Under the pieces are notes generated by a model that was given only the letters and a program-made list of their open reading frames with translations, was not told where the DNA came from and searched no databases. A stretch of DNA of 64,000 nt from Artemia franciscana. Taxonomy: Eukaryota > Arthropoda > Branchiopoda > Anostraca > Artemiidae. How positions within the stretch are numbered: the stretch's first letter is position 1; each line of letters begins with the position of its first letter. This document shows positions 1 through 64,000 of this stretch, piece after piece. Position numbers and translations under genes: made by a program. The stretch is from assembly GCF_032884065.1 (NCBI RefSeq), contig NC_088879.1, forward strand, positions 20,384,038-20,448,037, given 5' to 3'.

Positions 1-2560
1 CCTATCATGTAGGCAAATTTCAGGGCCCTCTAGAGGGAGAAGGAGTAGAGGTGGCTACTTCAAAATACCTTCCTGGGACATAGGCTACTTTAGCCTATAG
101 ACCCATCCCTGAAAGTTTTATTTTTATAACCTAACCCTTTTCTGAGATAGCCAAAAGTCAATCAACTAGAATTTTACCAAAGATACTTTTGAATCAGAAT
201 ATCTGGCCAATATTAGGCACTGGTTGAGTATTTGGGGTCTTACCCTAGCTATAGGCTGAGGGTGGTGATGGGTCTTCAACTGGCCTCATATTAATTTACA
301 CCAATCATAGTTACAATTAAAGCCATTGTTCTTGTCCATGTTCAAAGAAGTTTGTAATCTGAAATGGACATTGTCAGGCAGTCACAAAATATCCATTATC
401 TATCTACCTGTAAAGTGGATCAAAGGAGACAAAATCAAGAAATAGAAAACACAGGGCTAATATATAATTCAGGCTATATATTTGCACATTAAGGGCAGGG
501 TCGAGTGCAAAGAATAACAGAATGAAAGTCTGAATGTGTTTACTAGCTCTATTTATTTTGTATATTATGAAGTGGCCTAAGAATTGTTTTCCTAATGTTT
601 CCCTAGGGTTGAGTGCAAAGAATAACAGAATGAAAGTCAAAATGTGTTAACTAGCTCTATTTATTTTGTAGCCTAAGCATTGTTTTCCTAATGTTTCCTT
701 CTCAACAGCATCAATTCAAGGCTTCAACTTTTTTTATGAGTGTTCCACTTTTAGTTTCTTAAATAGGCATAACCCTAGGGGTATATCTAGGAACATTGGA
801 GGGGAGGGGGCATTGTCAGAAAACAGCCACGATATTTGGAAATAACAGAAAATAAGGTAGATAATGGTAGTAACTTGAATTTTTTTATAATTTTTCCTTC
901 AGAAATAGCTTACCATTTCACATTTACAGGAGGTTTTAGATAGGCAAAGCCAGTAAGCCTAAATCCTTAGACCACTTACCCATTTTAAACTTGTCAGCCA
1001 GTTCTATTGGAGCTTTCAGATAGGTCAATATAATCAGAAACAAAATACTCCAAAATATAGTTAAATACAGCCAAGACCAGAGCAAAAAAGCCCTTAATTT
1101 AAACAAAAAATTCGAAAAAGCCATAAATCTTTGATTTCATTATTATTGCTTTAAGATGCTTTACCGCCAGCGTTGTTAACGGTACAACATAGACTGTTAG
1201 GGTTTTTCAGCCAAAATGATCGAAATTACAAATTATAAAGAAAGCCAAAAAAGACTATTTTCAAAATATTTCCCAATGAAATTTTCCTGTTACAAAAATA
1301 TAAGAACCAAAATTTAGTTTTCTTCATTTCAAACCTTGGATATTTTTATAAGAGTCTAGAAATTTGCAAGCTGGTTCATTATAACTAAGGATTATGTTTC
1401 AACGAGGAAACTTAAATTGTTAGCGTATGCTTGTACTGTTGGAAAACTTCTATAGCAAATCAAAATCACCCGGTGAAAATTTTTGGAGAGTAGGAGGATT
1501 TTTCTCCTTGAAATTATTAGCCGATAATGCTAGCTAATGCTAACGGTTTTTGTTAGAATTGCAAAATTTGAGTCGTCAGTTAACAAAAATGGTTGGCTAA
1601 CAATTCGCGGAAACATAGTAATTGGGTAAAAATTCAAAAACAAGATTTTAACTTACAGGGACTGTTTTTTGGGTTGATAAGACCCATTCCAGTAATTTTA
1701 TTCTGAAGTAAGGGGAGGCTAAGTAATTTTTGCAGAAGTGGGCTCCTTAAAGTGGCTAGAATAAAAAGTTATTAAAGATCAATATTATTTCTAGCACATG
1801 CCTCTCCCAAAATTGACTATTAATAGTTAAAATTAATTTTATAAAAGAAAACAAAAGCGATAAGCGAATATAAATAAAACTGGTGTTTGAGAGTAATATT
1901 TAGCTTTGGTGCAACACTGGAAATCGACAAGGTGGTATTTTTCAAAAAATATTAAGCATACCATCAAGATCCAATAATTTTACAAAAGACTTACAATAAA
2001 CATGAACATCAGATCATTCAGAATTTGACATTGTCTTCGGACAATTGTGAAGTTCAACAGATTTTTTTAGATATTAGCTAAAAACATGACATCTCTTTTC
2101 GCAAGATCTTTTCACAAGTCTAACAGGGTTTTTTCTATCTAAACGTCCTTGTAATATACTGCTACACTAGCTAATCGGATAGTGTCGAGAAAGTGCAGTG
2201 AATTAACATCTAAACTAAAGATTAACTCTAACAGCAGAAAAGTATTTATGAATTGGCTTTCAAATTTGGAGCACAGTCTGTCTATCAAAAGAAAATAATC
2301 TCTTCTGAAAGCATCTTTAGTTTATTCTTTCACTACAGCAAAACCATTTTTTCCAAAAGTCGACGTGATTAAATAATCACGTTAGCTAGAAACTACTTTC
2401 TGTGCATGTTTCGATTTTTTAGATGAAGAGTCAGAATTCTACAAATTTTACAAAAAGTCTTCAGTGAAACCATACCCACGAGAAAATTATTTTTCTTTAT
2501 GGAAGATTTCATCGTAAGCTTTGTCAATTGGCAAATCTATAATTTCCCCAATCTATAATT
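1..2560. other. AT-rich region without recognised genes
   Basis: No reading frame here has coding character, and no splice-site-bounded exon or RNA gene was recognised on either strand. The only structure seen is a local tandem duplication near 0.5-0.7 kb, annotated separately. The first 130 bases (around 'cctgaaagtttt') faintly resemble stretches near 56.48 and 57.5 kb, suggesting an old dispersed repeat. Confidence 0.5.
498..699. repeat. Local tandem duplication, about 108-bp period
   Basis: Two adjacent copies share 'gagtgcaaagaataacag', 'ctagctctatttattttgta' and 'attgttttcctaatgtttcc'. The second copy lacks about 12 bases present in the first. The short frames across it follow from the duplication and are not genes. 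Confidence 0.8.
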
Positions 2561-2987
2561 GACTAAGAGGGGACCTAGTCCCTAGGGGTCCAAAATAAAA
2601 ACGGGAGCATCCTTGCCCGGGAGCCATCAATATAGGCAGGAGAAGAAAAAGACTCCTCGAATGTTCACTCAGTAGAGCCTGTGGGCTTATGAACACGTTC
2701 AGTGAGTTACAAATTTTTTTATAGGAATGGGTTAAATTTCATGGGGACGCAGAACACCATGATGGGAGGATACTTTATATTAGGACAACTGCAGCAGGGC
2801 TTAAGATCCAGATCTATGTGGACAGCAGTCTCTGCAAAGGGCTTCCTTAACCCTGTTGTGATACTTGCAAGACTGGGGACCTTGCAGTCAACTCTCTTCC
2901 CACTTGTGGAGCGGCACCCCTCGAGGAAGTTGTAGACTTGTAAACCACACAGCGCTTGCACTGAATTCTGATAAATTAATATCAAAG

Positions 2988-3065
2988 ACCTTTGGTCCTC
3001 AGTTTTTATGGATCACGAGCAAGCATTTGATTCAGTAGAGAGAAGAGCTTGGCGAAGGTCTAATC
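2988..3065 (+). mobile_element. Internal scrap of LINE-B reverse transcriptase
   Basis: This piece matches the LINE-B copy near 43.51-43.59 kb: 'cctttggtcctcagtttt' is shared, followed by codons for the RT motif A region (EQAFDSV here, EQAFDFV there). Only about 80 bases are recognisable. It ends just before the LTR fossil. The stretch 2,700-2,985 immediately upstream is GC-richer and was not recognised. Confidence 0.7.
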
Positions 3066-3069
3066 CTTT

Positions 3070-6000
3070 TAGTGATCATGATTGCTTTGCTAGTGCTTAT
3101 GTTTATCCTTGCATGTGTGCTATGCTTACTCATATTGCTCACTTTTCCTTATAGAAGCTTCGGTTAAATAAATGCATTAACCACAATCGTTGCATGGTGT
3201 CAGTAGTGGGATCTTGGCATTGAAATCTAACAGCACTACGGAAGTCTAATAGCCATCCATCAACTGGGATGCCACCTCCTTGGCAGATGAATGAAATTGA
3301 TCTGAACAGCATGCTCGGTTGATGCTTATAGGACCACTGGCAGAAAAGACGGACAAATCTCAGTGTGCCTACCTGATTATCTGTATAGGAAAAAAGGGAC
3401 GAGAGCTTCAATACTTTCAAAACGGAAAAGAGTGAAGACAAAAAAATGAACCCCTTATCAAATACTTTAAAGACAATGCAAGCCCAAAGAAAAACACCGT
3501 GCTTGCAAGATACATCTTCAAGAAGCGGGACCAGTTAGAAAACGAAAGTATTGGGAGATACATCGTAGAATTAAAAACATCGGCCAAACCATGTCTGTGC
3601 ACAGAACAAGTTGAAATGATTTGTAATCAAATTGTATGTGAACTTGAAACCAAGCCGCTCGAGAGAAATAGTTAGCAGAAGGTGACTCATTAACTCTGGA
3701 CGGTGCAGGGTCAAGATATAGAACCTACAAAACAACCCAAGCTCAGGTAAAATCATTCAGCATGAGCAAACCAATATCTACCAAGCAGGAAATTGATGCA
3801 ATCATACGTGGTCTAAGCCGGAACAGCTTCCAAATCAGGAAGCTTCTTCTAATAACCACCCCAAAGATAGAGGCTACTATTACTAAGATGGATCTTACTC
3901 GACCAATCATGCATGTTCAGTGGGGAAAATATGTAGACAGTGCAAGAAGTCAAACAATTTTGCAAGGGTCTGTCACAGCAACAAAAACGTGAACACCCAT
4001 TGATGAAGTAACTGAGTCACTTAGAGAGGGAGTCAACGTTCAGGAAACAGTTTTCCTGTATGCCATCAACAAAGGCAGTGGTTAAGATGAAGGCCTTGTT
4101 CCACTGACCTTAAACATCCAGCTTTCAGTCAATTTCAAAATTAACACAGGAGCCCAAGCGAATGTCATTTCTAAAATCATTTTTGATAAGCTTAAACCAA
4201 AGCCAAATCTGTAACCAACTAACCAGCGACTGACCAGCTTCTGTGGTGCTAGGATCCCTGTCATTGGCACTTGTGATCTTAGCTGCAGCTACAAACAGTG
4301 TCATTATCTATGAGCACCTACGGGTGCTCACAGATTTTACGTAGTCAACTCAGCATCGACCCCAATAATGGGATATCGAACCAGCATAAATTTGAACCTC
4401 ATCAAACTAGTACTCAGTGTTAATGCAGAACGAACCAGCATAGATGAAAAGTACAAAAGCCTCTTTGAAGGTATTGGTCAACTTAAAAGGGAATACAACA
4501 TCCATCTAAAAGATGGGTCCATACCAATGATCTATCCAGCCAAAATGGTACCAGTGAAACTAAAGGATAAACTCAAGGACAAGCTTAACAGAGTGGAAAG
4601 AGACTAAATCATTGAAAAACTCACGGGGCCCACAGAATGGGTAAATTCAATGGTGATGATTGAAAAGATGAAGGGAACTGTAAGGCTATGCATAGACCCA
4701 GTAGACCTCAACAAATGCATAAAGCATCCTTACTATCCCATCCCCATCGTAGAAGACGTTACAGCAAGGCCGTATGGTGTAAAGGTGTTTAGCAAAATGG
4801 ATGCACGGTCAAAGTACTGGTTATTAGTTCTTTCTGCAAGGGCATCTGAAATGACAACATTCAGCACTATATTCGGGCGTCATCGATTCCTAAGGATACC
4901 CTTTGGCTTACTTTCAGCACAAGATGAGTTCCATTGCTGTATTGAAGAAGCATTTGAAGGGCTGGAAGGACTAGCCATTATAATTGATGATATTCTAACG
5001 TATGGAGTAAACCAAGAAGATCATGATGAAAGACTAAGAGCCGTTATGGAAAGAGCACTAGAAAAAGGTGTAAAAATCAACAAGGACAAATCCAGCTTCA
5101 ATGCAAGCAGCATATGCTATTTTTGGCACGTAGTTGGAGCCGATGGCATGAAACTGGACCCAGAAAAACTGTGAGCCATCGAAGAGTTGCTTAAACCTCA
5201 GAGTCACGAAGAGCTGCTAACCCTCCTTGGAATGTTAAACTACCTCGAAAAATACATTCCCAGCCTGTCTACTAGAAATAAAGGCCTTCGAGACATACTT
5301 GAACGTAAGCCATTCTTTTGGAGTCCCAAAAATTACCAGACGCCGGCAGAGCTCAGGTAGTCAATCGTGTCAGGCATCTCCTTCTTCAACTACAAGAGCT
5401 TGAATGTGGAGCTGAAAATCAAAGCTTCCAGCCATAGCTTGGCAGCAAACCTTTGTAGCGATGTAGAGGCAGTAGCACATGCGTCCCGTGCACTTAGCAA
5501 AACATGCAAGAACTTTCACCACTACCTTTATTGGAGGCGCGTCAACGTAATAACTATCACCACGTGCATGAGACAATAGTCAGAAATCCTATCCACGATT
5601 TTCATCTGAAATTTCGGCCAGGTTCAGAAATACCAATCGCCGACACACTTTCTTGTCTTCACCTTCCGGATATCGATAAGAAACTAGGAAAAGAAATAGA
5701 CGTGTAAATCCATCAGATGTCTAGACATCTTCCTGTAAATAAGGAGAAGATCCTACGAATCCAGAAAGAAACTCCCAAAGATAGCCTACTCAGGATTCTG
5801 GCAAAAAAAATCCATGAAGGCTGGCGGAAAAGCAGAGAAACTTGCCAGTCAGGGCCTAGTCCGTTCTGGAATATCCAGCATGAACTGCCAACAAACAAAG
5901 GGATCACCTTCAAAGGCAAGAGATTGGTCATCTCCAAGATATTACATCCAGACATAGTGAGACAATTTCACGCTGCTCATCTTAAAGTAGAAAAAACCAA

Positions 6001-6480
6001 GCAAAGAGCCGGAATGCTGGTTTACTGGTGAGGTCTAAACGCAGACATTGATCAGTATGTTCGTAGTTGCTTAAAATGTTCTAGAAACATGCCATCAAAC
6101 CAAAGAGAACCTATGATCAGTCAGGAATACCATGTCTTCCTTGGAAAAAAGTCGTATCCGACCTATTCACGCTCCACAATAATGACTATCTTGTAACAGT
6201 AAACTATCATAGCCGTTTTTTCGAAGTACACAAACTCAGCTCCACTACGTCAAAGTTCTTCATCTCCAAACTCAAATTTCATTTCGCCAGATATGGCATT
6301 TCATCGATACTAATATCTGACAATGGCCCTCAGTACTCTTCGGTTGAATTTCAAGGTTTTGCCAGGACATGGGGATTCACTCACAGTACATCAACTCCAA
6401 TTTATCCCCAGTCCAACGACCTTGTCGAAAAGACTGTCCATACAACAAAAAGCCTCGTGACAAAGGCATCAGAAAACCAC
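3070..6480 (+). mobile_element. Gypsy (Ty3)-type LTR retrotransposon fossil, Mag/K02A2.6-like
   Basis: Seen: an LTR-like end with an AATAAA ending near 3,195, directly followed by a primer-binding site (3,196-3,213) that fits the 3' end of a leucine tRNA. Then, in the usual order: a gag remnant (about 3.25-3.8 kb), a protease remnant with a TGA-type active-site motif (about 4.1-4.3 kb), reverse transcriptase with an IDDIL motif (about 4.4-5.2 kb), RNase H (about 5.2-5.6 kb) and an integrase zinc-binding region and core (about 5.7-6.48 kb). The element is clearly broken, with more than half a dozen interruptions, and no second LTR was recognised, so it is an old copy. The clade is from memory of the family's RT and integrase style. 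Confidence 0.8.
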
Positions 6481-6484
6481 TGAA

Positions 6485-6725
6485 TATATTTTACCAGGGG
6501 ATTAGAACAATTCAAAAACATTGAAAAACAAAACCTTTTTAAACGCAACCAGTTATATAACGTGATAAAAAACAAATATTTGCCATTATTACAAATGATG
6601 ATCCTCTATTTCGACCAGGTACAACAATCTAAAACCTCAAAAAGAAAACCAAAAGTTTGAATCTTAATCGTGTCATTGCTAGAAATAGGACTAGCTTCAA
6701 TAATCAAATATCTTTGAACGGCTAA
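6485..6725 (+). repeat. R4 repeat, left copies flanking LINE-A
   Basis: Two partial copies share 'gattagaacaattcaaaaac' or a close variant, then 'aaccaaaagtttgaatctta', then 'aataatcaaatatcttt'. The same words recur in order at 10,055-10,290 and 10,390-10,450 on the other side of LINE-A, so LINE-A may sit inside an R4 cluster. Function unknown. Confidence 0.6.
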
Positions 6726-6739
6726 AGTATGACTTACTT

Positions 6740-9700
6740 GACCAAAGTCTCCTGCCGGGCGCTGCTTGGCGTAAAGAGTGATGTCTGCCTCCTCCATCTG
6801 CTTCAATATCTGGCCAGTATTTGCTATTCACCCTGTCTAACGTTTGCAATCGTCAAGAACTCGGACAGGCTGTGCCAACGTCTCTTCGGTTGGCTGCGAG
6901 GCCACTTCCAACCGGCTTTGATAGGATTAAAGTCGTAAATCATATTGGCGGGTAGATGTGGTGGCATTCGAAGCAGGTATCCGAACCATCGTAAGGTTCG
7001 CTCGGCTGCTTGAATTGAAAACCGAAACTACTTTGTGAGCTTCAGAAGCCTCTCATTGCTGACGAATTTGCACCATCATAGGCCCTCGATCCTCCTCAGG
7101 CTCTTCGCATGAAATACGTCGATTTTCTTGCGGATTGCAGCTAATACTTGCCATGTCTCAGCTCTGTAAAGCATCACAAGGCCGACTAGAGCGTTGAAGA
7201 TCCGCAGTTTCGTTGTACGACTAATGTTTGGTTTCCAGTAGAGGTGACGATTCAGTCTGCCCATGACGGAAGACGCTTTGGATGATTTCGCTTGGAGCTC
7301 AGGGAGAAGCGAGCCATTTGAAGAAATTATGGAGCCCAGGTAGGTAAAGTCTTGGACAACTTCGATGCCAGTGGTGCTGTCCAGTCTAACTGGAGAGTTA
7401 AAAGAAGGAAAAGACAGGTCTATGGCCGTAATTTTAGTTTTGTTCCAGTTTATATGCAGTCCTACTTTAGCAGCCTCTTCTCGAAGAATTTGGAGTGCTT
7501 CCAGCAGCTATTCCTTGGAGTCCGCCAGAATGGCCAAGTTATCGGCAAAATCAACATCCGTGATGGCACAATCTCCGAATCTGGGCCCAAAGCTGAGACG
7601 TGAAGTGGTTTTTGTCATAATATAATCTACGATGACATTGAATAGCTCTGGGGCCACTGCACATCCTTGGCGCACCCCTGTCGTGATTTGAAAGAACAGG
7701 CTGCGCCGACCATTTACTTGTACACAGCTCTCCGTCCCATGGTGCAGTGCCTTGAAAAGTCTGCAGTATTTCTCGGGTAGGCCAGTCAATTCTAGTATCT
7801 GCCAAAGAGCTTATCGATCGACTGTGTTAAATGTAGCACGGAAGTTGACGAAGGAAATAAATGTTTTCTGTCGGAGCTCTGTGGTAATCTCTACTGGTCT
7901 TGCTCCGAGACCGGAGCAAGACCAGCTTGCTCCGGTCGCCGAATTTTTCGAATGATATTCCGACATGGATCCAGCATGACCATTGAAAACAGTTTGTCAG
8001 GGACTGACAGTAGGGCTACTCCCCGATAGTTGGACCAGTCACTTCTTAAGCCTTTCCTCTTCCATAAGGGGATGATAACACCCTTACGACAATCCTCGGG
8101 TATCATCTCTGTTTGCCAGATTGTAGAGAACAGGGTATAGAGGAACAAGAGCATTGCAGCACCTCCATATTTTAGCAGCTCTGAGCTCAAGCCACAGATA
8201 CACGCAGCTTTATTATTCTTGAGCCTTTTTACTGCATATCCGATTTCTGAGGGGCTGAAAGGATCATCTGGAAGAGCATCTGTTTCAGGTTTTTGACTGC
8301 AAGGTTAGCTGAAACTATCATGAGGAGACACAGACGGGTTAGTATTGTTGAGGAGCGAACAGAGGTGGTCCTTTCACCGGTCAAGACAAGAACCTTCATC
8401 AGAGAAAAGTGTCCCATCCCTGGACAGGGCGGGACCCAAGGTAGGAATTTTATTTTCCGTGAGGTCTCGGCGATGCTTGAATAGGCTAACTATATCTTTC
8501 GTTTTTGCAGATAGTTCAATTTTGTCGGCTTTCCTTGCAACAAACCGGGTTCTATCCCGGTGAATGAGTCTGTTCCTTACTTCATTGAGCCTTCGATATG
8601 TGGTCATATCCCAAGAAGTCTTGCCTTCCGTCTTCCCTCTATGACTTGCAGTGTTTTATTTAGTTAGCCATGATTTCTTTTTGTAGCTCCTCTTGCCAAG
8701 CACTAGTTGTGCTGCTTCGCTAGTCTGCGATTTGAAATACTTCCAGAGATGTTCGCTGCTATTAAGTGAGCCAAGGGGTTCGAAATGATTCGATATCTCA
8801 ACACTGTACTTCAGACGAGTATCTGGCTCCTTTAGTCTCCCAATATCTGCAGTGACAGGTTTTCTTTCCGATCGTTGCGCATGGATGCAAAGCCGGAGAT
8901 CGGTGCACACAAGCCTTTGGTCTGCGTTTCCAAGCTCTGCTGGTCTGTAAATTTTGCAGTTCTTCACCAATGATCTCCAGCGCTTGGAAATAATGACAAA
9001 GTCAATCACCTTCTTTGTACTACCGTCTTTACTATACCATGTGTACTGATGAATAGTTTTACGTTGGAAGTAGATGTTTGCGATGCAAAGGTCGTGAGAT
9101 CGGCAGAGTTCAAGTAAGCGAAGCCATTTGTCGTTAAGTGGGTCGAAGAATACAGGACTAACTGTGCCGCGCCATACACCCATATCATCGCGCACTGTCG
9201 CATTTAAATCACCAAGAAGAACAGTTATGTTATGGGAGGGGGGGGCACTGTTGCAAGGAATCTAGACAAAGCAGAGTAGAAGTCCTCCTTAGTCACATCA
9301 CCAGAATCGTTGGTCGGGGCAGAGCTTACATAACAGTCATCTTGCCATGCTTGTGTCCAAAGCGGGCATTCATTAATCTGTCAGATACAGCTTCGTATAG
9401 AAGTAAGGCCTTTCTTGTAAGGCTATTTAGCGCAAGGCCAGTGCAATTCCTTCTCGTGTTTCCTTCACACCAGAGCAATGAGTTACGGTTACCTATTCAC
9501 TCTTCTCCACTTCCGGTAAGACAGGTTTCTGTAAGACTCACAATCGACACTTTATTCTTGCAAATTTCTTCGGAGAGTAGGTTCTTTGACGCAAGTGCAT
9601 TCAGAGTCAAAACATTCCAAGTGGCTGTTTGTAGCCCCCTTTGGTCCATGAGGTTTGGTCTGTCAGTCTTTCTGACGTCGTCAGCATGTTCGTTGACGCG

Positions 9701-9990
9701 CGATGGTCGAGTTCTCAAAAGGGATTCCAGATCCAAGGCTCTCACTTTTCGTAGCATTTAATTTCCGGGTGGAGATTCGCTAGCCCAACCGACCCTAGGC
9801 CTGGATTCCGAACAGAGCTAGGTTCAACCTAGGTACTGAGATTCCCGGGGTGGGCTCCACCAGCCACAAGGCGGCCGTCCTGATCGGAGTGTTTAGTCGG
9901 GGAGAAACCCCATATCCAGAGGCACTTGGTCAGCAGACAGAGTCTACCTCATTCCGGACGAACTCCATTCACCTCCAACATGTATGGAGG
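6740..9990 (-). mobile_element. LINE-A: endonuclease/RT non-LTR retrotransposon, degraded
   Basis: Read on the minus strand from a GC-rich 5' region (about 9,760-9,990). An AP-endonuclease-like N terminus begins near 9,757 with ATWNVLTLN (strand-cleavage domain, 'craniofacial development protein 2-like' type). Further EN sequence (QYTWYSKDGSTKKVIDFV) lies at about 9,000. Reverse transcriptase follows, with SNYRGVALLSVPDK near 8,030, TTGVRQGCAVAPELFN near 7,660 and motif C as FADN near 7,545. The C terminus (LYRAETWQVLAAIRKKIDVF) is near 7,150. The usual catalytic FADD has become FADN (asparagine codon at 7,538-7,540), and the frame is broken several times, so this copy is dead. The style fits RTE-like or related EN-bearing LINEs; I could not fix the clade. 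Confidence 0.8.
7894..7925. repeat. Perfect 14-bp hairpin inside LINE-A
   Basis: Arms 7,894-7,907 (ctggtcttgctccg) and 7,912-7,925 are perfect reverse complements around a 4-base loop. Part of the arm (cttgctccggtc) recurs directly after at 7,926. It interrupts the RT region where LINEs usually read 'EQAGF', so it looks like a local copying error in this copy. Confidence 0.85.
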
Positions 9991-10019
9991 TGACTAGAGT
10001 ATGAAAAGACGTTAAATTG

Positions 10020-10446
10020 TGTAAAGTTGAAAAAATTTGTAGCTGCAAAAATATTTATATATATTTTAACAACAGATTATAACAATTTAAAAGCCATAAA
10101 AAAACCAAAAGTATATGTTTTTATTTGAAAATATTTAAATCTAATTTAAATATGTAAAATGTATATTCATATATATTTGGACAAGGGACTACATGAATTC
10201 AAAAACCTTAAAAAAACCAAAAGTTTGAGGCTTATCAGATATCGTTGTTAGAAATTGGACTTGCTTTAATAATCAAATATCTTTAAAAATACTTTAGAAA
10301 AAAAAAGACAGCGATTTATCTGCGGTTAGAAAACAAGTGACAATGAAAATCTGTATATAGAAGCTTGCCACGTCCCGGGGCCCGGCAGCTGGTAATTGCA
10401 AAAATATTTTTTTATATTTTAACAAGGGATTACAACAATTCAAACA

Positions 10447-10448
<2 letters not shown>
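10020..10448 (+). repeat. R4 repeat, right copies
   Basis: Three partial copies (about 10,040-10,115, 10,180-10,290 and 10,390-10,448) share 'tatattttaacaa(g/c)(a/g)gatta', 'acaattcaaa', 'aaaaaaccaaaagt' and 'aataatcaaatatctttaaa'. They match the copies left of LINE-A. The last runs straight into the TA microsatellite. Confidence 0.6.

Positions 10449-10533
<85 letters not shown>
10449..10533. repeat. (TA)n microsatellite
   Basis: About 85 uninterrupted bases of alternating A and T. The tyrosine/isoleucine frames on both strands here are artefacts of this repeat. Confidence 0.98.
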
Positions 10534-10537
<4 letters not shown>

Positions 10538-10559
10538 TATATATGCATTATATATGTAA

Positions 10560-12984
10560 AATAGCTATCTGTAGTAGTATTCTGTCCTTTATACGCCTAA
10601 TTTACCAAGATCTCTAAGTCGTATCGAAACACTCTGCCAAGGACTTTCACGAGTCAGCTGGTGTTTCGAATAATTTTGTTTCCTGATCCTTGAGTGCCTT
10701 TGGCACTGTCTTTACTGCTTCAAAAGCACTATTGCAACCAGCAATGTAATTTCAGTCTATATTGTGTCTTCAAGACTTTAGGATATATTAACCAAAAATG
10801 GTTTGTAAAGATTTTTTCATCAAAATCTTTTGTAAATTTTGAGAATATGGTTATTTTAGCTAAATAAAAATTGGCTTAATTTTACTGCATGAATATGATT
10901 CCTGGATAAAATATTAAATCCAAACGATTTAAAAATGAGAATGACAATAGAAGAAAACATAATTGATAAAGTTCTAGAGAGATTTCTTGCTATCTCGAAA
11001 AGTGGTTGGGTTGGTCGAATGAAACTTTCAGGAATTAATTCAAAGCGTAAACACTGGGAACATGTTGTCAAGCTGCTGTCTTTATCTGTTCCTTACTTTT
11101 AGGGATTAGTAGATTGCAAACATTACAGGTTTCACTCACTATTTTGGGTTTTCAATGAATTTTTTCCCTTGACCCTAGTTTTACAGTAGAATTTTAAGAC
11201 AAAACAAAGTTTTTTTCTTTAATTTACGAAATTTATTTACCGATCTCCAAAACCTTGTAAGTAATTATTGAGCAAAGGTATGAGGATCAATCTTAATAAG
11301 GGAATTCTAATAAGGGAAGATTAATACTAGAATTGCCTCTCACTCAATTGGACAATCTGTCTTGGCTTTGTCTAAAATGAGCCATGACTAGTTGCCCACA
11401 ACTATTTCATTTTAATTTTAAACACTTTTCTTGTGGCTCATTTTAGCAATAGGTCTTATTTTCAAGGTTTAACTTTTATAAAACAAAGAGTGTAAAAGGT
11501 CATCGAAGATCAGTACTTTTTTAAGGGAGAAGGACTGAGGTAAGTACTTGAATATACTCTCCCAGACATTATTAAGGCTCTGGATTAATTCCTGGGTGTT
11601 TCATTTACCGAACTCAACTAACCTTCAAAACCAGCAAAAGCCCTTAATCTAGAATCTCACAAACATGACAATCTGAATAAAAAGTTTTTTCCCACAGCAG
11701 TATCTTAGACCACTAGGGGAGGGGGAGATGTATTGTCAGAAGAGGCTTATGTAACATTTAGTAGGTTAAGAAAAAGCTGTTTGATGTCATTGTATAAACG
11801 GAAATGTCCATCTAACAAAAGGCTAAGGAATGCAAGCTATTTTTAACCCTTGGGCAGTTTTCTACCAAAAATGTCCATGGAACATGCCTATTTCTTGTTA
11901 GTTCAAGTTCACATCGTTTCTTTATAAGTCTAGAAAATGAGCAATGGAATGGAATGTGACTTTTCTAATAGAACAGGCTTTAAAACGGTTAGAGAAAAGG
12001 CTCATAAGACAAAACCCCCGGCTACGGATTTTCAACTATGGGTTTTTCAACAGGAATTTGGTGATTTTTGAGCTGACACGGTTTTCGAGCAATTTCATTA
12101 TGCTTTCCACAAAAAATTTTTCCAACAAAATTCGCGAGTGTTTCTCTCGCAAATTTTGTTCTTCATCATAAAATATTATAGAGTTGGATGTAGGGAAGTT
12201 TTCATTTCCCAATAGATTTCAATTGGTAAAACATTTTTGCTTGACAATTTTTTAGTAAATGTATTTCTTAAAGTTTTCGTTACTAGTATCCGCGTCTAGC
12301 TCTTCACGAGGTTGCAAATAATGCTGCAAACTTGATCAGCTTTACAGTTTACATAGGATATTGAAATTACCAAATTAGCGGTGTAATAGGTATTGTAAAC
12401 GACAAATAAATGGGTTAAAAATTAAACGACAAATAAATGGGTTAAAATAAATGCGTTTCTTATAATTATTGTTTAAATATGTATCTTTGATGTGTCCTGA
12501 AAGTACTTTTTTATACGTCGAGTATAATCCTCAAGTATGTAGATATTAAGTATAGCTTGTAAGCTAGACAAAATTCATAAGAACCTTCTAATACAGTAAT
12601 TGTAAACAAGAAACATAGTACATAATAAAACAAGTCGTGTGGTAAAAGATGATCGTCGTAGGGTATAACTCGATTGATCATCGTATTGGTCGTTTTCGGA
12701 GAATTCACCCAAAGACAGAATTGACCATCTTGTGATATAACTTAATTTCCTCAAATATAACTTACCATTGACAGCCTCTATGTCCCTTTCTTGACAATTC
12801 TCACATCCCACACCCCTTGTGTTTCTTTACGAACTTCCTCCGATAATTCGTTTATTAGTTTGTTATTACTTTATTAGTATCAGTAGGTGCACGACTGACT
12901 GACAGTATAACTTACGAAAAATTTGGTTTAATACCATTTTCTAGGATTAGAATGAAAAAAAAGTTTGAGATGGCAAGAATACAT
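10560..12984. other. AT-rich stretch without recognised genes
   Basis: No exon, RNA gene or mobile element was recognised. A small perfect duplication of 'acgacaaataaatgggttaa' lies at about 12,396-12,446. The open frames of 60-78 codons have no coding character or supporting splice sites. Confidence 0.5.
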
Positions 12985-13235
12985 TCTGCGAATGAATGAT
13001 GACAGATTGTCAAAGAAGTGCTCGTCAGACAGCTATCTAGGGTCGAACAGAAAGCAGGGCTTCCCCCAAATGGGTGGGAGAATGATGCAAGGAGAGATTT
13101 AAGGGAAATGGGAACTTCTTGGGAGAGTGTTAAGAGGGAGACTTTGAATAGAATATGACGGAGGAGAAGCATGCGTAGCTGTGTTGGCCTCAGGCCTCTT
13201 GGTGATTCAGTAAGTTGTTAGTAGTAGTAGTCAAA
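12985..13235 (+). mobile_element. LINE-B 3' end, 5'-truncated
   Basis: This aligns along its length to 44,325-44,575. Shared words include 'gatgacagattg', 'cggaaagcagg' or a variant, 'tgcgtagctgtgttggcctc' and a terminal run of TAG triplets (gttagtagtagtagt). It encodes the LINE-B C-terminal tail and stops at the same (TAG)n end, as expected for target-primed insertion with 5' truncation. Confidence 0.85.
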
Positions 13236-13610
13236 GTATTATTTTGAGGCAGATGAATTCAATTTGAATAAAATATAAAATTTGAAAAAATTTAAAGCGA
13301 TAATAGCTCAAATTTACGGCTTGTACTTGAAAGAAAAATCTTTAAAAAACCTGGTAACTCAAATTTTTTCGACAGAGTATTCAGACTTACAAAAAAGCTG
13401 AACTTTACAATTTACTTGCAGCATATTGGATTCCTATTACTTTTACATTCATACTTGCAATATATTTGAACAACCAAAAAGGAAGAAATCTGTTGTTTTA
13501 TGTTCAGAGATACAGTAAAACACGGTAAAAAAGAGAGAAAAAAAGAAATGAAATCTGACCAAAATCCTTATATTCTCGGAGACTAGTATTTAATACTAAA
13601 ATTGTTCCAG

Positions 13611-13787
13611 AAAGGATTCCTGCAAGCTTTCTTAATTTCTGGAATGGTGACAATTTCTTTGGCTGCTCCTCGGCGACTTCAAAAGAAGCCCTTATACCGT
13701 GATGAGTTTCAAATAGAGCCAGAGAGCCGTTCGGATAATGGCCTATTCGTATTTAGGGATGCAGTGAATGAGCTTCCTGTAAACGAG
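13611..13787 (+). CDS. Candidate host exon: signal-peptide-like segment, unrecognised secreted protein
   Basis: Seen: an acceptor-like 'aaattgttccag' before 13,611, an open phase-0 stretch of 59 codons, and a donor GAG|GTATGG after 13,787. The peptide starts KGFLQAFLISGMVTISLAAP, a short basic residue then a hydrophobic core ending in a plausible signal-peptidase site (SLAA), then RR and KK pairs and an acidic stretch ending VNELPVNE. The initiator would have to lie in an upstream exon, because the only internal Met is too far into the hydrophobic core. I do not recognise the family. It could be a secreted protein or a peptide precursor. The reading frame stays open past the donor to 14,054, so an unspliced reading is also possible. 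Confidence 0.42.
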
Positions 13788-14107
13788 GTATGGTATATTT
13801 ATGCTTATGTTCCCTTATATGAGGTTTCTCTCTTATTATATTCTCATTCATGTATTAGGTATTTCACTTATCATCATTATTACATGAGCGATCGTTTATC
13901 AAACAGATCGCGGCAACGGGCTGTAAGGAGGGAGCGAAAAGTGCTAATAGTAACTGAAAACCTAAAAAACAACAATGCTAATAACAATGCATGCATCAAA
14001 GAATCCACTCAATGTGCCTCACTTTCTAAAAAGAGGCAAAGACCCCGAAAATAGCAATTGATCTTGATAAAATTCACACACACCATCAAATTCCCCCCCC
14101 CCCATAG

Positions 14108-14170
14108 GATGATGACATCGAACCAGTGGTCATGAAGAACCTTGAGAAGGCTGATTCGAACGGGAGTTGA
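14108..14170 (+). CDS. Candidate short terminal exon after the signal-peptide exon
   Basis: A poly-C tract ending in ATAG precedes 14,108. In the phase left by the 13,787 donor it reads DDDIEPVVMKNLEKADSNGS and then a stop at 14,168-14,170. Together with the previous exon this would give an acidic secreted protein of about 80 residues plus its missing start. The intron would be 320 bases (GT...AG). No good donor lies inside it, so it would be the last coding exon of that isoform. No AATAAA is close by. This is an inference from phase and splice signals only. Confidence 0.33.
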   Translation, partial: DDDIEPVVMKNLEKADSNGS

Positions 14171-16158
14171 AATTTCTAGTACCTGTTTTAAGTAAAAAAA
14201 AAAAAAAAAGTGTAACAGCAGAGCGTCGCTTTTTTTGCAATTTTGTCACACAAAATAACGATTTTGCCTAAAAGAGTGAAAAAGAGATAAGGATTGAAAA
14301 TCTTCACATAACCAATCTGTTTAGAATTATCACAAACTCATGTACTGACGGACCTTTCTCTAGGAGAGTGTGTGTTGGGGGGGGGGGTTGAAAACTAAGA
14401 AGTCCATTTTTATGCTCAAATTTCCTAATTCTCCGTGATCCTTCAGATAATTATAAAATGAGATTTGGATGAGGTGGGGCACAAATTAATGTCTAATGTC
14501 TCTCCATTCCCGGAAATATTTAAGGACTAAGCCTGTAATATGGGTGTTGCGGGGTGATAGACTCACCCATATTGCAGAAAGTATTTTCAGTGTACGTAAG
14601 ATATTAGATTCATCTGCTTACCACAACAAACGATGGTTGTTTGAGGGCCATCTTGAGGACAATTAGGAAGTTTTCCCAGGAGGAGAGGGGGAATAATACC
14701 AGAAACTCTGCTTTCATCGAAATTTTAATAGGGATTTTACTCATTTTTCTATTTATTTACGATTTTAAATACTGTCTTTTTTGGAAGAGTATTGATCCCA
14801 TGTCCTCTTGCCAGCATCCATGCCCCCTGTAAAAAAATATTTTATTTTTGAAAAAGCCCCCTTGGATACACTTTTGACGATGACGCTGCAGTCTATTTTT
14901 TGTACTTCAGAGATACCTCCTCCCCCTAATGAATATTAGAATAGGTGCACTTTTTCAGCGATGATTATCTTTTTCAAATCGTATTAGCCCCTATCATGGT
15001 TAAGAGATCCTTGGATTAAACAGTTCGAAGTAACAAACTGTAAGTGAAGAGCATCCTCGTCAATAGAAATTAAAACTCTAAAAACATGTTTAAATAAAAT
15101 AAAATAAGATTAAGATAAAATGAATTAAAATAATAAATTAAAATAATTGAATAATAATAATTAAATTAAAATAACAGAATCAACTATTTATGCTAATTCT
15201 AAATAAGTAACAGATATCAAGTTTGAAGCTGTTTATTAGACACATTTAGCAAACAAAATTTTTATAATTTTGAAAACAGAAACTGAACTCCCTCCCCCCC
15301 CCCCACCAAAAAGTAGTCTTGATGAAAAATATGCAGTAAAATACAACATGTATGAAAATCCTAAAGCCACTATCGATAAAACGTGGGATTTTTTACCTAT
15401 CCAAATCCGCAGCCCTACATGATTCAAAGAGTGTTCATTCGAATGTGTATTTACAGTTCTAGGAACCTTCATAACAGGAAATTCCCACTTTCCAGGATTT
15501 TTGCCCGTTAAACAGTAGTTTGGCACAATCATGGCCAAGATGTGATACAGCAAAAACTCCGAGGACTGCTGAAACGGCCTTTATAAAGCCTTTCATTTCA
15601 GTTTATAGCCTATACTGGCCTGCAGTGTATATTTTGCTCCTGAATGTAAATACAGTCCTTAAAAATGAACCGCCATTCGTTTATCGAACAAATTTAAAGT
15701 CTGTGTGTAAGGTGTTGCATAGTTGCACATTTTCTCTTAGGTTGTTAGGAAATCAATTTTTCGTGTTTAGAGGGGGTGCCTAAACTCCTAAAAAATGGGC
15801 CCCTGAAATAAAGCATTGTTCTTCAAAAGCTATACATTAATTTAAAGCCAGTGTGCATTAGTCTGAGGAGGAGGTAATCTTCCTTGCAATTAGGGTAGGC
15901 AGAGAACCTTAGACCCTCCCTTCTCTGTGTACTAAAATTTGACCTTTTATCCAAAATACTTTTAAAAGGCGGACTGCTCATGCACAAGGGTGATTCGAAT
16001 GATAAAGCAAGTTTTTTCAGCGTAGTTGAAATACTTTAGCGTAAGGATTGGGCGTTGAGAAGTGGGGAGCACCCCTTCTATACGAACTACTTTTTTGTTC
16101 TAAGTTTTAATATCGCCTTTACTTTCATTGAAAATTTGTTTTCATTTTTCTGTTGCAG
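14171..16158. other. Presumed intron or intergenic DNA
   Basis: AT-rich with homopolymer runs: G run near 14,380, C run near 15,293-15,304 and an AATTAAAATAA-type simple stretch at 15,090-15,175. No exon was recognised. The open frame on the minus strand around 15,236-15,553 has no supporting features. Confidence 0.45.
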
Positions 16159-16338
16159 AATAAAGGGTCTAGGCATAAATTTCTGGCAGAGGAGAAGGTC
16201 ATATACACATATCCGTCGGAGACCAGCCCTGAAATCTTTTGCTTTCTGAAACGTAGGAAGGACATACTTGCGAAGAGGGCTTCTCTCCCCCTTCAATTAG
16301 ACAATACTGAAATTCTTGAACTTATACGAGTACAATAA
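16159..16338 (+). CDS. Candidate host exon, unrecognised, lysine/arginine-rich
   Basis: A strong acceptor (pyrimidine-rich tract then 'tttctgttgcag') ends at 16,158. The phase-0 frame begins NKGSRHKFLAEEKVIYTYPS and contains two dibasic clusters (LKRRKD, AKRAS). It either stops at 16,336-16,338 or splices at a weak donor CGA|GTACAA after 16,329, which would keep phase 0 and join to the exon at 18,221. The base composition is GC-richer than its surroundings. Dibasic sites are compatible with a prohormone but are not diagnostic. The family was not recognised. Confidence 0.35.
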   Translation, partial: NKGSRHKFLAEEKVIYTYPSETSPEIFCFLKRRKDILAKRASLPLQLDNTEILELIRVQ

Positions 16339-16339
16339 A

Positions 16340-17993
16340 AAGTCTAAATTCTAACTTAAACTGCCTTCTAAGGATGGTTCACATAAGCAGTGTGACAGAA
16401 GTGTCATGTGTGAATCGTGCTTTTTGCGCTACCAAAGAAAGCTCTCGTCTGTTAATCTTTTTACAACTGATACTATGGCTGTCAGTTTGTAACATCCCTG
16501 AAATGCTACCAAATATTAAAAATGATCTCATATAATTGAATGTGTTATGTTTCTGAAATTGTCCTTGTTAAATTAAGTTTGAGTGCTGACAATGCTTGAC
16601 ATAAATAGAACTGAAAATAATGTGGCATAATTTTCACGGACAGGCCGTAAAACAAGGCTTAGTGCTAGGCAAGATAATTTATGTGAAGTGAAGTTTAAGT
16701 ACCATCGCATATTCACAGACTCAGGGCCGGATTATTGAAAACTACAATTAACACCAGTATATGATGGATGTGAGGACAGGATAAATTTTAGTTAAGAGTC
16801 CGTCTACATTAGGCTCTTCGGGACAGCTGGGCTGTAAGTCTGAGAAACTGAACCCATCAATGTGCATCTAAAAAGGGTTATCCACGACATATCCCATCAA
16901 AAGTTAGTTACATTGATTGGTTGAGTTTCTAAATTTCTGGCTTAGGAAACACGAAAACCGGACCTAGACTAGGTTACGAATGAACTAATAACCTTGTGTG
17001 CGCATCTTTGTTTCTTTTCTTCGTCGAATAGACAATGTAGTATAAATAAATAGAATAAAATTGCAGCTTTATCCAAATTATTACAACAAAGCAAGACTTG
17101 TAGTAGAATATTTAGAACTAAGAAGTTATACTCTACGGTAGACAAATAGATTTTTGTAAACTAATATTACTTTTTTAGTTATCTTTGGAATGATAGAGCT
17201 TTAAATAGACACAGTTTAAAAATTGGGGAAGGGACGAGGTCACAATGTCTTACCAAGTTATCAAATCTATAGTTTTCGTTATTATAGTTTTTCAATTAAG
17301 CAGATACCGAATTAAAAAGGAAGAAGCATTAGGCAAGTCTATAAAAAGTATAATTTCATCTTTTACTGAAGACAAAAATAGAATCTGGGGAGGCAGGGGG
17401 GGGCAGTACGTGTGCAATAAGTCCTGTAAGATTATAGGAGAAGTGCACAATGGAAAGTTTTCTTGTTGAATTTAGGTATTTCCACAAGTAGGGACATATT
17501 CTAAAGCGAAATAGGCTTCAACTAGCCATTATTAACACGACTGAAAATACCATATTAAAAGAAGGATTTGTGAAGCTCGTATTCCAGTATTTTCGACGTA
17601 ATACCTTAAATTGGTTATACTTGTTATTGGGTAACTTTTATTTGTTCGTATTCTTTCGCCGTCTTCTTTTCGTCATTCTTTCCCTTGTTTCTTTCACCGT
17701 CCCGACTCCTCCTGTCTGCTTCATTTTGTTTATGTGTGCCTAATTTATGCAAGTAAACCATAATTTTTTTTTCAACTGTCAAGTAAAAATGTGTGTAGCT
17801 AAAAAAATTCATGAGTGCTACCTTTAAATTGCGACAAATTTAGCTTTAGTTAAAAACACGTATGATATATTAAAAAATAGCCTAAATAAACTAATATTTG
17901 TGTCACAGAGGATACCCAGACTTCAGAATCCCAATTTAATGACACAGTGCGCGGTAGCGATGCTAGCGGCTGGAGACAGGAAACTGGCAGCGC
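16340..17993. other. Presumed intron
   Basis: AT-rich DNA without recognised repeats. An ATG-started frame of 74 codons at 17,245-17,469 begins with a hydrophobic segment, but it lacks any other support and is not called as a gene. Confidence 0.45.
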
Positions 17994-18023
17994 AGCTTAG
18001 ATACCAATATTGGTATCTAAGCT
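17994..18023. repeat. Perfect 30-bp palindrome, with half a copy at 18,169
   Basis: AGCTTAGATACCAATA is followed by its exact complement with no spacer. The right half (ATTGGTATCTAAG) recurs at 18,169-18,181, 40 bases before the 18,221 acceptor. The flanking 17,945-18,120 stretch is unusually GC-rich for this region and may be an unrecognised inserted element. Confidence 0.9.
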
Positions 18024-18220
18024 CTGGTATGCATCAAAACAAAATTGCGGTCCCACCTATGGTGTTGTAGTATGATCTACGCGTCGGAGCACGGGCTTGG
18101 AGGAGGCGCCAAGTTCAGAGCTCTGTACCAAAAGCTTTTCATGGGCAAGATAGGAGTTTTCATAACTGTATTGGTATCTAAGTTGTGCTTTTAGAACGCT
18201 TATGATCATTTTATTTTCAG

Positions 18221-18457
18221 AGAACACAGCAATTGGATAGCCCGCGATTACCCGGCTCTCAGAGAATCAGGGCCCGGCAATCACCAGACTTGTTCCCGGT
18301 GCGAAACCAGTCAAAACGTCAAGGAGAATTCTTCAGGCCGTATAAAACATGGCAGTCCGAAAGTTATGCCGACTCCCACTACGCATCAGACTACTCAGCT
18401 CCTCAAGCTGAATATGATCCCCCTGGCCTTACACGTGTCAGAAAATACAGCCTTTAA
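18221..18457 (+). CDS. Candidate terminal coding exon of an unrecognised host gene
   Basis: The acceptor 'cattttattttcag' ends at 18,220. The exon is open in phase 0 for 78 codons and ends TRVRKYSL then TAA at 18,455-18,457. It begins RTQQLDSPRLPGSQRIRARQ and later contains FFRPYKTW and Tyr/Ser-rich sequence (YADSHYASDYS). It is rich in Arg, Ser, Pro and Tyr with no predicted membrane segment, so it looks like a disordered C-terminal tail. GC content is clearly above the flanks. The other islands from 13,611 on are in the same phase and may belong to the same gene. No family was recognised, and nothing upstream fixes its N terminus. Confidence 0.5.
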   Translation, partial: RTQQLDSPRLPGSQRIRARQSPDLFPVRNQSKRQGEFFRPYKTWQSESYADSHYASDYSAPQAEYDPPGLTRVRKYSL

Positions 18458-18956
18458 ACGAATTACGAAGGGTTCCTGATAAATTACAGTTTTTCTTCTT
18501 TTTTTTGTCCTTAATCTATATTCATTATATAGATACTAGAACCTAGGGCCAATTTTGTCGATATAGAATTTAATTGGAAAGGAAACTTGAACATAGTCAG
18601 AACGTGGTGGTTTGACATAGGTCGTATTGTATTCTTTGTCGATATATCTAAGCTCTAGTTTAATGTATTTGCATAGCGTAACTTAACCGTATAAAAAATC
18701 TTATATGTATGATTTTCTGTGATAAATGCTTTTCTATTTCCTTTTTAATCCCTTCAATTTCGTATTGAATTTCTTTATTCATAGCCTCTCCATATTACAT
18801 GGAACCTCTGACACTCGATTTTAATTGGGATTGGAGGCCCCAATCAGAAGTTAGCAATCATAAACGTAGAAATGGTCGGCCTTTCATGTCTTGATTTAAG
18901 TTATTGTGATTTTGTGTATTATGAATATGGCATTATACAGATGGTAATATTTTTAT

Positions 18957-19011
18957 AATAAATTTTATTGATTATAGATATGTCTTTCAACCTTCAATAG
19001 AGAAAAATAAA
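18957..19011 (+). terminator. Candidate polyadenylation signals
   Basis: AATAAA occurs at 18,957-18,962 and at 19,006-19,011, 500-550 bases after the stop at 18,457. They are plausible 3' ends for the gene above, but AATAAA is common by chance in such AT-rich DNA. Confidence 0.3.
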
Positions 19012-20367
19012 TTCGTATATTACTCTATCAAAATGTTATATGACTTGTATCAGGCTGAATGAAAAAAAAGTAGAACCAAGTAATTAGATTTCAGTAAGAA
19101 GTCAGTGACTTACTTACTAAGCCACTGAGGAATAGTTGTGATCTCCATGTTATACGAACGTAAAGAGAAACATTAGTTGTATCTTTTCGTTCTGTAGCGG
19201 TATAGCGGGATTAACCTCTGCTTGGTAATAGAAAACCCTGAGTTCAAAATTTTGACTCCATTGACAAGGTTATGCTAATTTCATTACAATCCAAAAAACA
19301 AGAAGAACCTCAGTTTTTTCCCCTCAGTTTTAATTTGCTTGGCACTGGGTCGAAGATGAAAGAATTCCATCTGTGAAATGTGGGTATGTCTGTGTATAAT
19401 TTGTAAATTAGCCCATTTTTGCTTGCTAATCTAGCCCTAACTACTCTATAATAACATAAATTTTACAAGCATAATTATCAACATGAGTTTTGAAAAATTT
19501 TGGAGACAATACTAAGAAACTTGAACCTTCATTTGAAATCCTAAGCCATTGTAATTTAATTTTTTTTTTAATTCTGGCTTGGTCTGGTCTCGGATATTAG
19601 AATCCCACCCAAAATCAATAGAAAATAAAAGAATTTGTACTATCTGGTCGACGAAGAAAAAAACCTGTTCAAGAATTATTGAACAAGCTTATACAAAAAG
19701 ATGATAATAACAACTTTTGACGTTTTCTTATGGAAAATGAAGGTTATAAGTCCTTTTTAGAGCCAAAACCGATCAGAAGGTAACTTACCGTCCCTTCATC
19801 AGTCCATATGGCCCTCAAATCAACGATAGCATTTATCTAATAATGAAACCGGGTAAAGTTTCAGGATAGACATTTTAGTTGAGACGGTTAAAAAGGTCCA
19901 AATATATACCTTCAAGGTAACGCGATAAATGCTTGAGCGGAAATAAAGGTCGCAGACTACAAAAAGCCCTCATAAAATAGAGGTTTTAAAAATAAGCATT
20001 CATTTAGTAAAAGGTGAGTATGTTGAATTCGCAGCTGGCCAAGAATTTTATATCCGTAGAGTTGAAGGACCCAGGGCCCTTAGTTCCATTTTCTTTTAAC
20101 CTGGCACCAAATTTCTCCCAAATTTTGCAACCTACAGGATTTTAGCGCAGCGTAAGTATATATCCCTTTACATAAACTCTCTCAGATCTCTACTCGCTTA
20201 TGCAGTAGAAGGGAAAATATTACAACTTGTTGAAATTACAGTCACGCAATTGAAATTGTATGGCCGAAGAGCCTAAAGTTTGACCTTTTACATGGTATCC
20301 TCCATCAGAAAGAAATTTGTTAGGGCCTTTCTCTTTTAAAAATGTCAAATGTTTATAAGATAATTAA
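19012..20367. other. Intergenic AT-rich DNA
   Basis: No gene was recognised. At about 19,195-19,262 a stretch (tagcggtatagcgg ... gagttcaaaattttgactcc) faintly resembles split tRNA promoter boxes and could be a decayed tRNA-derived SINE; this is too weak to call. Confidence 0.4.
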
Positions 20368-21998
20368 AAAAGTTTGACTCTTTCTCACAACTCTACTTTT
20401 TAAAACAATAAAAAACTTTAGCGTAAAGAGCGAGGCAATGGAGAAAGGAAAACCCCTTTCATATACGGAATAATTTCTGTTCGTTTTATGTTTTATTGTC
20501 GCTTCTCACTTGCAGTTAAAAAACTAATTTTTTTATTTAATTTCCGAACGTTTTTTAATTAATGCATATTTTGATTTTGGCTCACCGCACACGAATAATT
20601 AAAATGAAATTTGCATATTAATTTTTTTTTTCGGCTAAATGGCTTTCTCACAGTTTTGATCGGACGATTATGATGAAATAAAGGGTGGGGGAGGAGGCCT
20701 AGTTGCACTCTTATTTTGGTTAACTAAAAAGGCAACCAAAACTTTTTTTACGAACGTTTTTATCAGTAATAAATATACGCAATTTACAAATTAACTTACG
20801 TAACGAAATTCTATATTTTCATATTTTTATTACGTATATGAAGGGGTTCTCCCCCTTGTCAATACCTCGCTCTTAACACTAAAGCTTCAATTTGGTCCCA
20901 ATTCCTTAAGAATGACCCCTGAATCACAAAGGCCGTAGAATACATAGTTGAAATTACTAAAAAATACTTTAGCGTAAAGAGTGAGGTATTGTTGAGGAGA
21001 AAAACCCCCTTATATACGTAATAATTTCTGTTCGTTTTAGGTTCTAATACTACTTCTTTTACTAGTTTTTTAAAAGTAGTACTACTACTTTTTTAGGTTC
21101 TAATAAATAAAAAACAAATTTCAGGTGGAAGTAAGATTACTTCCACCTGAAATTTGTTTTTTATTTATTTTCTCATTTTTTTTTTTAAAGAATGCTAAAA
21201 AATTCTGCAGCCCCTTCATGGAAATTTTCTTCTCTCATGGTAAATTCCTCCATGGCAAAATCCTCCCACGAAACCCCCTCCCCCTGACCCCCCTTTAACG
21301 TGAAAAGTCCCCCTGAAAACCTCTGTGCACGTCCCAATAATCATTACTATATGTAAACAATGATGAAAGTTTGCAACTTGCAGCCCCTCCTCCGGGGACT
21401 GTGGGGGATTAAGTCCTCCTGAAAGACATAATTATTAGGCTTCTCGACTATGCTGAGCAAAATGGCTGTCTCAAATTTTGATCCAATGACTTTGGGGAAA
21501 AATGAGCGTGGGAGCGGGCCTAGGTGCCCTCCAATTTTTTAGTCACTTAAAAAAGGCACTAGAACTTTTAATTTCCGTTAGAACTAGCCCTATTGCGACA
21601 TTCTAGGACCACTGGGTCGATGCGATCACCCCCGGGAAAAAAAAAACAAAAAACAATTAAACACGCATCCGTGATCTGTCTTCTGGGAAAAAATACAAAA
21701 TTCCATATTTTTGTAGATAGGAGCTTGAAAATTCTACGGTAGGGTTCTCTGATACGCTGAATCTGATGGTGCGATTCTGATGGGGGTGTGTACTCCTATT
21801 TTCTAAAATAAGCCATATTTTCTCAGGCTCGTAACTTTTGATGGGTAGAACTAAACTTGATGAAATTTACATATTTAGAATTAGCGTAAAAATCTGATTC
21901 TTTAGTAACTATTGGTATCAAAATTCCATTTTTTAGAAGTTTGGTTACTATTGAGCCGGGTCGCTCCTTACTACAGTTCGTTACCACGAACTGTTTGA
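20368..21998 (-). mobile_element. Element X, copy X1 (minus)
   Basis: Read in reverse: head TCAAACAG at 21,998, then the long L3 region, the internal palindrome P1 region, L2, and one arm of the 3' palindrome P2. The P2 arm is cut at 20,368, so the 3' end is missing. The head hairpin CAGTTCG/CGAACTG is intact. A snap-back palindrome (21,102-21,169) replaces part of P1. Confidence 0.85.
21102..21169. repeat. Perfect 33-bp snap-back palindrome inside X1
   Basis: Arms 21,102-21,134 and 21,137-21,169 are exact reverse complements with a 2-base spacer; the arms meet at 'ggaagtaa ga ttacttcc'. A second small palindrome of AGTAGTACTACT type lies at 21,074-21,093. The perfect match implies a recent event, most simply strand switching during replication. 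Confidence 0.95.
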
Positions 21999-22145
21999 CT
22001 TCCGACTTGTACTGACTTTTTAAAAATTCATTCTAACTTGGATTACGGTATTTCGTCTTGCATTGATCTTTTTCTGATTGTTTCTCTCCTTTAAACTCCT
22101 TTTAAAAATAAATATAAGAGGAAAAATCATACTTTTGTGAGGGTT

Positions 22146-24238
22146 TCATACAGTTCATGGTAACGAACTGTAGTAAGGAGCGACCCGGCTCAATAGTAAA
22201 CAAAACTTTAAGGAACGGAGTTTTTATACCAATAGTTACATCAGAACAATTGCATTTTAATGCTGATTTTAAATATATAAGTTTCATCAAGTTTAGTCTT
22301 ACCCATCAAAAGTTAGAAGCCGGAGAAAATTTGCACTATTTTAGAAAATAGGGGAAACACCCCTTAAAAGTGATAGAATCTTCAGATTCAGAAATCTGAA
22401 TCACACCATCAGATTCATTGTATCAGAGAACCTCAAAGTAGAAGTTTCAAGCTCCTATCAACAAAAATCAAAATTTTGAATTTTTTGGCACAAAACAGAT
22501 CACGGATGCATGTTTATTTGTATTTTTTTGTTTTTTGTTTTTTTTCTAGGGGTGGTCGTATTGACCCAGAGGTCCTAGAATGTCGTGAGAGGGCTAATTG
22601 TGACGGAAATTAAAAGTTCTACTACTCTTTTTAAGTGATCAAAAATATTGGAGGGCACCTAGGCCCCTCCAACGCTCAATTTTTCCCAAAAGTCACCGGA
22701 TCAGAATTCTGAGATAGCAATTTTATTCATCATAGTTGAAAAACCTACTAACTATGTCTTTGGGGACGACTTACTCCCCCAGAGTACCCGTGGGAGAGGC
22801 TTCAAGTTACGAACTTTGATCAGTGTTTACATATAGTAATAGTTATTGGGGAGTATACAGACATCTTCAGAGGGATTTTTTGGTTGGGGAGAGGGGTTGA
22901 GGGGAGGGGGTTATGTGGTGGGAAATTTCAATGGAGGAATTTGTCGTGGGGGAAGACAATTTCCATGAAGGACTTTTGTAATTTGTATTTTTGCCACAAG
23001 ACAGATCAAGGATGCGTGCTTATTTGTTTTTTAGTTTTTCTGTGTGTTTTTTTTTCCCAGGGGTGATCGTATCGACCCAGTGGTCCTAGAATATCGTGAG
23101 AGGGCTTATTGTGACGGAATTAAAAGTTCTAGAACCCTTTTTAAGAGACAAAACATTGGAGGGCACCTAGGCCCCCTCCCACGCTCAATTTTTCCCAAAA
23201 GTCACCGGATCAAAATTCTGAGATAGCCATTTTATTCAGCATAGTTGAAAAACCTAATAACTATGTCTTTGGGGACGACTTACTCCCCCACAGTACCCGT
23301 GGGAGAGGCTTCAAGTTGCAAACTTAGACCAGAGTTTACATATAGAAATGGTTATTGGGAAGTAAAAAGACACCTTCGGGGGGATTTTTTGCTTGAGGGG
23401 AGGGGTTGAGGGAAGGGGGCTATGTGGGGGGAAATTTCAATAGAGGAATTTTGTTACGGGGGAAGAGAATTTCCATGAAGGGGGCGCAGCATTTTCTAGC
23501 ATTAAAAAAAATGAAAAAGTTTTTTAACTGAAAGTAAGGAGCAGTATTAAAACTTAAAACGAATAGAAATTATTACGCATGTGAGGGGATCACCTCCTCC
23601 TATTACCTCGCTCTTTACACTAAAGTACTTTTAGTAATTTAAACTATTTATTCTACGGCCTTTGTGATTCAGGGGTCATTCTTAAGGAAAAGGGACACAA
23701 TTTAAGCTTTAGTGTAAAGAGCGAGGTATTGACGAGGAGGCGAACCCCCTCGTATACGTAGTAAAAAAATACAAATATAGAAGTTCGGTACGTAAGTTAA
23801 TTCGTAAGTTACTTATATACAAAATAACTAAGTAAGTTACTAAAAAATAAGTAAGTTACTTATAATAAACGTTTGTAAAAAATTAAAAGTTCTAGTTGCC
23901 TTTATAAGTAACCAAGATATTTGAGGGTAACTAGGCCTCCTCCCAAGCTCCTTTTTTCTCAAAATGTCCGATCAAAACTATGAAAAAGCCATTATCTAAA
24001 AAAAAAATTAATATGCAAATTTCCAAATATGCAATAGCAAAAATCAAAATATGCATTAATTCAAAAACGCTCAGAAATTAAAGAAAAAAAAACAAGTTGT
24101 TTTACGCTCTTTACGCTTAGCGTAAAGAGCGGGATCTTGAGGAAGGAATAGCCCCTTTCATATACGGAGTAATTTCTGTTCGTTTTCAGTTTTAATGTCG
24201 CTGCTTACTTTCAGTTAAAAAACTTTTTTTTTGTTTAA
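22146..24238 (+). mobile_element. Element X, copy X2 (plus), with internal duplication
   Basis: It begins TCATACAG (variant head) and ends GTTTAA before a T. It contains L3, P1 (about 23,520-23,770), L2 and a reduced P2. About 508 bases of L3 are duplicated in tandem (around 22,480-22,972 and 22,985-23,483), which makes this copy longer than the 1,751-bp copy X8. P2 has collapsed to a 13-bp perfect hairpin at 24,105-24,131 plus the right arm. X1 and X2 stand head to head, 147 bases apart. Confidence 0.85.
24105..24131. repeat. Collapsed P2 palindrome: 13-bp perfect hairpin
   Basis: CGCTCTTTACGCT, one central base, then the exact complement. Full-length P2 copies carry these same words about 60-70 bases apart around an unpaired centre, so the left arm and centre have been lost here. 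Confidence 0.85.
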
Positions 24239-24869
24239 TCTTCTTAAATATGTCCCCATGATAGTACATAAAAGATATAAGAAAAAGTAGGACCTCAATA
24301 CAAGCTATTTTATATGCCAATGGACCAAAGGGACCCAGACATTCAAAATGTTTTGGCTGCCCTTTCTGAGGCATAATCTGGCAATTAAGCCTATTGTATT
24401 GTATATGCTTTATTCAGACATGTAGTTACCCCATATATAGTATTTTCTAGGCACCTCCTTCAAAGAGATTCTTATGAATTTTTCCAGGACTAGGAGAGAT
24501 ATCCAATGCGAGTACTTAGAACCCATGCAAAGACTTTTTTAATTACTGTTTCTCCCAAAGAGCTCTTTTTTCTCCCTTACGAATTTTACCTCCTACAAAG
24601 AGCTAAAAAAGCTTGTATATTTTACCAAAAAGCATGTATACCAAAAGCATGTTTTTACCAAAAAGCTTTTTACCAAATTGTCTTTTTGCATGTCTCTTTA
24701 CCAAAAAGCATGTTTACCAAAAAGCTTGTATATTTGATGCTTTCATGACAGCAGAAAATTAGTTTCTTACACAATTTGAAAAACTTCATGTGTTAAAATA
24801 GATAAGCTTATCTAAGGTATACTTAATTAGTATGATATTTTTGATCAAACAGACTTGGAAGAGATAGGC
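24239..24869. other. AT-rich spacer with local short repeats
   Basis: Between X2 and LINE-D. Near 24,600-24,735 the words 'ttaccaaaaagcatgt' and 'accaaaaagctt' recur several times, which explains the 80-codon frame with repeated YQKA. No gene was recognised. Confidence 0.55.
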
Positions 24870-27720
24870 CTTAATCAACCCCCCCCCTGCAGAGAAGTAA
24901 GGGCGATATTATTCATCTCAAGCTACCAAAAATAACTTGTCTATTGCTAGGACTGTTGACCCCTTTTTAGGCGATTCGTCACACGCCCTTGTTCGAACTA
25001 ATCAAAATAACTCATCTGTTACTACAATTGACCAAATAAATCTTGAATCATTGGACTCCCCTCTTACAACTAATCCCTTTAACATCAAATCGACCCCGAT
25101 ATAACTTTTTTACTATGTGACGAAGAATTTTATTTATTAATCGCAAAAAACTGGAGAAACTTGTATATACTATGAACTCTAAAACCGTCAATCCAGCGTT
25201 AGACGATTCGTCATCAACCCCTGCAAGAAGCTACTTATTTGCTAGTGAATTTCAAGATTATGTAGAAGACATTTTCACCATATTTACTAATGATATTTTC
25301 CAGAAATTTAGTGTTAGTCAGTATGTTAGAGGAATCCCAAACTTCACTGGTGATTTGAGGACATTTCCCCCGCATTTTCGTTGTATAATTTAAGAGACTC
25401 AATTTCCTCGATTCCCTATCCTCCTCTGTCTGAATTTTAAGATGATTTTGAAGAGTCTTCATTGATTGAAATACATGATTTGGTAGTTCAAAGTATTGTT
25501 GTCTTAAATCAATTAGGGGGAGGGGACTGGATGAACTTCAATTTCTTTCTTCTAAAAAACATGCGCTTAAAGGATATTTAAGATCTTACAGGTTTCAATC
25601 ATCATGTATGGCCAATACCTCCGGGAAAAGCATAGAGGGGTTAAGAAATACATTAGAAGAAACGGAAAAGTTCAAAATGAAGAAAATAAAAAAATATGGA
25701 TTCAGTTTGCTGCACACATCGTGTTCTTTAAAGAGGAAAGTGAGGATCAAATAATAATTTTACTATCCAAGAAGGAAACTACTCATAAAAACGGGGATAT
25801 CCAAGAAATTTTAAATAAACGTATCTCAAAACTAAATAACCGCTATGACCCCTGAAAAATAGCCTGAAAAGCAGTCTGGTTCTACCATTCCACAGACTGA
25901 TGGGTTAGATTTGCATTTACAACTCGCTGACTATACCTATCCTATTGGTCAAAACAGGTCCCAAATTCCTCTTCCACTAAAGAACAAAAAAGCCATTATC
26001 GATCTTATAAATGGATAACCCTAGCATCTAGCCACCAAATTTTGTGGGATAAAGCTAATAATAAATAATTTCAGCTTTGAACGTGATTAGGGGGGATATT
26101 TCTTAGCGTTTCCTTCAAATGTTTTGAGGGAAAGTGGGTTATTCGAATAAAATATTAAAATCTGGGAGGCTGAAAACCATAATAATGGAATTAGTGTGGT
26201 TTATTATAATACTAATAACAATAAAACCTTATTTCCAATACATTCTCCTTCGAATTTAAGCGTAAAATATTATACTTTTTTTTTATTACAAGTTGAATAT
26301 AATGAACATAACTTGTCATATTGAGGGACTTAAAGAACTTTTAAAGATGCAGTAGTTGTTCTACGAAAATTGTTCAGTTTGGGACCATAACGTGACATCA
26401 CGGAGACTTTTAGGAGGTTTGGCCCATATAATATGTAATTCCGTCTTAAGGAGCCAGATTTATATACTTATTACCTTTCAAAACCTTTCTTATAATAGAA
26501 ATCATACATTTATAGGTTTCTCAAAGATTCAAGACATGAACTTTGGATTTGCTCCTATTGCTAAAACCAGTGAAAATATATGTCACTAAGAGCCTCATGG
26601 AAAAATGATAACAATAGGAGATATGCACTCAGGACGGGAACACGTTCACAGCGTTCTTGCAAATCTTCTTGTCGATGCAGATAAAAATGGTGATCTTCTC
26701 GTCTTTGGAGCACTTGATGTTAGTAGAGCCTTCGATTCTGGCATCCATGGCCATATCCTGCTCAAAGCCCTTCAGCGAGGTGTTTCCTCTTGCATCCTTT
26801 TCCCTGTTTACAGTATGTACAACAAGCTGTCGGCTGTCATCCTGATCCCCTCTCCGTCCGGCAGTTTTCCATCTAAAGAAATGCTGAGTGTCAAGAAAGG
26901 CGTACGTCAAATTCTCCATCACAGTTTAATAACGCTATTATCGAAGCACAGCAAGTAGTAAAGCCGTCATGCTTTTTCCGTGGGATTAATATTTCGCTGC
27001 TGAACTTTGCTGATGACATTCTTCATATTTCTCGTTCGATATCTTTATTTCAACAAAATTACGACTCACTTGCAGCGGCATACAAGCAGATCGCACTTTC
27101 CTTCAACGAATCTAAAACATAACTTCTTTTCTTCAATGGTTCAAAAAATGAGCTTTCAATTAACCTCTCTGTTCAAATTGGCGACACTCTGATTAAGCCT
27201 TGTGAGTCCCTGTTGGCCTTCCTATTTCTTTTACATTGAAGGACACACGCTCAGCACTGACAAACCACCTCTGTTCTCGTCTATGAGCGTCTTACGGATT
27301 ACTTGTTGCCAATAAGTATCGTTTCAACCGTCCTCTCCTTGCCCGGCTATACAATGCTTTTACTACCCCCCATCTGCTTGCTCTGGTTTCCTTCTGGAAA
27401 ATATTCACAGCTACCGAAAAGAAAGCCATTTGCAGCGCATTTTACAGATAAGCTAAGTTTCTCCTGCGTCTCCCTTTGTGGCAGAGCAATGGCAGTATCT
27501 CCAGGAAATATGAGGTGACCAACCCTTCCATGGCCATAGAGAGAAGAATCTCCAAATTCAGTACCAATGTTTTAAGAGCCAACAACCCCTGGACTAGTGT
27601 TATTTTATAATATTTGTAGTAGAAGCGTATTTAAATTTTTGTGCTTTTCTTTCTTTTTCCTTTATATACTCCGTCTTTTCCGTTTTTGACGGGTAATAAA
27701 TCAGTAATATTAATAATATA
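24870..27720 (+). mobile_element. LINE-D: degraded non-LTR retrotransposon
   Basis: The clear part is a reverse transcriptase: LVFGALDVSRAFDS (motif A) near 26,700, SVKKGVRQ (motif B) near 26,890 and NFADDIL (motif C) near 27,005, then a long C-terminal region. The 3' end is marked by TAATAA-type repeats around 27,690-27,750. Upstream, 24,895-25,855 has coding-like Ser/Thr/Asn-rich frames (for example NNSSVTTIDQINLESLDSPL) that may be a decayed ORF1, and 26,090-26,400 may be decayed endonuclease. Several frameshifts and stops break it, so it is inactive. The clade is not assigned, and the 5' boundary is a guess. Confidence 0.65.
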
Positions 27721-27960
27721 GCAGGCAGTAATAATAATAATATATTTAGAATTTTCTACCGAAATTTCTAAAAAGACTAACTGAACCGGAAAGAAGGGAA
27801 GGTTCGTTTAATTTCCCAATATTAATGCAAAAATTCCCTTAACAAGCCGAAATTTCCCTGCTTACCCACAAAAGCGTCTTTCCTTCTTCGTATTTAGATA
27901 GTTTTGAATGGTTTGAGGAAAAAATATTGCCTTCAAAACAGGTTTTTTTTATAATGAAAT

Positions 27961-28174
27961 ATAAAAAAACTAGTTTTTTAACTGAAAATAAGGAGCGACA
28001 TTAAAACTTAAAACGAACAGAAATTACTCCGTGTATGGAAGGGGCTGTTCCCTTCTCAACGCCCCGCTCTTTATGCTAAAGTTTGACTGTTTCTCTCAAT
28101 TCTTCTTTATTAAACAGTAAAAAACTTTAGCGTAAAGGGTGGGGCTTTGAGAAGAAAACAACCCCTTTATCACT
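27961..28174 (+). repeat. Element X fragment X3: P2 palindrome only
   Basis: Contains 'aactgaaaataaggagcgac', 'acgaacagaaattactccg', the centre and most of the second arm (ctttagcgtaaagggtggggc). The second arm is cut near 28,174. L2, L3 and the head are absent. Confidence 0.8.
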
Positions 28175-28571
28175 GTTAAGAACTCATTTCAAATTTACGC
28201 GATGCAAGATAATGTTTTTCTTATAATTTAGTTAACCGACTAATTTTTCAGTGGGTATCCAAGCCACCTTTTCTTCTTTGACCCGTCTTTGATTATAGGG
28301 AGGTAAATCTCCAAACCAAATTTCCCCCTAGAGATAGGGTAAAGGAAATCTTCCTGATGGAGAGGGTTTCCTAAAGCCCCGCTGACTTCCACAAAATACC
28401 CTTATTTTCTGTTCCCGTCAACGGTCTTAAAATCGGGGCTCTCTGATGGGTATAAAAATTTATAAACCCCCATTCGCATTCAAAATGTCGACACAAATTG
28501 TGTATAACACGCGCTTGCATATAGACAGAGCCAATAATTGAGCCACAACATGGAGGTCACATGTTACGCAT

Positions 28572-28686
28572 CGATCATTGTGAGAAATTAAGCCCCTCTA
28601 AATAGCCCTTTCTATAAAAAGGTATATTCGGATCATCGTGAGAAACTAAACCCCTATAAATAGCCTTTTCTATAAAAAGGTATATT
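28572..28686. repeat. Tandem duplication, 58-bp period
   Basis: Two copies of 'gatcatYgtgagaaaYtaaR...ctataaaaaggtatatt' stand side by side with a few differences. No function is apparent. Confidence 0.85.
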
Positions 28687-28787
28687 TCCTGATCTGTGAT
28701 TAATCCAATTTTGTTGTTTTGCATCATTTTTAGCATTATGACATATGTGAGGAGGGGGTGCTTAGGTTGCAGTTTAGTTCCAGATTA

Positions 28788-30310
28788 TCAAACAGTTCGT
28801 GCTAACGAACTGTAGTAAGGAGCGACCCGGCTCAATAGTAACCAAAACTCTAAAAAACGGAACTTTGATACCAATAGTTACAACAAAAGAATCGCATTTT
28901 AATGCTTAAGATAGAAAATAGGGGGAAACATCCCGTAAAAGTCATAGAATCTTAATGAAAATAACACCATCGGATTCAGCGTATCAGAAAACTCTACTGT
29001 ACAAGTTCCAAGCTCCTATCAACAAAAATGTGGAATTTTGTATTTTTTGCCAGAAGACAAATCACGGATGCGTGTTTATTTTTTTTTTATTTTTCCCAGG
29101 GGTGATCGTATCGACCCAGTGGTCCTAGAATTTTGCAAGAGGGCTCATTCGAACGGAAATGAAAAGTTCTAGTGCCCTTTTTAAGTGACCAAAAAAATTG
29201 GAGGGCACCTAGGCCCCCTCCCACGCTCATTTTTATCCCAAAATCGTCGGATCAAAATTCTGAGATAGCCATTTTATTCAGCATAGTCGAAAAACCTTAT
29301 AACTATGTCTTTGGGGACGACTTACTCCCCCACAGTCCCCGTGGGAGGGGCTGCAAGTTACAAATTTTGACCAGTGTTTGCATATAGTAATGGTTTTTGG
29401 GGAGTGTACAGACGTTTTCAGGGGGATTTTTTGGTTGGGAGGGGGATTGAGGAGAGCGGGTTATGTCGGGGATACTTTCCACGGAGGAATTTGTCATGGG
29501 GAAGAAGATTTCCATAAATGGGGCGCAGCATTTTCTAGCATTATTTAAAAAAACAATGAAAAAATAAATAGGCAAAAGTTTTTTCAACTGAAAGTAAGGA
29601 GTAGCATTAACTGAAAGTAAGGAGTAAAACGAACAGAAAATATTACACATGTAAGGGGTTCACCTCCTCCTAATACCTCAGTCTTTACGCTAAAGCATTT
29701 TTAGTAATTTCAACTATTTATTCTACGGCCTTTGTGATTCAGGGGACAAAATTTCAGATTTAGTGTAAAGAGCGAGGTATTGACGAGTGGGTGAACCCTC
29801 TCATATACATAATGAAAACGTACGAATATAGATGTTTGTTACGTAAGCTAATTCGTAAGTTACATATATCTTTTATTAATGAAAATGTTCGTAAAAACTA
29901 AAGTTCTAGTTGCCTTTTTAAGTACCCAAAAAATTGGAAGGCAACTGGGCCTCCTCCCCCTCCTTTTTTATCAAAATCATTCGATCACAACCATGGGAAA
30001 GCCATTTAGCCAAATAAATAAATATGCAAATTTCGCTTTAATTATTCATCTGCGGAGAGCCGAAATCAAAACATGGATTAACTAAAAAACGTTCAGAAAT
30101 TAAATAAAAAAACAAGTTTTTTAACTGAAAGTAAGGAGCAACATTAAAACTTAAAACGAACAGAAATTACCCCGTATATGAAAGGGGCTGTTCCCTCTTC
30201 AGCGCCCTGCTCTTTACGCTAAAGTTTTTACTGTTTTAAAAATTGGAGTTGAGAGAAAGAGTCAAACTTTAGCGCATAGAGCAGGGCGTTGAAGAGGGAA
30301 CAGCCCCTTT
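28788..30310 (+). mobile_element. Element X, copy X4 (plus), 3' truncated
   Basis: Head TCAAACAG preceded by A, hairpin CAGTTCG/CGAACTG, L3, P1 (about 29,580-29,810), L2, and P2 cut in its second arm after 'aacagcccc'. Part of L3 just after the first 130 bases is missing compared with X8. P2 arms share the copy-specific 'cttcagcgccctgctc' versus 'gagcagggcgttgaag', differing in one pair only. Confidence 0.85.
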
Positions 30311-30351
30311 TTTGCCGTAGCAAAAAACGTGTTTTTTGCCGTAGCAAAAAA
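30308..30351. repeat. Duplicated small hairpin at the broken end of X4
   Basis: 'ttttttgccgtagcaaaaaac' occurs twice in a row. Each can form a hairpin (GTTTTTTGC/GCAAAAAAC around CGTA). It begins exactly where X4 breaks off, so it may be the end of another element that joined or truncated X4. Confidence 0.75.
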
Positions 30352-30690
30352 CAGCAAATTTGCAGTCTCCGGTATTCGTCGTCATTACCTCTAGGATTCG
30401 AATTGGTCAGAGGGGATAGCCCGCAAATTTGGCTAGGAATAAATCACCGATTTTAATGTTAGCAGGATTCATGCCTAGTAAATGAAAGATTATAAAGTGA
30501 AAGAAACTTATCTTTCCATGAGGGCCGAGCCTCACTAATGTATCCAAGTGAACAATCAGTCCAAACTGTGCGAGGTCGGCCCAACTGCTAATCCTTCTCT
30601 ACACTAAAAAGTGTAATTAACACGCAGGCAAATTATATCCAATCTTCTCTACACACCGCACTTGGCTATCGTATCTAATTTTCGATTATG
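30352..30690. other. Unrecognised spacer before array S1
   Basis: Moderate GC content, no open frame of note and no match to the other repeats in this window that I could see. It may be the non-tandem end of the same element that carries S1. Confidence 0.4.
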
Positions 30691-30699
30691 TCAATTACA

Positions 30700-32125
30700 T
30701 ATCTATAGCTTGTGCTTATTCTTCCCATCAAGTTCCATCCCGATCTCTCCACTCTAAGCGTTTTCCAAGATCTCCGGTTTCCAAGATTTCTGGTTTCCCC
30801 CTCCAGCTCCCTCCAATGACACCAGATCTGGTCGGGATTTAAAATGAGAGTCCTAAAGCACAAGATCCTTCTAAAGATCAAATTTCAATAAGATCGGATC
30901 ACCCGTTCGCAAGTTACAAATACCCCATATTTTCTAATTTGTCCTAATTACTCTGCCCCCAGCTCCATTAAAGAGAGCAGATCCGGTCCAGTTATTTCTG
31001 TCACACATCTTGGACTTGTGCTTATTCTTCCCACAAAGTTTCATCCTGATCTCTCCGCTTTAAGCGTTTTCCAAGATTTCCAGTCCCCCCCCCCAATGAC
31101 ACTGAATCCGGTTGGGATTTAGAATAAAAGATCTGTATAAGAGTTACGATGTCCTTCTAAATATGAAATTCCATTAAAACCCGATCACTCCTTCGTAAGT
31201 TAAAAGTACCTCATTTTTTCTAATTTTTTAGAATTAATCTTCCCCCTCCCCAACTCCCCTAAAGAGAGCGGATCCTTTCCGGTTATGTCAATCACGTATC
31301 TAGGACTCGTGCTTATATTTCCCACCAAGTTTCATCCTGATCCCACCACTCTAAGCGTTTTCCAAGATTTTAGGTTCCCCCCCCCAACTCACTCCAATGT
31401 CACCAGATCCGGTCAGATTTAAAATAAGAGATCTGAGTTACGAAGTCCTTCTAAATATGAAATTCCATTAAGACCCGATCACTCCTTCGTAAGTTAAAAG
31501 TACCTCATTTTTTCTAATTTTTTAGAATTAATCTTCCCCCTCCCCCAACTCCCCCAAAGAGAGCGGATCCTTTCCGGTTATGTCAATCACGTATCTAGAA
31601 CTTGTGCTTATATTTCCCACCAAGTTTCATCCTGATCCCACCACTCTAAGCGTTTTCCCAGATTTTAGGTTCCCCCCCAACTCACTCCAATGTCACCGGA
31701 TCCGGTCAGATTTAAAATAAGAGCTCTGAGACACGATATCCTTTCAAATATCAAATTTCATTAAGATCCAATCACTCCTTCGTAAGTAAAAAATCTAATT
31801 TTTTTCAAATTTTTCAGAATTAAACCCCCCTCCCCAACTCCCCCAAAGAGAGCGGGTTCATTCTGGTTATGTCAATCACGTATCTAGGACTTTTGATTGT
31901 TTTTACCCACCAAGTTTCATCCCGATCCCTCCACTCTAAGCGTTTTCCAAGATTTTAGGTCCCCCCAAACTCCCCGCGATGTCACCGGATCCAGTCGGGA
32001 TTTAAAACAATAACTGTGAAACACGAAATCCTTCTAAACATCAAATTTCATTAAGATCCAATCACTCCTTCGTAAGTTAAAAATACCTTTAGAATTTTTA
32101 GAATTACCCCTCCTCCCTCCCCAAC
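30700..32125 (-). repeat. Tandem array S1, about 290-bp unit, about five copies
   Basis: The marker 'cttcgtaagtt' (revcomp 'aacttacgaag') recurs at about 30,904, 31,191, 31,484, 31,778 and 32,068, spacings 287-294. Each unit also has 'ccaagtttcatcc', 'ctctaagcgttttccaagat', a run of C, 'tcaccRgatccggtc' and 'tcaatcacgtatctaggac'. It is the same unit as S2 (50.9-53.1 kb) in the opposite direction. No protein is encoded. Confidence 0.92.
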
Positions 32126-32149
32126 TCAAGTTTTGAAACAAACAAGTTT

Positions 32150-32449
32150 TTTGTTTGCAAAAAAAGTTTTTTTTTAAATGAAAGTAAGGAGCGACATTAA
32201 AACTGAAAACGAACAGAAAAATTATATCGCGTATGAAAGGGGCTGCTCCCTCCTCATCGCCCCGCTCTTTACGCTAAAGTTTTTTACTGTTTTAAAAAGA
32301 AGAGTTGAGAGAAAGAGTCAAACTTCAGCGTAAAGAACGGGGCGTTGAGGAGGGAACAGCCCCTTTCACATACGAACTAATTTCTGTTCGTTTTAAGTTT
32401 TAATGTCGCTCCTTACTTTCAGTAAAAAAAACTTGTTTTTTTTATTTAA
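32150..32449 (+). repeat. Element X fragment X5: full P2 palindrome with 3' end
   Basis: Both P2 arms are present (about 32,180-32,272 and 32,320-32,420), around 'gttttaaaaagaagag', ending TTTATTTAA followed by T. L2, L3 and head are absent. It lies directly against the S1 array. Confidence 0.85.
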
Positions 32450-34466
32450 TTTTGCTAAAAACCAACGACAAGCTTATCTAATGTATGTATTATCTGAAAA
32501 AGTAGTAATGAATCAATATAAATTCAAAATAAAAGCAGGTGTGGCTCCTACTTGTTCATCCTTGACATGTTTTATATATTAGCCAAATTTGCATTAACTG
32601 ATTTAAGTTTAGCAATTGAATTTCATATTTGGAACAAAAAAAAAATCATAAAAGTGTTTTAAAACTTCTATGATTAATACGGTAACACAAATACATCCCA
32701 ACCTTGCTAACGCCCTTCAGGTAGAACCTGCATAGACAATAAATTCTTCACAGTGGCTGTGTATTAAACGAGAAACACTCCAGAAGGGAAGTTTGGTTGA
32801 CGCTAATGAAATAAAACAAAATATGATGAAAATATAATACTTTATTAACAAAATTGTGGAAATTACAACAAAGAATTCTGGAAGGGGGGCTGCCCAGAGC
32901 GCATTATATTAAACACGTAACCCAAACTAACCTAACCAAAATACCAGCTAAATTTTTAATCAAAATATAGCTACAATGTATTTTCCCAGCGACTCGAAGC
33001 TAATTGTCTCGTATTAACACCATGAAAAACGAGTAATGTCTCATGTTCGCGATCCCAATTTGACTGTTTCTCGTATAATAATAAACATCTGATTACTCTT
33101 ACTTACGGTATCGATATTTTTCTTTTTGGCTTTTAGTTAAAGAAAAAGAACAGATAACTAAAATCAAAACACCTTCCCCTTAGCAAAAAAAAAGCGATTC
33201 AGCTTGAAAAAGACAAGTTACTAGGTTAATTAGAATTATAGCACATATTAAGTACTGAACGGGATAAAATCGAAATAGATAAAATCGGAATATTTCATTG
33301 TTCATAAAAGTAAAGACGTACATGCTTCGCAACTTAATTGCAGAAAGTCCAAGATTTTTAGTTGAAACATTAAGAAAGAAAATTAAGTAAATTTAAGTTC
33401 ATAAAAATTAAATTTTATAAGACCATTGAATAAGTTGTAAAATCTACAACATAATGTTATAGTTATGACAAACCTTTAAGCTTGTAAAATTAAAAAAATT
33501 GACATGTTTTAGAAAAATTACAAGAAACTATAACTGAATTTAAAGATGACTATCAAAGTCTGTAAAAACAATGTCTTCGTATTTGTGTCACAATTGACCC
33601 AAGGCTGTATACACGAATGGGGGGTTTATGCCTCCCCCCCAAATTTTTGTTCCACTCATAATAAAGTAATAAAAAAAATGCATAAAAACACATTTTTGAC
33701 GCGTTTTTAAAGTTTTTTTTTTATGCATCCTCCCAAGCAAAACTCATGAATGCGCCCTTGAATGGAACTATAATTGGAGCTTCACATTAGGTAGCCAAAT
33801 TAAATAGCATAGACAATTTAAATTGTGAATATGGTGCAAATGTTATGTTTTTAGCAAAGTCCAAATCATCCTCCAACTCAGTCAAATGGAGATTGAGTGG
33901 TGAATAACACCCTAGACGAGTTCCCAAAGTGGTTTTTGGTGGATACTATAACCACTATTATTTATCTCTTAATAAAAAAAAATATTTTAAAAATGCGTCA
34001 CGCATATTATTTACTTCTTAATAAAATTTTGTAATCCTTGCAAAGGAAGTTGACTTAAAATAATTATATAATACCACATTTTATTTTTTTCTTTAATTTT
34101 GAGGAGATTACAGGAAATTTAGCTACTAGAAGCTCTCTGTTTCATTGTATTTGTTATTTCTTATCAGACACAAGATTCTATTGACCTAGTTTTCCATTGT
34201 TGACTAGTTTTCCTAGTCAAAACTCCATCTAGTTTTCCAAGTTTATTGACCTAGGTTCCATTATCCTTTCTTTACCGCAAACCTTCAACACAACTTCTTT
34301 TTAAATCTGCAAGCAACAAGTTGTGATCAACTGATTATGTGATAAACTGATTATTATAAACTGATTATTCAATGATCTCCTTTTTACTTTCAGTTTGCCA
34401 AATGAATGGGGTAGAGACAAACACTGGGTCAACCTTCCTCTGGTGAATAGTTATGGTTCCCTATTA
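32450..34466. other. AT-rich spacer without genes
   Basis: No exon or RNA gene was recognised. It holds one MITE-like copy at 33,600-33,760, listed separately. Confidence 0.5.
33600..33760. mobile_element. MITE-like repeat with imperfect terminal inverted repeats
   Basis: The left end 'caaggctgtatacacgaatg' and right end 'catgaatgcgcccttg' are imperfect inverted repeats. The interior (C/G runs, 'gcataaaaacacattttt', 'gcgtttttaaagttttt') parallels the element at 41,234-41,417. No coding capacity. Confidence 0.5.
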
Positions 34467-34588
34467 TCAAACAGTTCACGGTAACGAACTGTAAGTTTGG
34501 AGCGACTCGGCTGAACAGTAACCGAAATTCTAAAAAACAGAACTTTAATATAAATAGATGCATCAAAAGAGTCGACTTATTATATTGA
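34467..34588 (+). mobile_element. Element X head fragment X6a (plus)
   Basis: Starts TCAAACAG after A, has the head hairpin and the first 120 bases of L3, then is interrupted by X6b after GA. In other copies this site reads GCTGA|TTTTAA, which corresponds to the site where X8 entered X7. Confidence 0.8.
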
Positions 34589-35312
34589 TTAAATAAAAAA
34601 GCTATATTTTTTAAACTGAAAGTAAGGAGCGACATTAAAATTAAAAACGAACTGAAATTATTCTGTATATGAAAAGGGCTGTCCCCTCCTCAAAGCCCCG
34701 CTCTTTACGCTAAAATTTGACTCTTTGTCACAACTCTACTCTTTAAAACAATAAAAAACTTTAGCGTAAAGAACGGGACTTTGGGGAGAGGACAGCCCAT
34801 ATACAGAACAATTTCTGTTCGTTTTAAGTTTTAATGTCGCTCCTTACTTTCAGTTAAAGAAATATGTCTTTCTTATTTAATTTCTGAACGTTTTTGAATT
34901 AATGCAGGTATAGAGTTTGGCTCACCGTGCATGAATAATTAAAACAAAACTTGTATATTAAATTTAATTTTTTTTTTAAACTAACAATAACCTTATAATA
35001 ACCTAAGTTTGATTTTTGTTTCATTTGTTTAAGAATGACTCCTGAATCACAAAGGCTATTTAATTAGAACAATAGCCTCTTTTAAAAGTTAAAAAGAAAC
35101 TTTAACATAAGAGCGAGCTACTGAGGAGAGGCAACCCATCTCATATACGTAATGTTTTTTGTTCATTTTAAGTTTCAACGTTGCTTCTTACTTTCAGTTG
35201 AAAAAAACTTGTCTTTTATCTGATTGTTGGTCGTTTGGGAAATCCAACTCCCCTTCAATGGAAAATTCCCATCCCCCGTGAGAAATTATCCATGGAAAGA
35301 TTCTCCCACGCA
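34589..35312 (-). mobile_element. Element X, copy X6b (minus), 5' truncated
   Basis: Read in reverse it ends TTTATTTAA followed by T. P2 is complete (34,610-34,860), then L2, P1 and the start of L3, ending near 35,312. The P2 arms share a variant, 'ctgtatatg' on one side and 'catatacag' on the other, where most copies have 'ccgtatatg'. Confidence 0.82.
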
Positions 35313-35699
35313 ACTTAAATTAGCGATATTTGCGGAACTAATTTTATAAGGCATAGTAACAAACCGGCCAAAGAGGTCAAAACTATTTTTATGAAAATGA
35401 GAGTCACAAGTTGAGCAATTCTCAATTGACTGAAATGAATGAAAGAAAAGATCTTTAAAAGATATACATAATAAATTATGTTCGTTTTAAGTTTGAATGT
35501 TATTCCTTACTTTCAGTTGGAAAAAATCGTTTATTTATTTATTTGATAACAATGGCAAGCCGAACGCATACAATATCTTTGGTTTATTATCACATAAAAT
35601 CATAGTTATGAAACTGCTTAAGGTAAAATTAAAAGCTGATATTGACCGGAAAACAACACTAACAAATTATTGCTTATATCGGCCATTATTTTACAAAAT

Positions 35700-36584
35700 T
35701 CGAACTTTAGCGTAAAGAACGAGGCAGTGACGAGTCAATACCTCGCTCTTTACGCTAAATTTGGAATTTTGTTCCAGTTCTTTAAAAATGACCCCTAAAT
35801 TTCAAAGACCGTTTAATCAGAATAAATAACTTTTTTTGAAATTACTAAAAATACTTTAACGTAAACAGCGAGGCATTCATGAGGGGACAAACCCCCTCAT
35901 AAACGTAATAACTTATGTCCGATTTAAGTTTTAATGTTACTCCTTACTTTTCAGTTGGAAAAACTAATTTCTTTTAATTTAATTTCTGATCGTTTTCACC
36001 ATGAATAATTCCTCCATGGAAAGATCCTCCCCCATAGCCCAATCCCCCCAGAATATGTCTGTATACTTACCAATAACAAATACTATATGTAAACAATGGG
36101 CAAAGTTCATAACTTGCAGCCCTTCCCCCGGGGACTGTGGGGGATTAAGTTGTCCTCAAAGACATAGTTATTAGATATTTTGACTATGCTGAGCAAAATG
36201 GCTATCTCAAAATTGTGATCTGGTGACTTTGGTAAAAGGTGAGCGTGGGAGGGAGCCTAGTTGCCCTTCAATTTGTAGGTCACCTAAAAATGGCACTAGA
36301 ACTTTCAATTTTCGTTCAAATAAGCCCTCTCACGACATTTTAGAACCACTGGGTCGATACGATCACCCCTGGTAAAAAAAATTTAAAAAATTCCACATTT
36401 GTGCACATAGGAGCTTGAAACCCAGTAGAGTTTTCTTATGCGCTGAGTCTGATGGTGTCATTTCCATTAATATTCTATGACTTTTAGGGGGTGTATCCCC
36501 TTTTTTCCAAAATCAGGCAAATTTTCTCAAGCTCGTAACTTCTGATGTTTAGGACCAAACCTGATGAAACTTTTATATTTAAAA
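35700..36584 (-). mobile_element. Element X, copy X7, 3' part (minus)
   Basis: Carries part of P1 and most of L3 in reverse. It stops at AAAA (36,581-36,584), where copy X8 is inserted, and resumes at 38,336. P1 has collapsed at 35,706-35,759 to 21-base arms with two mismatches. The stretch 35,460-35,520 ('cgttttaagtttgaatgttat...cctta') is a further X scrap. Confidence 0.85.
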
Positions 36585-37538
36585 TCAAACAGTTCGTGGT
36601 AACGAACAGTAGTAAGGAGCGACCCGGCTCAATAGTAACCAAAACACTAAAAAATTGAATTTTGATATCAATAGCTACATCAAAAGAACCGCATTTTAAT
36701 GCTGATTTTAAATATATAAGTTTCATCAAGTTTAGTCTTACCCATCAAAAGTTACGAGCCTGAGAAAATTTGCCTTATTTAGGAAAATAGGGGGAAACAC
36801 CCCCTAAAAGTCGTAGGATCTTAACGAAAATCTGAATCTGATGACACCATCAGATTCAGCGTATCAGAGAACCCTACTGTAGAAGTTTCAAGCTCCTATC
36901 TACAAAAATGTGGAATTTTGTATTTTTTGCCAGAAGACAAATCACGGGTGCGTGTTTATTTGTTTGTTTTTTTTTGTTTTTTTTTTCCAGGGGTCATCGT
37001 ATCGACCAAGTGGTCCTAGAATGTCGCAAGAGGGCTCATTCTAACGGAAATGAAAAGTTCCTTTTTAAGTGACCAAAAAAATTGGAGGGCATCTAGGCCC
37101 CCTCCCACGCTCATTTTTTTCCCAAAGTCAACGGATCAAAATTTTAAGATAGCCATTTTGTTCAGCATAGTCGAAAACCATAATAACTATGTCTTTGGGG
37201 ATGACTTACTTCCCCACAATCCCTGGGGGAGGGGCTGCAAGTTACAAACTTTGACCAGTGTTTACATATAGTAATGGTTATTGGGAAGTGTACAGACGTT
37301 TTCAGGGGGATTTTATTTTGTTTGGGGGTGGGGCTTAGGGGAGGGGACTATGTTGGAGGATCTTTCCTTGGAGGAATCAATCATGGGGGAAGAACAATTC
37401 AGTGAAAAGGGCGCAGGATTCTCTAGCATTACTATAAGGAAACAATGAAAAATAATTATGAAAACGTTTTTTCAAATGAAAGGAAGAAGTAGCATTGAAA
37501 CTTAAAACGAACAGAGATTATTACGCATATGAGGGGTT

Positions 37539-37616
37539 CTAAAAATACTTTAGCATAAAGAGCGAGGTATTTAGGAGGAGATAAATACCTTGCTCTTTAT
37601 GCTAAAGTATTTTTAG
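37539..37616. repeat. Snap-back palindrome inside P1 of X8
   Basis: Arms 37,539-37,573 and 37,582-37,616 (35 bases each) are reverse complements with one mismatch and an 8-base spacer. The left arm is extra sequence compared with other copies of P1. Confidence 0.9.
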
Positions 37617-38059
37617 TAATTTCAACTATTTATTCTACGGCCTTTCTGATTCAGGGGTCATTCTTAAAGAATTGGGACAAAACTTACGATTTAGTGTAAA
37701 GAGCGAGGTATTAACGAGGGTACAAACCCCCTCGTATACATAATAAAAATATAAGGTTATGAAAGTTTGTTACATAAGTTCATTCTTAAGTTACGTATAT
37801 TTTTTACTAATAAAAATGTTCGTTAAAAATTAAAAGTTCTAGTTGCCTTTTTAAGTAACCGAAAAATTGGAGGGCAACTAGGCCTCATTCTCCACCCTTT
37901 ATTTCTCAAAATCGTCTGATCAAAACTAAGAGAAAGCCATTTAGCCAAAAAAAGAATTAATATACAAATTTCATTTTAATAATTTCTGTGCGGAGAGCCA
38001 AAACCAAACATGCATTAATTCAAAAACGTTCAGAAATTAAATAAAAAAAAAACCAATTT

Positions 38060-38320
38060 TTTTAGCTGAAAGTAAGGAGCGACATTAAAAATTAAAACGA
38101 ACAGATATTGCTCCGTATATGAAATGGGTTATCCCCTCCGCAATCCCTCGCTCTTTACGCTAAAGTTTGACTTTTTGCCACAATTCTACTTTTTAAAACA
38201 ATTAAAAGCTTTAGCGTAAAGAGCGAGGGATTGCGGAGGGGACAACCCATTTTATATACGGAGTAATATCTGTTCGTTTTAAGTTTTAATGTCGCTCCTT
38301 ACTTTCAGCTAAAAAACTTA
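38060..38320. repeat. P2 palindrome of X8, about 105-bp arms
   Basis: The left arm (gaaagtaaggagcgac...ctctttacgctaaag) is mirrored by the right arm (ctttagcgtaaagag...gtcgctccttactttc) around about 40 unpaired bases. This copy's variants (ctccgcaatccctcgctc and cagatattgctccg) have matching changes in the other arm (gagcgagggattgcggag, cggagtaatatctg, with one mismatch in the latter). Confidence 0.92.
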
Positions 38321-38335
38321 GTTTTTTTTATTTAA

Positions 38336-38458
38336 TCAGCATAAAAATCAAATTCTTTAGATGTATCTATTGATATCAAAATTTCTTTTTTTTAGAATTT
38401 CGGTTTCTATTGAGCCGGAACGCTCCTTACTTACAGTTCGTTACAGCGAACTGTTTGA
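38336..38458 (-). mobile_element. Element X, copy X7, head part (minus)
   Basis: The remainder of X7 after the X8 insertion: TCAGCAT..., 'tattgagccggaacgctcc' and the head hairpin, ending GA at 38,457-38,458. The next base is the first base of the X9 3' end. Confidence 0.88.
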
Positions 38459-39690
38459 TTAAATAAAAACAAAACATGTTTTTTCAGCTAAAAGTAAGCA
38501 ACAAAACAAAAACTTAAAACGAACAGAAATTATTAAATACATTAGGGGTGTTGCCCCCGCCTCGACACCTCGCTCTTCACGCTAAAGTTTTTTTAGTAGC
38601 CTACTTTTAAAAATGCTTCTTACTGTTCTAATCAAACGAGCCTTGTGTTTCAGGAGCCATTCTTTAAAGATTGGGACAAAACTTTAGCGTAATGAGCTAG
38701 GAGTTAAGGAGGGGGAAACACCCCATATATATGTGGTAATTTCTTTTTGTTTTAAGTGTCAATATAGCTCCTTACTTTCAGCTGAAAAAAAGTTAATCTA
38801 AAGGGTTTTTTATATAATACCAAGAAATCCGGCTCCGCTTCCACGGACCCCCCCCCCCACGGAAAAATCCTCTAGAAAACTTAATCATGGTGAAAATTTC
38901 CCCCGGACAACTATCTTTACACTCTCCATGCGTAAGATTGAGTCGAAAAGAGAAAGCAAGACATATAAAAAGAATTTCGTATAGGAATTCTGGCGAATTC
39001 GCTCAGTGAAAAATTCTCCCACGTAATCCCCCAGCGGAAAAGTCGTCTCTCCTTACCCGGAAAATGAATGAGGGGTCATGTTATCTACAAATGCATAGCT
39101 ATTGGGTCTCTCAGCGATGCTGAACAAAATAGCTATCTAAAAATTTTGATTGGAAGATCTTGGGAAAAATTGGTATGAGAGGGTACCTAGTTGCCCTCCG
39201 ATCTTATGGGGAACTTAAAAAGGTGCTAGAACTTTTAATTTCTGTTCGATTGAGCTTTCTTCCAATTTTATAGGACCAATGGGTCGATACGATCCCCTCT
39301 GAAAAAAATAAATAAATACGCGTCCGTGATTTTTCTTCTGGCCGAAAATACAAAATTCCACATTTTTGCAAATAGGAGCTTGAAAACTCTACAGTAGGGA
39401 TATCTGATATGCTGAATTTGAGGATGTGATTTCTTGATGGTTTAATTATTAAGATTCTTTGACTTTTAGGGGGGGCGTTTCCCCCTTTTTCAAAAATCAG
39501 GCAAACTTTCTCAGACTCGTAGTCTTTGATGGGTAACGCTAATCCTAATGGATCTCATATATCTGGAATCAGCATAATAAGTCATTTTTATATATATGTC
39601 TATTGGTATCAAAACTCCTTTTTTTATAGTTTTAGTTACTATTGAGCCGCGTCACTTCTTACTTACAAGTCGTTACCACAAACTGTTTGA
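38459..39690 (-). mobile_element. Element X, copy X9 (minus), diverged
   Basis: It starts with TTAAATAAA (the reversed 3' end) and finishes at the reversed head CTGTTTGA at 39,690. Its palindrome region keeps a P1-like centre (tgtttcaggagccattc), L2 is missing, and L3 is clearly more diverged than in X8. Read on its own strand, its 3' end runs directly into the 5' end of X7. Confidence 0.82.
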
Positions 39691-40100
39691 TTCCAAATAT
39701 ATAAAATTCATCAAGTTTAGTGTCACCCATCAAAGGCTACGAACCCGAGAAAATTTGCCTGATTTTTGAAAAAGGAGGGATAGCACCCCTAAAATCAAGC
39801 AGTCTTAATGAAAATCACACCATTAGATTCACAGTATTAGAGAAACCTACAGTAGAAGTTCCAACTTCCGATATACAAAAATGTGGAATTTTGCATTATA
39901 TTGCCAGAAGAAAGATCACGGATGTGTATTTATTTGTTTTTTTTCCCAGGGGTGATCGCATCGAACTAATGGTTCTAGAAGAATGGGAGGGTTGCGTTCA
40001 AAGGGAAAGTAAAAGTTCTAGCGCCCTTTTTAAGTGATCAAAAAGATTGGGGAAAACTAGCCAAACTCCCACACTCCTTTCCCCCAAAGCACGGATCGGA
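39691..40100 (+). mobile_element. Element X fragment X10 (plus), 5' and 3' truncated
   Basis: Starts inside L3 (aaatatataaaattcatcaa) directly after the X9 head and runs to about 40,100 (ttcccccaaagcacggatcgg). It is diverged to about the same degree as X9. Confidence 0.75.
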
Positions 40101-41233
40101 AGCATGATTAGAAATTAAAATCTTTTCAAATGAAAATATTCCAACTAGAAGTATTCCAACCTCTGCACTCTCTAGGTGTGCCATTTGGAGAAGGATAAAT
40201 GACCCTAGATTTTGAAAATACCTTCCCCTTTGTAAAATTACTAGAGAGAATAAATTTTGAAAAATTAAACAAAAAGGTTTTTGTTTATGAATCAGGGTAT
40301 AGGGGGGGGGATCACATTTCCACGGGGGAATATTCTGCGGGGAGGGGGGTACACCAGCCATCGTTTTATTTCTAAAATTTTCTTCAGCGAGCGAAGCTCG
40401 TTCTTCTTGTTTTATTTATTTAATTGGCGAAAGAGTAATCTTGTTTCCTTTGCTAGTTTGGTAACCATGAGTAAAAGCAATTCATCCATACAAATTTTAA
40501 CATTGAAGAGAAAGTTCTGCCATTGAATTAAGTCACTTTATGTAACAGATGTTGTATGTCGTTACGCAATCAGTCGATCATTTTAGAGTAATAAATAAAA
40601 AGTTTTTTTGCCACATTAGATTAAAGAGAATCGCTAAAACGCTGAAACTGTAACAGAAATTACATGAAATAGTTGATTCCTACCAATCCTTCAGTGAACC
40701 ACCCTTCACTACGAACTTTAGATTATATTCTACAACAAATTTTACCATCTTTTCCATCGTATACGTATATTTAAATCACTACGGAGTAAATAAAATTTTA
40801 TTGTATAGTGTTTTCTTCTTCTCTGTTCCTTACACTCCGCCATATAGCTTTTTCTTAATTATGATGGGATACAAAACTTTTTTTTTTACATGTAATTCAG
40901 TAAAACAAGACCTTTACAAGCGTATGCTATTACAAAAGAATTTGTCGATTTAGGGGTAATTTTCAAGACGTTGTCTTGGTAAAAAGCCACCTGCCTTCCA
41001 AGCACTTTTTTTAACCCGATACTAAGCATGGAAGGTTGACCATTGCAACCTAGGAGGGGTCTCATTCGATTAGAAATTAAACTATCTAGAATAATTACTC
41101 AGAGTTGGCAGAAGTTGGAGGGTGACCAGTCCCCCTTTTATGCCGTTTGGTGTTATCCGGGCTCCCGTAACCACAACATGTTGAATCGAAAATTTCAATA
41201 AACAAGTATCTGGGGATGATATAACTCCCACAC
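40101..41233. other. Spacer without recognised genes
   Basis: AT-rich. It contains a short hairpin CGAGC/GCTCG near 40,388-40,400 and a G run near 40,300-40,345. No exon was recognised. Confidence 0.5.
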
Positions 41234-41417
41234 AAGGCCGTATACAGGGGTAGGAGGTTAAGGGGTTTGAATCTTCCACCCAGGAAATGTTTGTCTTATT
41301 CGTGAAAATGTAACAAAAATGAATATAAACAAAGTTTTTATGCGTTTTTGAGGGTTTTTGTATACCCCCCTTTTTTGTGTAAAACGTCCCCCAAAAATAA
41401 ATCCTGGATACGGCCCT
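41234..41417. mobile_element. MITE-like repeat, about 184 bp
   Basis: The left end 'aaggccgtatacagggg' and the right end 'atcctggatacggccct' form terminal inverted repeats (13 of 17 bases). The interior is like 33,600-33,760. No clear flanking target duplication was seen. Confidence 0.6.
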
Positions 41418-42429
41418 ACTCCCACAGTCTCTGGGTTAAGGGCCATAAATACTTCAAATTATCCATTTGCAGAGTGGAAAATGAGGGGAAGCGGATATTG
41501 GATCTTCGATGTGCAAATACATCGATACTCCTAGGGATCGTATTTTTGGTTCAATAAGATCTTGTGCTTTGGTACCGAAGAGAGAGGCTATCAACCTGCC
41601 TTGATCTGGAATGCGATAATTTTATTTCTGAAATTCTATTTAAGAAAGCAAACTTGATTTATAAACAGCGATTTCGGCAGCATCAATTCGTAAGACCCAA
41701 AAATGAACCTTAGTTTCGTGTGTAACAGACTTGAAACTAATAGGGAATGAAGATAGGACTGAGTAGACCCCAATGACAATTAAAAATTTTGAAGTTAGGA
41801 TGTATCGCTATGTGACACCTAGTACTGCACATGCGAATGTCGTCGTTTTTTTCCGATTTGCTTAAATCTACAGGACACAGAGAAAAGAGACCTCGATGAA
41901 GACAAATAACAATCTACATATAAAATCAAATATAGATAAGGAATTTTCCACTCGGGAGATTTTTGAGCGGGGGGATATTCCACAGAGAAATTTTCAGGGG
42001 GGATTATCCTCCTCCCAATTGGTAATAATGCGCAGAGGGAATTTGCCACGGAGGAGAATTTTTCGGAGAGGAGGAGTTTTTCACAGGAAGATTTTCCATG
42101 GGGGTTGTGCTTGAATTTCCTTTCTTTGGAGATCGCAGCAACGAGCGATGAATTGAAAATAATTTGTTCTATTGACTCGGGACGCCCAGAACAGACCAAA
42201 ATTGTTTTGTTTCACTCAAATATAATTTAATAAAATGATGGATTAAGAAGCGTGTATATTCAAGAACATCTATAGTATGGCTTAAGCCCGAAAGTTCCAC
42301 AGATTTTCAATCCATATGAATGAACATCCTAAATGAAAATTCATTAGCAAAAATACTATAAAAAAGTTATTGTACAAAGCTACGGCTGATATGGTCTTTC
42401 TTCCGGCAAAAAAAAAAAAAAAAAAAAAA
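41418..42429. other. Spacer with a G-rich repeated patch and A run
   Basis: At 41,945-42,115 short phrases such as 'ggagatttttgagcggggg', 'gaattttcaggggggat' and 'gattttccatgggggt' repeat roughly every 20-30 bases; they resemble the G-rich part of element X L3 and may derive from it. An A run lies at 42,408-42,429. No gene was recognised. Confidence 0.45.
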
Positions 42430-42735
42430 TTCAACATTCTTAAAGATTGGAGCTTGAAACCCCTCTAAATGGGTTCTCTGATATGCTGAGCATGTTAGTA
42501 TGATTTTTGCTAGTATCACTTGGCCTTTTAGACCCTCCCCTTCTTTTCAAAAATCCAGAAAAAATTCTCGGGCCTGTAGCTTTCGGTGGGCAGTATTAGA
42601 CTTGATAAATTTTATGCATTTGAAATAAGGAAGAAAAGCCAATTATTTTGATGGACCAATTGTTTCCTGTTTTTAGAGCTTTGGTTACTATTGGGCCGAG
42701 TCACTCCCAGGCTTTCGTTACCACGATGAGACGTT
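42430..42735 (-). mobile_element. Element X fragment X11 (minus), old
   Basis: Diverged reverse copy of the first 300 bases of L3 and the head: 'ggagcttgaaaccc', 'ggttctctgatatgctga', 'tggttactattgggccgagt', then a damaged head 'cgttaccacgatgagacgtttg'. Confidence 0.72.
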
Positions 42736-43165
42736 TGAAAAAAGATAAATATTCAAACAACAATATTCAAAGTACACTATTATAATATAAACACAAAGAC
42801 ACTATTATACAACGATTCAAAGCACAGGTGGTTTGCAGTAAAACACAAATACAACTATACATTTTAGAGGTAGATTCAAGAGTTAGAAGGAGGAGAGGAC
42901 CCCTATTCTCATTTGGAATAGTTCCAATTTTAAATTCTTGAGAAAACCTTTGATTTTGTTTTGCAGTTGTGTTGTAGATGGACCAATAGAAAATGCATTG
43001 CTCAAAATATAAATCGTTTTCAATGAAGTGTAAGTGGCACTCTGGCCTTTAGAGTTTAAAGGGGCAGCAGCCACAGTCTCGTTTGTGGTAATTTTCGTGT
43101 GTTTTAATTTCGAACTTTATTATTAATTCGAATTTCCCTTAGTTTTGGGATTGATTTATTCACCC

Positions 43166-44575
43166 TGTGATAAAAGAGTTTCTTAAATATGGCGACTCTG
43201 AGGTTAGAAATAAGCTACTGAAGATTATGAATATGACTTTTGAAAGATAAGGGGAACCACCTAATTATTTTAGGAAAACCTTAATTAAACCACTGCATAA
43301 AAAAGGTGACAAGAGTGAATGTCGTAATTATCGAGGCATTAGTCTGGTCTCTGTAGGCAGCAAATTACTTAGTAATACGATACTTTTTTAGACTGAGAGA
43401 TGCTGAAGACAAAGTTTTAAGAGAAGAACAGTGCGGTTTTAGAAAAGGTAGAGGATGTGTCGACCAAATTTTCACTCTTAGGTTGATAATTGAGAAGTAC
43501 CTTTGTTGTGAAACGCCTTTGGTCCTCAGTTTTATAGGTTATGAGCAAGCGTTCGATTTTGTTGATAAAAGAGCTTTAGCAAAGGTCTTATCCTTAAATG
43601 GTATTCCAGACAAATACATTAGGGTGATTTGTGCTATTTACGAGAATAATACTGCTGCGGTTAAGGTAGGAAATGAGGTTAGCAACTGGTTTTGTATTAA
43701 ATCAGGAGTTAAACAGGGTTGTGTTCTACCCCCCCCCTTTATATGGATCATTTTGAGGCAATTGGAGAGCACAGAATCAAATGGGGAGGAAAAACTCTCC
43801 TGGACTTATATTATGCTGATGATTTAGGCACATTAGATGAAAGTGTGAGCAAAATGAATGAATTTTTAGAGATTTTGCGAGTTCAGGATGCTAGAATAGG
43901 TTTGAAAATTAATGTTAGGAAGACTGTCGATAAGGCAAGGAATAAGTGAAGACGAAAAGATGACGTTGGGTAACGCAAAGATTGATCAGGTGGACAGCTT
44001 CACTTATCTTGGCAGTATTATTAGTAAAGACGGTGGGAGCAGTGAAGATGTTAAAAATAGAATAGCCAAGGCTCAGGGTGTTTTTTCACAGTTAAAAAAA
44101 AGTTTGGAAGAATAGGAAGATAAGTCTGCAAACCAAGATTAAAATATTGGAAGCTACAGTGATGAGAGTGGTCAAATGTGGCTCTGAAGCATGGGCGTTC
44201 CGAAAATCAGATGAAAATTTACTAGATGTTTTCTAGAGAAACTGCCTACGGATTGTTCTGGGTACCTGGCAACCCCGCTTCTTAGGGCTATAATGAAAGA
44301 AAGGTTGCGATGATTCGGCCACGTTCTGCAGATGAGGGATGACAGATTGCGAAAGATTGTCCTTTTTGGCCATCCGTCTGGGGCTAAACGGAAAGCAGGT
44401 CGTCCTTGTCTGGGGTGGGAGGATGTCATAAATAAAGATTTATAGGAAATAGGAACTTCCTATAAGGGTTTAAAGAGGGAGGCCTTGAATAGATTGAGTT
44501 GGAGAAGGAGCGTGCGTAGCTGTGTTGGCCTCAGGCGGCTTGGTGTTGCGGTGAGTTATTAGTAGTAGTAGCAGT
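43166..44575 (+). mobile_element. LINE-B: EN/RT LINE, 5'-truncated, with (TAG)n tail
   Basis: RT region in order: CRNYRGISLVSVGSKLLS near 43,320, EEQCGFRKGRGCVDQIFTL near 43,425, EQAFDFVDKRALAKVLSL (motif A) near 43,540, SGVKQGCVLPP (motif B) near 43,705, YYADDLGTLDESVSKMNEF (motif C) near 43,815 and FTYLGSIISKDGGSSEDVK near 44,005. The C-terminal tail runs to 44,550 (RRSVRSCVGLRRLG). At least four frame breaks, so inactive. It ends in TAG repeats. The endonuclease domain is absent. The style is RTE-like; the clade is from memory. Confidence 0.88.
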
Positions 44576-45163
44576 ATAGGTTATCTTTGTGTTTGATGTA
44601 ATCTTTCGTTTTATTTTTTGCTTGTTTTGAGGTTTATTAATTAATCAGTCCCAGTTTATTTTTGCCTCAAGTTTGGTTTTCGAGTACTATATTACTTTAT
44701 ATCTGCCCGTCGTTATAGAATAATTCGTTACAGAATAATTCGTTATAGAAAATTCGTTCGAAATTCTGGAGAGATTAATACTCCATTGATTGTTTCGACC
44801 CTGTCGACGTTTCTGTGGTTTAGAGAGGGATTAAAACCTTGAATCATCTTGATCAGAGTATTAAAAATAATTAAGATATTTCTCTGTTTAAGAGAGAAAT
44901 CAAAGAAATCCTTTTTAGTAAGTATGAATTATAGTTCTTTTTTATTGGGGAGGGGGAGGGGAGTGTAAATAAATACTTGAATAGCTTATTACGGCCTCTT
45001 GGAGTACGATTTTAATAATAAAATTGAATTTGTTTCGTTGTAAGGTTTGTAGCGCCAACTAGGATGCGTGATTTGTATTAGTTGTTTATAATTTATTTAG
45101 TCCTGTATTATTTTTTCTTGCGCTCTTTTGCCCCGCCCCTCCCTGGGCAAGGTTTTTACTTCC

Positions 45164-45347
45164 ACCATCTTAGCCTCTCTTTTTTAGACCTAGAAAGAGG
45201 GGTATAGCACATATTTCCTTATACAAAAAGCACACCCCAAGAAGTATTTCTGGGAAGGGAAGGGTCTTGGATGCCTAAAATGGAAGCCAACCATCTTAAC
45301 CTCCTTTTTTAGACCTAGACAGAGGATGTAGCAAATATCTCCTTAAT
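45164..45347. repeat. Tandem duplication, 127-bp period
   Basis: 'accatcttaRcctc...ttttttagacctaga' and 'tagcaMatatYtcctta' occur twice, beginning at 45,164 and 45,291. No gene is involved. Confidence 0.8.
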
Positions 45348-45597
45348 ATTGTTATTTGATATTTCATTGACAATAATAATATTGTCAATAGTAAGAAATA
45401 GTTTTAATAGTAAGAAAATGTTTTAATAGTAAGAAATAGAATAGGAACTACTACGCAATAAAAACACAGATGAAAGAGTTTTTCTGTCATATTATGAAAA
45501 TGGACAAGCTTTGTTTTTAAGTTTTGTTTATGTTAGTTTATTTCTATGGTTTTAAGCCATTCATTGCTTTAATATTAGGAAACACAATAGGAATGCA

Positions 45598-45647
45598 ACT
45601 ACTACTACTAGCGACTCATTGCAGCACCAAGCCGCCGGAGGGAATAC
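45598..45647 (-). mobile_element. LINE-B 3' terminus, about 50-bp scrap
   Basis: 'actactactactagcgactc' followed by 'agcaccaagccgcc' is the reverse complement of the LINE-B end at 44,540-44,575, including the TAG tail. It is the shortest of four LINE-B pieces in the window. Confidence 0.75.
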
Positions 45648-47907
45648 CGCGCAATGAAAATACACACGCAAGAATTTTTGTTATATTATGGGAATTTTCG
45701 AGAAGCATTTGGTTTATCTAATCGTATACACATTATGATCAACCTTAAAGTTACAAAATCTAGTACTGCTGGGAAAAATTACCCACTTGGATATTAAGTA
45801 ATTTCCCTACGGAATCGAAAATTGCTAGCTGATTGCTCAAACTGATTGAGCTGCAATGTTTTAATACCAATTCTTGCTGATATATTTGAAGTTTCAATAT
45901 AGACATACTAAAATTAATAAAATACTAAAATTAATAAGTAAATAAAATTAATAAATAAAATAATAAAATAGTAAATAAAATTAATAAGTTAACATACTAA
46001 AATCAATAGCTCCCACCTTTTGATTCGATTTTTAGTCCGTTCTAGATATAAAATTCTGAGAATGGAGGAGGGGCATGGACGTATACAAAAATAAAGGCAA
46101 TTACAAAATTTTTCTAAGATTAAAATTGTTTAGTTTTTGTCTAGATTTCCCACCATTTTCAACATGTTTTTTGTTTTGGTTTTCATGATTGCCTTTATTT
46201 AGAATTCATTCGAAGGCAACTATATTTCTAGCCTAGGATATAATACTACTTAGCATAAGCTAATATTTCAAAGGTAGATTCTTTTGTAAGATTTAAATTC
46301 TTAGTCAATTTTCCCCTTAAGGTGTATGAACTAAGTTAACACGAAACTTCTAACTAATAGCATTCGAGGAAGTAATTTTTGGGCTATTTATTGAGATTGT
46401 TAAAATGTTATACACAAATCTCCTTTTACAATGTAATCTATTATACTTCCTGGTTTAACGTTTTTTTCCTTTCTAGCAATTTAATAATTCAAAAACCAAT
46501 AAGTGGAAACATGTAACCACCTTTAAAACCTATACATGAATGAGCAATTACCAGTTGTGGTATTTTAATCAATAATTCAACATCCGGCTTTAACTTTTTA
46601 AAATATTTTTTGTTCATTTTCTCCACTTTAACTTTCACGCAAATAGATATTGCGAAGACGGAACTGCCTTTGCAATATACATGCGTAGAAATTAAAAAAA
46701 GAAAAGAAGTTGAAAAAAGGAACAAATTATGTTTGTTTAGTCCTCCATCTTAAAACAAAACAACATATCTCTATTTTTCGGGAGCGGTGAACTTACATTA
46801 ATGACTCTGAATACCCTTTAACTCAAGCCTATGATAGGGGAAAAACATACTCTCTCTGTTTTTGATATTTCAGGACAAACAAAAATTCCAGTAAATTTTA
46901 ATAACAATCTTGGGACTCCCTTGTTATATCATGTTTGGATAACGTTTCCTAAATTATGCCAGTTTCATTATTATTCATAAATTATTTCATAAATTTCATA
47001 ATTTCATTATTCATATTTCATTCATATTCTATTCATATTCACACTGTTCATAATTTCACTATCCACTATTTCATAAATTATGCATGTTTCCTAAATTATG
47101 CCAGTTACGACCAGAGCCACATTATAGTCATGTTTGTTCATAATAGAATATCCTACATGACAATATTGCCAAAGATGTTTCCCACGCTTAATCTGGTGAG
47201 TTGCAATGTTCAACATTCCAGCCTAATTTTATTACTGACTAATCAGAGTGAAAATTTAAGGCAGATTAAAGCAGAAAATTGGAACAACAGAAAATAAAAA
47301 CTTCATCATAACTTTAATTGTATGGGTTTTCCAAGTTTTGGTGTAGATAGTTGAATAGCCATGGCTGTCCTCGATCTGGAGCAGTGAATGATATAATGCT
47401 TTATAGCCTACGTCAGTTCTTTAAAATTCTTACCAAGCATGAAACAGCAGCAATCGATACTTAGAGAAATTCTATCAGAAAATGCTAAAGAAACATTGAT
47501 GTTGTCGAAAAAAAGAAATACCATTCGATAAAAATCGTTAAGACTGCTAAAAAATACAATCAAAGCTAGAATACAGTGAATATTATGATGACAAACACCC
47601 CTTCCCACTCGAAGACTGATTTATAAGATATATTCTCTTGATCAGATTTATGTCTGTGGTGATGGCTTGGGTAAGTTTCTGTCACGGTTAGCATGGAAAA
47701 ACTAAAAAGTCATTGTTAACAAATTTGAGCTTATTAAAATTGAAAAAATAAATCTTTGCATGAAATTTATCGGTTATACTATATGCTTCACACATACAAA
47801 AGTAAAAATCTATTGCTCCACGTGAGTCTGCTATTACAAATGGTATTCAACTGCGGAATAGCCACAGATGTGTTCTGTCCTGGTTCTATGTCTTTGACGG
47901 TTAAGAA

Positions 47908-47977
<70 letters not shown>

Positions 47978-48597
47978 CGAATTACAGGAGCTGATGGTTA
48001 TAAAATGAGACAAGTGAAGCTCTTTTTGACCCCATATGATCGGTTTTGTTTTGAAAAAGATTACAATAAGCAATCATGTACATGGAACTATTGTAAATCC
48101 AATGCCTTTGATATCGCTACCTAGTCTTACGCTATTTTATCCCTTTTTAAGTCAGGATATTGACAATTATGTAATTTTTGTTCTTAGATTCAATTCTTTG
48201 TTCTTAGAATTCAAAACTCTGGTAGCAAATAAAAACAGGTAAAACAGTTTCCAAAAGTAAACTTCATGCGGCTTTCCCTATGCATGAAATTTCCCTATTT
48301 GCTTTAAATCAAAAAGCCTCTATCACTGGTCTTTTTTCGATGTCATCTATTTGCGTTCTTAATTCAGTAAATATGCTCTTATCTTGCTTATGCAGATGAT
48401 ATTATGAGGATCAGAAGGACTAAAAATAGCTTTTTCTATCTGTTTTGATCTGTTTGTCTATCTCTACCTTCCCCATTTCCCTGATTTTCTACCTCTTCAT
48501 CTGTTCATCTAAATTACGTACAATTAAACTTCATCTAAATCTTTGTGTATTGTTTTTTTTTTGTTCTGTCAGTGTCTTTTTTTCAGTAGCTAGGGAT
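45648..48597. other. Long AT-rich stretch without recognised genes
   Basis: Contains ATTAATAAAT-type simple sequence (45,900-46,000), a 21-base direct repeat 'gtttcctaaattatgccag..' at 46,944 and 47,096 bounding a TTCATAA-rich segment, and the poly(A) tract listed next. The 113-codon frame at 46,956-47,297 is an artefact of the TTCATAA repeats. Confidence 0.5.
47909..47975 (+). repeat. Poly(A) tract of 67 bases
   Basis: Uninterrupted A run. It could be the tail of a retroposed sequence on its left, but no recognisable element or target duplication borders it. Its length could also reflect an assembly artefact. Confidence 0.95.
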
Positions 48598-49090
48598 TAC
48601 TTACTTACCTACTTACTTTGTGTCCCTGACGTTCTCATTGATCACGTTCAGGCTCCTTTACACGTTGACGAATCAGCTGTTTATAGGATGTACAGTCATC
48701 GTCCTGCTTTAAAAGTTGCAGGAGGTCGTTTCCAAAATTATCTCGCCACCTCTTCTTTGGTCTTTCAGGACGGTGGCTATCGTACACTCTACCTTCAACA
48801 GCAACTTTTAGCAGTCGTAACTTCTCAATCGGGTGAACGTTGCCAAGATACGTAAGTTGGTGTAATCGCACTCTCTGGGGTACTGTTTTTTCCCGTTCTT
48901 CTCGAAATTCTTGGTTAGAGACTCTGTTGAGGCATGTTATAGCGGCTATATGGCGAAGATATTTCGTTTTTGGTCGTCCTCAAGTTTCAGAGTCCACGTC
49001 CGCAGACGTACAGAGCAACAGGAGTGATTAAGGAGTCGAAGAGTCGTAGATTTAGCTGCATTAACAAATGTATTTTATAGAGGAGGGGGA
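48598..49090 (-). mobile_element. LINE-E: 3' fragment of another EN/RT LINE
   Basis: The minus strand encodes the C-terminal tail typical of these LINEs: HQLTYLGNVHPIEKLRLLK, then HRPERPKKRWRDNFGNDLLQ and YKQLIRQRVKEPERDQ, then a stop at about 48,635. After it comes a TAAG-repeat tail (gtaagtaggtaagtaagtaa at 48,598-48,620). Further upstream (49,060-48,960) broken frames read SLITPVALYVCG. It differs from LINE-A and LINE-B in sequence and tail. Confidence 0.75.
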
Positions 49091-50203
49091 GTAGTCTTTT
49101 AAAGTTTGCACTTCCTGGAGCAAACATTCTGTTTATGTCGTTAATGCAACTTTTTTCTTACTTTAGTAGGCCCCACAGGCATATAAAACAGGTTACCAAC
49201 TCAAATAACTTTGCTACTTACTATGAAATGAATAGGAGACAGGCCACGGTCTTTGGTTGTACGCATACTCTAGTTCGGAAACTTGGGCCTGTATACTAGG
49301 TACAAAGTTGGGGATTAATGTTAGCAAAACACTGAAATCTTCTCTGCGAGAAGAAAGTTCAATGATGTTATTCCCAAATTGTTGCAAATCGTGGTAAGCA
49401 TAATGAAAATTCTACATTAAATTAAGCTTTTAAAGAACAGTCAGTATTGTTTCTTCACAGACTTCATCTTATTTTCATAAAAAAAGTATCATTCCAATCT
49501 GTTCATGTTCATGTTAAAGAATTTGTTGGCAAACTATCCAAGTCTACACAGACGTTTCTGCCGTTCCATAGTGACTTTCCTGATTTTATTTAGCTGCTGT
49601 TCTTTTATAAATTGTTCTTTTTTTGGAAACTCTGCTTATGGTTTTTCTAGCGCGTAAAAATTACATATGTATTATGTCTCAGCTGTTGTTGATAAAGAAA
49701 CGCAATTTCCCTGTAAAACACGATTTCCCTGGTCACATTTTTCATGTGCGTTTCAGTCGGGAATACATCCTCACCTTTTAACTAGTTCTGAGGATCGTGG
49801 TTTATGGTGTTCAATTTTAACATAGAAACACTATGTTGTTATCAAAGTCTTGATGTAGGTTTTATTATTGTGGTGGAAATTGAAATCTGGATGTGGAGTG
49901 GAAATTGAGGTTTGATTAATCGTTGCATTCGACAAATAGTTTGTTCAAACGCTTTTTGTAATTATTTGCCCACTGAAGAGCTTCAAAACAACATAAGATT
50001 GGTTGATTTGTCTGGTCCGGTTCAGGTTTTTATTGACTCCTCATCACGACATTTTAGTCTGTGCAAAGGTTATTTATCTCGTTAGCTAGTAAGCTAGTCT
50101 GAATTCTGTTTCAGTGTGTGGTGTTTCCTTTTCTCCTTTTTTTATACTCCGTTTCATAGCTATTTGTTATTTATAAGGGAAAATAAAAGATTTGCTTAAA
50201 TTA
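49091..50203. other. Intergenic stretch downstream of WASHC4
   Basis: No exon or repeat was clearly recognised; 49,091-49,320 may be further decayed LINE-E. The rest is AT-rich. Confidence 0.45.
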
Positions 50204-50209
50204 TTTATT
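50204..50209 (-). terminator. Likely WASHC4 polyadenylation signal
   Basis: AATAAA on the minus strand (tttatt on plus), about 108 bases after the WASHC4 stop codon. Confidence 0.55.
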
Positions 50210-50316
50210 ATTGATAAACTGACACAAAATAAGCAATTCAATACGAACAAGGTACTAGTAGGTACTTGCCATTTAAAACGGCTTTGCAGAATGTTAAGAG
50301 TAGAATTATAGAAAGG

Positions 50317-50448
50317 TCATACATCTCCAAGAGAAGGGTTGGTGCTGATAGATTTATTATCATCTTTATCCGCTGAAAGACTACTTGACAAATTTGAACC
50401 AAACAATGCTCGGGCACTAACCAGGCTGTACTGCAGTAGCTGATATTC
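50317..50448 (-). CDS. WASHC4: WASH complex subunit 4 (SWIP/KIAA1033), terminal exon
   Basis: On the minus strand, acceptor 'ataatttttttttcag' precedes GAA at 50,448. The exon reads EYQLLQYSLVSARALFGSNL, then a Ser/Asp-rich tail ending SLGDV and TGA (50,317-50,319). It matches my memory of the human WASHC4 C terminus ([20 protein letters not shown] followed by a variable tail). The phase agrees with the donor of the upstream exon at 58,023. WASHC4 belongs to the pentameric WASH complex, which activates Arp2/3 actin nucleation on endosomes for cargo sorting. The tail after ALFG is shorter than the vertebrate tail and unlike it. The identification is strong for the conserved part. Confidence 0.85.
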   Translation of the reverse strand, partial: EYQLLQYSLVSARALFGSNLSSSLSADKDDNKSISTNPSLGDV

Positions 50449-50934
50449 CTGAAAAAAAATTATAATGCAATAAAAGGAATAGTCACATTGAAAAAATCAG
50501 CTGTACACAAATTATTATTTAAATTTCTACATACAACAGGGTCTTTTAAACCTAATTTTTACTATGAGACTACAACTATATACTAAATTTAGAACCTCTT
50601 TCTCTTATCACCAGTAATGAATATCTGAAATAATTTTCAAGAATCACATTGATATTTAACACCTAGCACAAAAAAAAACAATAAAATCAAAATTTCAGAC
50701 AAGGCTAAAAGGATGGTTCTGAGCTCTTAAGGATGAATACGACTCATCTTGATGTATTTATATAACAACGGTTTGAGTAGCTCTTCTGCTTCTGGTTAGG
50801 TGTGATGAACCCGAAGGAGCTGAAAGCGGGAGTGCCAACCGCTGCAGAACCTTTTGCAAATCATAGGCACTGCCTAGACACTGAATAGGCGCTGTTGTGC
50901 TCTCTAGGTTAAGAGCGAAGTGGGCTGTATGTAT
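50449..50934. other. WASHC4 last intron, 3' part
   Basis: AT-rich near the acceptor. A GC-richer patch at 50,700-50,930 (for example 'aaggagctgaaagcgggagt') was not recognised and may be another repeat. Confidence 0.5.
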
Positions 50935-52260
50935 TTATTATTTTTGATTGCACTTGGTATTAACCAAGTGATATATAGCAATCGCAAATTCTGTCGGTCT
51001 GTCTGTCGGTCCCGGTTTTGCTACTTTAGGCACTTCCAGGTAAGCTAGGACGATGAAATTTGGCAGGCGTATCAGGGACCGGACCAGATTAAATTAGAAA
51101 TAAATGTTTTCCCGATTTGACCATTTGGGGGGGAGTGGGGGGCCGGTTAATTAGGACAAAAATAGAAAAAATGAAGTATTTTTAACTTACGAACGGTTGA
51201 TCAGATCTTAATGAAATTTGATGTTTGGAAGGATATCGTGTCTCAGAGCTGTTATTTCAAATCCCGACCAGATCTGGTGACATTGGGGGGAGGGGGTTGG
51301 GAGGGGAAAACTTAAAATCTTGGAAAACACTTAGAGTTGAGGGATCGGGATGAAACTTGGTGATAAAAATAAGCACAAGTCCTACATACATGATTGACAT
51401 AACCAGAACGGATCTACTCTTTTTGGGGTATTTGGGGGGGGGGGGGGGGTTAATCCTGAAAAATTAGAAAAAATGAGGTATTTTTAACTTACGATCGGGT
51501 GATTGGATATCAATGAAATTTGATATTTAGAAGGATACCGTGTCTCAAAGCTCTTATTTCAAATCCCAACCGGATCTGGTGACATTGGGGGGAGTTTGGG
51601 GGGGGGCCTAAAATCTTGGAAAACACTTAGATTGGAGAAATAGATTTCTTAGATTGGGATGAAACTTGGTGGGGAAAATAAGCAGAATTTTTAGATACGT
51701 GATTGACATAATTGGAACGGATCCGCTCTATTGGGGGGGGGGGAGTGTTAATTCTGAAAAATTAGAAAAATGATGTATTTTTAACTTACGAAGGAGTGAT
51801 CGGATCTTCATGAAACTTCATATTTAGAAGGACCTTGTAACTCATATCTCTTATTTTAAATTTCAGTCGGATCCAGCGTCATTGGGGGGGGGGGGAAATC
51901 TTAGAAAATACTTAAAGCGGAGAGATCAGGATGAAACTGGATGGGAAGAATAAAAACCTGTCTAAGATACGTGACTGACATAACCGGACCAGATCTGCTC
52001 TCTTTGATGGAGTTGGGGGGAGGGGAGTAATTCGGAAAAATGAGGCATTTGTAACTTATGAAAGGGTGACCAGATCTTAATGAAATTCGATATTTAGAAG
52101 GATCTTGTGCTTTAAAGCTCTAATTTTAAATTCCAACCCGATCCTGTGACATTGGGGGGAGTTGGGGGGGGGGGGTAAAAAGTAATTCTTGGAAAACGAG
52201 AAAATTGGGGTATTTTTACCCCAATTTACCCGGAAAACGTGATCGGATCTTAATGAAAAT

Positions 52261-52340
<80 letters not shown>

Positions 52341-53085
52341 GAATCTTGTGTCTAAGATGCTCTATTTTCGACTCGAATTGGATCCGGGACATAGGGGGTT
52401 GGAGGAGGGAAACAGAAATCTTGGTTAACACTGAGAGTGGAGAGATCGGTATGAAACTTGATGAAAAGAATAAGCACAAGTTCCAGATACGCTATTGACA
52501 TAATTGGAACGGATCCGTTCTCTTTGGAGGAGCTGGGGGCAGTTAATCTGGAAAAATTAGAAAAATTGAGGTATTCTTAACTTAAGAACGGGTGACCGGA
52601 TCTTAATGAAATTTGATATTTAGAAGGAATTCATGCCTCAGAGCTATTATTTCAAATCCCGACCAGATCTGTTGACATTGGAGGGAGTTGGAGGAGGAAA
52701 TCTTGGAAAACGCTTGGAGAGGAGGAATCGGAATGAAGCATAGTGGATATAATAAGCAAATGTCCTTAATACGTGATTGAAGTAACCGTACTGGATTCGC
52801 TCTTTTTGGGAGAGTTGGGGGGAGGGGTTCAGTGATTTAGCGAGTTTGGTGCTTCTGGACGAGCTAGGACGATGAAAATTGGTAGGCGTGTCAGGGAGCT
52901 GCACAAATTGACTTGATAAAGTCGCTTTCCCAGATTCGACCATCTGGGGGGCTAAAGAAAAAAAAAATAGAAACAATAAGGTATTTATAACTTACGAGTG
53001 GGTGATCGGATATTAATGTATTTTGATATTTAGAAGGACGTCGTGACTCAGACCTCTTATTTTAAATCCTGACCGGCATTAAGCA
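50935..53085 (+). repeat. Tandem array S2, about 290-bp unit, with two head segments
   Basis: The marker 'aacttacga' or a variant recurs at 51,186, 51,486, 51,783, 52,053, 52,579 and 52,989, with a damaged unit around 52,210-52,260. Units also carry 'ggatcttaatgaaatttgat', 'gtgtctcaRagct', 'gatctggtgacattgggg', long G runs and 'cacaagtcc'. The array begins with a unique head: a hairpin CACTTGGT/ACCAAGTG at 50,951-50,970, then 'gtcggtctgtctgtcggtcc' and 'taagctaggacgatgaaatt'. Part of the head recurs at 52,835-52,960. Same unit as S1, opposite orientation. It lies inside the WASHC4 intron. Confidence 0.9.
52263..52337. repeat. (TA)n microsatellite inside array S2
   Basis: About 75 bases of alternating A and T, grown from the 'tgatattta' position of an S unit (gaaaattgatata...tagaagaatcttgtgtc). 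Confidence 0.97.
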
Positions 53086-53218
53086 TCTGATTTTCCTTTT
53101 AAATCAATCTATTGATTCTTAGAATTTTGTTAGAGCTCATACCATATGAGCTCTTGGCTCTTAGCTCTTCTTGGCTCGTCACAAGTGCCGTATGAGCTCT
53201 TAGCTGTTGGATGGAATT

Positions 53219-55870
53219 AGATAAGATAAGAGATAAGATTTATTCATCACGAAACACACATACAATATTACATTTTACTATTTCCCCAAAGGCTCTTTGG
53301 CCTGTAAAAAAGGGGAAAATGAACGAGCCACTTACTCAGAGAAGAAAAAAAAAATAATCACTTACTCACAGAGAGAAGAGCAAAAAGGAGAAGAGAGGAA
53401 AATATTAATAAAATGAAAAACTATAGAAAACAAAAGTAAATAGACTAATAGATTGAAGAGACTAAATTAATTATGTAGATCTGTAGACAAAATAGACTCC
53501 AATGAAATAATGAGGAAATATATATGCATACATACACGCATATACACATATAAAAAGAGATAAAATAATTTCTAAGAAGCCAATGAATTTTTAATAATTT
53601 TTTTGAACAAACCGAATGAGTGGCACCTTCGAGCTGATTCGGGCAACTTATTCCATACAATATAACTCGCAATTAAAGGATTAAAGTCTGACCTTACACA
53701 AGGAGTATAAGGAACTTGAATATGATTTTCGGTATTGCGAAGATTATAATTATTCTGATCAGAGGTGAAAGATGGCTGAACAGTTAGGGGACGGGGGAGG
53801 TCACCATGAAGCTGAGAAAAAGTAAAACATGCACACGAAAGAATATACAGTGACTCGAGATCAAGTAATGGGATAACTCTTGCACGGTTAGTTTCCTTAA
53901 TGAGGTTTCTAGCTTTATTATAAACCTTAGAAAGTGGTTTTAACAGTGAAGGAAAGGTTGACATCCATACTATTGGACAGTAGGAAACGTAAGATCGGAT
54001 CAAGGAGTGAAAAAGGATTTCCAAAATTGATCCAGGGAAAATATGTTTGAGTTTCCTTAAAATACCAAGACTCCTGCATATCTTCATTTTAATCAAATCA
54101 ATGTGACACTTGAAAGACAAGTTTTCATCAACAAGAATGCCCAAAAAACGAACATATCGATCTTTAGATCTGTGAATTATCCCATTTGGCTGATGAATTT
54201 CTGATAACTTGGAATAAATCTGAGAAACATGCGAAAATATCAAAAAATTGGATTTTGAATAATTTAGAGTAAGAAAATTAGCATCAAGCCATGAAATTAC
54301 TCTCTCAAACAAGTATTCCAAGTTTAATCGAAGCTCGGATTCACAGTTCCCCGAAGTGCCAAGTGTGCTATCATCAGCAAAACAAACAAGGACATCAGAA
54401 GATGGCGAACTATAGCTGGCACTATGGGTAAGGGAAGGTTTAGGATGAGAGAGTCTACAGCAATGAATAGGTTTCTGCTTTTTTACTGCGTAAAAAAGAT
54501 CATTTATATAAATCAAAAATAGCACTGGCCCTAAAACTGATCCCTGAGGGACGCCAAAATTCACTTGTGATTGACAGAAATTAAATTGTGGATTGAGAGA
54601 AATTAACCTATCATTCAAATAAGATTGAAACCAAGAAAATACATTACCCCTAATGCCAAAATGAGACATCTTCGATAGAAGAATTTCATGAGTTAAGGAA
54701 TCGAATGCCTTGCGAATATCCAGGAATATAGCAGCCGGAATTGATCCCGAATCCAATTCAGAATGTATAAAATTCAAAAGGGTCATACATGCATGCTCAG
54801 TGGAGTGCTTCATTCGGAAACCAAATTGAAAATCATGAAGAAACTCTTTAGATTTTAGAAATTTAAGCAGACGAGAAAGCATAGCCTTTTCGAAGATTTT
54901 ACTAAATACTGATAAAATTGAAATTGGTCGATAATTTGCTGGATCATTTCTTGGTCCACCTTTATACAGAACAATAATCCGAGCACGCTTGAGAGGATCT
55001 GGAAAAACCCCTTATTTAAATGAAAGATTAACAAGTTTTGTAAGAGGCACAACTATTGAAGGAAGAATAGATTTAACTACCTTAGTAGGAATAGAATCTG
55101 GCCCAGATGAAGATGAGTCTTTCAAGCCATTAACTATTTTAGTAATTTCAATTTCTGTTACTGGCTCTAGAAACATAGACTTAACACAAGACGGCCCGAG
55201 GTAAGATCTAAAGTCCGACTTAGACCGAGATAAAGTAGCTGTGGAAGCGATATTATTACCAATACTAGCGAAAAATGAAGTAAATGCTTCTTGGACATTA
55301 AGCTCACCCTCTACAGTCTCATCACTAATGACCAGACTCATAGGTAAAGAGCTATATTGAGAACCAGGTTTAAGCACAGAATTTATTACCTTCCAAGTTT
55401 TACGAATATCCTTATTACACGCAGCAAAATTATTTAGATAATAGAGAGAATTGGCTTTCCTACACACGGAATTATATATATTCCGGTAAATCTTGAATTG
55501 ACAAAGACGAATAGCACTCGTTGAAAGTGTAGCGCATTTATAATACCTCCAGAGATTATTTTTCCTTCTCCAGCTTTTGAGAAGTCCGGATGTCATCCAT
55601 GGGTTTAGAGGAATAATCCTTTTAGACCTGCGATTAGAAGGTGGTACTTTACAAATGCTAAGAATAGCCTCTTTTATGGTTCCATAAAACGACTCAAATA
55701 AACAAGAAAAATCCTTGTCATTATCAAATAAGCTCCACGAATTTTTCGCTAATTTAGAACCAAGAAGAGATAACTCATTCTCACCAAACCTAATAGAATA
55801 GGAATCAAACACTTGAGCCCGGTTATTCCTTCCCCGATTAAAACTGAACCGAGAATTGTCGTAGTAACTT
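53219..55870 (-). mobile_element. LINE-C: CR1-group LINE, 5'-truncated, nearly open ORF2
   Basis: On the minus strand one frame runs from about 55,863 to the stop at 53,572-53,574, broken only by one in-frame TAA (55,012-55,014). The part before RT includes NPWMTSGLLKSWRRKNNLWR and SSSGPDSIPTKVVKS. RT: NYRPISILSVFSKIFEKAM near 54,920, AIFLDIRKAFDSL (motif A) near 54,720, FGVPQGSVLGPVLFLIYIND (motif B) near 54,550 and VCFADDSTLG (motif C, catalytic DD intact) near 54,370. A CR1/Crack/Daphne-like C terminus ends KKIIKNSLAS. The 3' UTR has a CCAAAG/CTTTGG hairpin (53,286-53,300), then AATAAA and a TCTTAT repeat tail ending at about 53,219. The endonuclease is missing. It appears younger than the other LINEs here. 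Confidence 0.9.
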
Positions 55871-56045
55871 CGGGAGGGACTCATTCGATTGGGAATCAAA
55901 TGTTTTAGTTCCCTTTTTAAGAGTCAAGAGTGATTGGACGGCAAGCAGAGCAACCCTCCCTTACCCCCACCCTGGCCGGTTATTCCAACAAAGACATCCG
56001 ATAAAAATATTGAGATAGCCATTTTGTTCAGCATAGTTGACAGCC
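55871..56045 (+). mobile_element. Element X fragment X12 (plus), old
   Basis: Matches mid-L3 of X: 'ggactcattcgattgg', 'agttccctttttaagagtca', 'ttggacggcaagcagag', 'ttgagatagccattttgttc' and 'agcatagttgacagcc'. It abuts the 5' truncation point of LINE-C, so the LINE may have inserted into it, although no X sequence was seen on the LINE's other side. Confidence 0.7.
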
Positions 56046-56206
56046 TTTGAGCTTTGAGCGACGGCCTTCGACCAATAGAGGACTCAGCAGTTTTCAGGAC
56101 ATTATTCTTAGATTTTCTTCTTACTTCCTCTGAGTCAGTTAGGGACTCACGGCATTCAAATTTATTGTATATTTCCACAACATGCTTTATCTGATACTGC
56201 AATATA
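56046..56206 (-). other. Coding-like island, function unknown
   Basis: On the minus strand a frame reads LQYQIKHVVEIYNKFECRES, then LTDSEEVRRKSKNNVLKTAE and SSIGRRPSLKAQRLS before meeting the X12 fragment. An acceptor-like 'ccaatctccag' lies just upstream (about 56,218). The codons look protein-like and the sequence is charged and helix-forming. It could be a LINE ORF1 scrap or a host pseudo-exon. It has no counterpart that I know in WASHC4. Confidence 0.3.
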
Positions 56207-56230
56207 TCAGATTCTGGAGATTGGAGCAGG

Positions 56231-58022
56231 AAACTCTAGCACCTGATTCACATTTTTTAAGACGTAGACCACGAGAAAATTGGGTAAACCTGGCAGGTCA
56301 CGATGTCTTCTGATTTTCTCGCTACTTCATTCTATTGAATAAAAAGTAGCATAGAAGGTTTCAGCCAAAAAACATCTTTTTTCAAACAAACGCAAAAATT
56401 TTCCAGCCCCTCCCTAACACTAAATGTGAACTTTCCTTGCCCGTTTCTTCCCCGAGATTCTAACGATAGTGCCTGAAAGTTTCAACTCCATGCTCAAAGC
56501 CGTTCTAAACATACTACCCTGGACGTACTTAATTCTTATTTAGCACGATCCCCAGCCCCCCGGAAAAGATTTAAAATCCGCTTGACCCTCACCCCTCTCC
56601 GTTATTTCCTTAAATTTTGAAGTTGATCCCTTAAGCCGTTAATCTTCGTTCCTAAGATATTGCACATACATAATTTAGTAAATGAAAATATACAGAGAAA
56701 AACTATAATAATATTTCAACAAAGCAGTGGAACATAACAGAAAAAAATAACCGACTTAAATTAATAAAGATACGAATATTTCGACTCCACGTCCGGGAGC
56801 CTTTATCAATGAGGAAAAAGTAAAAAATGAGTAAAGCTAAATTAACACAATATATAAAGAAAGAAAAGAAAAACAAATAAATAAAACTCACTTCTTAACA
56901 ATTTTCAAATATCACTGCAATAGTCTAATTAAGCAACACAGAAACAACAAAGAAACTGTATCTTCTACAACAGATTGTCTCTCGTATAATTTCAATTTGG
57001 TAATGAGATCTAGCAAAGAATCAAATCCTATATTTATTTGAAAAAATTTAAATATATCCTAGGTTATGAAAAACCTAAATATTATATATTTATTTAGATA
57101 TTACACCCATTTTTCTCTAAATATTTTCATTTATTAAATTCTGTAAAAGGAAAGGCAGTGTGGTCTAAGATAATATTTAGATATTGCATATATAGTATTT
57201 TGATAACCAGGATACACATAGTTTCTTTTGATCCAGTTCAGAATCTCCTCAAAATTATATCAAAGCTTCGATTCGGTCTTTTAAGCCGCTCCCCGAATAT
57301 TGTAAAGAATCTATGAAAATGGGTGCAAATATAATTTTTTGACTAACTCAGATACGCGTGTCGTTTCCAGAGAAAACTCCTGAGACATTGGAAATCTTGG
57401 TAGAGCAAACAGTCTGAAAGAACTCGCTGGAAATACATATAATGAGGCAAATTTTTCCATTCATTTCCAGGCCCTTAGTCGGTCGTTTCGATCCAGTAAC
57501 CTATCTCTGAAAGTTTCGAGCTAATCAGACAACCAAGACCAAACATGCCCCCGCCCCATTCCATGATAAAACCCATATACAAACAATAAACAACTTGTAT
57601 ATTTTACATCCCTTTCCCTAAGGTTTGTAGGAATAATTTTATCCCTATAGGCACATTAATTGGATCTTTTGCATGTTCTGAACGTGAAGAATATCTCAAA
57701 ACTTTTATCAGATGTCTCTGAGGGTTGAAGAGAGCCCGGGTAACAGAAAAATGCCCAGAGCAGGGATAATCATCCTCCAGTCACTTTCGACTCTTAACAA
57801 GGGCACTAGAACTTTCGATTTCGAATCAAATAAGTACCCCAAGCTTTCTACTAAGATCCCTACTATGCGAAGTGGCCTGAAAAAAGCTCTAAATAATATA
57901 TGGAAGCCATTTCGCTTTTTACCTAAGTAACACTACTGTTCTCCTATAATTGAGTTATTAGTATAAGTCAAAACTCTTGGAATATATCATTCAAGAAAAA
58001 CAAGAAGTAGAATAGAGCCAAC
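56231..58022. other. WASHC4 intron, 5' part
   Basis: Contains a Penelope-like 3' motif at 56,781-56,809 and degraded dispersed-repeat phrases (for example 'gcctgaaagtttcaactcc' at 56,471 and 'tctgaaagtttcgagcta' near 57,503). No exon was recognised. The 72-codon frame at 57,712-57,930 has no support. Confidence 0.5.
56781..56809 (-). other. Penelope-like element tail motif with ribozyme-like stem
   Basis: The minus strand reads TTGATAAAGGCTCCCGGACG then TGGAGTCGAAATATTCG. GGCTCC pairs with GGAGTC, followed by GAAA, which resembles stem II and part of the core of a hammerhead ribozyme as found in Penelope-like elements. The CTGATGA core is degenerate here, so it is probably inactive. The family is from memory. 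Confidence 0.4.
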
Positions 58023-58234
58023 CTGTCTATAACTATCAAGTCTTCTTATGGTCAGGCTGAGTGTCTGCCGTAGCTTTTCTCCATCGGTACATTTTTTGCC
58101 GCTTCTTCCACTTAGTGCTTGCTGATGCCTTACATCGACAAGAGCTTCAGTGTAGCGATGCGATACTGTTTCAAACCAATGAAGAGAATCAAAGTCAGTA
58201 CCTTGACCAAGTAGGGTTAGTATATATGCCAGCC
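58023..58234 (-). CDS. WASHC4: WASH complex subunit 4 (SWIP/KIAA1033), penultimate exon
   Basis: Minus strand: acceptor 'aatcttttttacag' ends at 58,235 and donor CAG|GTTGGC follows 58,023. After two bases completing a codon from the upstream exon, 70 codons read LAYILTLLGQGTDFDSLHWF, ETVSHRYTEALVDVRHQQAL, and finally KLRQTLSLTIRRLDSYRQ. Human WASHC4, as I recall it, has [21 protein letters not shown] and TMNLTQKRLDVYLQEFELL at the same place, so the match is clear. It continues in phase into the exon at 50,448 across a 7,574-base intron full of repeats. Upstream exons must lie beyond the window or in unrecognised DNA. Confidence 0.9.
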
Positions 58235-60397
<2,163 letters not shown>

Positions 60398-62017
60398 TTA
60401 AATAAATAAAATAGTTTTTTGTTAACTGAAAGTAAGGAGCGGCATTAATACTTAAAACGAACAGAAATTACTCCGTATATGAAAGGGGATGTTCTGTCCT
60501 CAACGCCCCGCTCTTTACACTAAAGTTTTTTACTGTTTTTAAAAGTAGAGTTGAGAGAAAGACTCAAACTTTAGCGTAAAGAGTGGGGCGTTGAGTTGCG
60601 AAGTAATTTCTGTTCGTTTTAAGTTTTAATGCCACTCCTTACTTTCAGTTAAGAAAACTTGTTTTTTTTAAATTTAATATCTGAACGTTTTTGAATTAAT
60701 GCATGTTTTGATTTTGGCTCTCCGCGCATGAATAATTAAAACGAAATTTGCATATTAATTTATTTTTCTGGCTAAATGCCTTTCTCATAGTTTTGATCGG
60801 ACGATTTCAAGAAAAAAAGAACGGGGGAGGAGGCCTAGTAACCCTCCAATTTTTTGGTTACTTAAAGAGGCAACTAGAACTTTAAATATTTTACGAACGT
60901 TTTTATTAGTAAAAATATACGGAACTCACGAATTAACTTACGCAATGAAATTTTATATTCGTATGTTGTTACTACGTATATGAGGGGGTTTGCCCCTTCG
61001 TCAATACCTCGCTCTTTACACTAAAGCTTGAATTTTGTCCCAAATCCTTAAGAATGACCCGCGAATCACAAAGGCCGTAGAATAAATAACTGAAATTACT
61101 AAAAAAGAACATTAGCGTAAAGAGCGATGTATTAGGAAGAGGTGAACCCCTCATATACGTAATAATTTCTGTTCATTTTAAGTTTTAATGTTGCTCCTTA
61201 CTTTCAGTTGAAAAAAACTTTTTCATATTTTCTTTTTTTAAATGCTAGAAAATCCTGCACCCCCTTCATGGAAATTCTCTTCCCCCATGACAAATTTCTC
61301 CATGGAAGGTTCCCCCTACATAACCCTCTCACCTCAACCCCTCCCCTCAACCAAAAAAATCCCCCTGAAAACGTCTGTACACTTCCCAATAACCATTACT
61401 ATATGTAAACCCTGGTCACGGTTTGTAACTTGCAGCCCCTCCCACGGGGACTGAGGGGGATTCAGTCGTCCTTAAGGACATAGTTATTAGGTATTTCTAC
61501 ATTGTTGGATAAAAGGGCTATCTCAGAATTTGGATCCGGTGACTTTGGGGAAAAAATGAGCACAGGATGAGAGCCCCCTCTCATCCTTAGAATGAGCCCC
61601 CTCCGACATTCTAGGAACACTGGGTCGATACGATCACCCATGGCAAAAAAACAAAAAAAAAAACAAAAAAAAAACGAATAAACACACATCCGCGTTTATT
61701 CCACGTCTTGTAGATAGGAGCTTGAAACTGCTACTGTAGGGTTCTCAGATACGCTGAATCTGGTGATGTGATTTTCGTTAAGATTCTATAACTTTTAAGA
61801 GGTGTTTCCCCCTATTTTCTAAAATAAGGCAAATTTTCTCAAGCTCGTAACTTTTGATGGGTAAGACAAAACTAGATGAAACTTACATATTTAAAATCAG
61901 CATTAAAATGCCATTCTTTTGATGTAACTATTGGTATCAAAATTTCGTTCTTTAGAGTTTCGGTTACTATTGAGCTGGGTCGCTCGTCACAACAGTTTGT
62001 TACCATGATCTGTTTGA
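60398..62017 (-). mobile_element. Element X, copy X13 (minus), 1,620 bp
   Basis: Both ends are present: reversed 3' end TTAAATAAA at 60,398 (the neighbouring host base gives T after the 3' end) and reversed head CTGTTTGA at 62,016-62,017. P2 spans about 60,418-60,655 with part of the second arm deleted, then L2, P1 (about 60,965-61,200) and L3. The head hairpin is slightly decayed. Confidence 0.88.
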
Positions 62018-62162
62018 AAACCTTTTATATTGCGTTTCGCGTTTGAAATCGATCTAGGGTTCAATTTACTCCAAAAATAAATTTCATGCGCAAGAGGCAG
62101 CGATAAAACAGGCATACTGAAGACTTCTTTTAAAACATCCATGCGCTCAAAAAATTTATGTT

Positions 62163-62318
62163 TAAACTATATATACTATATATATAACTATATACTATAT
62201 ATATAACTATATACTATATGTATAACTATATACTATGTATATAATTATATACTATATATATAACTATATACTATATATATGACTATATACTATATATATA
62301 TATATATAACTATATATA
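62163..62318. repeat. Minisatellite, about 20-bp TA-rich unit
   Basis: Unit 'actatatatataactatat' or a variant repeated about seven times, with one expansion of the TA core near 62,296-62,310. Confidence 0.9.
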
Positions 62319-62439
62319 CGACAACCTTAGACAATCTCGTACAATAAACATTCTATAAAGCTCCAACTTTAATGTTATGAAAAACTTATTAGACCACACT
62401 GCATTTCAAAATAAAACAAATACATTTTTCGATCAAAAA

Positions 62440-63948
62440 TCAAACAGTTCGTGGTAACGAACTGTAGTAAGGAGCGACCCGGCTCAATAGTAACCAAATC
62501 GCATTTTAATGCTGATTTTAAATATATAAGTTTCATCAAGTTTAGTCTTACCCATCAAAAGTTACGAGCCTGAGAAAATCTGCCCTATTTTAGAAAATAG
62601 GGTGAAACATCCCCTAAAAGTCATAGAATCTTAATGAAAATCACACCATCAGATTCAGCGTATCAGAGAACCCTATTGTACAAGTTCCAAGATCCTATCT
62701 ACAAAAATGTGGAATTTTGTATTTTTTGCCAGAAGACAAATCACGGATGCGTGTTTATTTATTTATTTTTTTTTTTTTCCCAGGGGTGATCATATCGACC
62801 CATTGGTCCAAGAATTTTGCAAGAGGGCTCATTCGAACGGAAATGAAAAGTTCTAGTGCCCTTTTTAAGTGACAAAAAAAATCGGAGGGCACCTAGGCCC
62901 CCTCCCACGCTCATTTTTTTCCCAAAGTAGTCGGATCAAAATTCTGAGATAGCCATTTTATTCAGCATAGTCGAAAAACCGTCTGTACACTTCCCTCCGT
63001 CTGGTTGGGTGGGGGTTGAAAAGAGGGGGCTATGTGGGGGAAATTTTCCATGGAGGAATTTGTCATGGGCGAAGAAGATTTCCATAAAGGGGGCGCAGCA
63101 TTTTCTAGCATTATTTAAAAAAACAATGAGAAAATAAATACGAAAAAGTTTTTTTCAACTGGAAGTATAGAGTAGCATTAAAAATATTACGTATATAAGG
63201 GGGTTCACCTCCTCCTAATACCTCACTCTTTACGCTAAAGGATTTTTAGTAATTTCAACTATTTATTCTACGGCCTTTGTGATTCAGGGGACAAAATTTC
63301 AGCTTTAATGCAAAGAGTTATTGACGAGGTATTGACGAGTGGGCGAACCTTCTCATATACGTAATAAAAACATACGAACATAGAAGTTTGTTACGTAAGC
63401 TAATTCGTAAGTTACGTATATCTTTTACTAATGAAAACGTTCGTAAAAACTAAAAGTTCTAGTTGCCTTTTTAAGTACCAAAAAAATTGGAGAGCAACTG
63501 GGCCTCCTTCCCCTCCTTTTTTCGCAAAATCATTCGATCAAAACTATGGGAAAGCCATTTAGCCAAATAAATAAATATGCAAATTTCACTTTAATTATTC
63601 ATCTGCGGAGAGCCGAAATCAAAACATGGATTAACCAAAAAACGTTCAGAAATTAGATAAAAAAAACAATTTTTTTTAACTGAAAGTAAGGAGCGACATT
63701 AAAACTTAAAACGAACAGAAATTACCCCATATATGAAAGGGCTGCTCCTTCTTCAACGCCCTGCTCTTTACGCTAAAGTTTTTACTGTTTTAAAAAGTAG
63801 AGTTGAAGAGAAAGAGTCAAACTTTAGTGCAAAGAGCAAGGCGTTGAAGAAGGAGCAGCCCCTTTCATATATGGGATAATTTCTGTTCGTTTTAAGTTTT
63901 AATGTCGCTCCTTACTTTCAGTTAAAAGAACTTGTTTTTTTTATTTAA
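62440..63948 (+). mobile_element. Element X, copy X14 (plus), 1,509 bp
   Basis: Head TCAAACAG follows AAAAA and the end TTTATTTAA is followed by TACGATCC, so the flanks share no obvious duplication. Compared with X8 it has small deletions in L3 (at about 62,498 and 62,980). P2 arms carry a private matching change: 'accccatatatg' on the left and 'catatatgggat' on the right. X13 and X14 stand head to head with 422 bases between them. Confidence 0.9.
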
Positions 63949-64000
63949 TACGATCCAATACAGAGCCTTAGAGACAAATGAATTAACTATATTTGCACTT

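Follow-up and report, generated by a model that had tools for sequence, protein, structure and literature searches.

A repeat of Artemia franciscana with Helitron-like features and a long 3' palindrome present in both orientations

How does a repeat that starts with TC, ends with TTTAA and sits inside another copy of its own family move through a genome? This question is raised by element X8, located in a stretch of 64,000 nucleotides of Artemia franciscana DNA that was analysed as a whole (the window; positions given without a locus name refer to it). An initial annotation of the window described X8 as interrupting a second copy, X7, with both junctions readable, proposed exact termini and insertion between A and T, and compared the element with Helitron/Helentron-type non-autonomous elements.

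Element X8, its family and its anatomy

To the left and right of 36585-38335 the sequence is X7 in minus orientation, confirming that X8 interrupts it. Both junctions indeed lie in X7; as TC is common to X8 and its right flank, the border is ambiguous by 2 bp and this junction does not fix the ends on its own. The features of X8 and of its relatives in the window are:

36585..38335, plus strand: X8, full-length non-autonomous element of 1751 bp, TCAAACAG...TTTATTTAA, inside X7; 97.1% identity to the 1746-bp consensus
36590..36609, plus strand: 5' hairpin, CAGTTCG-TGGTAA-CGAACAG in X8 (CGAACTG in most copies); z -2.3, 5/200 shuffles fold as well
36611..36623, plus strand: 5' subterminal inverted repeat AGTAAGGAGCGAC, an exact match of 13 bp linking the two consensus ends; 0/2000 shuffles
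37461..37745, plus strand: decayed internal palindrome related to P
38037..38335, plus strand: P, 3' terminal palindrome of 299 bp, consensus arms being exact 128-bp inverted repeats; -132.3 kcal/mol versus -27.8 for shuffles, z -26, 0/200 shuffles as good
38166..38208, plus strand: asymmetric loop of P, 43 nt, unflipped in X8
38291..38303, plus strand: 3' subterminal inverted repeat GTCGCTCCTTACT; distance to the 3' end 32 nt in X8 and 33 nt in the consensus
38336..38458, minus strand: 5' part of X7 (head at 38458), target of X8
35734..36584, minus strand: X7 continued past X8
38459..38794, minus strand: P-like unit joined head to tail with X7, its tail TTTATTTAA lying directly against the X7 head
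62440..63948, plus strand: relative with both ends (= X14), P loop flipped, arms co-changed
60398..62017, minus strand: relative with both ends, P loop unflipped
22146..24238, plus strand: relative with both ends
28788..30311, plus strand: relative, match ending within P
34589..34880, minus strand: P unit from a minus-strand relative, flipped loop
32160..32449, strand not given: P unit without a recognised X body

The window also contains two tandem arrays (30778-32088, units of about 290 bp; 51125-52161, units of about 302 bp) and, identified by eye, reverse-transcriptase-like frames and other retroelement pieces at 53572-55923 (minus strand), 43357-43827 (plus), 7076-9261 (minus) and 4608-6483 (plus).

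Searching the 1.27-Gb genome with X8 as query yielded 10,986 first-look candidates, of which the best 40 were scored. Our sample consists of the 39 scored copies other than X8, each fetched with 2 kb of flank per side, and, being the best matches of X8, it is biased towards the X8 subfamily and the X8 loop orientation. Two of these copies, L037 and L047, lack the standard head and show unrelated sequence until about position 44 or 77. Copies L015 and L016 have their flanks in common and thus represent one duplicated insertion; likewise, L055 and L056 have identical or near-identical flanks, single insertions having been multiplied by duplication. The X family makes up 22% of the window and 19% of 156 kb of flanks, the latter being a biased sample, and from the value in the window X relatives may form a sizeable fraction of the genome, for which a published figure attributes 8.81% to Helitrons (PMC11492255). 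X8 contains no frame of at least 110 aa, a comparison of eight window frames with Pfam gave no match, and exact patterns had 0 matches in the viral collection.

The consensus was built from 36 sequences, with the copies being 94.9-98.5% identical to it, and runs from TCAAA through the 5' hairpin, the 13-bp repeat, an A/T-rich body and the decayed palindrome with a repeated body segment to the 299-bp P. The subterminal 5' hairpin recognised in the initial annotation holds up, its stem (consensus positions 6-25) being mostly kept among divergent heads, and the 5' subterminal repeat follows on the inside of it at positions 27-39. A short stem at the 3' terminus is no better than shuffles (z -0.24). 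The second palindrome and the repeated segment suggest that two elements were joined long ago to form X, perhaps by read-through into a neighbour.

Termini, target preference and empty sites

The termini TC...TTTAA recur throughout the family as annotated. Aligned from position 1, 36 of the 39 copies start with TC at the expected place, a few of them with a substitution within TCAAACAG; the exceptions are the headless L037 and L047 and L039, which opens ATAAACAG. At the other end the copies finish with TTTATTTAA, so that the 3' end is indeed not of the CTRR type, and the base following TTTAA is T in all 34 readable tails (p = 2e-17 at a background of 0.323), a count that omits four copies with odd or cut tails and one of two duplicates. 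In X context, 82 of 82 TTTATTTAA tails are followed by T, with at least 32 of them carrying the body-side sequence of the inner arm of P. A genome-wide search for TTAGTTTTTTTTATTTAA followed by a base other than T, which covers this non-T class only, returned 42 exact matches (control: 2).

The 5' side of the target is less strict. In the fetched copies TC is preceded by A in 22 cases, by T in seven, by G in six and never by C (n = 35), and over 65 profile-found heads in 304 kb, duplicates included, the corresponding numbers are 46, 9, 10 and 0, the 46 A being significant at p = 2.5e-10 (background 0.323). Positions -3 and -2 are mostly T or A, so that the target reads as T or A at these positions, preferentially A at -1 and T at +1. 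The counts originally made in the window were reproduced, with A preceding six of nine strong heads and T following all seven outer ends that reach TTTAA. Insertion between A and T as first proposed is therefore strict on the T side (34/34) and a preference on the A side (46/65), and with this wording the ends of X and its (A)^T insertion are real and well supported.

A lack of target-site duplication had been noted for X14, and it extends to the family: when duplications of 3-8 bp were sought at every offset in 31 two-ended copies, the maximum excess was 4, compared with 3.0 expected from permuted flank pairs, on which grounds AATC or another duplication of 3-8 bp was rejected. The joined flanks of L015, L018, L021, L031 and L044 match uninterrupted relatives with about 69-86% identity, the matches running across the junction. 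The partners are window 191-14 for L031, window 38554-38676 for L021, window 8076-7969 for L044, X-family bodies for L018 and other sequences for L015, with small gaps near the junction in some of the L018 and L015 alignments. In one relative of L038 five bases are missing at the junction, where the border is uncertain as the tail is a T run, and the joined flanks of L030 matched an X tail. These paralogous empty sites, like the clean position of X8 in X7, are compatible with clean insertion, which, with T at both junctions, looks the same as a 1-bp duplication of T.

The 3' palindrome, its loop and its arms

As the initial annotation stated, X ends in a palindrome, which is perfect in the consensus over the last 299 bp (two 128-bp arms and a 43-nt loop). 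An origin of P as an independent insertion was ruled out because its body-side border is constant in the copies compared, and P is thus an integral part of X. The most unusual point, which the initial annotation had missed, is that P occurs in both orientations with co-varying arms.

The loop is flipped in L019, L028, L034, L035, L040 and L042, that is in five of the 36 copies first scored and in six of 38 tree copies once L019, the tail of which is truncated, and L016 were included; L037 and L047, which are outside the tree, have an unflipped loop. Two window relatives with both ends likewise differ in orientation (62440-63948 and 60398-62017). Using the 38 copies we calculated a tree with IQ-TREE from which P was excluded, and mapping of the flip label onto this tree required four changes, four being forced by the starred branches. 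None of 200 bootstrap trees (0%) allowed a single change, and the label is somewhat clustered, with 17 of 500 shuffles being as low. Genome-wide, the flipped configuration has 332 exact matches (172 + 160; control: 0), a number for the flipped class alone that gives no ratio, and those listed include several arm types; an unflipped P corresponds to the pattern GTTCAGAAATTAAATN{136,166}AAAACAATTAAAAG. As the arms are identical in the consensus, the extent of each inversion is unreadable.

We then compared the arms of 52 palindromes at 92 arm sites with the X consensus as reference and scored changes as present in both arms, in a single arm or as discordant, these being counts of sequences and not of events. 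Divergent palindromes often had changes at matching places of the two arms. The flipped relative in the window (63659-63944) has 12 changes in both arms, two in a single arm and none discordant (12/2/0), and further examples are window 32161-32446 (9/10/1), L038:5123 (9/11/0) and L045:1081 (7/12/0); in contrast, mostly single-arm changes were obtained for L021:4560 (4/21/1), L018:1466 (4/16/3) and window 60401 (2/9/1). For the pair test 20 of the 52 palindromes were aligned, comprising the 12 outside the X8 type and eight of the 40 of X8 type. Changes on both sides were found in 28 of 87 arm pairs as compared to a mean of 12.2 in shuffles (0/500 shuffles as high) and to 6-10 when the arms were slid against each other, a control that favours a structure derived from the same sequences. 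The number of cells with a change on both sides was 93 versus 30.8, and 95.7% of the cells pair versus 91.1% in shuffles. Several old copies have at least as many changes in a single arm as in both, so that resting copies are apparently not homogenised. The persistence of these single-arm changes suggests that the arms are matched within the transposing lineage and not at rest.

Transposition of X and comparison with known systems

An autonomous partner was sought by three routes. A search for PF14214 gave 7,436 first-look candidates, 150 of which were scored and reached 197-205 bits. Two loci of this family, L048:576-6291 and L049 (minus strand), have 5,716 bp in common with 99.86% identity and contain a frame of 1,663 aa that includes Rep and PIF1 domains; their 3' end is CTAG after a GC-rich hairpin, and their 5' border, located by eye in AT repeats, is probably TC. 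Both reside in AT repeats, and one directly adjoins an X head. Their near-identity points to a recent burst of an autonomous Helitron. The abundant PF14214 family was ruled out as partner of X by its 3' end, and tblastn of the Rep/PIF1 protein against the fetched DNA gave no match in the window.

The second query was DUF6570 (PF20209), a candidate marker of partner loci, and it gave 47 matches from 59 candidates. L050, L051, L052, L053 and L054 are DUF6570-type Helitron-like loci with long frames of up to 2701 aa; L051 opens, as judged by eye, with a ubiquitin-protease-like stretch followed by basic repeats, and L050, part of which reads N, contains an X-body fragment with 69% identity. No X ends were present beside DUF6570 loci in five 5'-side or junction stretches, which stop short of the element termini. 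Finally, 21 X-type heads with foreign downstream sequence were found genome-wide, none of them within 15 kb of the DUF6570 loci when the lists were compared by eye, and the two that were examined are both internal-deletion forms of X with near-identical flanks. The initial annotation had asked for a Rep/helicase element sharing the ends of X, and the PF14214, DUF6570 and foreign-head searches revealed none, which counts against the explanation we favour; the partner may have died out, may have ends that have since diverged, or may have escaped these searches.

On balance we nevertheless regard X as probably a rolling-circle element of Helitron-like, non-autonomous type that a putative HUH Rep/helicase mobilises in trans, with hairpin copying of its 3' end. 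The rolling-circle class is likely, and the hairpin mechanism is what we infer for the 3' end. The Rep would nick at A^TC, a single strand would be peeled away, and replication would stop at the hairpin that precedes TTTAA^T. In its single-stranded state the 3' end would fold as a 128-bp hairpin in which one arm could be templated by the other, through either a strand switch or self-priming and a subsequent second nick. As a result of this copying of arm from arm, lineages that transpose would retain identical arms, and the loop would occasionally be turned. Besides the missing partner, the absence of a 3' CTRR, the ordinary short 3' stem and the somewhat clustered flip label have to be counted against this explanation. 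In a bolder version, possible but less than probable, X would represent a eukaryotic rolling-circle family with a rolling-circle start and a rolling-hairpin end. Terminal resolution during transposition would then regenerate the long terminal hairpin, causing the 3' terminus to flip and the arms to evolve as one.

Ordinary recombination, be it between arms or between copies, could also produce flipping and co-change, and so could the assembly of palindromic sequence. Long inverted repeats can invert spacers, and a possible, if less than probable, reading is therefore that X is Helitron-like while its flips and co-varying arms are unrelated to transposition and reflect ordinary recombination or gene conversion of inverted repeats, taking place in double-stranded DNA either inside one copy or from copy to copy. 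The very high copy number makes exchange between copies plausible and the identical consensus arms hide the extent of inversion, but the arms are just 128 bp long and the unmatched single-arm changes kept in several old copies argue that resting copies are not efficiently homogenised. Mobilisation of X by a different single-strand HUH machinery (IS200/IS605-like Y1) or an unknown recombinase would fit the hairpins near the ends, the lack of a 3-8 bp duplication and the resemblance of the target (T-rich, then A, before T) to the 3' end TTTAA^T; we consider it improbable, as autonomous Helitrons are abundant in the same genome and the subterminal inverted repeat with hairpins is of the Helitron2/HINE type in the portions of the literature covered (PMC4067079, PMC3627910). 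That X is a foldback or DDE element duplicating a single T, or a TA/TTAA element with misread ends, is very improbable despite the T at both junctions, the foldback-like palindrome and the imperfect 5-base inversion TCAAA...TTTAA. Whatever the offset, no duplication of 3-8 bp stood out in 31 copies; duplications of TA or TTAA are contradicted by the 3' flanks, only 8 of 34 of which open with TA, and by the 19 of 65 heads that follow G or T.

What surprises in X is that its 3' hairpin flips and that the arms co-vary, and this makes a mechanism testable. To our knowledge, there is no settled view of the way in which the 3' end is recognised and completed by Helitron-type elements. With very many copies, the loop as orientation marker and the co-varying arms, flips per transposition become countable, and counting them would be a direct test of copying the 3' end through a hairpin; if this holds true, X would be an example of a rolling-circle transposon equipped with a long terminal hairpin. 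In the titles and abstract openings of the Artemia-repeat and Helitron-palindrome literature covered, no description of X or of a flipping Helitron end was found.

Canonical Helitrons insert at A^T without duplication. X shares with this class (Helitron1) the 5' TC (36/39 copies) and insertion at A^T without a 3-8 bp duplication, A being only preferred, whereas it ends with TTTATTTAA in place of CTRR and a short preceding hairpin. The Helitron1 loci L048 and L049 differ from X in their CTAG after a GC-rich hairpin and in encoding Rep/PIF1.

Among the relatives described in the literature, as far as the cited excerpts extend, HINE/DINE-1 elements (non-autonomous Helentrons) are non-coding and high-copy, with 11-15 bp subterminal inverted repeats, palindromes and no target duplication (PMC4067079, PMC7492417). 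X resembles them in all these respects, including a 3' repeat upstream of the end, but its 5' repeat lies 26 nt from the end and past the hairpin instead of 2-4 nt as in the mite families, its target is A-preferring ^T and not TT, and its 3' palindrome measures 299 bp and flips, whereas that of mite-family HINE has 5-10 bp. Helitron2 of Chlamydomonas and others is described in the excerpt as having a 5' T, a 5' hairpin, an asymmetric inverted repeat and, in short families, mostly no duplication (PMC3627910). X has the 5' T, the 5' hairpin, the lack of duplication and the asymmetric repeat, the 3' copy of which lies about 20-30 nt from the end in Helitron2; in contrast, its 5' hairpin is not built by the inverted repeat and its target is not TTTT^T/C. 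Taking both published groups together within the same excerpts, the 3' repeat of X at 33 nt falls between the ranges of 20-30 nt (Helitron2) and 38-60 nt (mite HINE), and a palindrome near the 3' end is present, of 299 bp as compared to a short stem. The 5' repeat is placed differently (position 27 with the hairpin at 6-25, versus 0-4 nt from the end in or next to the hairpin), and so is the target (A at -1 in 46/65 heads, versus TT or TTTT^T/C). FoHeli1 and FoHeli2 of Fusarium, in the part of their description covered, share with X the TC start, an A/T-rich end (ATTTT), a 12-bp inverted repeat, hairpins and a subterminal 3' repeat, located 38-51 bp from the end; they differ in their target TNAT^ and in being autonomous, and a long flipping palindrome is not described there (PMC5148889).

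From the Helitron/Helentron-type reading of the initial annotation we thus retain TC, hairpin, palindrome and clean insertion, whereas derivation from Helentrons in particular is at most a candidate reading, with no Rep partner found in the loci searched and two features deviating. Owing to the place of its 5' repeat and to its target, X is not filed as a HINE, although it would work like one.

Parvovirus terminal hairpins exist in flip and flop orientations and undergo terminal resolution. X shares with them a terminal palindrome found in both orientations, the arms of which are kept complementary, but it is a chromosomal repeat without long frames that carries its long palindrome only at the 3' end.
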